Shown here: positions 1 to 64,000 of the stretch, one piece after another
Layout: each line of letters begins with the position of its first letter
How positions within the stretch are numbered: the stretch's first letter is position 1
Assembly (NCBI GenBank): GCA_019634625.1
Contig: JAHCBA010000004.1
Coordinates: 186,001-250,000, forward strand
DNA length: 64,000 nucleotides
Source of the DNA: Verrucomicrobiia bacterium
GTDB lineage: Bacteria; Verrucomicrobiota; Verrucomicrobiia; Limisphaerales; CAIMTB01
Reading direction: 5' to 3'
Program-made: the position numbers and the translations under genes
The notes under the pieces: model-generated
The model's database searches: none
Seen by the model: only the letters and a program-made list of their open reading frames with translations
What the model was told of the DNA's origin: nothing

Positions 1-1
1 C

Positions 2-523
2 AACTGGTCCTGCGACTTCTCCAAGGTCGGCTACCGCCTTCCCACCGAGTCCGAATGGGAGTTCGCCTGCCGCGGTGGCTACGAAGGCCTCCGCTTCCCC
101 TGGCCCGATTCCCCCTTCATTGACCATTCCCGCGCCAACTACCGCAGCAGCACCAACAACTTCTACGACGTCAGCCCCACCCGCGACTTCCACCCCGACT
201 ACGCCGACTCCCGTCCCCGTTCCAGCCCCGTCGGCTCCTTCCCCCCGAACCAGTACGGACTCCACGACATGTCCGGCAACGTCTGGGAATGGTGCTGGGA
301 CTGGGCCGCCCGTTACCCGTCCGGTTTCCACATCAACCGCACCGGACCCGAAGACGATGAAACCCTCCGCTTCCGCGTCTTCCGCGGTGGCGCCTGGTAC
401 ACCACCGCCGAACGCGTCACCAACGCCTCCCGCTACACCTCCGCCCGTCCCATCGCCACCGTCGAGGATGTCGGATTCCGCGTCATCATCCCCTACCGCC
501 CGACCAGTACCCCCGATCAGTGA
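2..523 (+). CDS. FGE-sulfatase (SUMF1-fold) domain protein, 3' part only
   Basis: The window opens inside this gene; 173 C-terminal residues are visible and the start lies upstream. The blocks are typical of the formylglycine-generating-enzyme fold: RLPTESEWEFACRGG, then GLHDMSGNVWEWCWDW, then RGGAWYTTAERVTNASRY and a final VGFRVI. In true formylglycine-generating enzymes a redox cysteine pair sits near the last block. No cysteine is present there, so this is more likely one of the many FGE-fold binding or modifying proteins than a sulfatase activator. The next gene starts 37 bases downstream on the same strand and may be cotranscribed. Confidence 0.85.
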   Translation, partial: NWSCDFSKVGYRLPTESEWEFACRGGYEGLRFPWPDSPFIDHSRANYRSSTNNFYDVSPTRDFHPDYADSRPRSSPVGSFPPNQYGLHDMSGNVWEWCWDWAARYPSGFHINRTGPEDDETLRFRVFRGGAWYTTAERVTNASRYTSARPIATVEDVGFRVIIPYRPTSTPDQ

Positions 524-560
524 CCGTCCTCCCCAAAGTCCGGTCCAATACCTCAATCCC

Positions 561-1826
561 ATGACGTCCCAGGCCCCCGTCCTCGACACCCACCCGCCGG
601 TTGCCCCTCCCGCCTCGCCGGCACCCGCCCTGGCCCCCCAACTTCGCCTGGCGACGTCCTTCGACGGGATCCTGCCCCGGCGCGATGAATGGGATGCCGC
701 CGTCACAACCCTCGGCGGCACCATCTACCTCACCTTCGACTGGCTCCAGACGTGGTGGGAACACTACGGCCGGGGCGCCCGCCTCCGCCTCTTCCTCTTC
801 GAAGAGGCGGATCGGATCGTCGGAATCCTCCCGCTGTACCTCGAGACGTTTGGGTCCGGCCCCCTCCGTACCGTGGTGGCCCGCCTTGTCGGCGCCAACA
901 TCCCCCCGAAAGCCTTCAATCCCCCCATCCGTCCCGATCTCGCAGGGGCCATGCTCGGACAAGTGATCGCCCACTTGTTCGACAAGGAGGATTGCGACCT
1001 CCTCTCCCTCGGGGGCGTGACCTCGGACTGGATCCAACCCGGGGCCGTGGAAGCCGCCGCCGCCGCCACCCGTGCGGTCGCACACCCCCCCGTGTTCCAC
1101 ACGCGCGACGTCTCCACCCGCTTCCGCCTTCCGTCCACCTTCGACGAGTACCTCGCATCCCTCGGCTCCTCGGAACGGAAAAACCGGCTCAAACGCCTCC
1201 GCAGTCTCGACCGCAACTACCGCGTCGAGCGCGACATCGTTGCCGCTCCGGACCGCGTGGAGGCGGAGTTCGACACCTTCGCCGCCCTCCATGCAGACCA
1301 GTGGCGGCAGGTCGGCAAAGGCGGCCATTTCGAGGCCTGGCCCGGCGCCCTCGCCTACAATCGCGACCTCGTCCGCCGTCAGGCCCGCCACGGTCGCGTC
1401 CAGTTCTTCCGCCTGCTCCTCGATGGCCGGATCGTGGCCAGCCGGTACACCTTCCGTCTCGGTAATACCCTCTATTCCGAACTCCCCGCCCGCGCCGTCG
1501 GTGACCCTTGGGACGGCCTCGGAATTGGCGCCATCTCCCTCATCCGGTTCACCGAGCAGGCCATCGAGGCCGGGATCCGCGAAATCGACAGCGGTCTCGG
1601 CTCCTACACGCACAAAACCCAGCTCGGCGGCGACCAGGTCCCGGTGGGAGTCTGGCGCGTGACCTCTCGCCGCCCCGCGTCGCGCCTCAAGGTCCGTGCC
1701 TTTCATGCCGTCGGCGCCGCCTCCCGCCTGCTCCTCCACAAGCTCTGGTATCGCCGCCTCCTGCCCCGCCTTCCCGCTTGGGTGGGCCGCTCCCAATCCC
1801 TATCCTGCCTGCGCTTCGACGCATGA
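561..1826 (+). CDS. CelD/BioF2-type GNAT N-acetyltransferase
   Basis: A 421-residue protein of the BioF2-like acetyltransferase family (Pfam Acetyltransf_6), often found in cellulose, capsule or exopolysaccharide clusters. Seen: an N-terminal GNAT-like half with YLTFDWLQTWWEHYG, a basic SSERKNRLKRLRSLDR block typical of this family, and a second GNAT half with GRIVASRYTFRLG and a C-terminal ALIRFTEQAIEAG-like helix (here AISLIRFTEQAIEAG). The frame is open far upstream, but that part is low-complexity proline/threonine and overlaps the previous gene, so the ATG at 561 is chosen. The stop overlaps the next gene by four bases (ATGA), suggesting translational coupling. The acyl acceptor is unknown; an envelope sugar is an inference from context. 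Confidence 0.85.
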   Translation: MTSQAPVLDTHPPVAPPASPAPALAPQLRLATSFDGILPRRDEWDAAVTTLGGTIYLTFDWLQTWWEHYGRGARLRLFLFEEADRIVGILPLYLETFGSGPLRTVVARLVGANIPPKAFNPPIRPDLAGAMLGQVIAHLFDKEDCDLLSLGGVTSDWIQPGAVEAAAAATRAVAHPPVFHTRDVSTRFRLPSTFDEYLASLGSSERKNRLKRLRSLDRNYRVERDIVAAPDRVEAEFDTFAALHADQWRQVGKGGHFEAWPGALAYNRDLVRRQARHGRVQFFRLLLDGRIVASRYTFRLGNTLYSELPARAVGDPWDGLGIGAISLIRFTEQAIEAGIREIDSGLGSYTHKTQLGGDQVPVGVWRVTSRRPASRLKVRAFHAVGAASRLLLHKLWYRRLLPRLPAWVGRSQSLSCLRFDA

Positions 1827-3568
1827 TGTGCCATTCGTACCCCTCCCTCCTTCTCCTCGCCTTCTGCCTCGCCTTCGGAGCCGCGGCGCCGGCGGCGACC
1901 TACTACGTCGCCCCCCATGGCAATGATGACAACCCGGGCTCCCTCGACCTCCCATGGCGCACCATCCAGTTCGCCACCAATGTCCTGGCCGCCGGCGATA
2001 CCGTCCGTGTCCAGCCGGGCACCTACGATGAACGCATCCAGTCCGGTCGCGGCGGCTCCAACGAAACCAGCCGCATCACCTTCCTCGCCGACGGTCGCGT
2101 CGTCGTCCGCGGCTGGCGCATCGTCAGCCCCTTCATTTCCGTCCGCGGCTTCGAGGTGACCGGCCACTCCGCCTCCGATGTGTACGCCGGCCACGTCGAG
2201 GTCACCGCCAATGGCGATCATTTCGAGTTCCTCGACAACACCGTTCGCGACGGTATCTACCAGGTTGTCTCCGATGCCGTGTTCTCCACCAGCTCCGAAG
2301 GCCTCGGAACCCTGTCCTCCGCCACGGGCGGCTTCCTCGCATCCCGCTTCCAACCCGGGCAGTTCATCTGGATCGGCCGAGCCTCCCCCAACCCGATCCT
2401 CAACGGCGGCAACCACCGTATCGCCTCGCTCGACAATCACACCCTCGTCGTCACCAACGCCTTCGCCGCCGAAACCGCCCCGCCCGTGTACGTGTCCGGC
2501 GCCATGAACTACGGCCTGGTCCTTCGTACCGGCTCGGAAAACGCCGTCATCCGCGGCAATACCTTCGACAACCTCAGCTTCGATGCCTGGTTCATCCAGG
2601 GCTCCGGCCACCTCCTCGAAACCAACGTCATCACCCGCTCCCAAGGCTGGGATGCCATCCATTTCATGGGCTCCGACCACGTCTTCCGCGGCAACTACAT
2701 CTCCGCCCCCGACCTGGTCGTCTTCCAAAACTCCCCCGATGCCTTCGAAAACTGGCCCACCACCCGCTACGAACGCATCCTCTTCACCGGGAACTTCGTC
2801 AACGGCTTCGCCGGCGTCCTGGGCGCCCAGAAAATGAGCTCCATCACCGACATGGGCCCCCTCACCATCAGCCATAACATCTTCGTGGACGTCAACCGCT
2901 TCAGCATCCGCTTCGCCAATACCACCGTCCGCAACAACGTCTTCCTCAACGTCGGCCCCAACGGCAACGCCGTCACCGCCACCTCCCAGCACGCCCTCAC
3001 CTTCAGCGGCATCTTCGCCACCAACGCCGTCGTCGAAAACAATGTCTTCGTCGGCTGCGGTGCCAGCCGCACCCCGGACACCCATGGCTGGTACGAAGTA
3101 ACTGGCGGCGCCACCGCCAGCTCCCTCGGCCCCAACTTCGTCGCCGGCCCCGCCCCCGAGTTCGCTCCCAAATCCGGTTTCCTCGAAGGCGTCCCCCTCC
3201 TCAACGGCGGCGATCCCGGCTTCGTCAATGTCCTCGATCCCCTCGGCCCCGACGGTATCCCCTTCACCGCCGATGACGGCCTGCGCCTCCGCCCCGACTC
3301 GAAACTCTTCGGCGCCGGTGCCGGCGGCCTCAGCTTCGGTGCCTACCTCGACGCCTCCACACCCCCCCAGCTCGCCATCGCTCCCGCCCCCGATGACGCC
3401 ATCCTCGTCTCCTGGCCCGCTCCGGGCACGGGCTATTCCCTGCAGCGATTCGATCCAGAAGCAGGCTCCTGGTCCCACGTGGACCACACGCCCCAACTCC
3501 TCGACGAGCGCCTCTCGATACGACTGCCCATCGAGAAACCGATGGAACTCTTCCGCCTCGTGAAGTAG
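1823..3568 (+). CDS. secreted right-handed beta-helix protein
   Basis: A 581-residue exported protein. It starts MMCHSYPSLLLLAFCLAFG, a signal peptide cleaved near AAAPAATYY, followed by YYVAPHGNDDNPGSLDLPW, the usual opening of DUF1565-type parallel beta-helix proteins. Repeated short strands such as NAVIRGNTFDNLSF and TTVRNNVFLNV mark the helix coils. A C-terminal fibronectin-like strand region (LAIAPAPDDAILVSWPAPG) is typical of Verrucomicrobia secreted proteins. Such helices bind or cleave polysaccharides, but no lyase catalytic signature can be assigned by eye. The start ATG at 1823 overlaps the upstream stop (ATGA). Confidence 0.85.
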   Translation: MMCHSYPSLLLLAFCLAFGAAAPAATYYVAPHGNDDNPGSLDLPWRTIQFATNVLAAGDTVRVQPGTYDERIQSGRGGSNETSRITFLADGRVVVRGWRIVSPFISVRGFEVTGHSASDVYAGHVEVTANGDHFEFLDNTVRDGIYQVVSDAVFSTSSEGLGTLSSATGGFLASRFQPGQFIWIGRASPNPILNGGNHRIASLDNHTLVVTNAFAAETAPPVYVSGAMNYGLVLRTGSENAVIRGNTFDNLSFDAWFIQGSGHLLETNVITRSQGWDAIHFMGSDHVFRGNYISAPDLVVFQNSPDAFENWPTTRYERILFTGNFVNGFAGVLGAQKMSSITDMGPLTISHNIFVDVNRFSIRFANTTVRNNVFLNVGPNGNAVTATSQHALTFSGIFATNAVVENNVFVGCGASRTPDTHGWYEVTGGATASSLGPNFVAGPAPEFAPKSGFLEGVPLLNGGDPGFVNVLDPLGPDGIPFTADDGLRLRPDSKLFGAGAGGLSFGAYLDASTPPQLAIAPAPDDAILVSWPAPGTGYSLQRFDPEAGSWSHVDHTPQLLDERLSIRLPIEKPMELFRLVK

Positions 3569-3693
3569 TACCTCCCGCCCGGGAGAATCATCGGTCCTCC
3601 GGCCAGTCCCCGGCTCCCGCCCACGTGACGGTCATCCTCCGTGCTCCGCCCCCCGCTTCCATCATTCCCTCCACTCACCGATCCCCTCCCTCC

Positions 3694-4839
3694 ATGGACT
3701 TCTCCTGGTCTCCCGAACAACGCGAACTGCTCGATGCCGTCCAGCGCTTCGCCGCCCAGCACCTCCCCAGCGACCTCATCGCCGATGACCGCCATGACCG
3801 CTTCAACCAGGAGGGCTGGAAGAAGTGCGGCGAGTTCGGCATCCAGGGCCTCCCCGTACCCCCCGAGTACGGCGGCCTCGGCGCCGATCCCCTCACCACC
3901 GTCGGCGCCCTCGAACGTCTCGGCTACGCCTGCAAGGACAATGGCCTCGTCTTCTCCATCAATGCCCACCTCTGGACCGTCGTCATGCCCCTGGTGACCA
4001 CCGGCACCGAAGACCAGAAACGCCGCTACCTCCCCGGCCTCTCCAACGGTTCCCTCATCGGCGCCAATGCCATGAGCGAACCCAATTCGGGTTCCGATGC
4101 CTTCAGCCTCGGTACCACCGCCCGACGCGACGGCCCAAACTACATCCTCAACGGTGGCAAAATCTGGGTCACCAATGGCCCCGTCGCCGATCTCTTCGCC
4201 GTCTATGCCACCCTCGACAAATCCCGCGGCGCCCAAGGCGTCACCGGATTCCTCGTCGAAAAGGGCACCCCAGGCATGGAAATCGGTCGCCGCATCGAAA
4301 AAATGGGCCTCCGTACCTCCCCCATGTCCGAGGTCTTCTTCCAGGACTGCCCCGTCCCCGCCGAAAACCGCCTCGGCGACGAGTTCGGAGGCGCCCACCT
4401 CTTCACCCGCTCCATGACCTGGGAACGCGGCTGCATCCTCGCCAATGCCGTCGGCTCCATGCAGCGCCTCCTCGAACTCTCCATCCGCCACGCCCGCACC
4501 CGGAAGCAATCCGGTCAGCCCATCGGCAAATTCCAGCATGTCTCCGGCCGCATCGTGGACATGAAACTCCGCCTCGAAACCGCCCGCCACCTCCTCTACC
4601 ACGGCGCCTGGGTCCGCTCCCAGGGCAAGGCCGGCTTCCTCGAGGCCGCCCTCGCCAAACTCCACATCTCCGACTGCTGGGTGAAATCCTGCGAGGACGC
4701 CATCCAGATCCACGGCGGCTATGGCTATACCGTCGAGGCCGAAATCGAACGCGAACTCCGCGACGCCATCGGCAGCCGCCTCTACTCCGGCACCAGCGAA
4801 ATCCAGAAGAACCTCGTCGCCTCCCTCCTCGGCCTCTGA
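3694..4839 (+). CDS. acyl-CoA dehydrogenase-family flavoprotein, possibly a prolyl-carrier-protein dehydrogenase
   Basis: 381 residues, the normal length for this FAD family. Family blocks: ANAMSEPNSGSDAFS (residues about 125-138), KIWVTNGPVADLFAVYA, FLVEKGTPGMEIG, QSGQPIGKFQHVSGRIVDMK and the C-terminal LYSGTSEIQKN. The usual JK-loop catalytic glutamate (YEGT in MCAD) is serine here (S365). A glutamate is present in helix G (TWERGC, E244), the position used by isovaleryl-CoA dehydrogenase and, as I recall, by prolyl-PCP dehydrogenases such as PigA/RedW/PltE. Those enzymes also carry a WE(K/R)GC-like block and SGTxxIQK. EtfB, EtfA, an Fe-S oxidoreductase, an adenylation domain and a carrier protein follow, which supports a carrier-bound substrate. 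An ordinary fatty-acid or branched-chain role remains possible. ATG 3694 gives the family N-terminus (MDFSWSPEQRELL). Confidence 0.85.
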   Translation: MDFSWSPEQRELLDAVQRFAAQHLPSDLIADDRHDRFNQEGWKKCGEFGIQGLPVPPEYGGLGADPLTTVGALERLGYACKDNGLVFSINAHLWTVVMPLVTTGTEDQKRRYLPGLSNGSLIGANAMSEPNSGSDAFSLGTTARRDGPNYILNGGKIWVTNGPVADLFAVYATLDKSRGAQGVTGFLVEKGTPGMEIGRRIEKMGLRTSPMSEVFFQDCPVPAENRLGDEFGGAHLFTRSMTWERGCILANAVGSMQRLLELSIRHARTRKQSGQPIGKFQHVSGRIVDMKLRLETARHLLYHGAWVRSQGKAGFLEAALAKLHISDCWVKSCEDAIQIHGGYGYTVEAEIERELRDAIGSRLYSGTSEIQKNLVASLLGL

Positions 4840-4865
4840 TGTTCCAACCCCACCCCCATCCCTCC

Positions 4866-4888
4866 GGAGGGCCGAGCTCCGCGAGGCC
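4866..4888 (+). repeat. variant copy of the 23-bp intergenic repeat
   Basis: A divergent copy of the dispersed repeat whose core is GGACGAGCTCCGCGAGTCC; here the core reads GGCCGAGCTCCGCGAGGCC. It sits in the 86-base gap between the dehydrogenase and etfB. Confidence 0.55.
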
Positions 4889-4925
4889 GCCCGCCCCCTG
4901 ATCCCTCACCCCCCTCCCCTTCCCC

Positions 4926-5651
4926 ATGAAGATCCTCGTCCCCTTCAAACGCGTCCCCGACCCCGCCAGCGCCGGCGCCGCCCAATGGATCGTCAATTAC
5001 TTCGACGAAATCGCCGTCGAGGAGGCCCTCCGCATCCGCGAACGCGCCGAGGCCACCGAAATCGCTGCCGTCACCATCGCCCCCGCCGCCGCCGAGGAAC
5101 AACTCCGCACCGTCCTCGCCATGGGCGTGGATCGCGCCCTCCGCATCGATGATTCCCGCGACCTCGACCCCTCCACCGTCGCCCACCTCCTCGCCGCCGT
5201 CGTCCGCCGCGAACAACCCGACCTCGTCCTCATGGGCAAACAGGCCGTCGATGACGACGCCAGCCAGGTCGGCCCCATGCTCGCCGCCCATCTCGGCTGG
5301 CCCCAGGCAACCTTCGCTTCGAAGATCGAATTCCCCCCCGCCGCCGGCGAAGCGGTCTGCACCCGCGAAACCGACCGCGGCCTCGAAGTCATCGCCGTCC
5401 GCCTGCCCGCCGTCGTCACCACCGACCTCCGCCTCAACGAACCCCGCTACGTCTCCCTCCCAGGCCTCATGAAGGCCCGCCGCCGCCCGATCGATACCCT
5501 CGCCCTCGCGGACCTCGGCGTCGCCGCCGAACCCCGCACCACCGTACTCGATGTCCGCCCCACCGCCCGCCGCTCCGCCGGCATCCGCCTCGAATCCGTC
5601 GAGGACCTCCTCCAACGCCTCCGCGACCACGACCGCGTCCTTGATGCCTGA
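4926..5651 (+). CDS. etfB: electron transfer flavoprotein subunit beta
   Basis: 241 residues starting MKILVPFKRVPDPASAG, the standard EtfB N-terminus. EtfB binds AMP and forms a heterodimer with EtfA, whose FAD takes electrons from acyl-CoA dehydrogenase-type flavoproteins. Seen: DLVLMGKQAVDDDASQVGPM, the conserved AMP-loop region, and LPAVVTTDLRLNEPRY in the recognition-loop region. It sits directly between its likely electron donor (3694-4839) and etfA, whose start is 20 bases after this stop. Confidence 0.93.
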   Translation: MKILVPFKRVPDPASAGAAQWIVNYFDEIAVEEALRIRERAEATEIAAVTIAPAAAEEQLRTVLAMGVDRALRIDDSRDLDPSTVAHLLAAVVRREQPDLVLMGKQAVDDDASQVGPMLAAHLGWPQATFASKIEFPPAAGEAVCTRETDRGLEVIAVRLPAVVTTDLRLNEPRYVSLPGLMKARRRPIDTLALADLGVAAEPRTTVLDVRPTARRSAGIRLESVEDLLQRLRDHDRVLDA

Positions 5652-5670
5652 TCCCCTCCCCCGCCGCCCC

Positions 5671-6639
5671 ATGACCCGAAGCCTCATCCTCATCGAACAC
5701 GACGGACGCCAGCCCCGCGCCGCCTCCCTGCACGCGGTCTCCCTCGCCCGCGCCCTCGGCGGCGAATACGCCTTGCTGGTCCTCGGTTCCCAGATCACCG
5801 ACGTCGCCGCCGCCCTGCGTTCCTATGGCGCCTCGCGGATTCTCACCGCCGATCACCCCGCCCTCCAGGAACCCCTCGCCGATCGGTACGCCGCCGTGGT
5901 CGCCCAGGCCGCTTCCTCCTGGACCACCACCCACCTGCTCGGCACCACCTCCACCTTCTCCAAGGATGTCCTCCCCCGCGTCGCCGCCCTCCTCGACGCC
6001 CCCATGCTCACCGACGTCATGGCCTTCGAATCCCGCGACGACGGCCCGGTGTTCCATCGCCCCCTCAGCGCCGGCAGCCAGCGCGCCACCGTCCGCGTGA
6101 CCGGGGACCGCCTCGTCCTCACCGCCCGCGGCACCGCCTTCCCAATCCCAACCCCCGATCCCTCCGCCTCTCCCTCCCCCGTCGAACCCCTCCCGGTCGA
6201 TGCCGGTTCCCTTCCCTCCGGCACCCGGTTCGTCTCCCGCTCCCAACCCGCCTCCGGCCGCCCCGACCTCACCGAGGCCCGCGTCGTTGTCAGCGGCGGT
6301 CGGCCCCTCGGTGATGCCGCCGCCTTCGATCGCTTGATCGGCGGCCTCGCCGACGCCCTTGGCGGCGCGGTCGGTGCCACCCGCGGTGCCGTGGACGGCG
6401 GCATGGCCCCGAACGACTGGCAGGTCGGACAGACGGGCAAGGTCGTCGCCCCCGAACTCTATTTCGCCATCGGCATCTCCGGCGCCATCCAGCACGTCGC
6501 CGGCATGCAGGACTCCCGCGTCATCGTCGCCATCAACCGCGATCCCGAAGCCCCCATCTTCCAGGTGGCCACCTACGGCCTGGTCGGCGACCTCCACCAG
6601 ATCGTTCCCGACCTGCTCGCCCGCCTCGGCCCCCGTTAG
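5671..6639 (+). CDS. etfA: electron transfer flavoprotein subunit alpha
   Basis: 322 residues with the start at ATG 5671; an in-frame ATG at 5644 would overlap etfB and adds only proline/arginine-rich residues. The C-terminal FAD domain is clear: [10 protein letters not shown], then [55 protein letters not shown] and [16 protein letters not shown]. The protein accepts electrons from the upstream dehydrogenase and passes them to a quinone reductase. The next gene encodes a candidate partner, so the electron branch appears self-contained. Confidence 0.93.
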
Positions 6640-6699
6640 TCGCCCGCAGGCGGCCTCCCCCATTCAGATCGGTTCCCGTCGAGCCCCCAAACCCGCCCC

Positions 6700-8730
6700 A
6701 TGGATGCCTTCCTCGCCAACGCCGTACCGACCCGCGAGGTCTTCGGCAACATCTCGCCGTGGATGCGCCTCGCATTCTACGCCCTGATGCTGGCCAGCAT
6801 GGGCTTCCTTGCCTGGCGCGTCGCCTGGCGGGCCCGGCTGTGGTGGCAGGGACGCCCGGGCGGCTTCGAACGCGACTGGCGCGTCTGGATCCGCCGCCTC
6901 GCCGTCTATGCCGCCGCCCAGAAACGCGTCCATCGCAAATCCCTCGGGGCCGTCCTCCATATCCTCCTCTTCAGCGGCTTCGTCGTCCTCACCATCGGCA
7001 CCACCCTCCTCGCCATCGCCGATCAGGGCCCGGTCAACTTCCACCAGGGCACCTACTACCTGCTCTACGAGCTGACCATGGACGTCTTCGGCGTGGCGCT
7101 CTGCGTCGGCTGTCTCCTCGCCCTCTACCGTCGCTGGGCCATCCGCCCCGCCAGTCTCGGCCACCAGCGCAGCGATTGGCTCGTCCTCGCCATCCTCCTT
7201 GCCCTCGGCATCACCGGCTTCCTCCTCGAGGCCCTCCGTCTCCGCTACACCGAAGTCGAACCCGCCATCGCCCGCTGGTCCGTCATCGGCCATCTCATCG
7301 ATCTCACCCTCCTCCGCGGCCTCGACCTCGAAACCTCCCGCACCTGGCACCTCTGGATGTGGTGGATCCATACCTTGCTCGTCGCCGGCCTCTTCGTCGC
7401 CTGGCCCGTCACCCGCTTCCTCCACGTCCTCACCGGCCCCCTCAACCTCGCCCTCCGGCCCGAACGCCATCCCGGCGCCCTCGCCCCCATCTCCATCGAG
7501 GAGGTCGAGGCCAGCGGCCAGACCGGCGTCGCCCAGATCACCGATTTCAACCGCCAGCAACTCCTCAGCCTCGATGCCTGCATGGAATGCGGCCGCTGCG
7601 AGGATGCCTGCCCCGCCTGGGCCACCGGAAAACCCCTCTCCCCCAAGGCCGTCGTCGTGGATCTTCGCGCCGCCATGGCCGCCCCCAACGCCAGCCCGCT
7701 CCATGGCGGCGTCATCCGCCCCGATACCCTCTGGGCCTGCACCATGTGCCAGGCCTGCGTCCACGAATGCCCCGTCCTCATCGGCCACGTCGATCTGATC
7801 GGCGACCTCCGCCGCAACCTCGTCGGTGAAGGCCAGATCGCCGGGCCCCCGGCCAAAGCCCTCTCGGTCACCTGGCGCCAGTTCAATCCCTACGGCCGCC
7901 CCGAGTCCGATCGCATGGCCTGGGCCGCCGGCCTCTCCGTCCCCACCGTCGAATCCCACCCCAACGCCGACTACCTCCTCTGGATCGGCTGCGCCGCCGC
8001 CTTCGATCCCCGTTCCCAGAAAGTCGCCCGCGCCCTCGTCCAGCTCCTCCAGCGGGCCGGTGTCTCGTTCGCCGTCCTCGGCAAACAGGAACGCTGCACC
8101 GGGGATTCAGCCCGGCGCCTCGGCGACGAATTCCTCTTCCAGTTCCTCGCCCGCGGGAATGTCGAAACCCTGAACCGCCATCAGGTGAAGAAAATCATCA
8201 CCTCCTGCCCCCACTGCCTCAATACGCTCAAGAACGAATACCCCCAGTTCGAGGGCACCTACCACGTCCACCACCATTCCCAGCTCCTCGCCGAACTGCT
8301 CCAGTCCGGACGCCTCTCCCCGGGCGACACCCCATCCTCCGACCCCGTCACCCTCCACGACCCCTGCTACCTCGCCCGCGTCAACGGCGAAACCGAAGCC
8401 CAGCGGACCGTCCTCCAAGCCCCCTCCCAGCCGCTCCGGGAAATGCCCCGCTGCGGCTCCAAAACCTTCTGCTGCGGCGCCGGCGGCGGACGCATGTGGT
8501 TCGATGACCCCCCCGCCCAGCGCGTCTCCACCCTCCGCGCCGCCGAGGCCGCCGCCACCGGCGCCAAAACCCTCGCCACCGCCTGCCCCTTCTGCCTCAA
8601 CATGATGTCCGACGCCGTCGCCCGCGGCGGCCCCGCCGAAGGCATGGCCGTCCTCGATATCGCCGAAATCCTTCTCCAACGTCAGCCGCCCTCCCATGGA
8701 CTGCCTCCTCTCCCACCTGCTCACCCGTAG
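6700..8730 (+). CDS. membrane Fe-S oxidoreductase, putative ETF:quinone oxidoreductase
   Basis: 676 residues. N-terminal nitrate-reductase-gamma-like membrane part with several hydrophobic segments (about 22-45, 84-108, 120-142, 160-180, 215-240). Then a two-cluster ferredoxin domain with CMECGRCEDACP (about 294-305) and CTMCQACVHECP (about 347-358). Finally a pair of cysteine-rich CCG-type domains (ITSCPHCLNTLKNEYPQ, FCCGAGGGRMWF, ACPFCLNMMSDA) as in heterodisulfide-reductase-like proteins. Proteins of this build next to etfAB are proposed ETF:menaquinone oxidoreductases that deliver electrons to the membrane quinone pool. The stop lies 35 bases inside the next gene, so expression of the two is likely coupled. 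Role assigned from architecture and position. Confidence 0.88.
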   Translation: MDAFLANAVPTREVFGNISPWMRLAFYALMLASMGFLAWRVAWRARLWWQGRPGGFERDWRVWIRRLAVYAAAQKRVHRKSLGAVLHILLFSGFVVLTIGTTLLAIADQGPVNFHQGTYYLLYELTMDVFGVALCVGCLLALYRRWAIRPASLGHQRSDWLVLAILLALGITGFLLEALRLRYTEVEPAIARWSVIGHLIDLTLLRGLDLETSRTWHLWMWWIHTLLVAGLFVAWPVTRFLHVLTGPLNLALRPERHPGALAPISIEEVEASGQTGVAQITDFNRQQLLSLDACMECGRCEDACPAWATGKPLSPKAVVVDLRAAMAAPNASPLHGGVIRPDTLWACTMCQACVHECPVLIGHVDLIGDLRRNLVGEGQIAGPPAKALSVTWRQFNPYGRPESDRMAWAAGLSVPTVESHPNADYLLWIGCAAAFDPRSQKVARALVQLLQRAGVSFAVLGKQERCTGDSARRLGDEFLFQFLARGNVETLNRHQVKKIITSCPHCLNTLKNEYPQFEGTYHVHHHSQLLAELLQSGRLSPGDTPSSDPVTLHDPCYLARVNGETEAQRTVLQAPSQPLREMPRCGSKTFCCGAGGGRMWFDDPPAQRVSTLRAAEAAATGAKTLATACPFCLNMMSDAVARGGPAEGMAVLDIAEILLQRQPPSHGLPPLPPAHP

Positions 8731-10327
8731 CGCCGCCCGTCATCCCGATCGCGATGCCGTCCGCATCGACGGCCAGGGCCTCACCTACTCCGAACTCGAC
8801 CGCCTCACCAACCGCGTCGCCCGCGCCCTCCGCGACCGCGGCATCCAGCGCGGCGACCGCGTCGGCATCTACGTCCACAAATCCTTCGCCTCCGTCATCT
8901 CGGTCTTCGGCATCCTCAAGGCCGGAGCCGTCTATGTCCCCCTCGACCCCAACGCCCCCGCCCGCCGCCTCGCCTACATCGCCCGCGACTGCGGCCTCAA
9001 AGCCCTCCTCACCGCCCCTTCCAAACTCGCCGCCCTCCCCGACCTCGCCGCCGAAGGTGCCCCCACCCGGCTCGCCCTCCTCACCAGCCCGTCCGACCCC
9101 GCCGCCACAGTTGCCCCGCCCGACTGGGACGTCGTGTCCTGGGAGTCGCTCCAGTCCCTCGATGACGCGGCGGTCGAGGAGTACCCGGCCATCGAAACCG
9201 ATCTCGCCTACATCCTCTACACCTCGGGTTCCACCGGCGCCCCCAAGGGCGTCATGATCTCCCACCGCACGATCTTCACGTTCCTCAATTGGTGCCAGAC
9301 GACCTTCGCCATGACCCACGAGGACCGGGTCACCAGCCAGGCCCCCCTCCACTTCGACCTCTCCACCTTCGACCTCTACGCCACCCTCCAGGCCGGCGGC
9401 ACCATCATCCTCGTCGGCGAACACCTCGCCGCCCTGCCGGTCAAACTGGTCGCCCTCCTCCAGGACGAACGGGTCACCATCACCTACCTCGTCCCCTCCA
9501 TCCTCTCCCTCATGCTCAACTACGGCAGCATGGCCAAACACGACCTCTCCCGTCTCCGCTGCGTCCTCTTCGCCGGCGAGGTCTTCCCCATGAAGTACCT
9601 CCGCCGCCTCGTCCAGACCCTCCCCCACGCCGCCTTCTACAACCTCTACGGCCCCACCGAAACCAACGTCTGCACCTACTACCGCGTCGCCCCCGACGAC
9701 GTCGCCCCCGAACGCGGCGATGCCCCCGTCCCCATCGGGCGCGCCTGCGAAAATGTCGAGGTCTTCGCCCTCGATGACCACGGACACCGCATCGTCGAGC
9801 CCGGCATCGAAGGCGAACTCTGGGCCCGCGGCTCCTGCGTCGCCCAAGGCTACTGGGGCGACCCCGAAAAGACCGCCCGCTCCTTCGTCCAGAGCCCCCT
9901 CCAATCCCTCTACCCCGACCCCGCCTACCGCACCGGCGATATCGTCACCCTCGCCCCCGACCGCCAGAACTGGCTCTACGTCGGACGCCGCGATCACATG
10001 GTCAAGTGCCGCGGCTACCGCATCGAACTCGGCGAAATCGAAACCGCCCTCTACCGCCATGACCAGGTCAAGGAGGCCGCCGTCATCGCCATCCCCGACG
10101 ACCTCCTCGGCAACCGACTCCGCGCCTACGTGGTCCTCGCCGACGGCTCCACCCTCACCGGCAGGGAACTCGAATCCTTCTGTTCCACCCACGTGCCGAA
10201 ATACATGGTCCCCGAACGCATCGAGATCTGTGCCCAGCTCCCCAAGACCTCCACCGGCAAGGTGGATCGCACCGCCCTCAACGCCGTCGCCACCCAACGG
10301 CCTGCCGTTCCTCCAACCCGCCCCTGA
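8696..10327 (+). CDS. stand-alone amino-acid adenylation domain (NRPS A domain), proline-like pocket
   Basis: 543 residues, one A domain with no condensation or carrier domain. Core motifs: AYILYTSGSTGAPKGVMISH (171-190), NLYGPTE (316-322), YRTGDIV (411-417), VGRRDHMVKCRGYRIELGEIE (split across 429-449) and TSTGKVDR (518-525) with Lys522. It activates an acid with ATP and loads it on a carrier protein, probably the one encoded next. Aligning by eye to the PheA pocket gives D221, L222, F225, Y264, L291, A293, L317, V325, C326, K522. I recall the L-proline pocket of PltF/RedM-type enzymes as DLLYLALVCK, which differs at one place. Exosortase loci also carry a different AMP-ligase (TIGR03098), an alternative family. 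Start overlaps the upstream gene by 35 bases. Confidence 0.9.
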   Translation: MDCLLSHLLTRSAARHPDRDAVRIDGQGLTYSELDRLTNRVARALRDRGIQRGDRVGIYVHKSFASVISVFGILKAGAVYVPLDPNAPARRLAYIARDCGLKALLTAPSKLAALPDLAAEGAPTRLALLTSPSDPAATVAPPDWDVVSWESLQSLDDAAVEEYPAIETDLAYILYTSGSTGAPKGVMISHRTIFTFLNWCQTTFAMTHEDRVTSQAPLHFDLSTFDLYATLQAGGTIILVGEHLAALPVKLVALLQDERVTITYLVPSILSLMLNYGSMAKHDLSRLRCVLFAGEVFPMKYLRRLVQTLPHAAFYNLYGPTETNVCTYYRVAPDDVAPERGDAPVPIGRACENVEVFALDDHGHRIVEPGIEGELWARGSCVAQGYWGDPEKTARSFVQSPLQSLYPDPAYRTGDIVTLAPDRQNWLYVGRRDHMVKCRGYRIELGEIETALYRHDQVKEAAVIAIPDDLLGNRLRAYVVLADGSTLTGRELESFCSTHVPKYMVPERIEICAQLPKTSTGKVDRTALNAVATQRPAVPPTRP

Positions 10328-10413
10328 TCCCGGGGGGAATCGCGAATGACGAATCGAGCATCCCGAATCGTATCTCCCCCCGTGCATCCCGATTCCCGTA
10401 AACGTCCCTTCCC

Positions 10414-10659
10414 ATGAACATCCAAAGCGAAATCGAACAGTTCATCGTCCATGAGATCCTGACCGACGGACGCCCGTCCCTCGACCCCCAGGAACCCCTC
10501 ATGACCAACGGCACCCTCGACTCCCTCGGCACCCTGCGCCTCATCACTTTCCTCGAGGAACGCTTCGGTGTCCGCATCGGCGATGGCGAACTCGGCGAGG
10601 ACAACTTCGGCAACCTCGAAAACATCGCCCGCTTCGTCGCCTCCAAACAGTCCCAGTAA
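10414..10659 (+). CDS. acyl/peptidyl carrier protein
   Basis: 81 residues with the four-helix carrier-protein pattern. Ser37 in the GTLDSLGTL block is the expected phosphopantetheine attachment site. The second half ([14 protein letters not shown], then [13 protein letters not shown]) resembles the small discrete carriers that pair with stand-alone prolyl A domains. It follows the adenylation gene by 86 bases and is the only carrier protein in the window, so it is the likely acceptor of the activated acid and the likely substrate carrier for the flavoprotein at 3694-4839. A tandem repeat array follows its stop. Confidence 0.9.
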
Positions 10660-10700
10660 CCCGCCCCGCCGCCAGCCACCCTCTCCCCGGAGGAACCTCT

Positions 10701-10922
10701 TCCCGGAGGGACGAGCTCCGCGAGTCCACCCACCACTGCCCCCTCGTCCTTCTCCATTCAATCCACCCCGCCGCCGACCCCCTCTTCCCGGAGGGACGAG
10801 CTCCGCGAGTCCACCCACCACTGCCCCCTCATCCCTCTCCAATCCACCCACCCCGCCGCCGGTCCCCTGTTCCCGGAGGGACGAGCCCCGCGAGTCCGCC
10901 CAGCACTGCCCCTCATCCTTCA
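10701..10922 (+). repeat. three-unit tandem array, 85-bp period
   Basis: Units begin at 10701, 10786 and 10871, so the spacing is exactly 85 bases twice. Each unit opens with TCCCGGAGGGACGAG and carries the dispersed core GGACGAGCTCCGCGAGTCC (third unit has GAGCCCCGCGAG), followed by a CCACCCACCACTGCCCC-like stretch. The core can fold as an imperfect hairpin: GGAC pairs with GTCC, then two G-A mismatches, then GC/GC. The array fills the gap between the carrier-protein gene and the first acyltransferase. Confidence 0.85.
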
Positions 10923-10925
10923 CCC

Positions 10926-11609
10926 ATGCCTCCCGATCCCCTCCCCACCGAAGGTCATCGCTCCGCCCTCTGCGCCCGTCTCGTCCCCGCCCTCTACGGG
11001 ATGACCCGCAACGGCATCGTCCGCTCCTCCCTTAGAAGCCTCGTCCTTCGCGCCGAGCGCGGCGGCGCCTTCTCCCGGACCATCCGCGACCTCTTCCGCA
11101 CCTTCCACGGCGTGGACGTCGGCCTCTACACCGTCGGCCCCTGCCACGTCCCTCCCGGCAATCTTCTCCCCGGCACGACCGTCGGCCGCTACTGCTCGAT
11201 CTATTACACGGTTCGCGCCCTGTCCCACGATCGCCCTTGGAACTCCCGACTCCTCCACGACCTCTACGGCGACGAAGCCCTCGACGACTCCCCCGCCGCT
11301 CCCGGCGCCGGCACCCCCGCCGGTCTCCGCATCGGCAACGACGTCTTCATGGGGCACAACGTCATCATCCTCCCCTCCGTTCGCGAAGTGGGTGACGGCG
11401 CCGTCATCGGTGCCGGCTCCGTCGTCCAGTCCTGCGTCCCTCCCTACGCCATCGTCACCGGCAACCCCGCCCGCGTGGTCAAGTTCCGCTTCTCCAAACC
11501 CAGGATCGCGGAACTCCTGGAATCGAAATGGTGGAACAAAAGCCTCGCCGAACTCGGTCGCTCCATCGACGAGTTCCGCGTCCCCCTCGAAGGCGGCCCG
11601 CTCCGCTGA
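10926..11609 (+). CDS. left-handed beta-helix (hexapeptide) acyltransferase, copy 1
   Basis: 227 residues of the hexapeptide-repeat acyltransferase superfamily (CatB/VatD-like). A helical N-terminal third is followed by the beta-helix coils: [20 protein letters not shown], where the histidine of LSHD is a candidate catalytic residue. Next come [37 protein letters not shown] and the closing [15 protein letters not shown]. Such enzymes transfer acetyl or other acyl groups to sugars. The next gene is a clear paralogue with the same N-terminal block ([20 protein letters not shown] here). Placed after an A domain and carrier protein, one or both could take an acyl group from the carrier; that is inference. 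Confidence 0.88.
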
Positions 11610-11668
11610 GGCCCCGCGCTTGCCCCTTCCCGCCTCCCGCCTCCCTCCCAGCCCCTGCCCCCCTCCCC

Positions 11669-12373
11669 GTGAACGAAGGAAGGAAAACCCCCGTCTTCTC
11701 CAGCCTCGCCCTCCGGCTCTACCCGCGCCTGGGCGTCGAATCCATCCGCGGCGCCCTGCGCCAACTCGCTCTCACCCTCGAGGGTGGCCCCGCCCGTTCC
11801 CTCACCCTCCGCGAAATCTTCCGCCGCTTTCATCGCGTCGAGGTCGGCCTCCACACGGCCGGCCCCTGCCGCCTCCACCCCAAGGTCTTTCACGTCGGTA
11901 CCGCCTTCGGCCGCTACGTCTCCGTCGCCTCAACCGTCCGCACCTTCACCCGCAACCACACCATCTACACCAAGTCCACCAGCGGCTTCTTTGACAACCC
12001 CGCCGCCGGCATCGTCAAGTCGGACCTCGTGTCGTGGGGCCGCCTCGTCATCGGCCACGGCGCCTGGCTCGGTCACCAGGCCATCCTCCTCCCCCCCGCC
12101 GAACGGATCGGCGAAGGCGCCATCGTCACCGCCGGCTCCGTCGTCTATACCAACGTCCCCCCTTACGCCATCGTCAGCGGTTTCCCCGCCCGCGTGATCG
12201 GTTACCGCTACCCGAAACCCGTCATCGAGGAACTCCTCGCCTCCCGCTGGTGGGAACTTTCCCCCTCCAGACTCGCCGCCCAGGCCGATCGCTTCCGTAC
12301 CCTGCTCAGCACCCAACCCGACGCGCCAGCCCACCCGATCCCCGCACCCCCTTCCCATCCCTCCTCCCCATGA
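11669..12373 (+). CDS. left-handed beta-helix (hexapeptide) acyltransferase, copy 2
   Basis: 234 residues from a GTG start at 11669; the open frame upstream of it overlaps the previous gene and is not protein-like. It is a tandem paralogue of the preceding gene: FRRFHRVEVGLHTAGPCRLHP matches [21 protein letters not shown]. Next are GTAFGRYVSVASTVRTFTRN, then VIGHGAWLGHQAILLPPAER, GEGAIVTAGSVVYTNVPPY and AIVSGFPARVIGYRYPKP. The first copy has LSHDRP at the putative active-site coil; this one has FTRNHT, so substrate use may have diverged. The stop overlaps the methyltransferase start by four bases. Confidence 0.85.
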   Translation: MNEGRKTPVFSSLALRLYPRLGVESIRGALRQLALTLEGGPARSLTLREIFRRFHRVEVGLHTAGPCRLHPKVFHVGTAFGRYVSVASTVRTFTRNHTIYTKSTSGFFDNPAAGIVKSDLVSWGRLVIGHGAWLGHQAILLPPAERIGEGAIVTAGSVVYTNVPPYAIVSGFPARVIGYRYPKPVIEELLASRWWELSPSRLAAQADRFRTLLSTQPDAPAHPIPAPPSHPSSP

Positions 12374-13122
12374 TCAACGACGCCCACAACACCGCCGCGG
12401 CCATCTATTACAACCGCGACCGCCCCTCCATCGTCGCCCTCATCAAACCCGGCCCCCATGTCATCCTCGACCTCGGATGCGGCTCCGGGGCCGTCGGACG
12501 CAAACTCATGGAGACCGGCAAGGCCTCCGAAATGATCGGCGTCGAGATCTTCCCGACCGCCGCCGAAGAAGCCTCCCGGCATTACGCCAGGGTCCATTGC
12601 GGCGACATCGAGGAAATGTCCCTCCCCTACGGACAGCACTTCGACTACGTCCTCTGCGGCGACATCCTCGAACACCTCAAGAACCCCTACTCCGTCGTCG
12701 CCCGCATCCCCGGCTGGCTCAAGCACGACGGCCGCTTCATCTGCAGCGTCCCCAACGTCCGCCATTGGCGCGTCCTCCGCGATGTCATCGTTCGCGGCGA
12801 GTGGGAATACCGCGAGGCGGGCATCATGGACCGCACCCATCTCCGCTTCTTCACCCGCCGCTCCTGCTACCGCATGCTGGAGGAGGCCGGCTTCACCGTG
12901 GAACGGCACCGCATGCTCATCACCGGACGCCGCTACATCGCCCTCAACGCCGTGACCTTCGGACTCTTCCAGGAGTTCTTCGGCTCCCAGATCGTCGCCC
13001 TCGCCGCCAGGCGCGCACCTGCCCCTTCCCCTCAACTCCCGGCCCCCACCCCCGACCAGCCGTCTCCCTCAAACGCACCGGAATCCCCGTCCCAACCGGA
13101 ATCGAAAAGTTCCGCCGGATGA
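12370..13122 (+). CDS. class I SAM-dependent methyltransferase
   Basis: 250 residues. SAM-binding motif I is VILDLGCGSGAVGRKLM, followed by the acidic end of strand 2 (IGVEIFP), HCGDIEEM and FDYVLCGDILEHLKNPY. The layout matches methyltransferases of the Methyltransf_11/23 groups common in O-antigen and capsule clusters. The last 35 residues are proline/serine-rich and probably disordered. Start ATG overlaps the upstream stop (ATGA). It may methylate a sugar or acyl substituent made by its neighbours. Confidence 0.88.
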   Translation: MINDAHNTAAAIYYNRDRPSIVALIKPGPHVILDLGCGSGAVGRKLMETGKASEMIGVEIFPTAAEEASRHYARVHCGDIEEMSLPYGQHFDYVLCGDILEHLKNPYSVVARIPGWLKHDGRFICSVPNVRHWRVLRDVIVRGEWEYREAGIMDRTHLRFFTRRSCYRMLEEAGFTVERHRMLITGRRYIALNAVTFGLFQEFFGSQIVALAARRAPAPSPQLPAPTPDQPSPSNAPESPSQPESKSSAG

Positions 13123-13211
13123 CCCCGCCCGTCCGCCTTCCCTGAAGCCGACCCGTCCCGCCCTCGGACACCCGATTCCGCAACGCCTCTCCCACACCTG
13201 ACCTTCCCCCC

Positions 13212-14693
13212 ATGGGAATCAAACGCTCGGCCCTGAAAGGCTCCGCCGTCGTCGCCCTCGGCGAAGGCCTCGGCTTCGCCGCGTCCTTCATCCGCAACAT
13301 GATCCTCGCCCGGGCCCTCCCCAAGGCGGACTTCGGGATCGCGGCGACGTTCGCCATGGTGATCACCCTCCTCGAGGTCTCCGCCAAAATGGGCATCGCC
13401 CGTTTCCTCGTCCGGGACAAGGAGGGCAACGAACCCGAATTCCTCGCCGCCGCCCACTTCCTTCATGGCGTCGCCGCCCTCGCCAGTTGCGCCCTCATCG
13501 CCGCCCTCGCATGGCCCATCGCCCACCTCTTCGGCATCCGCGAGCACGCCACCGCCCTCCTGGCCCTCGCCCTCATCCCCCTCCTCCACGGCTTCGGGCA
13601 CCTCGATGTCCGCCGCTTCGAACGGACCATGCGCTTCGGACCCGCCACCTGGATCGAAGCCGGCCCCCAACTGGTCATCACCGCTCTCGCCTGGCCCGTC
13701 GCCGTCTGGCTCGGCGATTACCGTTCCGTCCTTCTTCTCCTCGTCCTCAAGGCCCTCCTTAGCTGGACCGGGTCCTTCCTCTTCGCCGAACGCCCCTACC
13801 GCTGGCTGTTCCACCGCGAATACGTCACCCGCATGCTCCGCTTCGGCTGGCCCCTCATCCTCAACGGCTTCCTCATGTTCGCCGTCATGCGTGGCGACCA
13901 GTTCGTCGTCGCCACCTTCTATCCCATGGAGGAACTCGCCGCCTTCGCCGCCGCCGCCTCGCTCGCCCTCGCCCCCATCCTCCTCTTCAGCCGCGTCTTC
14001 GCCTCGGTCATGCTTCCCGTCCTCGCCAAGGCCCAGGATGACCCCGCCGTCTTCGAACGCCGGTACCGCCTCATCCTCGCCTTCATGAGCGCCTTCTCCG
14101 CCGCCTACGCCATGGGCCTCATCGTCGCCGCCGAACCCCTGATGCAGTTCGCCTTCGGCTCCAAATACGCCGGCGCCGGACTCCTCCTCGCCTGGCTCGC
14201 CGCCGCCAATGCCCTCCGCAACGTCCGCCGCGCCACGGCCATCGCTGCCATCGCCAAGGGCGACTCCGTCAACGAACTCTATTCCAATCTCTCCGGCGGC
14301 GTCGCCCTCCTCCCCGCCCTCGCCATCGGTTTCCTTCGCGACCCCGTCTGGATGATCGCCGCTGTCGGGCTCCTCGGCGAATTCGTCGCCTGCTGGGTCG
14401 CCTTCCGCCGCCTCTCCCGCCGCGACGGCGTCCCCCTCGCCACCTCCCTTGTCCCGTCGGGTCTCGTCCTCCTCATCATTGCCGCCGCTGGCGCCCTTCA
14501 CCTTGCCCTCGAACACCAACCCTGGCCCATGCCCGTCATGCTCCTCCTCGGCATCGCCGCCGCCCTGACCGGTTCCGTCGCCGTCCTCCTGATCCTTCCC
14601 GCCTCCCGCCAGCAGATCCTCCTCGCCTGGCGCCGGGGACGCGCCCGCGGCTGGAAATCCCTCCTCTTCCCCCCAAAGCCCGCCGCCCCGTGA
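13212..14693 (+). CDS. polysaccharide flippase of the MOP/Wzx type
   Basis: 493 residues, almost entirely transmembrane, of the MATE/Wzx-like polysaccharide export superfamily. It starts MGIKRSALKGSAVVALGEG, typical of these proteins, and then has ILARALPKADFGIAATFAMV, the first paired helices. It contains about 12-14 hydrophobic segments, for example IALAWPIAHLFGI-like (here IAALAWPIAHLFGI) and LILNGFLMFAVMRGDQFVV. Wzx flippases move lipid-linked repeat units across the inner membrane. No Wzy polymerase or glycosyltransferase is visible in the window, so the rest of the assembly machinery must lie elsewhere. Confidence 0.87.
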   Translation: MGIKRSALKGSAVVALGEGLGFAASFIRNMILARALPKADFGIAATFAMVITLLEVSAKMGIARFLVRDKEGNEPEFLAAAHFLHGVAALASCALIAALAWPIAHLFGIREHATALLALALIPLLHGFGHLDVRRFERTMRFGPATWIEAGPQLVITALAWPVAVWLGDYRSVLLLLVLKALLSWTGSFLFAERPYRWLFHREYVTRMLRFGWPLILNGFLMFAVMRGDQFVVATFYPMEELAAFAAAASLALAPILLFSRVFASVMLPVLAKAQDDPAVFERRYRLILAFMSAFSAAYAMGLIVAAEPLMQFAFGSKYAGAGLLLAWLAAANALRNVRRATAIAAIAKGDSVNELYSNLSGGVALLPALAIGFLRDPVWMIAAVGLLGEFVACWVAFRRLSRRDGVPLATSLVPSGLVLLIIAAAGALHLALEHQPWPMPVMLLLGIAAALTGSVAVLLILPASRQQILLAWRRGRARGWKSLLFPPKPAAP

Positions 14694-14840
14694 CGCCATC
14701 GCGCACGAGCACGATCCCAACACTCAACCACCCCTTTTCCCCACCATCACCGTACTCGTACTCGTCCTCGAACCCACAGGCGCACCCCTTCCAGCACCCT
14801 CGATGGGGTCCCAGAAACCCGCAGGGTTTCCAGAGATTAG

Positions 14841-14878
14841 CCGGGGGTCGAGCCCGGCTCCGCGGGTTCGACCCCCGG
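14841..14878 (+). repeat. long inverted repeat / hairpin
   Basis: CCGGGGGTCGA pairs perfectly with TCGACCCCCGG, and the inner GCCCG/CGGGT extends the stem to about 16 pairs around a GCTCCG-like loop. It has no U-run, so it is not a normal intrinsic terminator; it is probably a palindromic extragenic repeat. Confidence 0.7.
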
Positions 14879-15140
14879 TCAGAAGTCCCACCTTGCTCAC
14901 GACCCCGCCAGGGGTCGCAGATCCCGTCCCTCGAACCCACAGGCGCACCCTTTCGAGCGTCCCCTTTGGGCCCGGCGCATTCCCTGGTTATCGGTTAGAA
15001 ACCAGCGAATCGGAGGGACGAGCTCCGCGAGTCCTCAACCCCTTGCTCCCCCCTCAATCCTCGTACTCAGCCCGTAGGGCGGTACTCGTCCTCGACACCC
15101 CAAAGCACCCACCTCCTTCCCGCTCATTCAAATCGCCATC

Positions 15141-15166
15141 GAGTACGAGTACGAGTACGAGTACGA
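15141..15166 (+). repeat. GAGTAC hexanucleotide microsatellite
   Basis: Four perfect GAGTAC units plus GA, ending 22 bases before the ATG of the next gene. Reverse-complement copies of the same motif occur at about 14752-14764 and 15060-15090. Slippage here would change the spacing of upstream signals to the AGGA ribosome binding site at 15189. Confidence 0.8.
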
Positions 15167-15188
15167 TACCCCCAACCCCCCAGGAAAA

Positions 15189-16655
15189 ATGCGCCCCCTC
15201 CCCACTCTCGCGATTCTCTTCCTCAGCGCCCTCACTGCACCCGCCGCGCTCCCCCACGGCCCCGCCCCCACCACCCCCCAACGCTCCGTCTCCCAGCACG
15301 GCATCACCTGGACCTTCGATCGCGATGTTCCCGTCGGACGCTTCATCAACGGCGACTTCTACGTCGTTGGCCCCGTCACCGTCGTTGCCCTCGACCCCAG
15401 GACCCTCGTCGGCCCCGAGGTCCCCGAATCCGAACTCGGCACCCGCGAGAAAGCCCGCGTCCGAAATGCCACCTGGGTCCGGAACGGCTCGATGCGCAAT
15501 CCTCCTGCCCGACCCGAAGTCGCCTACGACAGCGGTGTCCGGAACTATTTCAAACCCGACCTCCTCGCCGTCCCTCCCATCCGTCTCCAGCCCGGCGATC
15601 GCCTCGTCTCCACCATCAGCTTCAAGGTCGGTGAAGAACCCAACTTCCCCTACCACGGCGGTCGCGGCTCCCGCGAACACCACGACAACAGCCCCATCCG
15701 CGTCGCCGCCGTCCTCACCTGCCTCGCCCAAGCCCAGCCTGCCGACGCCTTCCGCCCCTCCTACGGCGACTCAGAAGCGAGGATCTATCTCGGCCGCAAC
15801 CTGCGCCGCGACCTTCTTCCACGCCTGCCGCCCCCGCCGGAAACCCCCGACCTCGATGTCTGGCTCCGGGTCTTCGAGCGCCCCTGGATCAACACCTGCT
15901 TCTTTGGCTTCGATCAACCCATGGAGAACATGCCGCACTACGGCCAATGGGTCGGGCAGGCCCAGTCCATGGGTGGCCTCCTCCTCATGCTCGATCTCGA
16001 CCCCGCGAAAAAGGAGCAGCTCATGATCCGCATGGTCCAGGTCGGCATCGATTACTGGGGCCTCGTCCGCAACGGCCACCGCGGCTGGCCCGGCTGGGGA
16101 GGACACGGCAGCGGCCGGAAGTTTCCCATCGTCCTGGCCGGGCTCCTGCTCGGGGACCCCGAAATGGCCGCCCCCTCCCGCACCTTCCCCAAGGTCGAGT
16201 TCGGCGAGGATAACCAGACCCTCTACGGCGAAGGCTGGACCGGCGCCCGTGCCCTCTTCGCCGGCCACTCCGGCATCCAACGCGCCTCCGGCACCGCCGA
16301 ACGCCCCCACTGGGGTCCCTACGAGCATCTTCACCCCTCCCAATGGACCGCCCAACAGCGCCAAAGCGAAGCCTATCGCCGCGCCAATACCAGCAGTTCC
16401 TGGGTCGGACAGGCCCTCACCCTCCGTCTCCTCCGCGCGGAACAAGCCTGGGATCACCCCGCCTTCTTCGACTACGTGGACCGATGGATGACCGATCCCA
16501 ACGACCGCGATCACCGCCTCGAAATCATGAGGCATCACCCGGGGTTCAACCTCGATGACCGCGCCCGCCACACCCACCAGGGCAACGCCTGGGAACCCTT
16601 CGTCCGCTCCATGTGGGACCGCCACGCCTCACCTCCCCCCTACTCCCCCCGATGA
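15189..16655 (+). CDS. secreted protein of unknown function
   Basis: 488 residues with a signal peptide (MRPLPTLAILFLSALTAPAA). A ribosome binding site AGGA lies five bases before the ATG. I do not recognise a family. Visible: a beta-rich first part (GITWTFDRDVPVGRFINGDF, VVGPVTVVALDP), then a helical part rich in Trp, Gly and His (MENMPHYGQWVGQAQSMGG, GHRGWPGWGGHGSGRKFP) suggestive of an alpha/alpha-toroid fold as in some polysaccharide lyases. The C-terminal end has RHTHQGNAWEPFVRSMW. The stop overlaps the CapA-like gene by four bases, which ties it to the envelope locus. Confidence 0.8.
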   Translation: MRPLPTLAILFLSALTAPAALPHGPAPTTPQRSVSQHGITWTFDRDVPVGRFINGDFYVVGPVTVVALDPRTLVGPEVPESELGTREKARVRNATWVRNGSMRNPPARPEVAYDSGVRNYFKPDLLAVPPIRLQPGDRLVSTISFKVGEEPNFPYHGGRGSREHHDNSPIRVAAVLTCLAQAQPADAFRPSYGDSEARIYLGRNLRRDLLPRLPPPPETPDLDVWLRVFERPWINTCFFGFDQPMENMPHYGQWVGQAQSMGGLLLMLDLDPAKKEQLMIRMVQVGIDYWGLVRNGHRGWPGWGGHGSGRKFPIVLAGLLLGDPEMAAPSRTFPKVEFGEDNQTLYGEGWTGARALFAGHSGIQRASGTAERPHWGPYEHLHPSQWTAQQRQSEAYRRANTSSSWVGQALTLRLLRAEQAWDHPAFFDYVDRWMTDPNDRDHRLEIMRHHPGFNLDDRARHTHQGNAWEPFVRSMWDRHASPPPYSPR

Positions 16656-17785
16656 CCACCGTCCTGATCGCCGCTGATATCTGCCCCATCGAGGGCAACC
16701 TCCCCTTCTTCCTCCGCGCCGACGCCGACAGCCTCTTCCATGATCTCCTCCCCGAGTTCAAACAGGCCGACCTCGTCGTCGCCAACCTCGAATGCCCCCT
16801 CATCGAAGCCCCCTCCCCGATCCTCAAAACCGGCCCCACCTTCGGCGCCCCCCCCGCCTGCATCGAGGCCATCCGCGCCGGTCACATCGACACCCTCTGC
16901 CTCGCCAATAATCACATCCTCGACCACGGCGCCGCCGGCCTGAAAAGCACCCTCGAAGCCTGCGCCCGCGCCGGCATCCACACCGTCGGCGCCGGCGAAA
17001 ATCGTCAGGCCGCCCGCCGCATCCTGATCCGCCAGGCAGGCTCGAAACGCATCGGCCTCCTCGCCGTCGCCGAACACGAGTTCTCCATCGCCGGACGCGA
17101 CTCCTGGGGCGCCAATCCCATCGACCTCATCGACTTCGTCCGCAACGTCCGCGAGCACCGCGCCGACTTCGATTACCTCATCGTCCTCGTCCACGGCTCG
17201 GCCGAGTTCCATGCCCCCACCCCCCGCATCCGCGACACCTGCCGCTTCATGGTCGAAATGGGCGCCAACGCCGTCATCGTCCAGCACCCCCACATGCTCG
17301 GCGGACACGAACTCTACCAGGACGGCCACATTGTCTATGGCCAGGGCGCCCTCGTCATGGATGAAGCCCTCTACCGCCCCCTCAAATCCTTCCACCAGGG
17401 CGTCGTCGTCCGCCTCGCCATCCCCGACCAGGGCCCGTCCACCATGGACCTCCTCCCCTTCACCCAGTCCGACCCCGTCCCCGGCGCCCGTCGCATGCCC
17501 GGGGACCAGGCCCGCGCCTTCCTGGAAACCCTGGCCGCGCGCTCCGCCAACCTCGCCAATGATGCCCTTGTCGAAGCCCAGTGGGTCGAGTTCTGCGAAA
17601 AACGCCGCCACGGCTATATCAGCTCCTTCCTCGGCCATGGCGGCATCCTCCGACGCCTCAACCGCAAAGGCTGGCTCGAACGCTTCCTCTACGGCCCCCG
17701 CCGCCTCGCCGGCGCCCGCAACCTGGTCTCCTGCGAAACCCATCGCGAAGCCCTCCAAACCCTCTTCGACCGCCGCCTCGTCTGA
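16652..17785 (+). CDS. CapA/YwtB-family metallophosphatase-fold protein
   Basis: 377 residues of the CapA family, first known from poly-gamma-glutamate capsule synthesis and common in exopolysaccharide clusters. Metal-site blocks: VLIAADICPIEGN, ADLVVANLECPLIE, CLANNHILDHGAAGLKSTLE, YLIVLVHGSAEFHAPTP and AVIVQHPHMLGGHELYQDG. The normal order of this fold is preserved and no signal peptide is evident, so it may act in the cytoplasm or be tethered by partners. The start overlaps the preceding stop (ATGA). Confidence 0.88.
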   Translation: MTTVLIAADICPIEGNLPFFLRADADSLFHDLLPEFKQADLVVANLECPLIEAPSPILKTGPTFGAPPACIEAIRAGHIDTLCLANNHILDHGAAGLKSTLEACARAGIHTVGAGENRQAARRILIRQAGSKRIGLLAVAEHEFSIAGRDSWGANPIDLIDFVRNVREHRADFDYLIVLVHGSAEFHAPTPRIRDTCRFMVEMGANAVIVQHPHMLGGHELYQDGHIVYGQGALVMDEALYRPLKSFHQGVVVRLAIPDQGPSTMDLLPFTQSDPVPGARRMPGDQARAFLETLAARSANLANDALVEAQWVEFCEKRRHGYISSFLGHGGILRRLNRKGWLERFLYGPRRLAGARNLVSCETHREALQTLFDRRLV

Positions 17786-17791
17786 TCCCCC

Positions 17792-18691
17792 ATGAAAGGC
17801 ATCCTCCTCGCCGGTGGCGCCGGCTCCCGCCTCTACCCGCTCACCCTCGTCGCCAGCAAACAACTCCAGCCGGTGTACGACAAACCCATGGTGTACTACC
17901 CGCTCACCACCCTCATCGACGGCGGCATCCGCGACATCTGCCTCATCTCCACTCCCGCCGACCTCCCCCGCTTTCAGCAACTCCTCGGCAATGGCTCCCG
18001 TCTCGGCCTCTCCATCGAGTACCGCGAACAACCCCGCCCCGAAGGCATCGCCCAGGCCTTCCTCATCGCCGCCTCCTTCGTCGGCAACGACCCCGTCGCC
18101 CTCATCCTCGGCGATAACATCTTCTACGGCGGCGACACCTTCCAACGTGCCTTCGCCGAATTCCGCGACGGCGCCACGATCTTCGGGTACCACGTCCACG
18201 ATCCCCAACGCTACGGCGTCGTCGAATTCGATCCCCACGGCCGCGCCATCTCCATCGAGGAAAAACCCCGTCACCCCCGCAGCAGCTACGCCGTCCCCGG
18301 CCTCTACCTCTACGACAACGAGGTGCTCGCCATCGCCCGCGCCCTCCGCCCCAGCGCCCGCGGCGAACTCGAAATCACCGACGTCAACCTCGCCTATCTC
18401 CATCGCCAACGCCTGCGCGTGCATCGCCTCGCCCGCGGCTTCGCCTGGCTCGATGCCGGCACCAGCACCAGCCTCCACGAAGCCAGCGCCTACGTGCAAA
18501 CCATCGAACGCCGCACCGGCATCAAAATCGGTTGCCCCGAGGAAGCCGCCTTCCGCCGCGGCTTCCTCCCCGAACCCGCCCTCGCCTCCCTGCTCGAACA
18601 CCTCCCCCTCTGCGAATACCGCACCTACCTCGAAGGCCTCCTCTCCGAGGCCCGCCGCGAACCCTCACCCGGCCACACCCAAAGCCCCTAG
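17792..18691 (+). CDS. rfbA: glucose-1-phosphate thymidylyltransferase
   Basis: 299 residues. MKGILLAGGAGSRLYPLTL is the nucleotide-binding loop, followed by SKQLQPVYDKPMVYYPLTTL, both diagnostic for RmlA. ALILGDNIFYGG and GVVEFDPHGRAISIEEKP are also family-typical. It makes dTDP-glucose from glucose-1-phosphate and dTTP, the first step of dTDP-rhamnose and related sugars. Genes for the reductase and dehydratase follow; an rfbC epimerase gene is not in the window. Confidence 0.95.
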   Translation: MKGILLAGGAGSRLYPLTLVASKQLQPVYDKPMVYYPLTTLIDGGIRDICLISTPADLPRFQQLLGNGSRLGLSIEYREQPRPEGIAQAFLIAASFVGNDPVALILGDNIFYGGDTFQRAFAEFRDGATIFGYHVHDPQRYGVVEFDPHGRAISIEEKPRHPRSSYAVPGLYLYDNEVLAIARALRPSARGELEITDVNLAYLHRQRLRVHRLARGFAWLDAGTSTSLHEASAYVQTIERRTGIKIGCPEEAAFRRGFLPEPALASLLEHLPLCEYRTYLEGLLSEARREPSPGHTQSP

Positions 18692-18778
18692 TCGAACCCC
18701 TCCCCAGACCCGGAAGGCCGGACTCCGGAAGCCCACCCTTCCCTCGCACCACCTTCGTCCCCCAAATTCCACCTTCGC

Positions 18779-19648
18779 ATGCGCGTCCTCCTCATCGGCG
18801 CCAAGGGTCAAGTCGGCTGGGAACTCCAACGCAGCCTCGCCCCCTGGACCGACCTGATCGCCGTGGACTTCCCGGAAATCGACCTCGCCCGGCCCGATAC
18901 CATTCGCCACTGGCTCGATCGCGCCCAACCCGGCGCCATCATCAATGCCGCCGCCTACACCGCCGTGGACCAGGCCGAATCCGACCTCGACCGCGCCACC
19001 GCCATCAATGCCATCGCCCCAGGCCTCCTCGCCGAGGAAGCCCGGCTACGCGGCGCCTGGCTGGTCCATTACTCGACCGACTACGTCTTCCCCGGCACCA
19101 CCACCCGCCCGTACGCCGAATCCGACCCCGCCGGCCCGGTCAATCACTACGGCCATTCCAAACTGGCCGGGGACCTCGCCGTCCAGGCCGCCAACGGACG
19201 CCACCTGATCTTCCGGCTCTGCTGGGTGTACGGACTTCGCGGTCGCAACTTCCTCCTCACCCTGCAACGCCTCGCCCGGGAACAGGAACGCCTGCGCGTC
19301 GTCCATGACCAGTTCGGCAGCCCCACCTGGTGCCGCCCCATCGCCGACGCCACCGCCCTCGCCCTCCACACCGCCACCAACAGCCCGGACCCGGACGCCT
19401 TCTCCGGCCTCTACCACCTCGCCTGTTCCAGCCACACCTCCTGGCACGGCTTCGCCGAAGCCATCGTCGCCCGCCTCCCCGAATCCGAGCGCCGCTGCCT
19501 CGCCGTCGATCCCATCCCCTCCGCCGAATACCCCACCCCCGCCCGCCGGCCCGCCTGGTCCGTCCTCGACTGCACCAAACTCCATCGCACCTTCGGCCTC
19601 CGTCTCCCCCCCTGGGACCACACCCTCGCCCTCGCCTTGGAACGGTAA
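18779..19648 (+). CDS. rfbD: dTDP-4-dehydrorhamnose reductase
   Basis: 289 residues. MRVLLIGAKGQVGWELQRSL is the NAD(P)-binding start, then DLARPDTIRHWL, INAAAYTAVDQAESD, VHYSTDYVFPGT (with the Tyr/Lys pair in YAESDPAGPVNHYGHSKLAG) and FRLCWVYGLRGRNF. It performs the last reduction to dTDP-L-rhamnose. The C-terminus contains RRPAWSVLDCTKL, also family-typical. Confidence 0.93.
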   Translation: MRVLLIGAKGQVGWELQRSLAPWTDLIAVDFPEIDLARPDTIRHWLDRAQPGAIINAAAYTAVDQAESDLDRATAINAIAPGLLAEEARLRGAWLVHYSTDYVFPGTTTRPYAESDPAGPVNHYGHSKLAGDLAVQAANGRHLIFRLCWVYGLRGRNFLLTLQRLAREQERLRVVHDQFGSPTWCRPIADATALALHTATNSPDPDAFSGLYHLACSSHTSWHGFAEAIVARLPESERRCLAVDPIPSAEYPTPARRPAWSVLDCTKLHRTFGLRLPPWDHTLALALER

Positions 19649-19707
19649 TCCCCCATCGGATCGCCCGGCGGCCCAGACTCCACGAGGCCACACCTTCCCA
19701 TACCCTC

Positions 19708-20760
19708 ATGAATCTCCTCGTCACAGGCGGCGCCGGCTTCATCGGCAGCCACCTGCTCCGCCACCTGCTCCGCCAGCCTGAAATCACCCGCCTCGTCAAC
19801 CTCGACTGTCTCACCTACGCCGGCCGCGCGGAAAACCTCGATGGCCTCGATCGCGATCCCCGTTACACCTTCGAACCCGTCGATCTCCGCGAAAAAACCG
19901 AAGTCCGCCGCGTCATCCTCGATCACGCCATCGACCACGTCCTGCACCTCGCCGCCGAGAGCCATGTGGACCGTTCCATCGCCGGACCCGACGCCTTCAT
20001 CCACACCAACATCCTCGGCACCTATCACCTCCTCGAAGCCTGCCGCGACGCCTGGCTCTCCGCCCCCGGTCAACTGCGCCCTCGCCCCGGCCCCTCCCCC
20101 CGCTTCCACCACGTCAGCACCGACGAGGTGTACGGCAGTCTCGGTCCCGGACAGTTCTTCACCGAATCCTCCCCCTACGCCCCCAACTCCCCGTACTCCG
20201 CCAGCAAGGCCTCCAGCGATCTGCTCGTCCGAGCCTACCACCGCACCTACGGCCTCCCCTCCGTCCTCACCCACTGCTCCAATAATTACGGCCCCCGCCA
20301 GTTCCCGGAAAAACTCATCCCCGTCGTCATCCAGTCCGCCCTCGAACGACGCCCCATTCCGGTGTACGGCGACGGACAGTACGTCCGCGACTGGCTCTAC
20401 GTCGCCGACCACGCCTCCGCCCTCTGGACCGTCCTCCAACACGGGCGCAATGGCGAATCCTACACCGTCGGCGGACGGAACGAATGGCCCAACCTCCGCA
20501 TCGTCGAGCGCATCTGCGACCTCATCGACGAGTTCCGCCCCGACCTCGGCGGCCATTCCCGCAACCTCATCGCCTTCGTCAAGGACCGCCCCGGACACGA
20601 CCGCCGCTATGCCATCGACTGCTCCAGGATCGAAAAGGAGCTTGGCTGGAAGCCGGCCCATACCTTTGATGTCGGCCTGCGCGAGACCGTCCGCTGGTAC
20701 CTCGATCACCAGGACTGGGTGCGCTCCGCGCTTCAAGCATCCGCCAAGGCCTGCCGATAA
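19708..20760 (+). CDS. rfbB: dTDP-glucose 4,6-dehydratase
   Basis: 350 residues from ATG 19708. MNLLVTGGAGFIGSHLLRHL is the Rossmann start; AAESHVDRSIAGPDAFIHTN, VSTDEVYGSLG, PYSASKASSDLLVRAYHRTYG (YxxxK catalytic pair) and CSNNYGPRQFPEKLIPV are diagnostic of RmlB. It converts dTDP-glucose to dTDP-4-keto-6-deoxyglucose. The open frame continues upstream into rfbD but that part is not family-like. Confidence 0.95.
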   Translation: MNLLVTGGAGFIGSHLLRHLLRQPEITRLVNLDCLTYAGRAENLDGLDRDPRYTFEPVDLREKTEVRRVILDHAIDHVLHLAAESHVDRSIAGPDAFIHTNILGTYHLLEACRDAWLSAPGQLRPRPGPSPRFHHVSTDEVYGSLGPGQFFTESSPYAPNSPYSASKASSDLLVRAYHRTYGLPSVLTHCSNNYGPRQFPEKLIPVVIQSALERRPIPVYGDGQYVRDWLYVADHASALWTVLQHGRNGESYTVGGRNEWPNLRIVERICDLIDEFRPDLGGHSRNLIAFVKDRPGHDRRYAIDCSRIEKELGWKPAHTFDVGLRETVRWYLDHQDWVRSALQASAKACR

Positions 20761-20814
20761 CTCTACGACCCGCCGCATCCCGGCCCCCACTCCCTTTCCC
20801 AAGCAACCATCCCC

Positions 20815-22104
20815 ATGAACTCCATCGCCATCGTCGGTCTCGGCTACGTCGGCCTCCCCCTCTCCCTCCAGTTCGCCCGGGCCGGCACCAAGGTCCTCGG
20901 TCTGGATATCGACACCTCCAAGATCGCCTCCCTCAAGGCCGGACAATCCTACATCCATCACATCCCCAATACCGCCGTCTCCGAACAAATCCAGGCCGGC
21001 CGCTTCGATGCCTCCTCCGATTTCACCCGCGTCCGTGAAGTCGATGCCGTGATCATTTGCGTCCCCACCCCCCTCAACAAAAATCGCGAACCCGACATCT
21101 CCTACATCCTCAAAACCGGCGAGAAAATCGCCCTCCACCTCCGCCGCGGCCAGCTCGTCGTCCTCGAATCCACCACCTTCCCCGGCACCACCGACGAACA
21201 CCTCCGCGCCATCCTCGAAAAGGGCTCCGGCCTCCGCGCCGGCACCGACTTCCACCTCGCTTTCTCCCCGGAACGCGAAGACCCCGGCAATCCCCAGTCC
21301 CGCGTCGCCGACATCCCCAAGGTCATCGGCGGCCTCACCCCGGCCTGCCTCGACAAGGCCCAGGCCCTCTACGGCAAGGCCATCCGCACCCTCGTCCCCG
21401 TCTCCTCCTGCCGCGCCGCCGAAGCCACCAAACTCCTCGAAAACATCTTCCGCAGCGTCAACATCGCCCTCGTCAACGAACTCAAGGTCGTTTACGGCGC
21501 CATGGGCATCGATATCTGGGAGGTCATCCACGCCGCCAAAACCAAACCCTTCGGCTTCATGCCCTTCTTCCCAGGTCCCGGCCTCGGCGGTCACTGCATC
21601 CCCATCGATCCCTTCTACCTGACCTGGAAAGCCCGCGAATACGGCCAGACCACACGCTTCATCGAGCTCGCCGGCGAAATCAACACCGCCATGCCCCAGC
21701 TCGTCGTCCAGCAGGTCATCAACGCCCTCAATTCCCACCGCAAAGCCCTCAACGGCTCCAAAGTCCTCGTCCTCGGCCTCGCCTACAAAGCCGACGTCGA
21801 TGACGACCGCGAATCCCCCAGCTACGTCCTCATGGACGACCTCAAGAGCCGCGGCGCCGAAGTCTCCTACTTCGACCGCTACGTCCCCGTCATCAAACCC
21901 ACCCGCGAACATCCCCACTGGGCCGGCACCCAGTGCGTCTCCTGGGACCGCGGCACCGTCAGCCAGTTCGACTGCGTCCTCATCAGCACCGCCCACCAGA
22001 ACGTCAATTACCTCGAACTCGCCGCCTGGGCCCCCCTCATCGTCGATACCCGCAACGCCATGGCCAATGTCCCCACCGAACCCGGCCAGGTCTGGAAGGC
22101 CTGA
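20815..22104 (+). CDS. UDP-sugar dehydrogenase (WbpA/TviB type)
   Basis: 429 residues of the UDP-glucose/UDP-GlcNAc/UDP-ManNAc 6-dehydrogenase family. It opens with IAIVGLGYVGLPLSLQFARA and carries FSPEREDPGN, EATKLLENIFRSVNIALVNE and PGPGLGGHCIPIDPFYLTWK (catalytic Cys in GGHCIP). VLVLGLAYKADVDDDRESPS is in the C-terminal domain. It oxidises C6 of a UDP-sugar to the uronic acid with two NAD+. The PFYLTWKAREY pattern favours a WbpA-type UDP-GlcNAc dehydrogenase, but the exact substrate cannot be settled by eye. Confidence 0.9.
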   Translation: MNSIAIVGLGYVGLPLSLQFARAGTKVLGLDIDTSKIASLKAGQSYIHHIPNTAVSEQIQAGRFDASSDFTRVREVDAVIICVPTPLNKNREPDISYILKTGEKIALHLRRGQLVVLESTTFPGTTDEHLRAILEKGSGLRAGTDFHLAFSPEREDPGNPQSRVADIPKVIGGLTPACLDKAQALYGKAIRTLVPVSSCRAAEATKLLENIFRSVNIALVNELKVVYGAMGIDIWEVIHAAKTKPFGFMPFFPGPGLGGHCIPIDPFYLTWKAREYGQTTRFIELAGEINTAMPQLVVQQVINALNSHRKALNGSKVLVLGLAYKADVDDDRESPSYVLMDDLKSRGAEVSYFDRYVPVIKPTREHPHWAGTQCVSWDRGTVSQFDCVLISTAHQNVNYLELAAWAPLIVDTRNAMANVPTEPGQVWKA

Positions 22105-22137
22105 CCCACCCCCGCCCACCACCCCCACCCCGCCCCC

Positions 22138-23145
22138 GTGAGCACCCTCGTCACCGGTGTCGCCGGTTTCATCGGCTTCCACGTCGCCCAACGCCTCCTC
22201 GATCGCGGCGATGCCGTCGTCGGACTCGATAACCTCAACGCCTACTACGACGTCCGCCTCAAGGAGGCCCGCCTCGCCCGCCTCCAGGATCGCCCGGGCT
22301 TCGCCTTCCACCGCCTCGATGTCGCCGATCGCCCCGCCCTCGATGCCCTGTTCCGCTCCGCCCAACCCCGCCGCGTCATCCACCTCGCCGCCCAGGCCGG
22401 CGTCCGCTATTCCCTCGAAAACCCCCACGCCTACGTCGAAAGCAACCTCGTCGGCTTCGTCAACCTCCTCGAAGCCTGCCGTCATCACCGCATCGAGCAC
22501 CTCACCTACGCCTCCTCCAGCTCGGTGTACGGCGCCAACGCCGCCATGCCCTTCTCCATCCACCATAACGTGGACCATCCCCTCAGCCTCTACGCCGCCT
22601 CAAAAAAGGCCAACGAGCTGATGGCCCATACCTACAGCCACCTCTTCGCCCTCCCCACCACCGGCCTCCGCTTCTTCACCGTCTATGGCCCCTGGGGCCG
22701 CCCCGACATGGCCCTCTTCCTCTTTACCAAGGCCATCCTCGAAGGTCAGCCCATCTCCCTCTTCAACGAAGGCCGCATGCGCCGCGATTTCACCTACATC
22801 GACGATATCGTCGAGGGCGTCATCCGCGTCTCCGACCGCCCGGCCACCCCAAACCCGGCCTGGAACGCCAACCAGCCCGACCCGGGCACCAGCCGCGCCC
22901 CCTACCGCGTGTACAACATCGGCAATCATCAGCCCGTCGAACTCAGCCACTTCGTCGCCTGCATCGAACGCGCCCTCGGCCGCAAAGCCCAAACCCAACT
23001 CCTCCCCATGCAGCCCGGCGATGTCCCCGCCACCTGGGCCGACGTCGATGACCTCATCCGCGATGTCGGCTTCAAGCCCGCCACTCCCATCGAGGAAGGC
23101 ATCGACCGCTTCGTCGCCTGGTACCGATCCTTCTACGGGGTCTAG
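22138..23145 (+). CDS. UDP-glucuronate 4-epimerase-like SDR
   Basis: 335 residues from a GTG at 22138. [20 protein letters not shown] is the nucleotide-binding start. [57 protein letters not shown] (YxxxK) and [20 protein letters not shown] are hallmarks of the GlcA/GalA 4-epimerase group. It likely interconverts the UDP-uronic acid made by the preceding dehydrogenase with its galacto form. The gene begins 33 bases after the dehydrogenase stop. Confidence 0.92.
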
Positions 23146-23166
23146 CCACCGCCCCGCCCGTCCTCC

Positions 23167-23847
23167 ATGGACCCGGCTCCCCCGACCATCCCCCCTCCAG
23201 CCTCTCCCCCGCGGACCCGACCCCGTCGTCGCTGGCTCCCCCCGGCCACCGCCCTCGCCGTCACCCTCGCCGTCTGCGGATTCGCCTTCGCCCACTGGGT
23301 CCACCCCTTCCTCGCCCCCCATCAACCCGTCCACGCCCGCTTCCTCGTCGTCGAAGGTTGGGTCCCCGACTACGTTGTCGAAGCCGCCTTCGAGGAGTTC
23401 CGCCAGGGCCGCTACGAACGCATCTTCACCACCGGAGGCCCCCTCGAACGTGGCAGTCGCCTCCTCGAACACGGCTCCTACCCCGCCGTCGCCGCCGCCA
23501 CCCTCCACCACCTCGGCCTCCCCACCAACGCCATCGTCGCCGTCGAGGCCCCGCCCGCCGACCGCAACCGCACCTACACCTCCGCCCTCAGCTTCCGCGA
23601 TTACTGCCTCGACCACGGCATCGAGCTTTCCAGCATCAATCTCGTCTCCCTCGGCACCCACGCCCGCCGCAGCGGCCTATGCTTCCAGCGAGCCCTCGGC
23701 CCTTCCATCCAGGTCGGCCTGATCGCCGTCCCCAACCGCGAATACGATCCCAACCGCTGGTGGGCCTTCAGCGAAGGCCTCAAAAGCGTCGCCGGCGAAC
23801 TCGTCGCCCTCGCCTACGCCGCCGCCCGCCTCGACTACGGCCGCTGA
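23167..23847 (+). CDS. DUF218 / YdcF-SanA-like membrane-anchored protein
   Basis: 226 residues: a proline/arginine-rich N-terminus, one membrane segment at about residues 25-45, then a DUF218-like domain. ARFLVVEGWVPDYVVEAAFE, RIFTTGGPLERGS and INLVSLGTHARRSGLCFQRA are the recognisable blocks, the last corresponding to the motif before the conserved arginines in YdcF/ElyC proteins. Family members (SanA, ElyC) affect envelope integrity and polysaccharide metabolism. It closes the sugar-nucleotide block. Confidence 0.75.
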   Translation: MDPAPPTIPPPASPPRTRPRRRWLPPATALAVTLAVCGFAFAHWVHPFLAPHQPVHARFLVVEGWVPDYVVEAAFEEFRQGRYERIFTTGGPLERGSRLLEHGSYPAVAAATLHHLGLPTNAIVAVEAPPADRNRTYTSALSFRDYCLDHGIELSSINLVSLGTHARRSGLCFQRALGPSIQVGLIAVPNREYDPNRWWAFSEGLKSVAGELVALAYAAARLDYGR

Positions 23848-23859
23848 GCCACCCCCTCC

Positions 23860-23886
23860 GTCCGATCCGTCCGATCCGCCCGATCC
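23860..23886 (+). repeat. 9-bp minisatellite, three units
   Basis: GTCCGATCC, GTCCGATCC, GCCCGATCC in tandem just after the DUF218 gene. The unit fits GTCNSATCN, shared with arrays at 39223-39243 and 41854-41898. Confidence 0.75.
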
Positions 23887-23952
23887 GCCACCTCCCTACA
23901 CCGCGCTTGGCTCCCGCCCCGCGTTGTCGCTAACGTCCCCCATCGATCTCCC

Positions 23953-25515
23953 ATGAACCCCAACCCTCGCACCTCCACCCCCCGCCTGGGCCGCTTCCTC
24001 CCCGCCGGACTCGCCGCCGCCATCCTCGGTTGGACCGGTGCCGCCGTCGCCCAGGAATCCCCAGATCTCCCCCCTCCCACCACCCCCGCCGCCCCCGCCG
24101 ACGCCCAACCCTCATCCGATCCCGTCCCCGACCTTTCCCAACCCGATCCCGGCCCCACCCCCATCCTCCCCGCCGAACCCCGCCCCTGGTACCAGCCCGG
24201 TACTCCCACCCCCCCCCGCCTCGACGGGTTCGGACTTCCCCAGGATCCCGCCACGCGCCGCCCCTCCCCAACGTCCGCCTCCGGTTATCAGGATTGGACC
24301 TCCCCGCCGCCCTGGATCCCTGAAGGCACCCCCATCCCGCCCTCCTGGGCCGACCCCGATGCCTCCACCGGCCCGTTCCAGCAACCCGGCCTCGGCACCT
24401 CCAGCTTCGGCACCGCCCTCCTCCCCGCTGCCCCCCCGCCCGCCCGCAGCTTCGGCTCCACCCCTCCCATCGCCGTCGGCCCCTTCGACCTCCGCCCCAG
24501 CCTTGCCTACCGCGTGGTGTATGGCAGCGGCATCCTGTCCGGTCCCGGACGCGAAAGCGCCACCTGGCAGCACAGCATCACCCCCGGCCTGACCCTCTAC
24601 GCCGGGGACCACTGGACCGTCCGCTACGCTCCCAGCATCCGCCTCTACAGCGCTGATGCCTACGACACCGCCGTCAATCACATGGTCACCCTCGATGGTT
24701 GGGCCGCCTGGCAAAACTGGCGCTTCCGCCTCAATCACGCCTCCGCCCTCACCGAGGATCCCCTCATCGAAACCGCCCGCCAGACCGACCAGAATACCCA
24801 CTCCACCGGCCTCGGAGCCACCTGGGATCGCGGCCCCCGCGGCGTCTTCGACACCTCCCTCAACCAGAACCTCCGCTTCACCGACGCCTTCACCGATTCC
24901 CTCACCTGGACGTCCCACAACTGGTACGATTACCCCTTCTGGCCCAAGCTCCGCGTCGGCGCCGGTTTCAGCCTCGGTTACGATCTCCTCGATCCGGGCA
25001 GCAACATGCTCAACGAACGCCTCAACCTCCGGGTCTCCGGCGAACTCGGCGACAAGATCTCCTTCACCGTCGGCGGCGGCGTCGAGTTCCGCCAGTTCCT
25101 CGATACCGATGCCCCAACCTCCGTCTCCCCCCTCGCCAACGCCTCCCTCCGCTACCAGATCCTCACCCGGACCGCCCTCACCGCCAGCGTCGCCCATGAC
25201 GTCAGCACCTCCTACTTCACTGACCAGTTCACCCAGAACACCACCCTCCAGGGCGGTGTCAGTCAGGTCCTCACCGACCGTTGGACCCTCGCCGCCAATG
25301 GCGGCTACCGCTTCACCCGCTACGAAAGCACCCTCTTCGGTTCCACCACCGAACGGGAGGACGATTCCGTCTTCGCCGGTGCCACCCTCGGGGCCCGCCT
25401 CTTCCCCAGTGTCCGGGCCTCCCTCTTTTACACCTACCGACGCAACAACTCCGACCGCACCGAGTTCTCCTCCGACAGCCACCAGGTCGGACTTAACATG
25501 AGCTGGACCCTCTAA
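23953..25515 (+). CDS. outer-membrane beta-barrel protein of the exosortase/polysaccharide locus
   Basis: 520 residues. A signal peptide (GRFLPAGLAAAILGWTGAAVA) is followed by about 160 residues of proline-rich spacer and then alternating amphipathic strands, ending LNMSWTL with an aromatic near the C-terminus, as in outer-membrane barrels. Strand examples: HWTVRYAPSIRLYSADAYD, LRVGAGFSLGYDLLDPGSN, SVRASLFYTYRRNNSDRTE. Barrels of this kind occur beside exosortases in PEP-CTERM loci and may take part in export of polysaccharide or sorted proteins. The exact family was not identified. Confidence 0.82.
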   Translation: MNPNPRTSTPRLGRFLPAGLAAAILGWTGAAVAQESPDLPPPTTPAAPADAQPSSDPVPDLSQPDPGPTPILPAEPRPWYQPGTPTPPRLDGFGLPQDPATRRPSPTSASGYQDWTSPPPWIPEGTPIPPSWADPDASTGPFQQPGLGTSSFGTALLPAAPPPARSFGSTPPIAVGPFDLRPSLAYRVVYGSGILSGPGRESATWQHSITPGLTLYAGDHWTVRYAPSIRLYSADAYDTAVNHMVTLDGWAAWQNWRFRLNHASALTEDPLIETARQTDQNTHSTGLGATWDRGPRGVFDTSLNQNLRFTDAFTDSLTWTSHNWYDYPFWPKLRVGAGFSLGYDLLDPGSNMLNERLNLRVSGELGDKISFTVGGGVEFRQFLDTDAPTSVSPLANASLRYQILTRTALTASVAHDVSTSYFTDQFTQNTTLQGGVSQVLTDRWTLAANGGYRFTRYESTLFGSTTEREDDSVFAGATLGARLFPSVRASLFYTYRRNNSDRTEFSSDSHQVGLNMSWTL

Positions 25516-25628
25516 CCCCCCTCCCTCCCGCGCCGCCTCGAAAGGTCGCCTAGGGAATCGGCTTAAGCCACCGGAACCCTCTGCCGATATCGGTCTCGGG
25601 CCACGTCGCCCCCCTACCGCGACCCTCC

Positions 25629-26681
25629 ATGCCGCTCCCCATCGCCACCGCGGAGTCCCCACCCTCCCCGATGCCTCCCACCCCACCCCCAGCCCCCAGC
25701 CCAGCGCCCCCCGCCGAACCGGGCCCCGCCGCCGTCGTCCCGGGCCCGCCAGCCCAGCCCGGTTCCCCCTTGAGAACCGCCGTCGGGCGCTGGGCGTTCT
25801 TCACCCTCCTCGTCACCCTCGTCCTCGGTTCCGCCTGGGTCGCCCTCTTCCAGGATGCCCTCCGCGACGCCCTGCACGGCTACGCCATCGCCATCCCCTT
25901 CATCTGCGCCTGGCTCGTCTGGCAGCAACGCCGGGAATCCGCCAATGACATCCCCTCCCCCAACCGGCCCCTTGCAGCCCTCCTCGGCGCCGGCGCCCTT
26001 CTCGCCGGAATCGGGGGCATCGTTGCCGAACGGGCCGGCGGTATTCAGGTCGCCTCCACCTGGCTCGCCACCCAGATGCTCGCCTGGGTCCTCGCCGTCT
26101 GGGCCGCCGCCTTCTGGTTCCTCGGCACCCGCGTCCTGCGCCGCCACGCCTTCGCCGTCAGTTTCCTCGTCTTCACCATCCCCTTCCCCTTCCTCATGGT
26201 CGAGGCCATCGAATGGGGCCTCCAGAACAGCTCCGCCTGGGCTGTCGAAGTCGTCTTCCGTGCCACTCATGTCACCTACTTCCGCGACGAACGCATGTTC
26301 TGGCTCCCCGGCTTCCAGTTCGAGGTCGCCCAGGAATGCAGCGGCATCCGCTCCACCACCGTCCTCTTCGTCACCAGCCTCCTCGGCGGTTACCTCCTCC
26401 TCCGCAAGCCCTGGCACCGCGCCATCGTCGCCCTCTTCATCATCCCGCTCGGCATCGCCCGCAATACCGTCCGCATCTGCGTCATCACCCTCCTCTCCGC
26501 CCACGTCGATCCCCGCATCATCCATTCGCCCCTCCACCACAGCGGCGGGCCCTACTTCTTCGCCCTCAGCCTCGTCCCGCTCCTCCTGCTGGTCTGGTGG
26601 CTCCGCCGCCGCGAACTCCGACAGGCCTCCCCAGCCCCGGACGCCCCTCCCAACCCATCTCCCGTAACCCCCGGGAACTGA
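25629..26681 (+). CDS. xrtC: exosortase, probably exosortase C (VPDSG-CTERM type)
   Basis: 350 residues; a proline-rich cytoplasmic start then about eight membrane segments. The catalytic residues are all present: Cys237 in AQECSGIRSTT, Arg282 in ARNTVRI and His304 in PLHHSGGPYFF. Exosortases cleave a short C-terminal signal from target proteins at the inner membrane and probably pass them to the surface. A protein with a VPDGG C-terminal signal is encoded 3.7 kb downstream, which points to the Verrucomicrobia VPDSG-specific class. The outer-membrane barrel before it and the TPR lipoprotein after it are usual companions. Confidence 0.88.
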   Translation: MPLPIATAESPPSPMPPTPPPAPSPAPPAEPGPAAVVPGPPAQPGSPLRTAVGRWAFFTLLVTLVLGSAWVALFQDALRDALHGYAIAIPFICAWLVWQQRRESANDIPSPNRPLAALLGAGALLAGIGGIVAERAGGIQVASTWLATQMLAWVLAVWAAAFWFLGTRVLRRHAFAVSFLVFTIPFPFLMVEAIEWGLQNSSAWAVEVVFRATHVTYFRDERMFWLPGFQFEVAQECSGIRSTTVLFVTSLLGGYLLLRKPWHRAIVALFIIPLGIARNTVRICVITLLSAHVDPRIIHSPLHHSGGPYFFALSLVPLLLLVWWLRRRELRQASPAPDAPPNPSPVTPGN

Positions 26682-26720
26682 TCGCACCACCCACTTCCCC
26701 CCGAACGCCGCCCACTTGCC

Positions 26721-29700
26721 ATGGTTCCAACGCCCGTGAAATCCCCCCTTCCCCTCCTCCCCTTCGCCCTGCTCGCCCTCGCCGCCACCCTCGCCGGTTG
26801 CTCCGATCGCCAGCGCCTCGAACGCCACCTCAATGCCGCCGATCAGCACTTCCAAAAACGCGAGTTCGAACGCGCCAAGCTCGAGTACATGAACGTCGTC
26901 CGACTCGATCGCACCAATGCCCTCGCTTACCTACGTCTCGGCAAAATCCTCTTCGAACAGGCCCAACCCCAGCAGGCCTACCCCCTCCTCGCCTGGGCCA
27001 GACGCTCCTTCCCCGAGGACCTCGAGGTCCGCTCCCACCTAGTCGCCATCCTCACCCCCCCGCCCCAGATCACCAACCGCACCCGCTTCCTCTCCGAAGT
27101 CCAGGACCTCCTCGCCCTCAGCCCCACCAACGAAACCGCCGTCCTCGCCCTCGCCCAGGCAGCCTGGTCCCCACCCGATATCGCCCACGCCGAGCAAACG
27201 CTCGCCGATCTCCGCACCCGCGCCGGGAATCACCCCCTCTTCGCCGTCGCCCAGGCCGAACTCGAACGCCGACGCGGCGATGCCGAGGCCAGCGAAGCCC
27301 TCCTCCGCCAGGCCCTCCAATCCGATCCCCAATCCCCCGTCGCCCAGCTCGCCTACGGCAATTTCCTCGTCCTTAACCGCCGCGGCGCCGAGGCCGAACC
27401 CCACTTCCGCACCGCCAAGGACCTGACACCCCCGTATGCCCCAGCCTGGGAACGCTGGGCCCGTTACCTCCTCGCCGCCGGTCGTACCGAGGAAGCCAGG
27501 TCCGTCCTCGCCGAAATCAACGCCAAAGCCCCCGAACGCGTCCATGCCCTCATCCTCAGCGCCCAGGTCGCCATCGGCGACCGCCGCTTCGAGGACGCCG
27601 AACGCGCCCTCGCCCGCGCCCTCGGCCAATCCCCCGTGGATCTCACCGGCCTCCGGGTCCTCGCCCAGCTCCGCCTCGCCCAGCAACGCCCCGATCAGGC
27701 CATCCGCGAACTCGAAAAGGTCGTCGCCGCCGCCCCCAATTCCGAACAGGCCCACTACCAGATGGCCCTCGCTCACCTCGCCAATCGCGACCCCCAACGC
27801 GCCGCCGCCGCCCTCGAACGGGCCCTCCAGATCCGACCCAACTTCACCGCCGCCACCCTCCTCCTCGCCGATCTCGATATCAGTCGCGGCAATAGCCAGG
27901 CCGCCCTCACCGCCCTCCGCGACAGCGTCCGCCGTAACCCCGATTACGAACCCGCCCACCTCCAGCTCGTCCGTGCCCTCCGTTCCGCCAATCGCCTCGA
28001 CGACGCCGAAACCGCCGCCCGCGCCGCCCGCGATCGCTTTCCCCAAAACCCCCGCCTCGCCCTCGAACACGGCCTCATCCTTCGCGCCCAGGCCAAACCC
28101 GAACCCGCCCGACAGGCCTTCGAACAGGCCCTCCGCCTCAACCCCGACGACCTCGCCTCCGTCGAGCAGCTCGTCCAGCTCGATGCCCTCGCCGGCGATT
28201 TCCCCCGCGCCCTCGCCCGCGTCCAGGAACGGATCGATCTCAATCCCAACCAGGTCCTCATGTGGCTCGTCAAAGCCGAAGTCCACCTCGCCCAGGGCCA
28301 GGCCCCCCTCGCCGAATCCACCCTCCGCCGTGCCCTCCAGATCGATCCCGATAACGAACTGGCCTTCATGTCCCTCGCCCGCCTCTACATCCAGACCGGG
28401 CGCCAGCCGGAGGCCGCCTCCGAACTCGAACAACTCCTGCGCCGCGATCCCAATCATATCCAGGCCCTCACCATGAAGGGTATGCTCGCCACCGAACGTG
28501 GCGATTTCCCCGCCGCCCGGGACGCCTACCAGCGCGTCCTCGATCAACGCCCCAACTCCGTCGTCGCCCTCAACAATTCGGCCTTCCTCCTCGCCGAACA
28601 CTTCAACGACCTCGAAGGCGGTTACCAACTCGCCCTCCGCGCCCGCGATCTTGCCCGCGAAGACCCCCTCATCGCCGATACCCTCGGCTGGATCGAGTAC
28701 CGCCGCGGCCGTTACCCCGATGCCCTTCGACTCCTCACCGAAGCCGCCGCCCGTGCCCCCGATCTCCCCGAAATCCAGTACCACCTCGGCATGGCCCACT
28801 ACATGATGGGACAGGAGGAACCCGCCCGGGTCGCCCTCCGTAAAGCCGCCGACGCCCCCGCCCCCTTCCCGGGCCAGGAAATCGCCCGCCAACACCTCGC
28901 CCTCCTCGATTGGGACCCCGCCCGCGTTGACGCCTCAACCATCGCCGCCCTCATCCAACGCCGTCAGGAGGCCCCCCGGGACCTCCTGACCCTCTCCCGA
29001 CTCGCCAGCGCCTACCAGACCGTCGGTGACCTCCCCAAAGCCGCCGAAGCCGTTCAGGCCGCCCTCGCCGTCAATCCCCAGTCCGTCCCCCTCCTCACCC
29101 AGGCCATCCGCATCCTCTCCCGCCATAACGATCCCGCCGCCGCCCTCGAACTCGCCCGCCGTGCCCGCGGAATCGCCCCGGCCGACCCCGAAGTCGCCCA
29201 CCTCCTCGGCCGCCTCGAATTCCTCCAGGGCGATCAACCCCGCGCCTTCGCCCTCCTCCAGGAAAGCGCCAATCGCCTCCCCGGCCGCCCCGATATCCTC
29301 CACGACCTCGCCTGGGCCAACTTCAGCCAGGGCCGCCTCGACGACGCCGCCCGCTCCATGCAATCCGCTGCCGCAGCCTCCCCCCCGGATCCTGCCCGCC
29401 AGGCCTCCGCCACCACCTTCCTCGCCGTGCTCAACCTGGCCCGCAACCCCGATGCCCTGACCCAGGCCGCCGATCCCCAAATCCAACAGGCCCTCCAACA
29501 GGACGCCGCCCACGGCCCCGCCCTCTTCGCCCAAGCCCTCCGAGCCGCCCAGCAAGGTCGCTTCGACGAGGCCCGCACAACCCACGAACGTCTCCTCCGC
29601 CGCTTCCCCGCCTTCTCCCCCTCCATGCGCGAAATGGCCATCCTCCACGCCCAACCGCCCTCCGATGACGCCAAAGCCTTCGAATGGGGTGTCCGGGCCC

Positions 29701-29975
29701 GCGAGGCCTTCCCCCGCGACGACACCCTCGCCGCCGCCCTCGGCAAGGTCGTCGCCCGCCGCGGAGATCATCGCTACGCGGTTCAACTCCTCTCCCAGGC
29801 CGCCCCCACCCACCCCCAGGATGCCGAACTCTTCTACCACCTCGGCCTCGCCCACCTCGGTCTCCGCGATACCCCCCAGGCCCGCGCCGCCCTCGAACGC
29901 GCCCTCACCCTCTCCCCCTCCGCCCCCTTCGCCAACGATGCCCGTCAGCGCCTCGCCGCCCTGCCACCGCAGTAA
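26721..29975 (+). CDS. giant TPR-repeat lipoprotein (PrsT-like)
   Basis: 1084 residues. A lipoprotein signal (LLALAATLAGCS, lipid Cys27) is followed by TPR units to the C-terminus, e.g. AADQHFQKREFERAKLEYMN, AYLRLGKILFEQAQPQQAYP and FYHLGLAHLGLRDTPQARAA. More than 20 such 34-residue units are plausible. PEP-CTERM systems carry a similar large TPR lipoprotein, PrsT, thought to act in envelope export or polysaccharide assembly. The gene follows the exosortase by 39 bases. A terminator follows at 30021-30052. Confidence 0.85.
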   Translation: MVPTPVKSPLPLLPFALLALAATLAGCSDRQRLERHLNAADQHFQKREFERAKLEYMNVVRLDRTNALAYLRLGKILFEQAQPQQAYPLLAWARRSFPEDLEVRSHLVAILTPPPQITNRTRFLSEVQDLLALSPTNETAVLALAQAAWSPPDIAHAEQTLADLRTRAGNHPLFAVAQAELERRRGDAEASEALLRQALQSDPQSPVAQLAYGNFLVLNRRGAEAEPHFRTAKDLTPPYAPAWERWARYLLAAGRTEEARSVLAEINAKAPERVHALILSAQVAIGDRRFEDAERALARALGQSPVDLTGLRVLAQLRLAQQRPDQAIRELEKVVAAAPNSEQAHYQMALAHLANRDPQRAAAALERALQIRPNFTAATLLLADLDISRGNSQAALTALRDSVRRNPDYEPAHLQLVRALRSANRLDDAETAARAARDRFPQNPRLALEHGLILRAQAKPEPARQAFEQALRLNPDDLASVEQLVQLDALAGDFPRALARVQERIDLNPNQVLMWLVKAEVHLAQGQAPLAESTLRRALQIDPDNELAFMSLARLYIQTGRQPEAASELEQLLRRDPNHIQALTMKGMLATERGDFPAARDAYQRVLDQRPNSVVALNNSAFLLAEHFNDLEGGYQLALRARDLAREDPLIADTLGWIEYRRGRYPDALRLLTEAAARAPDLPEIQYHLGMAHYMMGQEEPARVALRKAADAPAPFPGQEIARQHLALLDWDPARVDASTIAALIQRRQEAPRDLLTLSRLASAYQTVGDLPKAAEAVQAALAVNPQSVPLLTQAIRILSRHNDPAAALELARRARGIAPADPEVAHLLGRLEFLQGDQPRAFALLQESANRLPGRPDILHDLAWANFSQGRLDDAARSMQSAAAASPPDPARQASATTFLAVLNLARNPDALTQAADPQIQQALQQDAAHGPALFAQALRAAQQGRFDEARTTHERLLRRFPAFSPSMREMAILHAQPPSDDAKAFEWGVRAREAFPRDDTLAAALGKVVARRGDHRYAVQLLSQAAPTHPQDAELFYHLGLAHLGLRDTPQARAALERALTLSPSAPFANDARQRLAALPPQ

Positions 29976-30020
29976 GTCCTTCCAAACACGGCCCCCAATC
30001 CCACCCTTCCGCGCCCCCTC

Positions 30021-30052
30021 AAGGCGCCAGGCCTCAAAGGCTTGGCGCCTTT
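30021..30052 (+). terminator. intrinsic terminator after the exosortase/TPR operon
   Basis: AAGGCGCCA...TGGCGCCTT with an inner GCCT/AGGC pair and a CAA loop, followed by TTTCTG. It is 45 bases after the TPR stop and separates that operon from the VPDGG-CTERM gene. Confidence 0.8.
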
Positions 30053-30116
30053 CTGCTGTTCCGTCACCCCATGAAACCCGGTGTCGGATTGGATGACACC
30101 CCCGCACTTTCACCAT

Positions 30117-30139
30117 AACCATCTGATAACCAGATGGTT
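30117..30139 (+). promoter_or_regulatory. inverted repeat, candidate activator site
   Basis: AACCATCTG and CAGATGGTT are perfect 9-bp arms around ATAAC. The site lies about 220 bases upstream of the predicted start of transcription of the VPDGG-CTERM gene, a normal distance for a sigma-54 activator site. A second short palindrome, CGCATATGCG, follows at 30142-30151, and GTGAACAC is repeated directly at 30281 and 30298. Confidence 0.5.
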
Positions 30140-30322
30140 GACGCATATGCGCCAGTTCTCTACGCAAATTCCCTGTCGGAATCCCTTACACTAATCGCCC
30201 GGCAGGCTCTCGCCGACATGCTGCCCAACCCGCAAACCAAGGATGGCCGGAATCCATAAGGCAATAACCTTCAAATAGTTGTGAACACACATCCATCGTG
30301 AACACGAACGGCGACCGGATTC

Positions 30323-30338
30323 TGGCACATGGAGTGCT
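30323..30338 (+). promoter_or_regulatory. sigma-54-like promoter of the VPDGG-CTERM gene
   Basis: TGGCACATGGAGTGCT matches the -24/-12 consensus TGGCAC-N5-TTGCW at the right spacing: TGGCAC is perfect and GTGCT differs from TTGCT at one base. Predicted transcription start is near 30349, giving a leader of about 35 bases. PEP-CTERM genes in other bacteria are known to sit behind sigma-54 promoters controlled by PrsK/PrsR; no such regulator is visible in this window. Confidence 0.6.
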
Positions 30339-30382
30339 CCTAAGGGTCCTGAGTGGGTGCAACATCAATTCAAGGTAAGCAT

Positions 30383-31096
30383 ATGAAGTACACTGTAGCG
30401 ATTCTGAGTGCGGCGGCCGTCATGGCCAGCACGCTGGCGGCCTCCGCCGCCACCATCACCATCGGCGGCGGTCTCCGTTCCGGCGGCATCGGTGAATTCA
30501 CTGGCAGCGGAACGCCCTTCCTCGCCGACTACGTCGCGGCGGGTGGTTACGGGGTTCGCAACAACGCCATCATCACGTTCTGCCTCGAGCGGAACGAGTT
30601 CGTCTCCCTCGGCGCCACCTACGACTACGTCAAGAACGTGGGCCTGGACGGCAGTGGAGCCACGGTCAGCCGCGCGGTGAACGGTGGCTTGGGCGGTGAT
30701 GACGGGCTCGGCGGCGACCCGATCTCCATCGCAACCGCCTACCTCTATCACCAGCTCGTGACCGGCAACCTGGCCGCGCTCTACGACAAGACGGTCGTGG
30801 CCGATGCCCAGGCCTTCCAGCGCGCTGTCTGGCACTTCGAAGACGAGTGGATCCTCGCCGATCCCAGCAGCAACAAGTTCGTTCAGTACGCCCTTGACGC
30901 TGGCTACGATGGCTCGGTCAACAACGACCCCACCGGCATGTTCCCCGTCTATGCCCTTAACCTCACCCAGAATGGTGAGCGCAAGCAGGACATGCTCGTC
31001 TGGTGCCCGCCCGGCGTTCCGGACGGTGGCCTGACCCTCGTGATGCTCGGCGCGGGCCTCACCGGTCTCGCCTTCGCCCGCCGCCGCCTCGCCTGA
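30383..31096 (+). CDS. VPDGG-CTERM (VPDSG-type) sorted surface protein
   Basis: 237 residues. Signal peptide MKYTVAILSAAAVMASTLAA, then a mature domain of unknown fold with few cysteines, then the tripartite sorting tail: VPDGG at about 212-216, a hydrophobic segment LTLVMLGAGLTGLAFA, and RRR. Such tails are cut by a cognate exosortase, here probably the one at 25629-26681. The middle (IATAYLYHQLVTG, AFQRAVWHFEDEW) resembles the thioester-type domains often found in PEP-CTERM surface proteins, but I would not insist. ATG 30383 has an AAGG site upstream. Codon use is more mixed than in neighbours, perhaps reflecting high expression. A clear terminator follows. Confidence 0.9.
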   Translation: MKYTVAILSAAAVMASTLAASAATITIGGGLRSGGIGEFTGSGTPFLADYVAAGGYGVRNNAIITFCLERNEFVSLGATYDYVKNVGLDGSGATVSRAVNGGLGGDDGLGGDPISIATAYLYHQLVTGNLAALYDKTVVADAQAFQRAVWHFEDEWILADPSSNKFVQYALDAGYDGSVNNDPTGMFPVYALNLTQNGERKQDMLVWCPPGVPDGGLTLVMLGAGLTGLAFARRRLA

Positions 31097-31147
31097 GGTT
31101 CGCAGCGGACCAGGAACTGACCGAATCGAATCGGTTGTCACCTACCT

Positions 31148-31179
31148 GAGGGGGCGGCTCTGCCGCCCCCTCTTTTTTT
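31148..31179 (+). terminator. strong intrinsic terminator
   Basis: GAGGGGGCGGC and GCCGCCCCCTC form an 11-bp stem around TCT, followed by seven T. It ends the single-gene VPDGG-CTERM transcript and insulates folP. Confidence 0.92.
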
Positions 31180-31223
31180 ATTCCCCCCCCCTCCAAGGAC
31201 CGAACCCGCGAGGCCATGCACCC

Positions 31224-32069
31224 ATGATCTGGCGCGCTCGACACCTCCAGTACCGCTTCCCACGCCCCACCCTCGTCATGGGCGTCCTCAATGTCACCCC
31301 AGACTCCTTCTCCGATGGCGGTTGCTTCCTCGATCCACAGGTCGCCGTCCACCATGCCCATGCCCTCGTTCACCAGGGTGCCGACCTGATCGACGTCGGA
31401 GGCGAATCCACCCGGCCGGGCGCTGACCCCGTCCCCCCAGACACCGAACTCCAACGTGTCCTCCCCGTCATCGAACGTCTCGCGGCTGCCCTGCCGGTCC
31501 CCATCTCAATCGACACCTCCAAGCCCGAGGTCGCCCGCGCCGCCCTCGACGCCGGCGCCTCCATCGTCAATGACATCGGCGCCTCCCTCGACAACCCGCT
31601 CATGGCCGAACTGATCGCCCGAAGCGGTGCCGGCTACGTCGCCATGCACATGCAGGGCTCACCAAAAACCATGCAGGATCAACCCCTTTATGCCGATGTC
31701 ATCGAGGTGATCCGGTCCTTCTTCCGACATACTCTCGACCGGCTCCAGTCCGCCGGCGTGCATCCGGACCAGGTCGTCCTCGATGTCGGCATCGGCTTCG
31801 GCAAGTCCCTCCAACACAATTTGGAGTTGCTGGCCCAAACATCGGCCTTTACAGACTTCCAACGCCCCATGCTCCTCGGCGTCTCCCGAAAGTCCTTCAT
31901 CGCAAAAGTCATGGATGCCCCCCCCGGTGCACGCCTCCCAGGCGGTCTGGCCGCCACCTGCCTGACCCTCGGGCACGGCGTCCATGTCGTCCGCACCCAC
32001 GATGTCGCCGAGACCGTCCAGGCCGTCCGTGTCGCGGAAGCCATCCTCGCCCGCCGCCCCTCCCCATGA
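31224..32069 (+). CDS. folP: dihydropteroate synthase
   Basis: 281 residues. MGVLNVTPDSFSDGG is the pterin-site block, DVGGESTRPGADPV follows, ISIDTSKPEVARAAL and IVNDIGA are in the barrel, and LLGVSRKSFIAKVMD holds the conserved Ser-Arg-Lys. The enzyme joins p-aminobenzoate to hydroxymethyl-dihydropterin diphosphate in folate synthesis. The stop overlaps the cdaA start. folP-cdaA-cdaR-glmM is a recurring order in bacteria. Confidence 0.95.
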   Translation: MIWRARHLQYRFPRPTLVMGVLNVTPDSFSDGGCFLDPQVAVHHAHALVHQGADLIDVGGESTRPGADPVPPDTELQRVLPVIERLAAALPVPISIDTSKPEVARAALDAGASIVNDIGASLDNPLMAELIARSGAGYVAMHMQGSPKTMQDQPLYADVIEVIRSFFRHTLDRLQSAGVHPDQVVLDVGIGFGKSLQHNLELLAQTSAFTDFQRPMLLGVSRKSFIAKVMDAPPGARLPGGLAATCLTLGHGVHVVRTHDVAETVQAVRVAEAILARRPSP

Positions 32070-32905
32070 TGGTGGAGCTCCTTCAGCAGTCGTGGCGCGG
32101 GGTGGTCGAGATCCTCCTCCTCTCTGCCGCCATCTACTACGCGCTGAGCTTCGTCCGCGGCACCCGGGCCGCCCCCGTTGTCGTCGGATTCCTTGTCTCC
32201 CTCTTCCTCGTCTTTGCCCTCTCCGCCATCCTTGGTCTGTCCGTCCTGCGCTGGCTCGTCGGTGCCGGCGCCGCCTTCATGGCCTTCGCCACCCTCGTCA
32301 TCTTTCAACCCGAAATCCGGCGCATCCTCGCCCGCCTCGGCGATCTCCCCATGTTCGGCACCGCCCGCGAACGCCGGGAAAACATCGAAACCATCGTCCA
32401 GGCCGCCGAGCGTCTCGCCGAAGCCCGCATCGGCGCCCTCATCGCCATCGAGCAATCCACCCACCTCGATGACGCCGTCTCCAACCTCGGCGTGCCCATC
32501 GACTGCGAGGCCACCCCCGAGATGTTCGAAACCATCTTCTTTCCCAATAACGCCATCCACGACGGGGGCGTCATCGTCCGCAACGGCCGCATCGCCTACG
32601 CCGCCTGCATCTTCCCCCTCACCCAACGCAACGACCTCCGCCGGCTCGGTACCCGCCACCGCGCTGCCATCGGCCTCAGCGAGGAAACCGATGCCGTCGT
32701 CGTGGTGGTCTCCGAGGAAACCGGCTCGATTTCCCACGCCTACAAGGGCCACCTCCAACGCCGCGTCGGCAGCGGGGAACTTCGCTCCTTCCTCAGCTCC
32801 ATCTTTGTGCCCCGCCACAATTCCTCCCCCTCCCAACCCGGACGCGCCTCGTGGCTCCCCAAGTCGCCCCCGCCCGCCCCCCAGAACCCGCCCCCCTCCG
32901 AGTGA
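32066..32905 (+). CDS. cdaA: diadenylate cyclase
   Basis: 279 residues. Three membrane segments at about 13-31, 36-55 and 60-80 precede a DAC domain. The usual catalytic DGA motif reads DGG here (IHDGGVIV, 166-168) and the second motif RHR is intact (GTRHRAAIG, 197-199). The enzyme makes c-di-AMP from two ATP at the membrane and is controlled by CdaR and GlmM, encoded next. The tail after about 250 is proline-rich. The start ATG overlaps folP by four bases. Confidence 0.93.
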   Translation: MMVELLQQSWRGVVEILLLSAAIYYALSFVRGTRAAPVVVGFLVSLFLVFALSAILGLSVLRWLVGAGAAFMAFATLVIFQPEIRRILARLGDLPMFGTARERRENIETIVQAAERLAEARIGALIAIEQSTHLDDAVSNLGVPIDCEATPEMFETIFFPNNAIHDGGVIVRNGRIAYAACIFPLTQRNDLRRLGTRHRAAIGLSEETDAVVVVVSEETGSISHAYKGHLQRRVGSGELRSFLSSIFVPRHNSSPSQPGRASWLPKSPPPAPQNPPPSE

Positions 32906-32907
32906 CC

Positions 32908-33324
32908 ATGCGCTGGCATCACCTGCTCCTGGATAACTTCTGGTGGAAGCTCCTGGCCTTCGCCCTCGCCGTGATGATCTGGTCAGGCTCCCACAGCTCC
33001 GAGGTCCGTAACCCCGCCGCCACCCCCGTGCCCGACGTCACCAAGACCCTCGCCAACGTCCCCATCCGCATCCTCGCCCTCCCAGGCATCGCCGGCCCCG
33101 CCCACCTCCAACCCGCCACTGCCCAGATCGAAATCTCCGGCCCGCCCCACCTCGTCCGCCGCCTCCACCCCAACAGCCCCGACGTCCTCGTCTTCGTCGA
33201 ACTCACCGCCGACTTCTTCCTCGGCCCCGTCACCAACACCCTCGAAGTCCGCCTCGCCAGCGGACTCCGCTGGCTCCAGCTCCAGCCCGAACACGTCGTC
33301 CTCTCCCCGTTCTCCGCCGAATGA
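32908..33324 (+). CDS. cdaR: YbbR-domain protein, CdaR-like regulator
   Basis: 138 residues: a membrane anchor (FWWKLLAFALAVMIWSGSHS) and a single YbbR-like domain (VPIRILALPGIAGPAHLQPA, ISGPPHLVRRLHPNSPDVLV). CdaR in Firmicutes has up to four YbbR domains and binds CdaA outside the membrane; a short one-domain form is common in other phyla. An in-frame GTG at 32902 overlaps the cdaA stop and is an alternative start. Its place between cdaA and glmM supports the call. Confidence 0.8.
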   Translation: MRWHHLLLDNFWWKLLAFALAVMIWSGSHSSEVRNPAATPVPDVTKTLANVPIRILALPGIAGPAHLQPATAQIEISGPPHLVRRLHPNSPDVLVFVELTADFFLGPVTNTLEVRLASGLRWLQLQPEHVVLSPFSAE

Positions 33325-33359
33325 CCCGCCCTTTCATCCCATCCCCCCCCATCCCTCTC

Positions 33360-34745
33360 ATGAATCCTCCCAACCGACGCATCTTCGGCACCGACGGCGT
33401 TCGCGGTACCGCCAATATCGAACCCATTACCGCCGATACCGTCCTCAAACTCGGCTGCGCCGCCGCCCACGTCTTCAAAAACCTCCAGCAAACCCCCCGC
33501 GGTCGCGGCAAACACCAGATCGTCGTCGGCAAGGATACCCGCCTCTCCGGGTACCTCCTCGAAAATGCCGTCTCCGCCGGCATCCTCTCCATGGGCGTCG
33601 ATGTCCTCTTCATCGGCCCCCTCCCCACCCCCGGCATCGCCTACGTCACCCGCAGCCTCCGCGCCGATGCCGGTATCGCCATCACCGCTTCCCACAACCC
33701 CTACGATGACAACGGGGTCAAATTCTTCCGCTCCGACGGCTACAAGCTCGATGACGACATCGAAGCCCGTATCGAAAACCTCGTCTTCAGCGGCGAAATC
33801 GAAAAAATCCGGCCCCGCGCCAGCGCCATCGGCAAAGCCGTCCGCATCGACGACGCCCTCGGCCGCTACATCGAGCACGCCAAGAACACCTTCCCCCGCG
33901 GCATGACCCTCGAGGGCCTCCGTATCGTTGTCGATTGCGGCAACGGCGCCGCCTACAAGGCCACCCCCACCGTCCTCCGCGAACTCGGCGCCGAGGTCTT
34001 CGCCTTCGGCGTCCACCCCAACGGCACCAATATCAACCTCGACTGCGGTTCCATGCACCCCGAGACCATGTGCCAGAAGGTCTGGGAACACCGCGCCCAC
34101 GTCGGGATCGCCCACGACGGCGATGCCGATCGCGTCCTCCTCTGCGACGAACACGGCCGCCTCATCGACGGCGACGATATCATGGCCGTCGCCGGACTCG
34201 ACCTGCTCCGTGCCGGCCAGCTCCCCGGCAACACCGTGGTCGCCACCGTCATGAGCAATGCCGGTCTCGAAGCCGCCCTCCAGGAGGCCGGTGGCCATCT
34301 CATCCGCACCCCCGTCGGCGACAAACATGTCATCGACGAAATGCTCACCCATGGCTACAGCCTCGGCGGCGAGCAGAGCGGCCACATGATCTTTGGCGAT
34401 CACAGCACCACCGGCGACGGCCTCGTCACCGCCCTCCAGATCCTCCGCATCCTCCAGTCCACCGGCAAACCCCTCTCGGAACTCGTCCAATGCTGGACCC
34501 GCTTCCCCCAGATCGTCACCAACGTCAAAGTCCGCGAAAAACGCCCGTTCGAGGAACTCGACCATGTCCTCGACCTCGTCCGCGAGGCCGAGACCGAGGT
34601 CCATCAGGCCGGCGGTCGCGTCCTCCTCCGGTACTCCGGTACCGAACCCAAAGCCCGCCTCCTCATCGAAGGCCGCGACCCCCACACCATCGAATCCTGG
34701 AGCCGTAAAATCACCGACTGCATCCGCCGCCAGCTCGGCGCCTGA
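33360..34745 (+). CDS. glmM: phosphoglucosamine mutase
   Basis: 461 residues from ATG 33360, which gives the usual N-terminus RRIFGTDGVRG; an ATG at 33321 overlapping cdaR is an alternative that adds 13 residues. The phosphoserine loop is ITASHNPYDDNG (Ser111), the metal site is IAHDGDADRVLLC, the sugar loop is LGGEQSGHMIF and the phosphate-binding site is RYSGTEPKARLL. It converts glucosamine-6-phosphate to glucosamine-1-phosphate for peptidoglycan and other envelope sugars, and in other bacteria inhibits CdaA. Confidence 0.95.
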   Translation: MNPPNRRIFGTDGVRGTANIEPITADTVLKLGCAAAHVFKNLQQTPRGRGKHQIVVGKDTRLSGYLLENAVSAGILSMGVDVLFIGPLPTPGIAYVTRSLRADAGIAITASHNPYDDNGVKFFRSDGYKLDDDIEARIENLVFSGEIEKIRPRASAIGKAVRIDDALGRYIEHAKNTFPRGMTLEGLRIVVDCGNGAAYKATPTVLRELGAEVFAFGVHPNGTNINLDCGSMHPETMCQKVWEHRAHVGIAHDGDADRVLLCDEHGRLIDGDDIMAVAGLDLLRAGQLPGNTVVATVMSNAGLEAALQEAGGHLIRTPVGDKHVIDEMLTHGYSLGGEQSGHMIFGDHSTTGDGLVTALQILRILQSTGKPLSELVQCWTRFPQIVTNVKVREKRPFEELDHVLDLVREAETEVHQAGGRVLLRYSGTEPKARLLIEGRDPHTIESWSRKITDCIRRQLGA

Positions 34746-34761
34746 CCTGCCCCCGATCCCC

Positions 34762-34874
34762 GTGCATCCCCGAGTCGTGGGTCGGGGCGCGAACTTCGCG
34801 AAGCGTCGCCTCGGAGCGCCGGGTTCCACGAGGCCGCAAGCCGGTCGCCCGAGGGCATGAGAACTCGCGGCGAC
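34762..34874 (+). repeat. copy of a dispersed ~115-bp intergenic repeat
   Basis: Begins GTGCATCCCCGAGTCG, continues with a GCGAACTTCGCGAAGCGT palindromic part and TCGGAGCGCCGGGTTCC, and ends at GAACTCGCGGCG. A homologous copy in the same orientation is at 50917-51038, and a shortened one at about 41985-42044. It fills the gap between glmM and the convergent lipoprotein gene. Confidence 0.7.
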
Positions 34875-34887
34875 GCCCACCCGTTTC

Positions 34888-35895
34888 CTACTTCAGGTAC
34901 CGCGACAACGGCGGCTCGAGCAGTTCCGCCACCGCCGGATCGTTCATGTTCTCCGCCGACACCACCGTCACCCCGGTGTCGATCCGCCGCGGCACTTCCT
35001 TCCCCTGAAGGTGCTGCACCATGGTCATCACCCCCTCGTACCCCATCCGCAGCGGATTCTGCACCACCAGCGCCTGGACATCCCCCGCCCGCAGATCCGC
35101 CACCGACTGCGCCCCGGTATCGAATCCCACCATCTTCACCCGCCCCCCCGCCAGGCCCATGTCCCGCAGCGCCTTGGCCATCCCGGCGGTCACCGATTCA
35201 TTCGGACAAAACACCCCGTTCACCTCACGCCCAAACCGGTTCAACAGGTTCTGCGCCGCCTGGTACGACGTCTCCCGCGTCGCCCCCGCGTACTGATCGC
35301 TCGACAACACCCGCACCTTCGGCGCCTTGGCAATCGCATCCATGAAGCCCGCCTCTCGCGCCTCCGTGCTCGCCGATCCCACCGCGTACCGCAGCAGGAT
35401 CACGTTCCCCTCCCCGCCCATCAGCCGCACCAGATACTCCCCGCCCAACTGCCCCCCCAGATAGTTGTCCGTCGCCACAAAACTCACGTGCCGCTCCGAC
35501 TTCAAATCCGAGTCGATCACCACCACCGGAATCCCCGCCGCCACGGCCGTCTCCACGGGATTCACCAGCGCCTGGGAATCCAGCGGCGCCAAAACCATCC
35601 CCGACACCCGCCGGCTCGTGAAATTCTCCACCACCTGGATCTGCTGGTCCCGGTCGTCCTCCCGCAAGGGCCCCTTCCAGATCACTTCAATCGCTACCCC
35701 GGACTCCCGCAACTCCATCTCCGCCTTCTTCGCCCCCGCCTCGATCGACCGCCAGAACTCATGGATCGTCCCCTTGGGTATCACCGCCACCGTGTATCCC
35801 TCCGACCGCCCCGATGCGCCCCCCCCTCCATCTCCACAACCCGTCACCCAAACGGCACACGCCATCGCCATCGCCGGAATCCAAAGTGGCTTCAT
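34888..35895 (-). CDS. sugar ABC transporter substrate-binding lipoprotein (RbsB-like)
   Basis: 335 residues. Lipoprotein signal MKPLWIPAMAMACAVWVTGC, lipid Cys20. The periplasmic-binding-protein 4 fold follows: YTVAVIPKGTIHEFWRSIEA, GMVLAPLDSQALVNPVETA, GIPVVVIDSDLKSERHVSFV, NVILLRYAVGSAST, NGVFCPNESVTAGMAKALR and MVGFDTGAQSVADLRAGDVQ. These bind ribose-like or other sugars for uptake or sensing. No permease or ATPase gene is adjacent, so it is either an orphan or serves a sensor. Confidence 0.9.
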   Translation of the reverse strand: MKPLWIPAMAMACAVWVTGCGDGGGGASGRSEGYTVAVIPKGTIHEFWRSIEAGAKKAEMELRESGVAIEVIWKGPLREDDRDQQIQVVENFTSRRVSGMVLAPLDSQALVNPVETAVAAGIPVVVIDSDLKSERHVSFVATDNYLGGQLGGEYLVRLMGGEGNVILLRYAVGSASTEAREAGFMDAIAKAPKVRVLSSDQYAGATRETSYQAAQNLLNRFGREVNGVFCPNESVTAGMAKALRDMGLAGGRVKMVGFDTGAQSVADLRAGDVQALVVQNPLRMGYEGVMTMVQHLQGKEVPRRIDTGVTVVSAENMNDPAVAELLEPPLSRYLK

Positions 35896-36043
35896 CCCGG
35901 CAACCTAGGGAATCCCGACCCGCCCTTTCAATCCGGATCGCCGCACCAGCACGGTCTCCGAAGCATCTTTCCCACGCGCCATCGCCATCGCTCCACCACC
36001 CTACCCCGTCCGCCACGACCTTTGAAGCCTCCAGACGCCCCCC

Positions 36044-37042
36044 TCAAGGACCCCCGGCCGCCTCCTCCATCACCCCATCGCCCCCGGTTCCCACCCTCCA
36101 AATCCGCACCCGGCCCGCCCAGTCCCCGCTCGCCAGCCGCCCTCCTTCCGGATGCATCGCCAACGCATGGATCCACTCGCCTTCCCCCTCCCATCGCGCC
36201 TGGATCCGGTCGCTGTCAGGATCCAATCGCCTCACAACCCCTTCCTCCCCCGCCGAGTACAGCGCCGACCCGTCCGGCGCATACACCAGCGCCAGAACCG
36301 CCCCTTCGTGGTGACGTACAATCCGCACCATCCGCCCGATCGCCGGTTGCCACACCCGTACGGTCCTGTCGGACCCGCCCGTCGCACAAACCCACCCCGC
36401 GGCCGGTTCCACTCCGTCTGACACAGGCCGGAACGCCACCGCCTGCACCGCGTCCGTGTGATGCGTGAACGTCCGCAGCAATCGACCCTCCCCCACCGAC
36501 CAGACCTTCACCGACCGGTCCGCCCCCACGCTCACCGCCGTGGCCCCGGCTGGCGCCAGCGCCACCCCCAGCACCGGACCCACATGGCCGTGCCCCGTCG
36601 CCACCGCCTCCAACCGCCCGTCCTCCCCCGACATCCGAAGGAACCGCACGGTGCCGTCCCCGCCCGCCACACCCAGAATCCCGCCGTCGCCCGCGAAGGC
36701 CACCCCCTGGGCCATCTCCTCCCCCAGGACCAGCGACCCCATCCTCCGCCCGTCCTCCCCGTCCAGCACCTGCACCACTCCCTCCGTCCCCGGCGTTCCC
36801 CCCACCGCCACCACCACGCGGCCCTCCGGGTGAAACGCCAACCCCGCAATCTTGGGCACCTCCAACCGCACCCGGCGCCGTTCGCTCCCGTCATCCCCCG
36901 AATGCCACGCCACGACACGCGACCCGCCGCTCACCAGGTGCCGCCCATCCGGACTGAACGCCAGCGCCGTCACCGGCGCCCCGCCCGCTCCGATCCTCCC
37001 AAGGACCATCAGCGCCCCCGCCATCAGCACCGCGCGTGTCAC
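36044..37042 (-). CDS. secreted WD40 beta-propeller protein
   Basis: 332 residues from a GTG at 37042, whose GTGA overlaps the stop of the upstream DUF1501 gene. Signal-like start (AVLMAGALMVLGRIGAGG). WD40-type repeats: PVTALAFSPDGRHLVSGGSR, HVGPVLGVALAPAGATAVSV, DRSVKVWSVGEGRLLRTFTH, VCATGGSDRTVRVWQPAIG and IHALAMHPEGGRLASGDWAG. About seven blades are plausible. It ends the DUF1549/DUF1501/WD40 operon, a common trio in Planctomycetes and Verrucomicrobia with unknown substrate. Confidence 0.85.
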   Translation of the reverse strand: MTRAVLMAGALMVLGRIGAGGAPVTALAFSPDGRHLVSGGSRVVAWHSGDDGSERRRVRLEVPKIAGLAFHPEGRVVVAVGGTPGTEGVVQVLDGEDGRRMGSLVLGEEMAQGVAFAGDGGILGVAGGDGTVRFLRMSGEDGRLEAVATGHGHVGPVLGVALAPAGATAVSVGADRSVKVWSVGEGRLLRTFTHHTDAVQAVAFRPVSDGVEPAAGWVCATGGSDRTVRVWQPAIGRMVRIVRHHEGAVLALVYAPDGSALYSAGEEGVVRRLDPDSDRIQARWEGEGEWIHALAMHPEGGRLASGDWAGRVRIWRVGTGGDGVMEEAAGGP

Positions 37043-38385
37043 ACCAGCTCCCGAATAAATCGGCCCTCGTCGAGAATCCGCACCGGGCGCCCGCTCGGTG
37101 TCGTCCATTCCCGACCGGGATCCACCCCGAGTAGCGACAACACGGTCCACGCCAGATCGGGCGGCCCCACCGGCGCATCCACCGGCGATTCGCCATACGC
37201 ATCGGTCGCCCCCACCACCTGCCCGCCACGCACCCCGCCTCCCGCCAGGGCCGCGAATCCCGCCCGCGGCCAGTGATCCCGCCCCGCCGCCGCGTTCAAC
37301 TTCGGCGTCCGCCCGAACTCGCCCATCAGAATCACCAGCGTGGACTCCAGCAATCCCCGCTCCCGCAGATCCGACAGCAATGCCGCATAGGCCCGGTCCA
37401 GGTTCGGCAGCTTCCCGCTCCCCGGAAACCGCGAGTCCGGCAGTTCCCGGAAGATCTGCTCGTGCATGTCCCACCCCGTATCCACCACCGTCACAAACGA
37501 CGCCCCGGACTCCACCAGGCGCCGCGCCAGCAGACATCCGGTTCCCACCCGGCTCGGTCCATACCGCTCCCGTGTCCCCGGTCGTTCCTTCGCCAGATCG
37601 AATGCCGCCTTGGCCTCCCCCGACGCCAGCAGCCGGTAGGCCTGCTCGTAAAACGCGTCCCGACCCCCGGCCACTCCGTCCCCTCCCTCTACCCGCCGGC
37701 TGAACCCATCCATCTCCCGCAGCAGATCCCGACGTCGATCCGACCTCGCAAAACTCACCCCCTCCGGCGGATGCAGATCCCGCACCCGCGCCGGATCGGG
37801 CCCCACATTGAAGGCCGAGTACGCCGCCGGCAGATAACCCGGCCCCGCCCCGCCGGAATTGCCACCCACCGCATCCCCCGGAATCGCCACATACGGCGGC
37901 ATCGCCTCCCCAAACCCGCGCACCCTCGCCACCACGCTCCCCAGACTCGGATGCGTCAACGACGGCGTCGGTCGATGGCCCGTCAGCAGGAACCGTGTCC
38001 CGGTGTCGTGATTGCCCAACTCGTGCGTCAGCGACCGGATCAACGCCACGTCCCGCATCGCCGCCGCCGTGCGCGGCAGATGCTCGCAAAGGCGAACCCC
38101 GGGCACGCTCGTCCCAATCACGCCGAACTGGCTCCGCACTTCCCGCGGCGCCTCCGGCTTCGGATCGAACGTGTCCAGATGGCTCGGCCCCCCATCCAGC
38201 CAGATCAGAATGCACGACCGCGCCCTCCCCAGCCTCCCCTCCACACCCCCCGCCATCGCCCGCCACCGCAGACTGTCCGCCAGGCTCCACCCAAACGCCG
38301 TCAGCATCCCAAGATGCAGGAAGTCCCGCCGCGACACGCCATCGCATCGCCGCCCGATACCCGACCGTTCTGTTTCGGATTTCAT
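37039..38385 (-). CDS. DUF1501 secreted protein (sulfatase-like fold), Tat signal
   Basis: 448 residues from ATG 38385. The N-terminus GVSRRDFLHLGMLTAFGWSL is a twin-arginine signal, so export is in the folded state. The DUF1501 domain, distantly related to alkaline phosphatases/sulfatases, is shown by ILIWLDGGPSHLDTFDPKPE, ALIRSLTHELGNHDTGTRFL, GCLLARRLVESGASFVTVVD, VILMGEFGRTPKLN and RDHWPRAGFAALAGGGVRGG. The partner DUF1549/DUF1553 gene is directly upstream and the WD40 gene overlaps its stop. Confidence 0.9.
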   Translation of the reverse strand: MKSETERSGIGRRCDGVSRRDFLHLGMLTAFGWSLADSLRWRAMAGGVEGRLGRARSCILIWLDGGPSHLDTFDPKPEAPREVRSQFGVIGTSVPGVRLCEHLPRTAAAMRDVALIRSLTHELGNHDTGTRFLLTGHRPTPSLTHPSLGSVVARVRGFGEAMPPYVAIPGDAVGGNSGGAGPGYLPAAYSAFNVGPDPARVRDLHPPEGVSFARSDRRRDLLREMDGFSRRVEGGDGVAGGRDAFYEQAYRLLASGEAKAAFDLAKERPGTRERYGPSRVGTGCLLARRLVESGASFVTVVDTGWDMHEQIFRELPDSRFPGSGKLPNLDRAYAALLSDLRERGLLESTLVILMGEFGRTPKLNAAAGRDHWPRAGFAALAGGGVRGGQVVGATDAYGESPVDAPVGPPDLAWTVLSLLGVDPGREWTTPSGRPVRILDEGRFIRELV

Positions 38386-38435
38386 GGCTTCTTCAGTATT
38401 CTCTCCCGCGCCTCCACGATCCCTTCCACCTCGCC

Positions 38436-40658
38436 TCATCGGTTCTCCCCAAACTCGCGCCCGTTCAGCATGGCCCAGATCAGGTCCTCCGCCGCCTCAC
38501 CCGGATCCTCCGCCGCCTCCAACCAGGTCGTCCACCGACGCCTCTCGTCCTCCCGCGGATACCGCGTCAGGGCCCGCAGGTACAACCCCTCCACCCACTC
38601 GCCCGCCGACATCGTCCCATCCCGCATCGCCGCCGCCGCGACCCCGACCCGCGCGTTGATCAGTTCCCCGTTCAACAAGTGCAGCGCCTGTGCCAATCCA
38701 CCCCCGCCCCCCGTCCCGCCTCCCCCCGTCTCGCACGGCCCATCCCGCCCGCATCGCCCCAGCACATCGAGCGCATACGACGGCACCCGCGCATCGATCA
38801 ACTGCACCGCCCGCGTCCCCTCGGCGTACCCGGCATACACCTCCGGCACACCCGTCACCTGGACCACCGCATCCACCCGCACCGCCGCCGGCAACGCCTT
38901 CCGCAGCGCTCGCGTGAACAGCCCCGAACCCACCCCGTCCCCGTCCACCCCTCCCGATTCCAGCTGGTACGCCCGCGATGTCGCCAGCCTCCGCACCAAT
39001 CCCCGCAGGTCGTACCCGCCCGACTCAAACTCCCGCGCCAGCTCCTCCAACAAGCCCGGATGCGTCGCCGGATTGGTCGGTCGCAGATCGTCCACCGGCT
39101 CGACCAACCCCCGCCCAAACAACTCCCGCCACACCCGGTTCACCAGGGTCCGCGCAAAGAACGGATTCCCCGGCGCCGTCATCCACGCCGCCAACGCCCC
39201 CCGCCGCGACGGATCCCCATGAGTCGGATCAGTCGGATCAGTCTTGCCCCCATCGACCCCCAACGCCCCGAGCGGCCTCGGCATCACCGGGCGCCCCGTC
39301 TTCGGATGGTCCACCTCGCCCCGAACCCGTTCCCGCACGACCCCACCCGACACTTCAACCCGGGCGAAATACGCCGCGAACGCGTGGTAGTCGTCCTGGG
39401 TCCACCGGTCCGCCGGATGCGCATGGCAACGCGCGCAGGCAATCTGCGTCCCCAGAAAAACCCGGCCCACTGCCTCGGCCAGGTCCCGCGGATCGGCCGC
39501 CAGGGTGAACAGGTTCGCCGGCCCCACCTCGCTCAACACGCCTTCCGCCTCGATCAACGCTCCCGCCATCCGGTCCCAACCCCAACCCTCCCGCACTCCT
39601 TCCCGCAGCCACCCGTGATACGCCTGCGCCGCCGACGCATCCCCGCGCCGTCCTCCCACCTGCAGCAGATCCGCCAGCTTCATCGTCCAGAAATCCACCC
39701 ACGCCTCGCTGGCCAGCAACCGGTCAATCACTGCCTCCCTGCGTTGCGCCCCGCCCCGCTCTCCCAAGAACGACCGCACCTCACCCTCCGTCGGCGATCG
39801 CCCGATCAAATCCAGATGCACCCGACGCAAAAAGGTCGCGTCGTCGCTCAACCCCGCCGGCGCCAGCCCCAGCCGTTCCCAGGTCCGCGCCAGATGCCCG
39901 TCCACCGGATGCCCGGACGCGAAGGCCGCCCGCCTCAAAGCCGCCCCATCCGGCTCCTCGAATCGCACCCCCACCCGCGCCGCCGCCACCTGCCCCCCAT
40001 ACCGCACCATGATCCCGGTCAACCCGCTCCCGGTCGCGCGAACCTTCCCGCCGCGAGTCACCGCCGCCACCGCCTCGTCGTTCGAGTCGTGCAACGCCCG
40101 ATCCGTCACCTCCATCCGGCTCCCATCCGACAGGTGCGCCGTCACCCGCAAGTCAATCCCCGCCCCCGGCCCCGACAGCCACGCCTCCTCCGGCTCGACT
40201 TCCAATGCCACCACCCGCAGGTCCCGTGGCCCGTACGGCGCCCCGGACGCCACCCATTCCCGCACCTCACGATACGCTTCCGAATCCACGGCCCAGCGCC
40301 GCCCCCCTTCATGCGGCATGCGCCGCGACGCCTTCCGCAGCAGCAGACTCTCGTCCGGACGGTCGAAGTCCAGACGCCGCCCGCCCCATTCCCGCGTGAT
40401 CCGCGCGTGATCCGCTTCCGGATCGTAACCCAGCAGACTCAGCGCAAACCCGCCCTGCCCCGTCGCCGCCCCATGACACGCCCCCGCATTGCATCCCGCC
40501 TGGGTCAGCAACGGCAGGATCCGCGTCGGAAACGACCCGCTCCCGCCCGCCACTTCCCCTTCCAGCGACACCTCCCCACCCTCCCCCAACGCCCCCGGCG
40601 CCAGCACCGCCCCCACCATCCACAACGTCACCAAAACCCGCCACACCCCGTCCGGCAC
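38436..40658 (-). CDS. DUF1549/DUF1553 secreted protein with PSD1-type cytochrome motifs
   Basis: About 740 residues if GTG 40658 is the start (GTG 40646 is equally possible); both give a signal peptide (VWRVLVTLWMVGAVLAPGALG). The frame is open further up, but that part translates the palindromic repeat at 40695-40767 and is rejected. Seen: PLLTQAGCNAGACHGAATGQ, DUF1549 blocks (LRRVHLDLIGRSPTEGEVRS, FWTMKLADLLQVGG), IACARCHAHPADRW with a CxxCH heme-like motif, and DUF1553 blocks (NPFFARTLVNRVWRELFGRG, LHLLNGELIN). A TDPTDPTHGDP stretch is encoded by a 9-bp tandem repeat. Usually the partner of DUF1501 proteins. Confidence 0.87.
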   Translation of the reverse strand: MPDGVWRVLVTLWMVGAVLAPGALGEGGEVSLEGEVAGGSGSFPTRILPLLTQAGCNAGACHGAATGQGGFALSLLGYDPEADHARITREWGGRRLDFDRPDESLLLRKASRRMPHEGGRRWAVDSEAYREVREWVASGAPYGPRDLRVVALEVEPEEAWLSGPGAGIDLRVTAHLSDGSRMEVTDRALHDSNDEAVAAVTRGGKVRATGSGLTGIMVRYGGQVAAARVGVRFEEPDGAALRRAAFASGHPVDGHLARTWERLGLAPAGLSDDATFLRRVHLDLIGRSPTEGEVRSFLGERGGAQRREAVIDRLLASEAWVDFWTMKLADLLQVGGRRGDASAAQAYHGWLREGVREGWGWDRMAGALIEAEGVLSEVGPANLFTLAADPRDLAEAVGRVFLGTQIACARCHAHPADRWTQDDYHAFAAYFARVEVSGGVVRERVRGEVDHPKTGRPVMPRPLGALGVDGGKTDPTDPTHGDPSRRGALAAWMTAPGNPFFARTLVNRVWRELFGRGLVEPVDDLRPTNPATHPGLLEELAREFESGGYDLRGLVRRLATSRAYQLESGGVDGDGVGSGLFTRALRKALPAAVRVDAVVQVTGVPEVYAGYAEGTRAVQLIDARVPSYALDVLGRCGRDGPCETGGGGTGGGGGLAQALHLLNGELINARVGVAAAAMRDGTMSAGEWVEGLYLRALTRYPREDERRRWTTWLEAAEDPGEAAEDLIWAMLNGREFGENR
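39223..39243 (+). repeat. 9-bp minisatellite inside the DUF1549 gene
   Basis: GTCGGATCA twice, then GTC (written on the + strand). It encodes the Thr-Asp-Pro repeat of the minus-strand protein. It matches the GTCNSATCN pattern of the two intergenic arrays in the window. Confidence 0.7.
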
Positions 40659-40694
40659 CCAACCCCTGCTCAGAAATCCCGACTGGCGCCGCAC

Positions 40695-40767
40695 GGAGCG
40701 CGGACAGCCCTGTCCGCGGGTCTCTCGACCAAGGCAGGGCCCGCGCGGACAGGGCTGTCCCCGCTCC
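40695..40767 (+). repeat. compound inverted repeat (palindromic extragenic element)
   Basis: The left arm (40695-40720, GGAGCGCGGACAGCCC...) and right arm (ending CCCCGCTCC at 40767) are inverted copies with a few differences. Each arm also holds its own dyad, GGACAG-CC-CTGTCC on the left and its complement on the right. It lies between the DUF1549 gene and the gene upstream of it. Confidence 0.8.
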
Positions 40768-40858
40768 GGACGACGTGAGGTGCCCACCCCTTGCATCCTC
40801 CATGGTGATGCACCCGGTTCATGGGAACGCACCTCCCCGCCTCCGGTGTCACGCCGCC

Positions 40859-41767
40859 TCATCGCGTCGCCAATTCCTTTCGCAACCGCTCCAGCGACCC
40901 CTGCGCCGCCTCGCGCGCATGCGCCGTCCCGTATCGGTCGCCGAAATGCAGCACCCGCTCCCAGCCCGCGATCGCCTGCCGCATCAGCCCCTCGTCGCCC
41001 CGCACGTATCCCTCGATCTCCTCCAGCAACCGGTCCGCCGCCGCCGCGTCCTGCGTCGGTCGCAGAAACTGCCGCAACAGCCCGTTCAACCGATCGTCGC
41101 TCGGAACCGCCCCGGGAAACGGTTCCACCGCCGCTGGCCCCTCACCCCCACGACGCTCCATCGCCATCGGCCGCTCGCCCGGTCCATCGATCAGGGTCCG
41201 CAGATCCGGCGGCTCCCTATCGCCCGCCAGCCGGGACAACGCCCCAATCACCGCTGGCGCGTCCGCCACCCCCGGCTGCACCAGCGCGAAGTTCGTCCAC
41301 ACCCGGTTCCCTCGGGCCGCCACGATCGTCATCATGCACTCCCGGTTCAGCCCGAAATTCCCCGGCCCCTCAATCCCGTCCACCGACACCCCCACCCGCG
41401 AATGCAGCCGCAACGAGCCCGACGCCGCCCGCACCCGCCGTTCCCCCTCCAATCGATCCGGCACCAAAAACACCACTTCCGTCCGCAACCGTTCCTTCGC
41501 CTGCGCCCCATACCGATCAATCGCCCGCAGCAGCGGCGCCATCGACCGCTCCAGCGCATGCACAAACACCAGCGCCACCGCCCCGCCCTCCGCCTCCGTC
41601 ACCGGATCCCTCTCCGCCTCGACCGCCGGCCCCGCCACCTCCACCACCCGGAACGGCGTCACCGCCTCGCCCGGCTGCGGCCCCGAATACACCCGCTCCG
41701 CCGCCCCTGCCGTCGATCCCATCCCAATCATCGCCAGCAGGCCCAATCCCGCGCTCACTCTCTTCAA
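40859..41767 (-). CDS. secreted protein of unknown function, thioredoxin-fold-like
   Basis: 302 residues if the TTG at 41767 is the start: GAAGGG lies seven bases upstream and the product begins with a good signal peptide (KRVSAGLGLLAMIGMGSTAGA). The open frame continues upstream through two repeats and is rejected there. The mature start YSGPQPGEAVTPFRVVEV, then ALVFVHALERSMAPLLRAID, VVFLVPDRLEGERR and VGVSVDGIEGPGNFGLNREC recall a redoxin-like fold. There is no CxxC pair, so redox activity is unlikely. Last third is helical. I do not recognise a named family. Confidence 0.7.
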   Translation of the reverse strand: MKRVSAGLGLLAMIGMGSTAGAAERVYSGPQPGEAVTPFRVVEVAGPAVEAERDPVTEAEGGAVALVFVHALERSMAPLLRAIDRYGAQAKERLRTEVVFLVPDRLEGERRVRAASGSLRLHSRVGVSVDGIEGPGNFGLNRECMMTIVAARGNRVWTNFALVQPGVADAPAVIGALSRLAGDREPPDLRTLIDGPGERPMAMERRGGEGPAAVEPFPGAVPSDDRLNGLLRQFLRPTQDAAAADRLLEEIEGYVRGDEGLMRQAIAGWERVLHFGDRYGTAHAREAAQGSLERLRKELATR

Positions 41768-42115
41768 CTCCAAGCCCTTCCCCCGACACGCCAGAGCCCT
41801 CAGGCAAATCGACCCCCACCACGGACCCGGGATCACGCAAGGCAACATTATCGGTCTCATCGGTCTCATCGGTCTCATCGGTCTCATCGGCTTCATCGGC
41901 GACAGGAACAATGGACGGTTGCCTGGGATCCTAACGCCGCTGCCCTCCCTGACCACGCTCAATTTCAAGGCCCTGGCGACACCGGTACATCCCCAAGTTG
42001 TCGGTGAGGAGGCAGCAAATCGGAGGGACGAGCTCCGCGAGTCCTCATCCCAACGCACCCCATCGTTGCGGCCCGCTTGACAGGTGGATGACCGGACGAT
42101 CTTCGGGCCCGTCCC
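41768..42115 (+). other. 348-bp gene-free spacer with repeats
   Basis: Between two minus-strand genes. Contains the five-unit 9-bp array (41854-41898), a shortened copy of the ~115-bp repeat starting with a GTACATCCCCAAGTTG-like edge near 41985, and a copy of the core GGACGAGCTCCGCGAGTCC at 42022-42044. No promoter or gene could be recognised. Confidence 0.7.
41854..41898 (+). repeat. 9-bp minisatellite, five units
   Basis: GTCTCATCG four times followed by GCTTCATCG. Same GTCNSATCN register as the arrays at 23860 and 39223. If translated it would give a Met-Arg-Pro repeat, which explains a spurious long frame here. Confidence 0.85.
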
Positions 42116-43573
42116 TCATCTCCCGTCCCGATCCCCGCCCCCGGCCTCTCGATGCATCGCCTTGAGCATGTCCACCGCCACCCGGACCAGCGTCTCGCCC
42201 GACCCCTCGGCGCACCGCGCACTGACCACCTCGTACGCGCCCTGGCCGTAAGCCCGGCGGTTGGGGATGTACCCGATGCTCCCGTTCGCCAGCTCGACCA
42301 CCATCGTCTGCGAAAAGGGTGAATCGAGTTTCAGGTCGAGCCCGAGCTGGACGAAAACCTCCCCCGGCAGCGACACCCAGGCCAGTTCCCGGCCCAACGT
42401 GACCGCCTGCACTTCGACCTCCAGCGGCCTCCCCTCGCGGGCATGCACATCCAGAACCTTGTACGCCTGGACAAGCTTCATGAATCCGCCCGGTTCCGAA
42501 TCCCGCGTCGCACGCACGGTGAACCGGGCCGCCTCGACCTCCGCCTCATCGATGGGGGCCAGCGGCAACGCGACGTCCTGCCGCCGGATCTGCAAGGGAC
42601 CGTGGCCGGACGGCGCCAGCCTCGGCCATTGGCGCAGCACCTCCCCGGCCAGTACGATCCCCATCCGCGCCGCGTTGGCATGTCCGCTCTGGGGCCGCGG
42701 CCAGCCCACATCGATGTGGTTCACATCGCCGCAGGTGCCCGCCGTCCACAGCGTGACATGGTCCGGACCCAACACCCGGGCCAGACACTCCGTCAGCGTG
42801 AACGGCAGATCCGCGGAAATCTGGTTGCCCCCCACGTTATCGAGGTGCACCGCATAATTCACGTAGGTGGCCAGGGGCTTCTGCTGATGGGTCTCGAACA
42901 GGACAATCGGCACCTCCGGATCGATCGGCCCGGCCGGCTTGAGAATGTTCGGATTCCCCTTCCCCGGGTTCCACCCCACCGACCCGTCGCGCATGTGGAA
43001 CCGCCGGTTGAACGCCAGCGTCTCCTCCCGCCCGATCGCCGCCATGGCCCGCCCGGATTGCCGCCTCCGATCCGCCTCCAGCACGCTCTGCGCAATCAAA
43101 CCCGGCAGCCCCGCCAGAAAGTCCATGGCCACCGCGTTGGGCTCCGCCCGCCCCGCATCGGTCCGCCCCCGGCTGGGCAGAATGGGACCCGTATGCGCGT
43201 GGGTCGCGCTGATCATCACGTGGCCGCCAGGGATTCCAGTCTGCACCTCGATCAAAGCCCTGGCCTCCTCCACCCACTCCCGCCGGGTGCTGATCAGATC
43301 CAACGCGACCAGCGCCGCGCGCACCCCGCCCCGTTCCAGCACCAACGCCCGCGAATACAGGTCGTCATGCACCCCGTCCGCCCCCCGCGCGTGATAGTAC
43401 CCCGCCAGCGGCACCCCCAACGCCGGGGTGATCTTCACCACCGCCGCCCCAACACTCAGTCCCTCCGCCGCCGCCACCCCAACCCGCGGCAACGCCATCA
43501 ACAGCGTCAGGACCCACCAGGAGATCCTTCTCCCACACGGCTTGCACCGACCGGTACGGACGGGGAATCGCAT
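42116..43573 (-). CDS. secreted neutral/alkaline ceramidase-like protein
   Basis: 485 residues from ATG 43573. Basic N-terminus then a signal segment (ISWWVLTLLMALPRVGVAAA). The ceramidase N-terminal domain is indicated by VGAAVVKITPALGVPLAGYY, ALVLERGGVRAALVALDLIS, VMISATHAHTGPILPS (zinc-site His block), YVNYAVHLDNVGGNQISADL and LWTAGTCGDVNHIDV. Planctomycetes and Verrucomicrobia carry many such paralogues whose substrates are not established as ceramides. The C-terminal jelly-roll domain of true ceramidases is short or absent. Confidence 0.85.
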   Translation of the reverse strand: MRFPVRTGRCKPCGRRISWWVLTLLMALPRVGVAAAEGLSVGAAVVKITPALGVPLAGYYHARGADGVHDDLYSRALVLERGGVRAALVALDLISTRREWVEEARALIEVQTGIPGGHVMISATHAHTGPILPSRGRTDAGRAEPNAVAMDFLAGLPGLIAQSVLEADRRRQSGRAMAAIGREETLAFNRRFHMRDGSVGWNPGKGNPNILKPAGPIDPEVPIVLFETHQQKPLATYVNYAVHLDNVGGNQISADLPFTLTECLARVLGPDHVTLWTAGTCGDVNHIDVGWPRPQSGHANAARMGIVLAGEVLRQWPRLAPSGHGPLQIRRQDVALPLAPIDEAEVEAARFTVRATRDSEPGGFMKLVQAYKVLDVHAREGRPLEVEVQAVTLGRELAWVSLPGEVFVQLGLDLKLDSPFSQTMVVELANGSIGYIPNRRAYGQGAYEVVSARCAEGSGETLVRVAVDMLKAMHREAGGGDRDGR

Positions 43574-43626
43574 GCCCGCATGCTCCCACGATCCCGCCCG
43601 CATCGGAAGCCTGCGAATCCTACCGA

Positions 43627-44931
43627 TCAGACCCGAAACCATCCCAGCGCCCGGCGATGCCGGTGATACACCGAACCAAACGCCCGCGCCCCGACACACC
43701 CGCCATAAAGTGTCACCCCACTGCCCACCACCTCGGGCAACACCGGAATCCCAATCCACGCCAACCCCAACCGCATCACCCCCATGACGAGCAGCAGTCC
43801 GAACAGGACCGCACAGGTCGCGAGATAGGCCCATGGCATGGCGGCAATCCCCGAAAACAATCTCACCGGACTCAATGCCCCCAGACTCTCGGTCAGACCC
43901 ACTGCCAGCAGCGCCATCGGCAGGACAAACATACCCAGCAGCATCAGCCCGAAGCCCACCGTCACAAATCCCATCCGTTGCACCATCAACCCCGGGCCCA
44001 GCATCAATCCCACCGTCGCCGTGAATCTCAGGAAGGGCCGCACAATCTCGTCCCAGAACGTCATCACTTCGGGCCAGTCCGGCATCCGGTCCTCCCCGTT
44101 GGCCGACGCCTGCAGGACCCCCTGCAGACAGGCGAGGTAATACCCGGTCGCGACCAGAGCAACAGGCACGTACACCATCAGGAACAGCGGCGCCAGACCC
44201 CGCGATAATCCCATCAGGAACTCCAGATAACCCCGCAGCCCATCGAGCACCGCAAAGACCACCCATCCCAGCACCAGCAGCTTCCTCGCGTCGCCCCTCA
44301 ACGGGTACCCAAACGCCTCCCGCAACAACCCTCCCAGGGTTCCCGGGCGCACGGCCGCCGGCTCCACCTTCGCCGGTCCGCAGGTGCCACCACACTTGAG
44401 GCATCCATACACCACCTCCCCTCTCCCGCCCCGATAACGCCGCACCGACTCCGGGTCCATCCGCGCCCCGCACGTCCGGCACACCAGGTCGGGAAAGGGC
44501 TCGGCAACTCCGGCATCGTGACCGGCATCGTGACCGTTTCCATCCTCCAACTCTCCCGGCACCCTCGCCGCCGCCAGTCCTGGAACCACCCCAAGCCGCA
44601 GACCCGCCGTGCCGGCCGTCGTGGCGCGCACCAGACGCAATTCGATCGAACCCAGCCGGAACGACTGCCCCGCAACCACCGCCGCCTCCCCAACGCGCTC
44701 CCCGTTCACAAACGTGCCATTGGTCGAGCCGGCATCCTGAATCCGCAGGACCTCGCCCGACAGGGACATCCGACAGTGATGCGTCGAGACCGACGGATCC
44801 GGCAGCACCCAGTCACAATCCCCCCCCCGTCCCACAATGACTTCGTCCGTCGTCAACCGGAAACGCCCCCGAACCACACCCTCCTTGTCCAGCCAGACCA
44901 ACTCGTGTCCCGGCAACGCGTCATCGGCCAT
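43627..44931 (-). CDS. FHA domain - zinc ribbon - multi-pass membrane protein
   Basis: 434 residues in three parts. An N-terminal FHA domain (about 20-105): VIVGRGGDCDWVLPDPSVST, HHCRMSLSGEVLRIQDAGS and TNGTFVNGERVG give the phosphothreonine-binding residues. A four-cysteine ribbon at about 148-178 (CRTCGARMDPESV, YGCLKCGGTCG). Then about six membrane segments resembling DUF4013/YIP1-type domains (LLVLGWVVFAVLDGLRGYLE, FVTVGFGLMLLGMFVLPMAL). It probably links a Ser/Thr phospho-signal to the membrane; no kinase gene is in the window. Divergent from the M48 peptidase gene. Confidence 0.85.
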   Translation of the reverse strand: MADDALPGHELVWLDKEGVVRGRFRLTTDEVIVGRGGDCDWVLPDPSVSTHHCRMSLSGEVLRIQDAGSTNGTFVNGERVGEAAVVAGQSFRLGSIELRLVRATTAGTAGLRLGVVPGLAAARVPGELEDGNGHDAGHDAGVAEPFPDLVCRTCGARMDPESVRRYRGGRGEVVYGCLKCGGTCGPAKVEPAAVRPGTLGGLLREAFGYPLRGDARKLLVLGWVVFAVLDGLRGYLEFLMGLSRGLAPLFLMVYVPVALVATGYYLACLQGVLQASANGEDRMPDWPEVMTFWDEIVRPFLRFTATVGLMLGPGLMVQRMGFVTVGFGLMLLGMFVLPMALLAVGLTESLGALSPVRLFSGIAAMPWAYLATCAVLFGLLLVMGVMRLGLAWIGIPVLPEVVGSGVTLYGGCVGARAFGSVYHRHRRALGWFRV

Positions 44932-45029
44932 GCGGACGTCACCCTATCCCCGGCCACCCCCCCCGTTCAAGGAATCGGCCGTTGCCGGGGTGCCGGCAAC
45001 CGGCCATCCTGTCCCGGCGCGAGTACACC

Positions 45030-46175
45030 ATGCATCCCCTGCCGACATGTTGGGCGGCAACGGTTCGATGGACCGGCCAGGGCGATTCGGAATGGACGGC
45101 CGAACTCCGCATCTCCCCGGCCACTCTCGTCGCCGGGACCGCGGAATCCACCCTCGCCATCCCCCTGTGTCGCCTGCAACTCGACCGCCTCCGCGACGGG
45201 CGGCTGCTGCTTTCGGATCCCGAGCACGACGACTGGGTGATCCTGACCCGCGAACCCTCCCTTCTCGACCATCCCGGCCTCCGCCGCTTGCCTCACCTCC
45301 ACCGCCAGATCCAGCGCCTCGAATCCTCCGCAAGTTCCCGCCGGGCCCTGCGATCCAGCGTCGCCTTCCTGATCGTGTTCGCGGCCGCCCTCGGCGCACT
45401 CGCGCTGCTGGCACCCCACGTTGTGCGTCTCGTCACGGCCCGGATCCCCCACACCACCGAACTCGATCTCGGCACCCGCCTCACCGACAGGGTCACTCGC
45501 CATTTCCCCGTGCTGGACGACCGGATCCTTGGCCAACGCCTCGCGGCCATCACCAATCGCCTTGCCGATGCCATGCGCCAGGCCAGCCCCCATTGTTCCA
45601 TCACCCTCATCGACAACCCTGAGGTCAATGCCATCGCCCTCCCCGGCGGCCAGATTCTCGTCTGCCGCGGCCTGGTCGAACAGGTCGCCGATGGCGAAGA
45701 ACTCGCCGGCGTCATCGCCCACGAACTGGCCCACGTCCGCAATCGACACGGCCTCCAGTCGGTGGTGGCCTCCGCCGGCCCCCTCCTCCTCGTCCGTCTG
45801 GCCTTTGGCCAGGGCCGCTCCCAGATCGGCACCATGGTCGAACACTCCCAGGAACTCCTGGCCCTTCAGTTCTCGAGGGATCAGGAACACGAGGCCGACA
45901 CCGCTGCCTTCCACATGCTTGTGGACGCCCGCATCGATCCGCGCGGCCTGCTGCGCTTCATGAGGCGCATCGAGACCGAGGAAACCCTCGCCGCGGCCAC
46001 CGCACCCCATGCGTCGGCCCCATCACAAGCCAGCCGAATCCAACGCGTTTCGCAATCCCACCCGCTCACCCCCGACCGAATCCGCCACCTGGAATCCCTC
46101 TGGAATGCCCTTCCCCCGGGCACCCCATGGACTCCCGTACCCTGGCCGCCCACTCCGACGCCCCGGCGCCGGTGA
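45030..46175 (+). CDS. M48 family zinc metallopeptidase, membrane anchored
   Basis: 381 residues from ATG 45030. A beta-rich N-terminal domain (about 10-75), then one membrane segment (about 111-130). The M48 domain has VIAHELAHVRNRH (HExxH at 231-235) and a downstream EHEADTAAFHMLVDA with the third ligand. VNAIALPGGQILVCRGLVEQ is also typical of M48. Such proteins resemble BepA/YcaL-type envelope quality-control peptidases. A helix with LIQ-like sorting is absent; the C-terminus is proline-rich. Confidence 0.9.
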   Translation: MHPLPTCWAATVRWTGQGDSEWTAELRISPATLVAGTAESTLAIPLCRLQLDRLRDGRLLLSDPEHDDWVILTREPSLLDHPGLRRLPHLHRQIQRLESSASSRRALRSSVAFLIVFAAALGALALLAPHVVRLVTARIPHTTELDLGTRLTDRVTRHFPVLDDRILGQRLAAITNRLADAMRQASPHCSITLIDNPEVNAIALPGGQILVCRGLVEQVADGEELAGVIAHELAHVRNRHGLQSVVASAGPLLLVRLAFGQGRSQIGTMVEHSQELLALQFSRDQEHEADTAAFHMLVDARIDPRGLLRFMRRIETEETLAAATAPHASAPSQASRIQRVSQSHPLTPDRIRHLESLWNALPPGTPWTPVPWPPTPTPRRR

Positions 46176-46278
46176 CGTGTGGTGGGAGGCGGACCGGTCG
46201 CAGTCGTCCCGGAATGGCTGCACCGTTGCGGCTATGGCCTTGTCCACCCTTCCAACCCCGTGGACAGTCCGGTCCGTC

Positions 46279-48045
46279 ATGAAGATCTCAGGCTTGCTGG
46301 GCCTTGCCATCGGCACCCTGTTGGCGTCGCAGCCCTCGACGACAAAGGCGGATTCCGCGGATGCGGCACTGGATCGCTTCTTTCGGACCCACCTCGACGC
46401 CCGCTTCGAACTGCGCCCCATGGAGGCCACCTGGCTCGGCGATCATCGGTTCGGGAACCGCCTCGACGACCTGTCCCCCGAGGCGCGCACGCGCTGGCGC
46501 CAGCTTCTCCGCGCCACCCTCCGCGACCTGCCACGCCTCGTTGACTACCGACGTCTCACCCGCGACGGCCAGATCGACTTCGAAATCCTCCGCCACGAAC
46601 TCCAAACCCAGCTCTGGCTGGCCGAATACACCCGCCCCTGGGAGGACGATCCCCGCATCTACAACCGCTACCTCAGCGACAGCACCTATCTCCTCCTTGC
46701 CCAGTCCACCCTTCCCCTCGATACCCGCCTGGATCAGGTCCTCGCCCGAATGGCCCAGATGCCCCGCATCGTCGCCTCCGCCCGCGCCAACCTCAAACGC
46801 CCACCCCGCACCCACACCGAAACCGCCATCCGCCAAAACCGCGGCACCCTCGCCTACTACCAGGACACCCTCCTCACCCTCGCCGGCGACACACCCCGCG
46901 TGGCGGAACTTCGCGCCGCCGCCGTTCCCGTCCTCGCCGCCCTCCACGAACACCAGCGCTTCCTCGAAGACGAACTCCTGCCCCGAGCCGATGGCGACTG
47001 GCGCCTCGGCCGCCGCAAATTCGCCCGTAAACTCGAACTCACCCTCAACGCCGGTCTCACCGCCGATGAAGTCCTCGCGGAAGCCGAGGCCGAGTTCACC
47101 CGCGTCGAGGACGAACTGTTTGTCATCGCCCGCCAGGTCTGGGGCCGCCATTTCCCCCGCCAGCCCATCCCGCCCGACGATCCGGAAGGCCGCCGGGAAA
47201 CCGTCGCCCGCGTCCTCGCCGAGGTCTCCCGCGATCACGGCACCCCGGATTCCCTCGTGGACGACGTCCGCAGCCAGGTCGCCGCCCTCCGCACGTTCAT
47301 CGCTGAACACGACATCCTCCGCCTTCCGGAACCCGACCGTTGCGAGATCATTGAGATGCCTGAATTCCAGCGCGGCAACTCAACCGCCTACATGAACTCG
47401 CCCCCTCCCCTCGACCCCCTCGCCACAGGCTACTACGCGGTCAGCCCGCCCCCGCGCGACTGGGATGCCGACCGTGTACGGAGCTACCTCGAGGAGTACA
47501 ACCGGCACATGCTCCAGATCCTTTCGATCCACGAGGCCTATCCCGGCCATTACGTCCAGCTCGAGTACGCCAACCGCCATCCCTCGCTCGTCCGCAAAGT
47601 CTTCGGCTCCGGAGTCTACATCGAAGGCTGGGCCGTCTACACCGAGCGCACCATGCTCGATCAGGGTTACGGTGACGGCGACCCGTCGCTCCGGCTGATG
47701 CAGCTCAAATTCTACCTCCGGGCCGTGGCCAACGCCATCCTCGACCATCGCATGCACTGCACCGGCATGACCGAAGACGAAGCCATGGACCTCCTCGCGC
47801 GCCGTTCCTACCAGTCCGAGGGCGAGGCCCGCCTCAAAGTCGTCCGGGCCCGCCAAAGCTCCGTCCAGCTCTCGACCTACTTCGTTGGCCGCATGGCCTT
47901 TCAACGGTTGCGCCGCGCTATTCAACGCGAACAAGGCGACGCCTTCGATCTCGGCCGCTTCCACGAAGCCGCCCTCGCCCCAGGCTCGGTCCCCGTAAAA
48001 TACCTCCCCGAACTCGTCCGCCGCCACCTCACCGAGCCACGCTAA
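46279..48045 (+). CDS. DUF885 secreted peptidase-like protein
   Basis: 588 residues from ATG 46279, signal peptide MKISGLLGLAIGTLLASQ. The DUF885 fold is related to the M32/M2-like helical metallopeptidases. Zinc ligands: HEAYPGHYVQLEYANRH (HExxxGH) and the later glutamate in GVYIEGWAVYTERTM. N-terminal FELRPMEATWLGDHRFGNRL and C-terminal AFDLGRFHEAALAPGSVPVK are family-typical. The substrate of this widespread family is not established in most bacteria. Confidence 0.88.
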   Translation: MKISGLLGLAIGTLLASQPSTTKADSADAALDRFFRTHLDARFELRPMEATWLGDHRFGNRLDDLSPEARTRWRQLLRATLRDLPRLVDYRRLTRDGQIDFEILRHELQTQLWLAEYTRPWEDDPRIYNRYLSDSTYLLLAQSTLPLDTRLDQVLARMAQMPRIVASARANLKRPPRTHTETAIRQNRGTLAYYQDTLLTLAGDTPRVAELRAAAVPVLAALHEHQRFLEDELLPRADGDWRLGRRKFARKLELTLNAGLTADEVLAEAEAEFTRVEDELFVIARQVWGRHFPRQPIPPDDPEGRRETVARVLAEVSRDHGTPDSLVDDVRSQVAALRTFIAEHDILRLPEPDRCEIIEMPEFQRGNSTAYMNSPPPLDPLATGYYAVSPPPRDWDADRVRSYLEEYNRHMLQILSIHEAYPGHYVQLEYANRHPSLVRKVFGSGVYIEGWAVYTERTMLDQGYGDGDPSLRLMQLKFYLRAVANAILDHRMHCTGMTEDEAMDLLARRSYQSEGEARLKVVRARQSSVQLSTYFVGRMAFQRLRRAIQREQGDAFDLGRFHEAALAPGSVPVKYLPELVRRHLTEPR

Positions 48046-48417
48046 TGTCCTCGGACCTGCAGGATGAACTCCTGGAGCGGGAGCACGCCCTGCACGAAAA
48101 CGTCGGCATGGCGGCGGCCTTCCGCCCCGGCGGGCGGCTATCACTCACTCAGTCCGACCGCGTTTCCACGCACCCCCGCATGCCAGGTCCCCACCGCCCG
48201 CCGCTATTAGCCCGACTTGGCGGATTCGAGGGGTGTCCGGAGCGTAAGTCCCGTAAAATAAATCGCCAGACTCTTTAAAGTTGATCCTCTTTATAAATAA
48301 CCTGACGTTTTTTATTGATCTTCTCCGATGCACGTTACACTTTTGCCCATTGCTCGGCTCAAACGCACCCACCTCCACTGTCTTCCCCCTCCCTGGCACA
48401 CATCAATCCCGCACCTC
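48046..48417 (+). other. 372-bp spacer, partly AT-rich
   Basis: No gene recognised. The first half is ordinary GC-rich sequence. From about 48246 to 48345 it becomes markedly AT-rich (AAAATAAATC, CTTTAAAG, CTTTATAAATAACC, GTTTTTTATTGATC), unlike the rest of the window. That composition suggests a small acquired piece carried with the transposase remnant that follows. No clean -10/-35 pair was found. Confidence 0.6.
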
Positions 48418-49415
48418 ATGAGAACACCCCGAATCATTGCCGACCCCTCCCTCCCGGCGACCTACCACTGCATGTCCCGCGTCGCCGGTCGCCTTCCCCT
48501 CCTCGACGACTCCGCCAAACACAAGCTCCTCAACATCCTCCACCACCTCGCCCGCTTCTGCGACATCGACATCATCACCTTCTGCATGATGTCCAACCAC
48601 TTCCACCTCCTCATCCGCGTCCCTCCCAAACCCCTCCCCGACTCCATCCCGGACGACGTCATCCTCGCCAAACTCGAGGACTTCTACGGGCCCAAGGCCA
48701 CCCTACCCACCCTCGCCCGCGCCGCAGCCTCAACAAGGGCCAGCCCATCCCCAACGACATCCGCCAGGCCGTCCTCTCCCGCATCGCCGACCTCTCCATC
48801 TTCCTCCAGGAGTTCAAGCAACGTTTCTCCCTTTGGTCAACCGTCACGACCGCACCGGCTACCTTTAAGGCGGGCAACTGCAACGTCCTGGTGGAAGACT
48901 GTCCCAGCACCCTCCGCGCCATCGCCGCCTACATCGACCTCAACCCCGTCCGCGCCGGCCTGGTCAACGATCCCAAGGACTACCGCTTCTGCGGCTACGC
49001 CGCCGCCCTCACCGGCGACAAGGTCATCCGCCGCGGAATCATGGGATTTCTGGGTGCAACCGACTGGAGCGCCGCGTCAGCGGAATATCGCCTGGCGCTA
49101 TACGTGATTGGCGGGACGTCGGGGCGTAGCGACAAACGGGTGTTCGATCCGGAGGCCATCCGGGCGGAACTGGCGCGGGGTGGCGAGTTGCCGCTGGGGC
49201 AGATCCTGCGGCTAAGGATCCGGCACATGACCGACGGGGTGTTCCTGGGATCGAAAGAGTTCGTGGACGAGATGTGGGAACGTCACCGGGACAAATTCGG
49301 CAAGCGGCGCAAGAGCGGTGCCCGCATCATTCGAGGTGCCCCGATCCCGGGGCTTACCGTGTTGCGCGATCTTCGAGTGGATGCGGTGGGATGCACGGGT
49401 CTGACGCCTCGATGA
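48418..49415 (+). pseudogene. REP-associated (RAYT-type, Y1) transposase, frameshifted remnant
   Basis: The first part reads in one frame from ATG 48418 (RIIADPSLPATYHCMSRVAG, then FCMMSNHFHLLIRVP, the HUH-like histidine block). Near 48715-48735 similarity moves to another frame (LNKGQPIPNDIRQAVLSRIA, IFLQEFKQRFSLW). At about 48837-48875 the conserved FNRHDRTGYLWAG stretch is out of frame: one base is missing after TTTGG and one is gained near CTTTAAGG, so the frame is restored. It ends with AAYIDLNPVRAGLVNDP, usual for the family, and runs to the stop at 49415. Two or three indels make it non-functional. Function of intact members: single-strand cutting at REP palindromes. Confidence 0.85.
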
Positions 49416-49428
49416 CCCTTTCGCCGCG

Positions 49429-50844
49429 CTACTCCCGAAAGGCCCACAGCGTGGTCGCGCTCCGCACGAAGAGCGTCGAGCCCACCACGGCAGGAGAGGC
49501 CAGCACGGTTTCGCCCAGGTCATTTCGGGCCAGAACCTCCAACGCCCCACCCGCCCGGTACACCACCGCGGTGCCCGGCTGTGAGATCGCCAGAATCCTG
49601 TCCCCGGCGGCCACCGGAGAGCTGTAATAGTCGCCCAACGCCCCAAGCCGCTCCTCCTGGTACAGGAATCGCCCGGTCCCCGCCTCCAGGCACGACACCA
49701 ACCCGCCGTTCTTCACCAGGTACAACCGCTCATCGTGCAGCAGCGGCGTGGGCACGTAAGGCAGCCCTCGGGTCTGTTCCCAGACGACATGCGTGCCCGT
49801 GACATCCCCGCTCCCTCCGGGCCGCACCGCCATGGTCACATTCCTCGAGGCATTGAAGATGGCCGCAATCGTCTCGTACTCCGACCGCGTCACGTACCCG
49901 TCATGGTTGGCATCGATATAGTGGAAGTGCTGCCGGGCCGGTCCGGCAGGCGCCTCGGCGCGGCTCAATCGACCGTCCCCATTTGTATCGCCCTGGCTCA
50001 GCAAGCCTTCCCAATCCGGCATCCGCGGCACCCCCGACCCGTGCGTCCAGCCGGCCACAAAGATCGCGCCATCCCCACCCACCGGCGATGCCACCATCTC
50101 GTTGGGCAACCCCCGCACACTCCAACGCTCGCTCCCGTCCGCCAGGTCGTAGACCACCATCCGCAGCGTCCCCGCCACAATGACCACCTCCGGCTCCTCG
50201 GGTGGCCACGGCAACGGCGTCGAGAAGCCCCTCCGAAATCCCTCCCTCTCCGTCCGCCACCGGACTTCCCCGCTCCGCCGGTCCAACGCCAGCAGATATG
50301 ATCCCTCATCCTGGTCGCACAATTGCAGCACCCATTCCCCCGCAAGCACCGGCGAACTGCTCGCCCCGTGACCCGTCACAGGCGTCGGTAACGGCGCCTT
50401 CCAACGCTCCTGCCCGTCCATCCCCAGACACACCAGCCCATACGGTGCGAAATACGCCACCACCCGTTCCCCATCCATCACCGGCGTCGCGGTCGCCGGA
50501 TGACTCAGCCGCGACCCCGACTCGATCCGACCCGGCGGCAACGCATACCGCCATCGCTCCGTCCCGCTTCCCGCGTCGTACCCCAGCACCAGCAACTGCC
50601 CCTCCTCGAATCCCGTCAGGACCAGCAGGTCTCCCCAGACCACCGGCGACGAATGCCCCCCGGGCACCGGAACCCGCCACTGCACGTTGGTTCCCGGCCC
50701 GAAGACCACCGGAATCTCCCCGCCACCAATGCTGCCAGCCCGGTGGCGGCCCCGGAACTCGGGCCAGTTCGGACTGGCCAACCCCGAAACCACCATCCCC
50801 GCCACCAACGCCACCCGAACCATGGTCTTCTTCAAAGCATGCAT
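49429..50844 (-). CDS. secreted PQQ-type beta-propeller protein with EF-hands
   Basis: 471 residues from ATG 50844 (MHALKKTMVRVALVAG signal). Propeller blades: WPEFRGRHRAGSIGGGEIPV, SSPVVWGDLLVLTGFEEGQL, ATPVMDGERVVAYFAPYGLV, SSPVLAGEWVLQLCDQDEGS. Two EF-hand-like loops are inserted at about 310-345: DTNGDGRLSRAE and DANHDGYVTRSE. These outer PQQ-like propellers usually lack PQQ binding and serve as scaffolds or enzymes of unknown substrate. Open frame upstream of 50844 translates a repeat and is rejected. It converges with the transposase remnant, 13 bases apart. Confidence 0.87.
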   Translation of the reverse strand: MHALKKTMVRVALVAGMVVSGLASPNWPEFRGRHRAGSIGGGEIPVVFGPGTNVQWRVPVPGGHSSPVVWGDLLVLTGFEEGQLLVLGYDAGSGTERWRYALPPGRIESGSRLSHPATATPVMDGERVVAYFAPYGLVCLGMDGQERWKAPLPTPVTGHGASSSPVLAGEWVLQLCDQDEGSYLLALDRRSGEVRWRTEREGFRRGFSTPLPWPPEEPEVVIVAGTLRMVVYDLADGSERWSVRGLPNEMVASPVGGDGAIFVAGWTHGSGVPRMPDWEGLLSQGDTNGDGRLSRAEAPAGPARQHFHYIDANHDGYVTRSEYETIAAIFNASRNVTMAVRPGGSGDVTGTHVVWEQTRGLPYVPTPLLHDERLYLVKNGGLVSCLEAGTGRFLYQEERLGALGDYYSSPVAAGDRILAISQPGTAVVYRAGGALEVLARNDLGETVLASPAVVGSTLFVRSATTLWAFRE

Positions 50845-50916
50845 GCCTGTCCGCCCTGTTCTGGCATCGCTCCCCACCTCCCCACCAGCACTTCGTTCCT
50901 CGTTCCCCACCAAGCC

Positions 50917-51038
50917 GTGCATCCCGGAGTTGGTGGCCGTGCTGCGAGCCTCACGAAGCGTGGCATCGGAGGGCCGGCTTCCCCGTGGACGCAAGGCCGG
51001 GGGGCGATGGGTTGAAGACTCGCGGAGCTCGTCCCTCC
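50917..51038 (+). repeat. second copy of the ~115-bp intergenic repeat
   Basis: Starts GTGCATCCCGGAGTTGG, contains CACGAAGCGTGGCATCGGAG and GCCGGCTTCCCCGTGGACGC, and ends in the inverted core GACTCGCGGAGCTCGTCCCT. It is homologous to 34762-34874. It lies upstream of the PQQ-propeller gene. Confidence 0.72.
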
Positions 51039-51073
51039 GATTCGCTGCCTCCTTCGCGGAACATACTCCTTCC

Positions 51074-54000
51074 TCACGGAAGTGGCGGCGTAACCACCCG
51101 GTAAAGCCGTCCGGGGCCCCCATCCGGCAACGGCAGCGTCACCGAATGCTCGTTGTCTGCGGCCTGGGTCGGGACTTGAACTGCGGTCATCCACACCCCT
51201 TCGCCCTGAAGGTCCCGGAGCTGGACGCTGTAGGCGCGTCCGGCAACCACCGGAAAACGAAGAATGACCGCCGGCACAGGCGCGACACGGACTTCCGGCT
51301 CGCGCAGTCGCAGGACTGATGCCGGGTCGCGGGGGTGCGTTCCGGCCAGGAACTCCTGGCGATTGGTGTGCCCGTCCAAATCAGGGTCGGCGTCCTCGCC
51401 GCTGACATTGGGATCCAGGCGTTCGCTCGGAGTGAAGTAAGTGGACAACCACGCCTCGTAACCCTGCAGTTCACCCTCCACCGTGATCACCAGGTCATCG
51501 GACACAGAACTGGCTCCGTCGGTGGCCGTGAGACGCAGGATGTAGGTACCCGGGCTGACAAAGGCAGCGGTCGTGCGGGGTTGGTGCGCCTGGCTGAAGG
51601 TTACCGTGCCCGGACCTTCAACGGCCGACCAGGTGAGGTTGACGACACCCGGGGGAATGGGCAGACCGTCGTCCCGGACGCTTCCCCGCAGAATCGCATG
51701 GGCGGGCCAGACCACTGTCTGGTCCGGGCCGGCCTGCACCACCGGCGGCGTGTCGGCTGGAAACGCATTGCCGGTGAGGTACAGGTCGAAGCTCAGATCA
51801 CTGCTGCCGGCATTGACCTGATGAATGCGCACGGCCAGGACATTCTCGCCTTCAACCAGCAGGGCGGGATCCACGGCCTGTTCGTAAAACGCCGTCTCGT
51901 CGGCGCCCCCGACCACCTCGGTGGCAAAGGTGTTCCACCCAATGTCACCCTCCGGCATGTTGCTGCGGAATACCTCGACGCCATTGAGATAGACGATCCC
52001 TCCGTCGTCGCGGCGGAGGCCCACCTTCAAGGCGGTGAATGCGGACGCCTGGGTCACCGGGAACCGCTTCCGGAAAAAGGTGGTGGGATACTTGTTCGCC
52101 GCGTTGGGACCGAAACTCACGACCGTGGCCTCATCGCCATCGCCGTAACCGAGCTTCGCCGGGCCCGACGGCCATGCCGCATGATCGAAGGCCGGCTCCA
52201 TCCAGCCGCCCGGCAGATCCGTGCCCCGATCCCAGTAATGCCAGACGCTGCCTTGAGCCACCACCACCCTGGCCGCGGCAGGGCGATCCACCGACACCAT
52301 CACCTCGGCGCCCGCCTCCAGGGCGCCATCGTGCGCGGACAACCGGAACACATAGAGCCCCACGCCCGGCAGATGGACGTCCGTCTCGATCGCCTGCGAA
52401 TGGTCGAACCACGCGGGAGCGGGCCCGGCGATCTGGGACCACCCAACGGTCGTGGCCCCGGGCGGAACCGGCATGCCATCGTCGGTGACCGTCCCGCGCA
52501 GGGTGACCGCGACCGGGAACATTGCGGATTGAACCGGAGGAACATCGGCAACCGACACCTGGGGCGGGCGGTTGCCCAGGTTGGGCAGGCCCGGGGACGG
52601 TCCTCCGGGACTGCTCCGCCAGTTCGCCGGATCGTCCCCGTAGGCCAGTGCATCGAGCCGTTCGAGCGAGACGCCCGCGGCCGCCACCGGCCATGGCGCC
52701 CGGGTGCGATAACGCACCTGGTCCACCACGATCTCCGGGATCAGCAGACTGCCTGAGTCGTCCACATCGGGATGGTCAGGGCGCAGCAATTGGAGTCGTT
52801 CCCCATCGCTCTGAAGCGTGCCGGGGAAAGGGCCGAGGACCGGCACCTCGCCGGGCACTCCGAACCGGCTGCGGAAGACCTCGGGATCGCCGGAGGTCAC
52901 CACCACGAGGCCGCCGGGCGGAAGCACCAGGCCTGGAGGAAACCGGAATCCGATCCCGTTGATCCGCCAGGGGATGTCCGGGTGTTCCGGGTGGTGGAGC
53001 GGCACCGGGGAGTCCGTGACATTCTTGAGTTCCACGAACGCCGCCTGTCCCGGCGAAGGGAGCGAATGGATCTCACTGATGACCACCGGGCCGACGCGCG
53101 GGCCCGGATTGGCGGAACCCAGGGACAGCCCGGCCATCGGCGGATAATGCGTTTCTTGGATGCTGGTGACATGGCGCCCGAACGACACGCCATTGGCCGA
53201 TGCCGGGAAGCTGAAGCCATGGCTGTATCCGGTGAGATTCCCGGCGGCGTCGCCGGAAAAGAGATACACCTCCTCGCCATGCGAACTGAAACTGAAACTC
53301 TCCGGCGCGCCCGGCACCGCATTGAAATGAGTCTCGTCGAACACCACATAGCCCCCGGCTTCAATCACCGTCGGCGCCGGAATCCGGTACTTCCGTGGCT
53401 GGGTCCTCCGGTCTGTCAGGTACCAATGCCCGATATCCACCGGCGACGCGGTCGGATTGTGCAACTCCACCGCGTCCAGCATGGGCGGATCGGTGTGAGC
53501 GAGCAGCTCGTTGACCAGGATGGGCGGAATCGCGATCGGCGCATCGTCGCGACCGGGTGATCCGCCCGGCGACTGGCTCGCCCTCCAGTTGGCCGGATCG
53601 TCCGGGTCCGGGTTGAGATTGGGATCGCGGGGCACCAGGGAAAATCCCCCCCCGGCGGCCGAGAGCGGCCACGGTTCGGTGGGCCGGTAGCGCACGGAGA
53701 AGATCGGCGTGCCCACCGCGTGTGCCAGCGTCACCCGCTCGCCGGCGTTGTCGAGCTGCCCTTCATACACACCGTCGATCGGCACCTCCGGATAGCGGGA
53801 GGCAAATGCTTCGGCATGGGAGACCAGGACCACGAACTGACCCGGTCCAATCTGGAAGCCGGTCGGGAATGTGTACCGAATGCCGGAGGTGAAGTGGACT
53901 CCGCCAAGGTCGAGTTCGTTGGGCCCGACATTCTTCAGCTCGATGAACTCAAGGTCCGTGCCGGCATGGCTCGCGGTGTCGGGCGGATGATACATGAGTT

Positions 54001-57000
54001 CGGTGATCCACAGGTCCGTAAAAGTCCGGATCAGCGTGTAGTCGGCTTCGTTCAGCGCGCTCCAGGTCGCACCACTCAGAACCCGGCTGCGAAGCCGTGC
54101 CGACTCCGCGAGACGGATCGGCCCGGAATACGCCCGGGCGCTGGGGGAGACACCCCCGCCGGGCAGGCGCGGATCGGATCCGTCCAGCGTGTAGTGAATG
54201 ACGCCGGACGGGGCGGTGATGGCCACCTCGGTGTCAGGATCCAGGTGGCCGCCGTGCGGGGCAAAGGAGGGCGCCGTGACATTCGGGTACAAACCGGCGC
54301 TGCGAAGCTGGCTTAACACCACACCGGAACGCTGCGGGAGGAAGTTGTTCACGATCTGGTTCACCGCACTGACCCACGTGGCGCGCGTGTATGGCGTGCT
54401 CCGCTTGGCATCGCCCCAGCGGGCCGATTCCCCGACCACCGCCCGATCGATCTGCTCGGTGCGGCGGGTGAACAATTCGCGGGTGCGCCCGGGCGTGAGC
54501 ACCCCGTCGTTGAAGAAATGGCGGTGCACATGATCCGCGACTTGCAGCCGAAACTCCGGATTCGCCTGCAGTCGCTGCCAGAGATACTGCGGATTGCTGT
54601 AGATCACCGAGGTGCTTCCCGCGGAATAGGGCCCGATCCGGCTGGCGTTCACATCCAGCAGGGTGTGCTCGGCGTCATGCACGAAGAAACGGAAGCCGTC
54701 CCGCGCCGTCCGGTTCCGCAGGCCGTACCAGTTGTTCGGCCGCGTGTTGCCAAGAAAGTTGGAGATCGGCGCATCGAGATTGCCCCCGTAGAGGATGATC
54801 AGCATGTAGTCGATCAGGTTCGGCACATCCAGGAGGACCTCATACTGCGGATTGGGAGTGCCATCCGGATGATTGCCCTGAACAAACTGGTAGGCGGCGT
54901 CCGAGGCGAACCCCGCCCGGGCCAGATTGTAGAGCCGGGTCCAGGCCTCCATGTCGCCGTCCGTCGCGTTCAACGTGTACGGCCCCGCCTCAACCTTGAT
55001 CGTGTCATAGTCCTCCCGGCGCCCTCCATAATATGTCGCCCCAAAGGACGCCTCGGGCCGTTCACAGGTGTTGAACAGGCCGAAATAGTGGCCGTTGATG
55101 TACAGGTGATAAAACTCGCCCCGCTCGCCCTGGTGACCCATGGCCAGCTGGAGGTCGCGATTGAACTGGTCGCGCACAAAGACCCCCCGGGAATCGCCCT
55201 GAAAACTCCACGAGTAGTTTTGGAACGTCCGCAGATCGATCTTGTCGAAACTGTCCGCTCCCTCGTCGCCAAACAGCGGATAATTCAGTTTCCCGGCACC
55301 GTATTCCTGCCGGAAGAAAAGCCGGAAGGCGTGCTTGGGATTCGAGGTGCTGCGGCTGAATCCGCCCCGGATCCGGATGCCCGCACCCGTCTGGAACCCC
55401 GGTGTCCCGTCCGGATGCAGCAGCTCGATCGAGCAGGGCCTTTCCCATGCGCGCCCGTCCTGGCCGGGGTTCGCATAAATCCCCGTGGACCGGTCGAACA
55501 GATCGTTCAGGTCCATCACGACCGAAAACGACGGCAGACTCTTCAGATCGTCCTGGATCGTCGCCGCGTAGATCGGATTGTCCACCACCCGCGGGTCCAT
55601 GCCGTAATCCACCACGTTCGCCCCCCAGCTCGACGGCCACCCGGGCGGCGGCGCCCCGTCCGCCGACTGTCGGATGACATCCCCGACAAAGATGTAGGTG
55701 TGGGTCTCCACCGGCGAAGGCTGGTACTGATCCCGGAACGCCGCCGCACTCACAACGGTCGTGCCCGAAATCCGCAACGGGCCCGAATACAGCCGGCCAT
55801 TGTCCGGCGAAGGCGGCGTGCCGTTGGTGGTGTAGTAGATGGCCGCCCCCGGCGTACCGCTGAGGATCTCAAGGTCGAAGGCCGCGTCGTGGAACCCGCG
55901 TCCCGTGCTGAATCGCGGGCGCGCCGCAAATCCGAGAAACCCCTCGCCATTCGCCGATCCGGGCGTCGGATTCGAAAAGTAGAACGGGGACGACGTCGCA
56001 ATCCGCTCATCATCCAGCACCAGGCGGAGCAGGAACCGCGGGTCGTCCCGCGTGTGATTGAACCCCTGCAGGGCAAGCACATTGGCGCCGGCCCGGAGCC
56101 GGGAGAGATGGGCCGACAGGGGAATGTCCTCCGGGATCATCCCCAGTCCGGGCGGGCGTGCCGCCGGGGCGGTGGCCGGCGCTCCCGCCGGCGCCGGCGC
56201 GTTGCGGCGTGCCACCTCGTGGCCGTTGAGATAGGCGATGAACCCGTCGTTGTACTGGATGCGAAGGATCAATGACTCGAGTTCCTCCGGCTGACTCACA
56301 GTGAACGGAACTCGCAGATACACCGAGGTGTGCCGGTCCCGCATGGCCGATTCGAGATCGGTGGCGATGAGCGATCGGAAGGACCCATCCCCGCCTCCCG
56401 TGACCGGAGTCGAGCGGACCGCCAACCCGCCCTGCCCGGTGTCGCCCACCAGGCGGAACACCCCCGCAGACCACGCGGCGCGCGTGCCTGGCGCGGCAAA
56501 CAACTCAAGTCCGGCGCCGCCTCCGCGTTCGAAGTACACCAACCGGAGCGGATAATCGCCCGGCGCCGGCACCTGGAACGTCCCCAGCGTGTCGGCCGGC
56601 CCCCGGGGATTGGGAAACGACATCTCGAACGTCCCGAGGGTCAGCCGGAATCCGTCGTCGCTGTTCACCCCGAACGTCCACGGACCCGCACTGGGGAGCG
56701 TCACCACGCCGGTGGCCTCGATGACAAAGTCATCCACGTCCACGCCGATGCTCTGACCGGGGAACGGGCGGTTGTTCTCGTAACGGCCTTCCCCGCCGGT
56801 GTTGAAGTAGTTGAGCACCGGGGCGTTCTCCTGGACCACTCCCACCTGAAGTGCTGGATCGGCCAGCACACGGTCCGCATCCGCCACGCTGTTCACCAGG
56901 ATGCTGGCCTTCACATTGCGCACGGCGAACCCCGGCGTCTCCGTCTCGTACCCGATGCCGGTGGTCACCGCGGTCCACGAGGCGTCGTTGAAGTCCGGCT

Positions 57001-57547
57001 CCGTCCACGCCGTGTCGGCGTCCAGAATGTCACTGGCGGGCCACCGCAGACGCCCGGGTGCCGGCGCGGCCAGCAGCCGGTGAATCGTCGCCTGCTGGCC
57101 GATCCCGTAGGAGATGTCGCGAAACTGCTCCGGAAACGCCGGCGCGAAGGACGATGCCACCGTCACCCCGTCCGGCCCGACCAACGCGAGGTACTCGCCC
57201 GAGGCGTCCAGGCTGAAGCTGGTGTGCAACGGACCGCCCGCCTGGGTCCGGTTCTTCCCCGAGGCGAACACCACCAGGAAGGCGCGCGGCGCCAGTTCCA
57301 CCGACGGAAACCGCCACTTGGTCGGGTTGCCCGCGCTGTCCGTCAGGGCCCATCCCCCCAGGTTGACCGCCTCCGCCCCGGCGTTGTGAAGCTCGATCCA
57401 GTCCGGGTAATCGCCATCCTCGTCCGCCAGGGTCGATCCGTTGCTGGCCATGAACTCGGAGATCACCACCTGCGCCGGGGCCCGCACGACAAGGTTCAGA
57501 ATCACAAGCGCCATCCCCAGCGCCGCCAGCTTCGGCATCATCGACAT
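51074..57547 (-). CDS. giant secreted lamin-tail / CotH-kinase multidomain protein
   Basis: 2157 residues from ATG 57547 (signal peptide MSMMPKLAALGMALVILNLV). Order: lamin-tail domain (VVISEFMASNGSTLADEDGD), a PA14-like part (PSAGPWTFGVNSDDGFRLTL), a chitobiase-C-like domain (IYYTTNGTPPSPDNGRLYSG), CotH kinase-like domain at about 675-990 (IRGGFSRSTSNPKHAFRLFF, FYHLYINGHYFGLFNTCERP, FFVHDAEHTLLD), and a second chitobiase-type domain (IHYTLDGSDPRLPG). Three or more lamin-tail domains follow, then PKD-like and jelly-roll domains (WHYWDRGTDLPGGWMEPAFD) and a calcium-type linker (DADPDLDGHTNRQEFLAGTH). CotH-type proteins phosphorylate other proteins in spore coats; here a secreted matrix or polysaccharide-linked role is inferred. 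Confidence 0.88.
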   Translation of the reverse strand: MSMMPKLAALGMALVILNLVVRAPAQVVISEFMASNGSTLADEDGDYPDWIELHNAGAEAVNLGGWALTDSAGNPTKWRFPSVELAPRAFLVVFASGKNRTQAGGPLHTSFSLDASGEYLALVGPDGVTVASSFAPAFPEQFRDISYGIGQQATIHRLLAAPAPGRLRWPASDILDADTAWTEPDFNDASWTAVTTGIGYETETPGFAVRNVKASILVNSVADADRVLADPALQVGVVQENAPVLNYFNTGGEGRYENNRPFPGQSIGVDVDDFVIEATGVVTLPSAGPWTFGVNSDDGFRLTLGTFEMSFPNPRGPADTLGTFQVPAPGDYPLRLVYFERGGGAGLELFAAPGTRAAWSAGVFRLVGDTGQGGLAVRSTPVTGGGDGSFRSLIATDLESAMRDRHTSVYLRVPFTVSQPEELESLILRIQYNDGFIAYLNGHEVARRNAPAPAGAPATAPAARPPGLGMIPEDIPLSAHLSRLRAGANVLALQGFNHTRDDPRFLLRLVLDDERIATSSPFYFSNPTPGSANGEGFLGFAARPRFSTGRGFHDAAFDLEILSGTPGAAIYYTTNGTPPSPDNGRLYSGPLRISGTTVVSAAAFRDQYQPSPVETHTYIFVGDVIRQSADGAPPPGWPSSWGANVVDYGMDPRVVDNPIYAATIQDDLKSLPSFSVVMDLNDLFDRSTGIYANPGQDGRAWERPCSIELLHPDGTPGFQTGAGIRIRGGFSRSTSNPKHAFRLFFRQEYGAGKLNYPLFGDEGADSFDKIDLRTFQNYSWSFQGDSRGVFVRDQFNRDLQLAMGHQGERGEFYHLYINGHYFGLFNTCERPEASFGATYYGGRREDYDTIKVEAGPYTLNATDGDMEAWTRLYNLARAGFASDAAYQFVQGNHPDGTPNPQYEVLLDVPNLIDYMLIILYGGNLDAPISNFLGNTRPNNWYGLRNRTARDGFRFFVHDAEHTLLDVNASRIGPYSAGSTSVIYSNPQYLWQRLQANPEFRLQVADHVHRHFFNDGVLTPGRTRELFTRRTEQIDRAVVGESARWGDAKRSTPYTRATWVSAVNQIVNNFLPQRSGVVLSQLRSAGLYPNVTAPSFAPHGGHLDPDTEVAITAPSGVIHYTLDGSDPRLPGGGVSPSARAYSGPIRLAESARLRSRVLSGATWSALNEADYTLIRTFTDLWITELMYHPPDTASHAGTDLEFIELKNVGPNELDLGGVHFTSGIRYTFPTGFQIGPGQFVVLVSHAEAFASRYPEVPIDGVYEGQLDNAGERVTLAHAVGTPIFSVRYRPTEPWPLSAAGGGFSLVPRDPNLNPDPDDPANWRASQSPGGSPGRDDAPIAIPPILVNELLAHTDPPMLDAVELHNPTASPVDIGHWYLTDRRTQPRKYRIPAPTVIEAGGYVVFDETHFNAVPGAPESFSFSSHGEEVYLFSGDAAGNLTGYSHGFSFPASANGVSFGRHVTSIQETHYPPMAGLSLGSANPGPRVGPVVISEIHSLPSPGQAAFVELKNVTDSPVPLHHPEHPDIPWRINGIGFRFPPGLVLPPGGLVVVTSGDPEVFRSRFGVPGEVPVLGPFPGTLQSDGERLQLLRPDHPDVDDSGSLLIPEIVVDQVRYRTRAPWPVAAAGVSLERLDALAYGDDPANWRSSPGGPSPGLPNLGNRPPQVSVADVPPVQSAMFPVAVTLRGTVTDDGMPVPPGATTVGWSQIAGPAPAWFDHSQAIETDVHLPGVGLYVFRLSAHDGALEAGAEVMVSVDRPAAARVVVAQGSVWHYWDRGTDLPGGWMEPAFDHAAWPSGPAKLGYGDGDEATVVSFGPNAANKYPTTFFRKRFPVTQASAFTALKVGLRRDDGGIVYLNGVEVFRSNMPEGDIGWNTFATEVVGGADETAFYEQAVDPALLVEGENVLAVRIHQVNAGSSDLSFDLYLTGNAFPADTPPVVQAGPDQTVVWPAHAILRGSVRDDGLPIPPGVVNLTWSAVEGPGTVTFSQAHQPRTTAAFVSPGTYILRLTATDGASSVSDDLVITVEGELQGYEAWLSTYFTPSERLDPNVSGEDADPDLDGHTNRQEFLAGTHPRDPASVLRLREPEVRVAPVPAVILRFPVVAGRAYSVQLRDLQGEGVWMTAVQVPTQAADNEHSVTLPLPDGGPGRLYRVVTPPLP

Positions 57548-57919
57548 GCGTTCACCACTGCCCCATGGGCAACCGAATGACAATACGGTTTGGAACAACC
57601 ACTGCCCCACGGGAGAATCCGGGGGGAATGGAAGGGGGATTGGGGAGTCAGGGTTCCAGTTCTGCGTGTCCAGTTCTGCGTTGACGCGGCACGGTGGGCA
57701 CGATGACGCTACGGGGCGTTGTATGGTTTCGACACGCTTGGCGAAGGGTCGTTATTCGGATTCAAGTCCGCGGACGCGCTTCCTCCGAGGGGTCGTGTCA
57801 CGGGTTTGGAGTTCAATCAGAACCAGGCCGGCCTGTGGCATCTGGGTCCGTTCCTCTTGGTGAGCTACCCGACGACGTCCCGTCCTCTGTCACACCCCCT
57901 TCCAATTCTGGATTCATGT
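57548..57919 (+). other. divergent spacer, no gene assigned
   Basis: Lies between two divergent secreted-protein genes and must hold both promoters; none is obvious. At 57719-57744 the stretch ATGGTTTCGAC followed by GCTTGGCGAAGGG resembles the 5' end of tmRNA, but no matching 3' half, tag frame or CCA end was found nearby. Confidence 0.5.
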
Positions 57920-59506
57920 ATGAGCATCCCGTCCCGTTTCGTCCGCTGCCTGGCTGGAGTTGCGGCGGCGTTCCTTGGCATCGCCGCGAGCGGGACGGAG
58001 CCGCCAGCACGGCAGCTCCTCGCACATTGGAGGCTGGACGCGGCTGAGGGGCGGACGATCGGCGATGAGACCGGCCAGTGGCCAGGAACGCTGTCGGTAG
58101 CCGGGGCGACAATCGTCCCGGGCGGCGTGTCCGGAAGCGCACTTCAACTGTCTGCCGCCGGGAGCGGCTTCGCGGCGTTCGGGCAGGTCCTCCCGCTCCT
58201 GAACACTCCGTTCACCATCTCGCTATGGGTTCGGATGCCGGCGGGCAGTCCCGATGGCATACCCATATCGAAGCATCTCCCCGGACAGGCCACCGGGTAC
58301 TACATCAGCATTCAACCTTCCGCCGGAACAATCGCCGCCTTTGCCGGAAGCGAGCCCGGTATCGCAACGCCCGCCGTCATCGCCGACGATCGATGGCATC
58401 ACCTCGCCCTGACCCGGGCAGCCGGGGGCGAATTGAGGCTGTACGTGGACGGCGAACGGCGGGCGGTTGCGATGACCGGCCCCTTGACCGCAACGCCGGC
58501 TCAACTGGTCCTTGGCGGAACCGATTCCGGAACTCCCAACGGCGCATTCACGGGACTCCTGGATGACGTGCAGATTTATGGCGACGCCTTGTCCGACGGA
58601 GAAATCGCCTTTCTCCGATTGACGCCCGGCTATCCGCTGCAGGAGCCCCGCATCCTGCTGATTCTTCCCCCCGACGGTCCGCTCACCGCCGACGAAAAGG
58701 TGTCCCTTTTCACGTCGATCCCGAACGGGCAGATCCATTACACGGTGGATGGATCCGAGCCCGTGGCTGCATCGGCTCTCTATCGGGAACCTTTGCTGCT
58801 GCGACCCACGGCTCCGGTGGTGGTGAGGGCCCGGGTGTTCGTGAATGGATTCGCGGTCAGCGATATCGAGGAGGCGCGCTATGAACCCGACGTGGGCGTT
58901 CGCATCTCGCCGTCAGGCCGGCCCTTCGTCGATTCCATTCTGGTGTCGCTCTCCTCCTCGGTCTCGGGCGCGATGGTCCGCTGGACCGCCGACGGATCGG
59001 AGCCGACCGCCGACTCGAGGTTGTACGAGGGAACCATCCGGTTGACCGAACGCACGCTCGTCCGCGCACGGGCCTTCCTGGGGAGGTTCCCGGTCAGCGA
59101 GATTCTCGATGCCCTTTACGAGCGGTTGTACGTCTTCGAGGACGACGGGATTCCGGACGAGTGGAGGGAACTTCATTTCGGGCCTGGATTCCGATTCGAT
59201 CCACGTGCCATCGCCTCGGCAGATCCGGATGGCGATGGGGCTTCAAATCTTCAGGAATACTGGGCGGGGACCGATCCGCTGGACCCGAATTCGGGGTTCC
59301 GAATCCAGGTGAAATGGGCACCCGTCATTGTCTTCCCCTCGGTCGAAGGCCAGCGCTTCCGGGTTCATCGCTTCACCTCGCTGACGACCGGCGAGACCAC
59401 GATTGTCGGCGACATCTTCGCCACCGGACCCACGACCAGCTTTGCAGATCCGTCTCCGGGGGCATCCCGGGATGCAGCCTACTACGTGGTGGAGCGTTTG
59501 CCTTAG
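57920..59506 (+). CDS. secreted LamG-domain protein with chitobiase-C repeats
   Basis: 528 residues from ATG 57920 (signal MSIPSRFVRCLAGVAAAFLG). LamG/concanavalin-like domain at about 30-230: LLAHWRLDAAEGRTIGDETG, FTISLWVRMPAGSPDG, DDRWHHLALTRAAGGELRLY, GLLDDVQIYGDALSDGEIAF. Two chitobiase-C-like modules follow (IHYTVDGSEPVAASALYREP and VRWTADGSEPTADSRLYEGT). Then comes a calcium-type repeat (ADPDGDGASNLQEYWAGTDP) and a short C-terminal fibronectin-like part. Codon use is mixed rather than strongly C-ending, unlike its neighbours, suggesting a different history. The stop TAG overlaps the first bases of a MITE. Confidence 0.88.
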   Translation: MSIPSRFVRCLAGVAAAFLGIAASGTEPPARQLLAHWRLDAAEGRTIGDETGQWPGTLSVAGATIVPGGVSGSALQLSAAGSGFAAFGQVLPLLNTPFTISLWVRMPAGSPDGIPISKHLPGQATGYYISIQPSAGTIAAFAGSEPGIATPAVIADDRWHHLALTRAAGGELRLYVDGERRAVAMTGPLTATPAQLVLGGTDSGTPNGAFTGLLDDVQIYGDALSDGEIAFLRLTPGYPLQEPRILLILPPDGPLTADEKVSLFTSIPNGQIHYTVDGSEPVAASALYREPLLLRPTAPVVVRARVFVNGFAVSDIEEARYEPDVGVRISPSGRPFVDSILVSLSSSVSGAMVRWTADGSEPTADSRLYEGTIRLTERTLVRARAFLGRFPVSEILDALYERLYVFEDDGIPDEWRELHFGPGFRFDPRAIASADPDGDGASNLQEYWAGTDPLDPNSGFRIQVKWAPVIVFPSVEGQRFRVHRFTSLTTGETTIVGDIFATGPTTSFADPSPGASRDAAYYVVERLP

Positions 59507-59779
59507 AGCCTGTCTGAAAATTGGAAGGGGCCCTGCGACGAGGGGTTTTGGCCTGGGCCAAGGCGGCGAGGCCGGCGCATCCCCGCAGCGGGCTGTAACG
59601 GTCGAGCCAACGCACGCCCAGCCCGAAAGGACCGTCGCCCGGAGGGTTTTCGCGGAATAGGCCGGATGGCTTCGTGGATCCTCGGTCACAGACCGCGGGC
59701 GGGTAGGCTCCCTCCTCGCGCCTCGCCATCCAGCCTTTTCCGCGACAACAGGGCCCCTTCCAGTTTTCAGAAAGGCTCT
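59505..59779 (+). mobile_element. 275-bp MITE with 31-bp terminal inverted repeats
   Basis: The left end starts AGAGCCTGTCTGAAAA and continues through GGAAGGGGCCCTG; the right end is its inverted copy (59749-59779) with 2 mismatches in 31. It encodes no protein. The GAGCCTGTCTGAAAA tip resembles IS5/IS427-type ends, so an IS of that group could mobilise it. No perfect target duplication is visible. The left end supplies two bases of the stop codon of the LamG gene. Confidence 0.82.
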
Positions 59780-59930
59780 GAGCGCCCGCTTCCGTCCCTG
59801 CCTCCTCACCCGCCACTCAGGGATGCACCGCAGCGCGGAAACGTCACCCGCCGCCGTTTGACACCCTTGGGCCGGAGCAGCACCGTACCGCGTCCAGGTC
59901 GGGTGAATTCCGGCAACCGGGCATTCCATC

Positions 59931-62900
59931 ATGCGATCCACCCTCCGCATTGCGGCCGTCTTCTTTTCACTGCTGGTTGTAATCCTGGTCTGGCCGAAAC
60001 GCGCGTCAGAACCCGTCCCGCCAGCTCCCTCCGCCGCGTACAGTGACCAACCCGCGCCGGATTCCGTCGCCACCCGGTCCGATCCGCCCCCCCCAACGGT
60101 CGCCAGCCCGTTGCCCGATGAACCGCTCGTTGATTCCGGGCCAGCTCCCTTGCCGGCGTCCGCCACCGTCGATGCCGCCTTGCGCGCCTTCGACGATTGG
60201 CGCGCCACCCTGGGCCGGCCAGGCGATGCCTGGTCCGAAGACCGCATCGCCGAAGGCACCGCCCTGGCCCGCGCCCGCCGTGAAGCCCTGCGCCAACTGA
60301 TTCCGCGCGACCCGAAACGCGCCCTCGCCGCCGCCCTCTCCTGGTCGGACCGGCAGGGTCTGCCTGAACCGATTCTCGCCGAACTCGAGGAATGGATCGC
60401 CGCCCGCGGACAATTCGAAGTGTGGTGCGCCACCCTCCTGCCGGGCCGGGCGCTTCCCCCCTCGCCGGTCCCCCAACCAGGCCGCGACGGATCGTCGCCC
60501 GAACTCTGGGGCGATTCCCTGCGCACCCCGGCAGGCGACCCGTTTCTGCGCGGGTTTACCCTGCCGGATCGCTCATTCCAGGCATTCGTGTACGGGCGCC
60601 GCCGCACCCAGCAAACCGCCGATCCGGTCACGCTGTTCGGCATCGCCATCGACGATCTCCTCGCGGTTCACGAAGAGCCGGCCCGCATCCTCGACCCCGC
60701 CGAAGCGACAGCCCGCCACGCCATGCCGGCCGATGCCCAACCCCGTTGCGGCTGGACCGGTCAACCCATCCCCGACCCCTCCCTGGCCGTCATCGTCGAG
60801 TACGGCACCCGGGCCTTCGCCCTCGCCGATGGCAGCGCCGCCGGCCGGATGCTCCATCAACTCGCATCGTCCGAACCCGGCTTCATCCGCCCCACGCTCG
60901 CCCCCGGTTTCCGCAATCACGCCCAGGGAATCAAACGCCTGCTCTTCATGCGCGCCCGGTTCCCGGACGATCTTCGCGAACCCATCAGCGAGGCCGAGGC
61001 CGCCGAGGTCATGCAGGCCGCCAACGACTACTTCGTCGCCGGCTCCTTCAACACCCTCTCGATCATCTCCACCGTCGGCCCCCTCGTCACCCTCCCCCAA
61101 CCCAAGCTCTACTACGGCGTGCGCGGCCCCGGCGCCCTGCTCCGTGATGCCCGCGCCGCCACCCGCTCCGCCGGCATCGAACCCGACGTCTTCGACCTCG
61201 ACATGGTCCGCTTCGAAAACGTCCCCGGCTTCAATTGGGGCGGCCTCGCTGCCGTCGGCGGTCGCGGCCTCTGGCTCCAGAGTTCCAGCCTCGGCGTCAT
61301 CTGCCACGAACTCGGCCACAACCTCGGACTCCTCCACGCCAACTTCTGGAACACCGTCCGCCCCGATCTCCCCGACAATCCCCAAAACCTCCCCTTCGAT
61401 CCCGATTCCCTCGTCGGACTCGACAGCATCCTCGGGCCCGGCGACGACATCGAGTACGGCGATCCCACCGATGTCATGGGCCAGGGCGGTGACAACGCCC
61501 ACTTCACCGCCCTCCACAAGACCCTCCTCGGCTGGATCCCCGCCACCGGCATCACCGAGGTCTCCACCACCGGCGCCTACCGCGTCATGGCCCACGACGC
61601 CGGCGTCCTCGATGCCGCCCTCGCCCAGGTCCTCCGCGTGCGCAAGGACGCCGAACGCGCCTACTGGATCAGCGCACGGTCCCGTTTCCCCGACAACCCC
61701 TGGCTCGCCAACGGCATCCAGCTCCACTGGAACAACTGGCACCAGGCCATCGGCAGCAGCCAGCTGCTCGACACCACCCCAGGCTCCGGTCACGGCACCC
61801 AGGATGCCGCCGTCGTCCTCGGCCGGACCTTCGCCGATCCCGCCGCCGGAGTCTTCATCACCCCGCTCGCCCGCGGCACCGAATCCATCGCCGGCCGCGC
61901 CGTGCCCTATTTCGATGTCTTCGTCGCCCTCGGATCGTTCCCGGACAACCGCCCCCCGGAACTCGAACTCGTCGCCAGCGCCACCCAGGTCGCCGTCGGT
62001 CAACCTGTGGAATTCCATGCCTCCGCCGGCGATCCCGACGGCGATCCCGTCGCCTTCTCCTGGGACCTCGGAAACGGCCTGCCCGGCCCATCGCAGGCGA
62101 CCGTCACCCACCAGTGGGACTCCCCCGGCGACTACGTCGTCCGCTGTGAAGTCACCGACCTCCGCGGAGGCCGCGCCGCCCGGCATACCGTCGTCCGGGT
62201 CGGTTTCGTCAACACCCTCCGCATCTCCGGCCAGGTCCTCGATCCCAGCGGCCAACCCCTCCTCGGTGTCCGCGTCCACAACGGCCTCTCCGACACCAAC
62301 CGCCCCTATGCCGAGGACTACCGCTGGGCCTACACCGACACCGACGGACGCTACACCCTCACCGGCCTTCCCCCCGGCGAATACCCGGTCGGCGCCGTCC
62401 TCGACGGCTACCAGATTCACCCCCTCAACTTCCGGCGCCCCCTCATTCTCAATGAGTTCACCGGCGTCAACGTGAACTTCATCGCCGCCGCCCTCCCCGA
62501 GGTGAACGTCTCCCGCGTCGCCGACGGTTCCGAAAGCCCGTCCGCACCCGCGGTGTTCCGCGTCGCCCGCTCGGGAACCGCCGAAGAACTGCTCCGTGTG
62601 TTCTTCCGCGTCGCCGGCACCGCCACCCCGGGAATCGACTACACCCCGTGGCCGCTGACCGAGACACAGATCAACACGGTCCCAACCCTCCTCAACCCCG
62701 TCGAGCAGTCCATCGAGTTCTCCTACGTCGATCTGCCCCCCGGCATCCTCGCCACCAATCTCAGCTTCCCCGTCCTGACCGATTCCCTCACCGAAGGCGA
62801 CGAATCCCTCGTCGTCACCCTCGCCTATCCCGTCTCCCGCACCGTCGAGGCCGATCCCGATCCCATCACCTTCGACATCCCCGGCTGGGAGGTCCTCTCC

Positions 62901-64000
62901 GACAACGGCCAGAATACCTGGTTCCAGACCCGCCCGCCCTACCGGCTTGGCCCTCGCGACGAAGCCGTTGCCCGTCTCCTCGATGCCGCCCCCCCCGGCC
63001 CGCCCGTCCTCTCGATCGTGGCCCTCGATCCCGAGGTCTCCGAAAATGCCGGTGACTCGGCTACCTTCCTCATCACCCGGTCCGGCGGCACGCCCCCGGG
63101 CGAACTGATCATCCCACTCGACATCGGTGGCACCGCCACGCCCGGCGAAGATTACCTGCCGCTCCCCTCCCCGGTCCGCATGTCCCCCGATGCCGAAACA
63201 CTCCGCCTCATCGTCGAGGTCCTCGAAGACGATTACATCGAGGGCAACGAAACGGTCCTCGTCCGCCTCCTCCCCGGCGCCGGCTACACCCTCGGCAATG
63301 CCGCCGCCACCGTCACCATCGTGGACAACGACCTGCCCCAGGTCACCGTCACCGCCCTCGATCCCGTCTTCAGCGAGAGCAGCTCCGGCGCACGCGTGGC
63401 CTTCCAGCGCTCCGGCAACCTCGCCCGCCCCCTCGAAGTCGATTACCTCCTCGCCGGCACCGCCACCGCCGGCCTCGACTACATCGCCCCCCCGGGTCGC
63501 ATCGTCATCCCCGCCGGTGCCAGTTCCGCCATCCTCACCCTCGTCCCCATCAACGACACCCTCGTCGAAGGCGACGAAACCATCGAGATCCGCATCGGCG
63601 ACAGCCCGGCCTACAACGTCGCCATCCCCGGCCAGGCCCTCCTCGTCCTCCTCGATGACCAATTCCCCACGGTCACCGTCGAGGCCACCGTCCCCGAAAT
63701 CACCGAGGGCGGTGACCCCGGCCAGTTCGTCGTCCGCCGCACCGGCCCCGCCTCCCAACCCCTGACCGTCCTCTACCGGCTCGGTGGCAGCGCCATTCAC
63801 CAGGCCGACTACGTCGCCAGCGGCGATCGCATCGTCATCCCCGCCGGACTCCTCCAGGCCGCCATTCCCGTCATCCCCATCGACGACGCCATCCGCGAGG
63901 ACGACGAAACCATCGACATCGAACTCCTCCCCGATCCCGCCTACAACGTCGGCTCCCCGTCCCGCGCCGCCATCCTCCTCCTCGACAACGACGACTCGAC
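59931..64000 (+). CDS. giant secreted M11-like zinc metallopeptidase with Calx-beta repeats, 3' end outside
   Basis: 1356 residues are visible and the frame is open to the window end. Membrane/signal start MRSTLRIAAVFFSLLVVILV, then a low-complexity linker. Catalytic domain: VICHELGHNLGLLHAN gives HExxHxxGxxH from His459, and EYGDPTDVMGQGGDNAHF gives the Met-turn, as in gametolysin-like (M11) metzincins. A PKD domain at about 680-750 (GDPDGDPVAFSWDLGNG), a carboxypeptidase-regulatory/CnaB-like domain at about 760-855 (SGQVLDPSGQPLLGVRVHNG), then at least four Calx-beta modules (VSENAGDSATFLITRSGGTP, VDNDLPQVTVTALDPVFSES, ITEGGDPGQFVVRRTGPASQ). Calx-beta units bind calcium and may anchor it to the matrix. 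Confidence 0.88.
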   Translation, partial: MRSTLRIAAVFFSLLVVILVWPKRASEPVPPAPSAAYSDQPAPDSVATRSDPPPPTVASPLPDEPLVDSGPAPLPASATVDAALRAFDDWRATLGRPGDAWSEDRIAEGTALARARREALRQLIPRDPKRALAAALSWSDRQGLPEPILAELEEWIAARGQFEVWCATLLPGRALPPSPVPQPGRDGSSPELWGDSLRTPAGDPFLRGFTLPDRSFQAFVYGRRRTQQTADPVTLFGIAIDDLLAVHEEPARILDPAEATARHAMPADAQPRCGWTGQPIPDPSLAVIVEYGTRAFALADGSAAGRMLHQLASSEPGFIRPTLAPGFRNHAQGIKRLLFMRARFPDDLREPISEAEAAEVMQAANDYFVAGSFNTLSIISTVGPLVTLPQPKLYYGVRGPGALLRDARAATRSAGIEPDVFDLDMVRFENVPGFNWGGLAAVGGRGLWLQSSSLGVICHELGHNLGLLHANFWNTVRPDLPDNPQNLPFDPDSLVGLDSILGPGDDIEYGDPTDVMGQGGDNAHFTALHKTLLGWIPATGITEVSTTGAYRVMAHDAGVLDAALAQVLRVRKDAERAYWISARSRFPDNPWLANGIQLHWNNWHQAIGSSQLLDTTPGSGHGTQDAAVVLGRTFADPAAGVFITPLARGTESIAGRAVPYFDVFVALGSFPDNRPPELELVASATQVAVGQPVEFHASAGDPDGDPVAFSWDLGNGLPGPSQATVTHQWDSPGDYVVRCEVTDLRGGRAARHTVVRVGFVNTLRISGQVLDPSGQPLLGVRVHNGLSDTNRPYAEDYRWAYTDTDGRYTLTGLPPGEYPVGAVLDGYQIHPLNFRRPLILNEFTGVNVNFIAAALPEVNVSRVADGSESPSAPAVFRVARSGTAEELLRVFFRVAGTATPGIDYTPWPLTETQINTVPTLLNPVEQSIEFSYVDLPPGILATNLSFPVLTDSLTEGDESLVVTLAYPVSRTVEADPDPITFDIPGWEVLSDNGQNTWFQTRPPYRLGPRDEAVARLLDAAPPGPPVLSIVALDPEVSENAGDSATFLITRSGGTPPGELIIPLDIGGTATPGEDYLPLPSPVRMSPDAETLRLIVEVLEDDYIEGNETVLVRLLPGAGYTLGNAAATVTIVDNDLPQVTVTALDPVFSESSSGARVAFQRSGNLARPLEVDYLLAGTATAGLDYIAPPGRIVIPAGASSAILTLVPINDTLVEGDETIEIRIGDSPAYNVAIPGQALLVLLDDQFPTVTVEATVPEITEGGDPGQFVVRRTGPASQPLTVLYRLGGSAIHQADYVASGDRIVIPAGLLQAAIPVIPIDDAIREDDETIDIELLPDPAYNVGSPSRAAILLLDNDDS

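Follow-up and report, generated by a model that had tools for sequence, protein, structure and literature searches.

Oxidation of carrier-bound proline is known in antibiotics, pigments, and a cyanotoxin. The pyrrole modules of prodigiosin (PigA-PigG-PigI), pyoluteorin (PltE-PltL-PltF), and clorobiocin (CloN3-N5-N4) share an L-proline adenylation (A) domain, a carrier, and a flavin dehydrogenase, and in clorobiocin the pyrrole acyl is placed on a sugar. The anatoxin starter module of cyanobacteria, AnaB-AnaC-AnaD, has the same three activities as discrete proteins, and AnaB passes electrons to O2. Pyrrole formation is the commoner outcome in the prolyl-carrier dehydrogenase family, and FAD halogenases often act on carrier-bound pyrroles. 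An A domain and a discrete carrier also serve an envelope polymer in Dlt D-alanylation (DltA, DltC, DltB, and DltD), and an adenylating ligase is found in an exosortase polysaccharide setting among the exosortase-A-associated ligase, decarboxylase, and hydrolases (TIGR03098-TIGR03101). AnaB is termed an oxidase in a title cited in PMC6053186, which describes the anatoxin starter product as passing to polyketide synthases. Finally, the EMO of Syntrophus, an ETF:(methyl)menaquinone oxidoreductase, is described as a membrane diheme/Fe-S protein fed by electron transfer flavoprotein (ETF) (PMC8805022).

The window analyzed here is a stretch of 64,000 nucleotides from a Verrucomicrobiia bacterium. 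As the sequence-only reading had claimed, it contains an operon of six adjoining same-strand genes, at 3694-10659, whose products match a dehydrogenase, ETF, a membrane Fe-S protein, an A domain, and a carrier (Table 1). These matches are far beyond chance, except that of the carrier, which is modest. The same reading placed two hexapeptide acyltransferases and a flippase downstream; both are there, but it overlooked the methyltransferase gene between them, and the flippase lies outside the noted interval, 3694-12373. Genes overlap at EtfB/EtfA, Fe-S protein/A domain, and HexB/methyltransferase. Whereas the anatoxin product goes to polyketide synthases and the acceptor of the pyrrole modules is an antibiotic or a pigment, the window has ETF, EMO-like, and polysaccharide genes, and the acceptor that we propose is an envelope polysaccharide.

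Table 1. Genes of the operon and of the surrounding polysaccharide locus
Feature	Position	Strand	Evidence
Prolyl-carrier dehydrogenase (PDH), AnaB/PigA/RedW family (predicted)	3694..4839	+	Profile models, PDB matches, trees, catalytic Glu
ETF beta subunit, EtfB	4926..5651	+	PF01012, 137 bits
ETF alpha subunit, EtfA	5644..6639 (exact start uncertain)	+	PF01012, 117 bits; PF00766, 105.5 bits
EMO-like membrane Fe-S protein	6700..8730	+	PF02665, 37.3 bits; Fer4_9, 40 bits; PF02754, 102.8 bits (two stretches)
Stand-alone A domain, L-proline code DLFYLALVCK	8696..10327	+	TIGR01733, 392 bits; code
Discrete carrier protein, Ser in LDSLG	10414..10659	+	PF00550, 23.8 bits (cut-off 20.8)
HexA, hexapeptide acyltransferase, candidate transferase	10926..11609	+	Vat-type model, 83.2 bits (cut-off 300)
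HexB, hexapeptide acyltransferase, HexA paralogue	11669..12373	+	TIGR03308, 92.1 bits (cut-off 201.65)
SAM methyltransferase-like protein	12370..13122	+	PF13489, 72.3 bits
Wzx-type flippase	13212..14693	+	PF13440, 164.7 bits
PGA_cap protein, RmlA, RmlD, RmlB-like, UDP-sugar dehydrogenase, epimerase	16652..23145	+	Profile matches; RmlB-like read by eye
RmlB-like gene	19708-20760	+	Read by eye from sequence only
DUF218 protein, BBP2-like porin, exosortase, PrsT TPR protein, VPDSG-CTERM protein	23167..31096	+	Profile matches; porin 23.6 bits, just below cut-off 23.7
Exosortase	end at 26681	+	TIGR04178, 63.7 bits (cut-off 23)
PrsT TPR protein	26721-29975	+	353 bits (cut-off 312)
VPDSG-CTERM protein	30422-31096	+	27.8 bits (cut-off 25)

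Dehydrogenase, adenylation domain, and carrier

By its sequence, the PDH is nearer to the AnaB/PigA/RedW family than to acyl-CoA dehydrogenases (ACADs). When profile models of this family are set against fatty-acid ones, as the sequence-only reading had suggested, PigA (430.6 bits) and RedW (406.5) come out best, above the acyl-CoA models, and the next-best NCBIfam model scores 299.1. AnaB of Cuspidothrix scores lower than the window protein on both (397.9 and 355.0), and the one ordinary ACAD tried has acryloyl-CoA reductase as its top model, with RedW at 224.0 and PigA absent at E ≤ 1e-60. Two PigA-type proteins exceed the cut-off of the PigA model (659.5 and 529.4 bits). The window PDH is under both curated cut-offs (430.6 of 500 for PigA; 406.5 of 650 for RedW), which sets it apart from the pyrrole modules, and is therefore not filed as PigA or RedW; AnaB falls under both as well. 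Among solved structures, the best matches are 4irn, a prolyl-ACP dehydrogenase that we take to be AnaB (463 bits), and 5zw0, an L-prolyl-carrier dehydrogenase, presumably PigA (307 bits), ahead of the first acyl-CoA dehydrogenase, 5ol2 (282 bits).

In a tree made without typed rows, 35 prolyl-family rows, with AnaB/PigA-type proteins and the window PDH among them, split from 11 ACAD rows (100/100), and a second, larger tree separates 38 such rows from the 11 in the same way; the flavoprotein is thus not placed with ordinary ACADs, a placement that would have told against the sequence-only reading. AnaB is the next kin of the window's 12-member set in the 35-row tree (95/89), and is placed elsewhere, with L114 (93/76), in the larger one, where 4irn and Cuspidothrix AnaB group at 100/100; its place is therefore unsure. 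Polysaccharide-linked PDHs do not form one clade in either tree. The catalytic Glu is at residue 244, within SMTWERGC, matching position 244 of 5zw0, and is present in all nine sequences checked; in 6af6 this position (5zw0 numbering) is Ala. Membership of the family supports oxidation of a prolyl-S-carrier as the probable reaction type.

The A-domain code is identical to that of AnaC and fits L(L/F)YLALVC, the code published for stand-alone L-proline domains (PMC3874040). Its PDB matches include the L-proline--carrier ligase 6o6e (295 bits); chains with multiple A domains have higher totals (up to 460 bits), yet their single domains shown score only 142 and 186. In the A-domain tree, the window protein groups with those of L012 and L013, both proline coded and Wzx linked (100/98), AnaC is in the next set (82/95), and eight modular NRPS rows are apart (99/92), although the 23 proline-coded rows taken together are not one clade. 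The proline type assigned from sequence thus stood. The second-best model, that of the exosortase-A ligase TIGR03098, gives 362.4 bits against a curated cut-off of 592.35, so this assignment was rejected, and no exosortase-A-associated decarboxylase was found among the scanned window proteins. The carrier aligns with seven other carriers. Homology strongly supports a predicted function of the A domain as a stand-alone L-prolyl-carrier ligase that loads the discrete carrier.

Electron transfer and polysaccharide genes

The membrane Fe-S protein has a NarI-like region, five TM-like segments, 4Fe-4S motifs at residues 294 and 347, and CCG at 591. Hence, the features of EMO (membrane NarI-like region, 4Fe-4S and CCG domains, adjoining etfBA) are all present, and from this domain order we propose that the protein is EMO-like and would carry electrons from ETF to quinone; the likeness to the Syntrophus protein is one of matching Pfam domains. 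Unlike that EMO, which serves acyl-CoA dehydrogenases, the window protein adjoins a prolyl dehydrogenase that is the only ACAD-family protein found. Indeed, the genome of the window (6.74 Mb, 97% complete) has a single PF02770 protein at E ≤ 1e-5 and a single EtfB at E ≤ 1e-8, both those of the operon, which leaves ETF and the EMO-like reductase without another such client there. Five PDH-bearing relatives have 4 to 6 PF02770 matches beside one EtfB per genome, and their ETF may thus serve other clients.

The surroundings are those of an exosortase-associated polysaccharide locus, a claim borne out by the matches of the exosortase, PrsT, and VPDSG-CTERM proteins. The locus is XrtC-like: its exosortase passes the TIGR04178 cut-off and its C-terminal signal protein that of PF18205. 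On the XrtC model itself the exosortase scores 211.8 bits, under the cut-off of 300. Two GT2 proteins, Wzy_C, RmlC, and a polysaccharide deacetylase are among ten proteins encoded in the 20 kb upstream.

Neither hexapeptide protein reaches the Pfam cut-off, 27 bits (they score 26.5 and 17.3), and all their matches to NCBIfam acyltransferase models are below the model cut-offs. The best PDB match of HexA is ApmA (79 bits), followed by chloramphenicol and streptogramin A acetyltransferases; HexB is 40% identical to HexA over 220 aa. Other loci have other candidate transferases. A fused multi-TM and SGNH protein recalling DltB-DltD lies near the cassette in four loci of three phyla, and its only full-length match among 72,556 plasmids is on a cassette-bearing plasmid; elsewhere the neighbor is an LpxL-like protein (PF03279). 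No homolog of the membrane-SGNH protein was found in the genome of the window at E ≤ 1e-8. With no membrane acyltransferase of this cassette-linked kind, the operon was not classed as a Dlt D-alanylation system, from which it also differs by its proline code and oxidation step.

Distribution among genomes

PDH relatives are rare in the phylum of the window, being found in 3 of 387 genomes at E ≤ 1e-80, one of which is the genome of the window itself; the other two are 50% (L042, NRPS linked) and 38% identical. Among 147 genomes of a related order, PDH is present in eight and the proline A domain in six, all within these eight, the two genes being mostly unlinked. EtfB follows PDH in all 12 close-clade loci, but five of these (L007, L009, L097, L098, and L099) have PDH-ETF-EMO without an A domain in the fetched stretch. 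The neighborhood is thus only partly conserved: its link with polysaccharide genes recurs in other phyla, but the whole order of ETF, A domain, carrier, Hex, and Wzx is seen in the window alone.

A flippase and/or glycosyltransferases adjoin the proline-coded cassettes of the window, L011, L012, L013, and L096, and L108 is counted as polysaccharide linked by its likeness to L011. Such cassettes amid polysaccharide genes are found in two Microvirga (M. zambiensis WSM3693 and Microvirga sp. VF16), a Spartobacterium, a Krumholzibacterium, and a Chloroflexi MAG. Among the loci at 45-71% PDH identity, 3 of 19 are polysaccharide linked (L011, L012, and L013). The family also occurs in small-molecule clusters of anatoxin type (L014) and prodigiosin type (L112 and L113) and in an NRPS-linked one (L110). 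The A domain adjoins FAD halogenase-like genes in Chthoniobacterales and a KAS III gene in L106.

Proposed pathway and alternatives

We think it probable that the operon makes an oxidized prolyl thioester and hands its group to the polysaccharide of the surrounding locus; what the product is (pyrrole or dehydroprolyl), which enzyme transfers it, and that the polysaccharide accepts it are all what we infer. The A domain would activate L-proline with ATP and load the discrete carrier, and PDH would oxidize the prolyl-S-carrier to pyrrole-2-carboxyl-S-carrier (four electrons) or to a dehydroprolyl thioester (two electrons). Given the operon and the lack of another ACAD-family client in the genome, electrons would pass from PDH through EtfAB and the EMO-like membrane protein to quinone, instead of O2. 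On the cytoplasmic side, HexA and/or HexB may then acylate a sugar hydroxyl of a lipid-linked unit, with the carrier as donor. This unit, perhaps modified by the methyltransferase, would be flipped by Wzx and joined to the exopolysaccharide. In other phyla, the last step would perhaps occur outside, by the fused membrane-SGNH protein.

An ordinary operon for acyl-CoA oxidation in fatty or amino acid breakdown, with the A domain an unrelated neighbor, is very improbable. The chain of dehydrogenase, ETF, and EMO is indeed the arrangement described for acyl-CoA oxidation (PMC8805022), and the five related loci without an A domain fit it, but the PDH family, the trees, the A-domain code, and the catalytic Glu all argue against it, as do the lack of a second PF02770 protein in the genome and the finding of the A domain solely in PDH-bearing genomes (6/6). 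We also consider it unlikely, if less so, that the product of the operon is a small diffusible molecule, a pyrrole or a dehydroproline, and that its genes merely sit inside the polysaccharide locus. The anatoxin-type and prodigiosin-type clusters, with the same enzymes, speak for such a product, as do the halogenase-like and KAS III neighbors of the A domain in other genomes. However, no PKS, KAS, condensation domain, or modular NRPS was found among the scanned window proteins (561-31096) or the ten upstream ones, Wzx or glycosyltransferases adjoin proline-coded cassettes elsewhere too, and the nearest kin of the window A domain are Wzx linked.

The remaining alternatives concern single steps of the proposed pathway. 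PDH might perform only a two-electron oxidation and yield a 1-pyrroline-5-carboxyl (dehydroprolyl) group, as AnaB is described to do on its ACP (PMC6053186). This is a credible possibility that we hold with some doubt: 4irn is the nearest solved relative and AnaB the next kin in one tree, but not in the larger one. Moreover, pyrrole formation prevails in the family, and relatives are linked to halogenase-like genes of a kind often acting on carrier-bound pyrroles; four-electron oxidation to pyrrole thus seems somewhat more likely. It is also quite possible, though short of an even chance, that HexA and HexB act as ordinary O-acetyltransferases, with another enzyme passing on the oxidized prolyl group. 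Their best matches are acetyltransferases (Vat, CatB, and ApmA), and elsewhere a membrane-SGNH or LpxL-like protein is the cassette neighbor. On the other hand, the genes of HexA and HexB come immediately after that of the carrier, L013 likewise has a hexapeptide protein adjoining its carrier gene, and the genome lacks a detectable membrane-SGNH homolog.

In its broader form, our reading is of an undescribed envelope polysaccharide with carrier-made pyrrole-2-carboxyl (or dehydroprolyl) acyls, in at least four phyla and respiration coupled in one lineage, and we regard its chances as evenly balanced. In the Spartobacterium locus L096, halogenation of the group is a further possibility. The respiratory coupling in this reading is the ETF-quinone line, with PDH as the only ACAD-family client in the genome of the window. 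Known carrier chemistry has apparently been coupled anew, both to respiration and to a polysaccharide of the envelope, so that carrier-bound proline oxidation would appear here as a modification of the cell envelope that drains into the quinone pool. If this is true, the acyl groups of bacterial polysaccharides would be extended by a new one, possibly aromatic, and an ETF branch would have a noncatabolic role.

Operon, surroundings, and proposed electron path

Profile matches and coordinates confirm both the existence and the placement of the six adjacent genes described in the sequence-only reading. Several of the genes overlap, as in an operon. The exosortase-associated polysaccharide setting is also borne out, as profiles identify in the locus the sugar-nucleotide genes RmlA, RmlD, and a UDP-sugar dehydrogenase, together with a PGA_cap protein, an exosortase, PrsT, and a VPDSG-CTERM protein; RmlB was identified by eye from sequence. 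Upstream, a set of ten proteins contains two GT2 members, Wzy_C, RmlC, a deacetylase, and FemAB. Pectate-lyase-like beta-helix starts are shared by three large proteins 5′ of the operon, in the window and at L043:12860-17775, the profile test covering the window one.

Genes of the window operon and neighboring features
Feature	Position	Strand	Remark
Large protein	1823-3568		pectate-lyase-like beta-helix start
PDH flavoprotein	3694-4839	+	profile match
EtfB	4926-5651	+	profile match
EtfA	5644-6639	+	profile match
EMO-like protein	6700-8730	+	NarI-like region, two 4Fe-4S motifs, CCG domains
A domain	8696-10327	+	code DLFYLALVCK
Carrier	10414-10659	+	discrete protein
HexA	10926-11609	+	
HexB	11669-12373	+	
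Methyltransferase	12370-13122	+	between HexB and Wzx flippase
Wzx flippase	13212-14693	+	
488-aa protein	15189-16655		no Pfam match at E ≤ 0.01

A single PF02770 protein (E ≤ 1e-5) and a single EtfB (E ≤ 1e-8) are found in the window's genome, which is 6.74 Mb and 97% complete; the operon encodes both. Hence, ETF and its EMO-like partner serve no second member of the acyl-CoA dehydrogenase (ACAD) family there, the search having covered this family and not further kinds of ETF user such as sarcosine and dimethylglycine dehydrogenases. The sole-client status is shown only for the window's genome, because relatives with a PDH-ETF-EMO unit carry several PF02770 matches (five in G388, four in G390, six in G466, four in G500, and five in G508), with one EtfB each. 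The EMO of Syntrophus, against which the domain content of the window protein is to be set, is described as a diheme/Fe-S protein of the membrane through which electrons from ETF reach methylmenaquinone (PMC8805022). In two genomes, a 62-aa gene (beginning MSDPVQYLTDEQGERTAVLLPI) lies between EtfA and the EMO-like gene (L098:2666-2854, L099:9204-9392).

Identity of the flavoprotein and of the A domain

The window PDH scores highest with the NCBIfam models PigA (430.6 bits against a cut-off of 500) and RedW (406.5 bits against 650), these cut-offs delimiting the respective equivalogs, followed by acryloyl-CoA reductase (299.1 bits). Cuspidothrix AnaB reaches 397.9 bits with PigA and 355.0 bits with RedW, and the Methylocystis and Thioclava cluster proteins reach 659.5 and 529.4 bits with PigA. 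For an ordinary ACAD (L023), acryloyl-CoA reductase comes first, RedW gives 224.0 bits, and PigA has no match at E ≤ 1e-60. Among solved structures, the window PDH scores 463 with 4irn (which we take to be AnaB), 342 with 6cxt, 307 with 5zw0 (presumably PigA), and 304 with 6af6, ACADs reaching at most 282. All nine sequences compared keep the catalytic Glu, which is residue 244 in 5zw0 and is Ala in 6af6. A tree of 46 rows, built without PDB rows, separates 35 prolyl-family rows from 11 ACADs at 100/100, as does the earlier tree of 49 rows, which includes three PDB rows with at least four single-letter errors. This split and the ranking of the models uphold the prolyl-type assignment of the flavoprotein. 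In two other groups, the PigA and RedW models find matches at E ≤ 1e-100 in 1/143 and 12/149 genomes, none above cut-off, and there are no PDH relatives among viral contigs.

Within the 46-row tree, the window PDH groups with eight Chthoniobacterales-type rows (100/98), and their sister set consists of three Microvirga/Krumholzibacteria rows (all 12 together, 100/99); both relations recur in the 49-row tree. AnaB is next of kin to the 12-row set in the 46-row tree (95/89) and stands elsewhere in the 49-row tree. The polysaccharide-linked PDHs possibly form one clade in the latter (50/84) and do not in the former.

The proline-like pocket attributed to the A domain holds as well: its code has the same ten letters as that of AnaC (anatoxin-type locus L014), and its kin are proline-coded. 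In a tree of 41 A-domain rows, it groups with those of Chloroflexi L012 and Krumholzibacteria L013 (100/98), AnaC is in the next set (82/95), and the Chthoniobacterales A domains are apart. Taken together, the 23 proline-coded rows do not form a single clade in this tree. Structure 6o6e, an L-proline–carrier ligase, matches the whole domain with 295 bits; multi-domain NRPS chains total up to 460 bits, by summing domains. Because PDH and A domain have different nearest kin in the trees, the operon looks composite, the PDH part seeming akin to ETF-linked verrucomicrobial units and the A domain to polysaccharide-linked ones elsewhere.

Related cassettes in other genomes

PDH relatives are found in 38 loci, 19 at 45–71% identity and 19 at 30–36%. 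The closer ones comprise nine loci of Chthoniobacterales type (L004-L010, L015, L019), three polysaccharide-linked (L011, L012, L013), one anatoxin-type (L014), five NRPS-linked (L016-L018, L020, L021, with L017 assigned by its place in the tree), and one fragment (L022). Speaking against the polysaccharide reading, family members also occur in small-molecule settings: L014, L112, L113, and Brasilonema L110. In L016, L018, L020, L042, and L111, which come from Bacteroidota, Rhodobacterales, and a member of the window's phylum, a PDH-family flavoprotein accompanies modular NRPS and A domains of other code (DIFYLGVQCK, DILYLGVQCK, DIMYLGVQCK, DMFYMGVQCK, DIFFIGSMCK), and this set is left out of the proline-cassette count. 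Its gene content is a HupE/UreJ-like protein (annotated in L111, by likeness elsewhere), flavoprotein, carrier, modular NRPS, and A domain. Rhodobacterales L111, which has yjb-type and export genes adjacent, was rejected as a polysaccharide-linked case, as its code DIFFIGSMCK is not proline-like and it groups with the NRPS-linked set.

Polysaccharide-linked cassettes are few, and their number is a raw count, unadjusted for the background frequency with which genes in general neighbor a flippase. In Microvirga zambiensis (L011), a proline-coded cassette lies beside GT2, two group-1 glycosyltransferases, and Wzz, a layout assigned by likeness to the Microvirga VF16 plasmid (L108). Spartobacteria L096 has Wzx (271.5 bits) and a glycosyltransferase beside its proline-coded cassette; Krumholzibacteria L013 has Wzx and a hexapeptide protein adjoining the carrier; Chloroflexi L012/L107 has an LpxL-like acyltransferase and a Wzx match just above cut-off (29.6 bits, cut-off 28.2). 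An Acidobacteria contig (L103) carries a proline-coded A domain, the end of a PDH, and a pair of proteins resembling hydrolases 1 and 2 of the exosortase-A set (75.6 and 79.1 bits, under cut-offs). Sequence reading places GT4 glycosyltransferase-, DegT aminotransferase-, and NDP-sugar epimerase-like genes near a proline A domain in L019:3-5001 and L106:2-10969, so that an amino sugar may be what is acylated there. In Chthoniobacterales L100:1426-4517, a ligase near TIGR03098 (505.5 bits, cut-off 592), a LysA/TIGR03099-like PLP decarboxylase, and a carrier would represent a different exosortase-A-like carrier system.

Halogenase-like genes lie near the A domain in several loci. Where the A domain is on a separate contig (L101, L159 to L161), a FAD halogenase-like gene is nearby. 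Two such genes close to the A domain of L010 match PF04820, one of them also matching halogenase chains including CmlS and PltA. In the Wzx/glycosyltransferase locus L096:5653-11822, two FAD halogenase-like proteins (149.6 and 136.3 bits with the CmlS model, far under its cut-off of 900) lie directly 5′ of carrier, A domain, and PDH; a halogenated pyrrole on polysaccharide is possible there. In Chthoniobacterales, a halogenase-like gene and a carrier accompany two small conserved proteins (one of 174 aa starting with MPVQH, the other of 154–163 aa starting with MSYALKKGTTSKILLVYA) in L005:17794-20315, L008:12441-14943, and L161:350-2860.

A two-part protein of 854–876 aa, one half membrane and the other SGNH, is encoded in L011, L108, and L096, and its C-terminal 466 aa stand at the contig end of L104, a second Krumholzibacteria cassette whose 10-kb contig has no other recognized polysaccharide genes. 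The gene adjoins that of the carrier in L011, L108, and L104 and is three genes off in L096. These places say more than its presence in 3/16 genomes (G388, with an extra weak match at 28%; G392; and G394, in two pieces on two contigs), as all 16 were picked for a PDH relative. Among plasmids, an unselected set, the sole full-length match is the VF16 plasmid, and seven Ensifer records show ~25% matches limited to a portion of the SGNH half. Pfam matches the SGNH half alone (29.1 and 30.0, cut-off 32.9), and NCBIfam matches are weak. The membrane half may be MBOAT-like, judging by motifs read by eye. An AlphaFold2 model of the L011 protein from the single sequence has a mean pLDDT of 42.8, too low for a structure search, and a four-relative profile gives one meaningless match (E 0.49) among solved structures. 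Together with A domain and carrier, this protein recalls DltA-DltC-DltB-DltD. It is absent from the window's genome (E ≤ 1e-8).

The order of G388 is represented by 147 genomes, of which eight have PDH (E ≤ 1e-90) and six have the A domain (E ≤ 1e-100, with no more than nine candidates scored per genome), every one of the six being among the eight. The plain hypergeometric value of this overlap is 2e-9, which is not a probability of independence, the genomes being related. The two without a full A domain are G389, with a fragment at a contig end (L008, 52% over 107 aa), and G528, a 2.5-Mb genome; the A domain of G388 is part of another cassette, L096, which has a PDH of its own. EtfB at 62–66% identity is present in 8/8 PDH genomes (one copy is a 106-residue fragment where a contig ends), and eight further genomes have EtfB at 27–55%. 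The conservation of the neighborhood is partial: five PDH-ETF-EMO loci (L007, L009, L097, L098, L099) have no A domain within the fetched stretch. A further point against is that PDH relatives within the window's phylum are rare. They occur in 3/387 genomes (E ≤ 1e-80), namely the window's own, NRPS-linked L042 (50%), and one at 38%.

Predicted product and acceptor

The individual parts of this system are already known, and we found no description of their being joined to polysaccharide synthesis and to a respiratory branch through ETF. In the open-access literature, most subscription papers lying outside it, titles and abstract starts give nothing relevant that ties carrier chemistry of the pyrrole-2-carboxyl or prolyl kind to exopolysaccharide, O-antigen, or capsular polysaccharide; in the PEP-CTERM/exosortase paper (PMC1569441), the terms ligase, decarboxylase, acyl carrier, and electron transfer do not occur.

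The likelihoods of the successive steps are approximate judgments. Judging from code and kinship, the A domain would almost certainly load L-proline on the carrier; PDH would very probably oxidize the bound proline, and ETF/EMO is, with high confidence, its predicted electron acceptor. The extent of oxidation is less clear-cut. Kinship with AnaB would speak for an oxidation by two electrons only, giving a dehydroprolyl group rather than a pyrrole. Because the position of AnaB changed between the two trees, we graded the pyrrole slightly down and its two-electron rival up, so that the latter is a serious if less probable alternative and a pyrrole is still somewhat favored as the product. HexA/HexB is a tentative candidate for the transferase. 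The polysaccharide is the proposed final acceptor, which we consider reasonably probable.

Follow-up and report, generated by a model that had tools for sequence, protein, structure and literature searches.

What is a free-standing adenylation (A) domain doing among the genes of an exopolysaccharide locus? The question is raised by a 64,000-nucleotide stretch of contig JAHCBA010000004.1 from a Verrucomicrobiia bacterium, referred to here as the window, whose relevant genes are collected in Table 1. The reading that we favour, with somewhat more confidence than doubt, is that a stand-alone proline A domain, a carrier protein (PCP) and an ETF-coupled ACAD would together produce a ring acyl group, which the hexapeptide acyltransferase homologue HX2 would transfer to the exopolysaccharide.

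Table 1. Predicted genes of the cassette and its surroundings (positions are those of the window).
Feature	Position	Strand	Supporting match or motif
ACAD-fold prolyl-carrier dehydrogenase/oxidase (predicted)	3625..4839	+	best PDB match 4irn
ETF beta subunit	4926..5651	+	PF01012; canonical ACAD-docking loop RLNEPRYVSLPGLMKARRRPID
ETF alpha subunit	5551..6639	+	PF01012 and PF00766
EtfD-like membrane ETF:quinone oxidoreductase	6700..8730	+	Pfam: NarI-like membrane part, 4Fe-4S domain, two CCG domains
Stand-alone A domain, predicted L-proline:carrier-protein ligase	8696..10327	+	pocket DLFYLALVCK
Carrier protein (PCP/ACP)	10414..10659	+	PF00550 above cut-off; DSL phosphopantetheine motif (TLDSLG)
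HX1, left-handed beta-helix (hexapeptide) acyltransferase homologue	10926..11609	+	
HX2, hexapeptide acyltransferase homologue	11528..12373	+	motif RTFTRNH
Class I methyltransferase (domain from near 12440)	12034..13122	+	PF13489
Wzx-type polysaccharide flippase	13212..14693	+	PF13440/PF01943
PGA_cap (CapA-like) protein	16613..17785	+	PF09587
RmlA-like nucleotidyltransferase	17792..18691	+	PF00483
RmlD-like dTDP-rhamnose synthase	18779..19648	+	PF04321
RmlB-like dehydratase (domain from near 19715)	19330..20760	+	PF16363
UDP-glucose/NDP-sugar dehydrogenase (UGD)	20815..22104	+	TIGR03026 above cut-off
GalE/RmlB-like NDP-sugar epimerase or dehydratase	22138..23145	+	PF01370
Exosortase	25629..26681	+	PF09721; nearest model VPDSG-CTERM-specific XrtC
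VPDSG-CTERM sorted protein	30353..31096	+	PF18205

A Stand-Alone Adenylation Domain with an L-Proline Code

The A-domain gene is an intact ORF for 543 amino acids, whose product carries full AMP-binding and AMP-binding_C domains as its sole Pfam domains and scores above the TIGR01733 cut-off. The protein is free-standing, having neither a C nor a T nor a TE domain fused to it, and the PCP is encoded by a separate gene downstream. A minus-strand ORF covering the same region (8597-10387) was dismissed as a shadow, since both the GC3 pattern and the complete domain match belong to the plus frame.

The sequence-only reading had extracted the pocket code by eye from ten positions (D221, L222, F225, Y264, L291, A293, L317, V325, C326 and K522), and alignment to relatives returned the same list and confirmed the code. 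It had also placed this code one residue away from that of stand-alone proline enzymes, which is slightly off, since the published consensus for stand-alone L-proline A domains, L(L/F)YLALVC, is matched exactly, the window code conforming to DL(L/F)YLALVCK; the modular proline code, VQ(Y/F)IAHVV, is clearly unlike it, as had been stated (PMC3874040). In an alignment of 11 members that are 42-62% identical to the window A domain, F225 is almost invariant and the other nine code positions never vary, a degree of conservation that, at such divergence, places the code far beyond chance.

With regard to structure, a fold search with an AlphaFold2 model of the A domain (pLDDT 84.1, pTM 0.83) brought complexes of PltF with proline analogues to the top, the first match being PltF trapped with a proline inhibitor. 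A profile comparison with the PDB likewise ranks PltF first among single A domains, at 482 bits, the runner-up scoring 387. Among the 81 relatives examined, the Y-type code class accompanies a prolyl-type dehydrogenase in 24 of 32 cases, compared with 1 of 49, and the window A domain clusters with the ACAD-linked stand-alone A domains, a split supported at 99% SH-aLRT. The earlier proposal of proline activation of the pyrrole-pathway type is thus supported by the code, the PltF profile and fold matches, the neighbouring ACAD and PCP, and the co-occurrence of code class and ACAD; judged from its sequence, the enzyme very probably activates proline.

The Predicted Prolyl-Carrier Dehydrogenase and Its Probable Electron-Transfer Partners

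The first Met of the ACAD ORF in register with homologues is codon 24 (position 3694). The best PDB match of the protein is the prolyl-ACP dehydrogenase 4irn (464.6 bits), followed by 6cxt (342 bits) and 5zw0 (307 bits), whereas ordinary ACADs reach 282 bits at most, so that it resembles prolyl-carrier ACADs more than ordinary ones. Its predicted catalytic Glu, E267, lies in an MTWERG motif aligned with MEWERG, at the isovaleryl-CoA-dehydrogenase position, and corresponds to the residue of the 4irn construct that matches the known base; the equivalent Glu is common to ChmH, AnaB and Bmp3 (PMC10849742). The best NCBIfam matches are the PigA and RedW models, neither of which reaches its cut-off (430.6 of 500 bits for the PigA equivalog NF053553, and 406.5 of 650 bits for the RedW equivalog NF045652); by score, the protein is assigned to the same subfamily as PigA and RedW, but not as an equivalog of either. 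The closest solved homologue yields pyrroline, not pyrrole, which tells against taking aromatisation for granted. Conversely, likeness to 4irn was discarded as a sign of pyrroline formation: 4irn is the closest homologue of the window ACAD, of the ACAD from the ETF-less G486 and of the halogenase-linked ACAD of L008 alike, and because this last shares the same best match, the likeness does not discriminate.

The ETF-beta subunit has Paracoccus ETF 1efp as its best match, and the ETF-alpha ORF opens at 5551, with the real start probably near 5650. Each of the two is present in a single copy, with no further ETF gene found in the genome, just as the window ACAD is the only ACAD found there. The adjoining EtfD-like protein, with four transmembrane windows, best matches the PDB entry 9ojn (Iron-sulfur-binding reductase, 326.8 bits over two stretches) and shows the EtfD architecture set out in PMC13083937, namely a membrane b-heme-type part, two 4Fe-4S sites and two CCG domains. 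Because the sole ETF genes and the sole ACAD found in the genome lie together, it is probably the quinone pool, and not O2, that receives the electrons of prolyl oxidation. The possession by the cassette of its own ETF-beta, ETF-alpha and EtfD-like quinone reductase appears to be a new feature.

The Cassette within an Exopolysaccharide Locus

The TLDSLG motif of the PCP is kept in the relatives aligned. As for the two adjoining hexapeptide proteins, HX1 orthologues differ in the stretch where the family has its catalytic His, and the catalytic-type His in the RTFTRNH motif of HX2, whose true start is uncertain (about 11600-11670), is kept in every one of the four HX2 orthologues; HX2 is a candidate for the transfer of the acyl group from PCP to glycan. 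Further along the locus, an ORF at 19841-20818 was set aside as a low-complexity shadow, the real gene lying in the frame of the RmlB-like dehydratase, and the exosortase scores 211.8 bits with TIGR04151, below the cut-off of 300. The window contains neither a halogenase nor a known pyrrolyl transferase, and no Rfam match.

The order ACAD-A-PCP-HX1-HX2-PGA_cap is kept beside Wzx in G486 and G487, which belong to another family of the same order; in both, the Wzx orthologue lies immediately upstream of the ACAD gene and PGA_cap comes after HX2. Genes for a VPDSG protein, UGD, an exosortase and a TPR protein are found nearby in G486. Relatives from Chloroflexota carry halogenase-like and Acyl_transf_3 genes instead, and in some of them the cassette has glycosyltransferases or a Wzm/Wzt-type exporter as neighbours. 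For L085, the 20 kb upstream were compared by similarity. The location of the cassette inside a Wzx/Rml/UGD/exosortase (VPDSG-CTERM) polysaccharide locus is unusual and appears to be a new feature.

In the pathway that we propose, the A domain would convert L-proline into prolyl-AMP and load proline onto the PCP, and the ACAD would oxidise prolyl-S-PCP to the pyrrole-2-carboxyl (or 1-pyrroline-carboxyl) thioester. The reduced FAD of the ACAD would most likely be re-oxidised by the co-encoded ETF pair, from which electrons may reach the quinone pool by way of the EtfD-like iron-sulfur/heme membrane protein. HX2 is the likeliest enzyme for the next step, the probable transfer of the ring-acyl group off the PCP and onto a sugar in the exopolysaccharide that the surrounding locus makes. 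The predicted enzymes are those of the known carrier-bound proline-to-pyrrole (or pyrroline) chemistry. Sequence or structure comparison shows the code, the enzyme families, the gene order and how it is conserved, and that ACAD and ETF are single-copy, whereas we infer proline as the actual substrate, the degree of oxidation, the ETF coupling and the glycan transfer, with gene context as the guide both to pyrrole or pyrroline as the product and to polysaccharide as the destination. That the cassette lies inside an exopolysaccharide locus and has its own electron-transfer chain suggests that the surface sugar polymer of the bacterium bears a proline-derived ring.

Alternative Readings

It is somewhat unlikely that the pyrrol(in)yl-PCP made by the cassette goes into a small-molecule natural product, with no functional link to the polysaccharide genes alongside, although the experimentally known relatives named in PMC3874040 and PMC10849742 (prodigiosin, coumermycin, clorobiocin and chalkophomycin) all serve small molecules, long ORFs of modular NRPS or PKS size occur near the A domain in some related loci, and the A, PCP and HX genes could yield a free small molecule. 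Around the window cassette, however, PKS, condensation and thioesterase genes are absent. A second family of the order has the cassette at the same place in its polysaccharide/exosortase locus, and in Chloroflexota its neighbours are glycosyltransferases or exporters. The electron acceptor could also differ, the ACAD being an O2-using oxidase like the described prolyl-carrier oxidases and the ETF and EtfD serving another dehydrogenase. A characterised relative of 4irn has been described as an O2-using oxidase, and G486, G487 and G448 have an ACAD with no ETF detected, so that ETF is not obligatory for the family. Nevertheless, we regard this reading as unlikely, since no second ACAD was found in the genome, the window ETF has the ACAD-docking loop, and the ETF and EtfD genes again cluster with the A domain or ACAD in G512, in a different order, while EtfD precedes the A domain in G705. 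Among 80 relatives, no adjacent ETF or EtfD gene was found, apart from a weak EtfD-like match (24%) in L045.

Activation of an amino acid other than L-proline (such as a substituted proline, pipecolate or D-alanine), the cassette then performing a DltA/DltC-type esterification, would fit an envelope-polymer locus, as for dlt-type systems, and the weak DltC match of the PCP; moreover, a few pocket changes can shift the specificity of an L-proline enzyme, as in LmbC (PMC3874040). This is nonetheless improbable, given that the pocket code is exactly that for L-proline and that, with alanine, the dehydrogenase partner would be without a role. Three residues touch proline in the CcbC model (V202, A274 and V306; PMC3874040); the window A domain retains the Ala and the latter Val and, like the stand-alone consensus, has Leu in place of the first Val. 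Lastly, the position of the gene in an exosortase locus and its match to TIGR03098 could be taken to place it, as a variant, in ligase_PEP_1, the family of exosortase-A-associated acyl-CoA ligases. That match (362.4 bits) falls far under the 592.35 cut-off and below the TIGR01733 score, and L050, a relative located near an exosortase in Nitrospira, differs in its pocket (DYYPTTMRVK) and does not group with the window A domain; we consider this assignment scarcely credible and reject it.

Significance and Comparison with Known Systems

Pyrrole formation on a carrier is familiar from the biosynthesis of antibiotics and pigments. Its occurrence as a conserved cassette in an exopolysaccharide locus, with acyltransferases adjoining the PCP, is a pointer to surface polysaccharides with aromatic acyl groups, a class so far unrecognised, and makes their existence directly testable. 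Searches of open-licence PMC papers found neither a pyrrole-acylated exopolysaccharide nor an exosortase locus tied to a proline A domain. We can tentatively propose, with confidence that falls a little short of even, a surface polysaccharide bearing pyrrole or pyrroline acyl groups and made by an ETF/EtfD-coupled prolyl dehydrogenase and a hexapeptide-repeat acyltransferase, the Chloroflexota relatives using halogenated pyrroles and Acyl_transf_3 to the same end. In addition, the presence or absence of ETF/EtfD beside closely related prolyl dehydrogenases offers a natural comparison of flavoenzyme coupling to O2 or to the respiratory chain.

Like PltF and PigI of the pyoluteorin and prodigiosin pathways, the window enzyme is a stand-alone A domain with a proline code and partner PCP and ACAD; it is, however, about 35% identical to PltF, and its locus, of the polysaccharide/exosortase kind, has neither PKS nor NRPS. 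The window ACAD shares its subfamily, by score, and the position of its catalytic Glu with 4irn and the pyrrole-forming ACADs (Bmp3 6cxt, 5zw0, PigA, RedW and PltE; PMC10849742), but differs in being the only ACAD of its genome and in being co-encoded with ETF and EtfD. The EtfD-like protein has the heme-b-type membrane part, the two 4Fe-4S sites and the two CCG domains of the ETF:menaquinone oxidoreductase 9ojn; whereas known EtfD serves fatty-acid beta-oxidation, its gene stands here beside that of a prolyl-carrier dehydrogenase. A precedent for moving a carrier-bound, proline-derived pyrrolyl group to a sugar hydroxyl exists in clorobiocin, where CloN3/N4/N5 with CloN1/N2/N7 form pyrrole-2-carboxyl from proline on a carrier before its transfer (PMC11218499). 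The acceptor there is a small antibiotic, whereas that of the window is presumed to be a polymer, and the presumed transferase a hexapeptide-repeat protein.

Adenylation Domain and Proline Code

The stand-alone adenylation (A) domain exceeds the TIGR01733 cut-off in profile searches. Alignment with its relatives gave the ten Stachelhaus positions as D221, L222, F225, Y264, L291, A293, L317, V325, C326 and K522, exactly the residues listed in a sequence-only reading, which had put the pocket one residue away from the code of pyrrole pathways. The match is in fact complete, since the stand-alone L-proline consensus L(L/F)YLALVC allows F; the modular consensus is VQ(Y/F)IAHVV (Kadlcik et al. 2013, PMC3874040). 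With an 11-member A-domain profile, the L-proline:PCP ligase chain 6o6e/7thq scored 482 bits and the next single A domain 387 bits, the LgrA entries ranked above 6o6e/7thq owing their totals to a pair of A domains, neither of which exceeds 372.5 bits. A fold search with the AlphaFold2 model (mean pLDDT 84.1, pTM 0.83) placed 7thq and 6o6e first, at TM scores of 0.85 (by query) and about 0.9 (by target). Both entries are described as PltF captured in complex with an inhibitor, a proline adenosine vinylsulfonamide. The published consensus, together with PltF ranking top by fold and best among single A domains by profile, supports the proline assignment of the sequence-only reading.

Features of the window and of two related loci
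Feature	Position	Strand	Remarks
ACAD gene	3625-4839		
ETF-beta, ETF-alpha and EtfD-like genes	4926-8730		between ACAD and A domain
A-domain ORF	8696-10327	+	intact; 543-aa product; AMP-binding and AMP-binding_C both complete
PCP gene	10414-10659		DSL motif kept
Intergenic repeat built on CGGAGGGACGAGCTCCGCGAGTCC	10696-10921		between PCP and HX1; 2.7 tandem copies, 85 bp each
HX1	10926-11609		hexapeptide acyltransferase homologue
HX2	11528-12373		hexapeptide acyltransferase homologue
DUF1501 and PSCyt2/PSD1 (DUF1549/DUF1553) gene pair	37039-40862	-	adjoining genes
2178-aa protein gene	51074-57610	-	three lamin-tail domains, CotH kinase domain, PKD/PA14 parts
Sister cassette	L003:11831-14151		code D(M/I)(F/M)Y(L/M)GVQCK
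Second A domain, G512 cluster	L100:7701-9558		5' of PCP; pocket GYYPTA..MRVK; split over two frames

The CGGAGGGACGAGCTCCGCGAGTCC repeat recurs in the window at 4863, 15009, 42019 and 51019. Its motif has 526 copies across the genome (up to 2 mismatches) and, read backwards, none there; it is a REP-like dispersed element.

Relatives of the A Domain

From 84,980 scanned species genomes, 80 A-domain relatives were retained and, with G126 added, 81 were examined; pocket codes vary from clade to clade. A prolyl-type ACAD lies at most 4 kb away in 24 of the 32 relatives with Y at the fourth position vs 1 of the 49 others (Fisher p about 1e-12), as raw counts that ignore kinship and include some cut contigs. 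A quick maximum-likelihood tree divides the A domains 42 vs 42 (99% SH-aLRT), with every ACAD-linked row on the same side, and groups the window A domain with that of the relative G705 and two Anaerolineae (96%).

The DLFF(L/M/I)CLIAK clade (L027, L028, L030-L033, L035, L036, L038, L039, L041, L042, L044, L053, L054, L063) comprises mostly stand-alone A domains from Gemmatimonadota, Acidobacteriota and others, several with nearby carrier proteins; no prolyl ACAD was found near the A domain at any of these loci. The sister cassette (orthologues L014, L021, L022, L024, L029, L056) has an ornithine cyclodeaminase-family gene adjoining ACAD-A-PCP, frequently with a HupE/UreJ-like membrane protein. 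Ornithine cyclodeaminase yields proline, so this cassette may represent another proline-derived pathway.

Probable Prolyl Dehydrogenase and Its Proposed Electron Acceptor

The window ACAD scores 464.6 bits against the prolyl-ACP dehydrogenase 4irn, followed by 6cxt (Bmp3, PMC10849742; 342), 5zw0 (307) and ordinary ACADs (at most 282). Its top NCBIfam models are PigA and RedW, neither cut-off being reached, and its base Glu lies within MTWERG, aligned with MEWERG in 4irn. In the known route, proline is adenylated, loaded and oxidised by an ACAD to pyrrole (PMC10849742). Similarity does not discriminate between pyrrole and pyrroline as product, because the ACADs of the window, the relative G486 and the halogenase-linked L008 share one best solved homologue.

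The EtfD-like protein (best solved relative 9ojn, 326.8 bits) has the EtfD architecture given in PMC13083937, and ETF-beta carries the canonical docking loop RLNEPRYVSLPGLMKARRRPID. The window genome (97% complete) holds one ACAD and one ETF pair, all within this cluster. The genes immediately after the G512 A domain encode ETF-beta, a further ETF domain, EtfD and ACAD; their order is unlike the window's, and no further ACAD or ETF was found in that genome outside the cluster. In G705, an EtfD gene end lies 5' of the A domain at the contig end; neither ETF nor ACAD was found in that assembly. No ETF was found in the ACAD-bearing G486, G487 and G448. We infer that ETF/EtfD couples the prolyl dehydrogenase to quinone in some members; in others, it is probably coupled to O2.

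Polysaccharide Locus and Proposed Route

The cassette is followed by genes for a methyltransferase, Wzx flippase, PGA_cap protein, RmlA, RmlD, RmlB-like protein, UGD and GalE-like enzyme, and for an exosortase, a TPR protein and a VPDSG-CTERM protein. In G486, from another family within the window's taxonomic order, the genes run GNAT, beta-helix, Wzx, ACAD, A, PCP, HX1, HX2, PGA_cap, with a VPDSG protein, UGD, exosortase and TPR farther along; G487 matches G486 across its short contig, and both have a polysaccharide pyruvyl transferase near the cassette. HX2 keeps RTFTRNH in 4/4 orthologues compared and the equivalent His of HX1 is not conserved, making HX2 the better transferase candidate. 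Chloroflexota A domains neighbour Trp-halogenase-like flavoproteins, Acyl_transf_3, glycosyltransferases, a sulfotransferase or Wzm/Wzt-type genes. Glycosyltransferase matches occur at 11 of 33 proline-clade loci vs 4 of 48 others, a comparison skewed toward that clade, from which the queries were taken.

Trp-halogenase-like genes adjoin the prolyl A domain at L005, L008, L012, L013, L015 and L051, some of these loci also having Acyl_transf_3 and glycosyltransferase or exporter genes; halogenated pyrroles are a possible product.

In the route we propose, proline would very probably be converted to prolyl-AMP and then passed on as prolyl-S-PCP, which the ACAD would very likely oxidise to a pyrrole- or pyrroline-carboxyl thioester, its electrons probably reaching quinone through ETF. 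Subsequent movement of the ring-acyl group to exopolysaccharide is somewhat favoured.

The A domain itself is a fresh member of an already known family. A search of the open PMC literature found no polysaccharide precedent for pyrrolyl transfer; clorobiocin, a small molecule in which the pyrrolyl group is moved from carrier to sugar (PMC11218499), offers a small-molecule precedent for the transfer proposed here onto exopolysaccharide. What is new is its setting: the prolyl cassette lies in a polysaccharide/exosortase locus and is accompanied by an ETF/EtfD chain.
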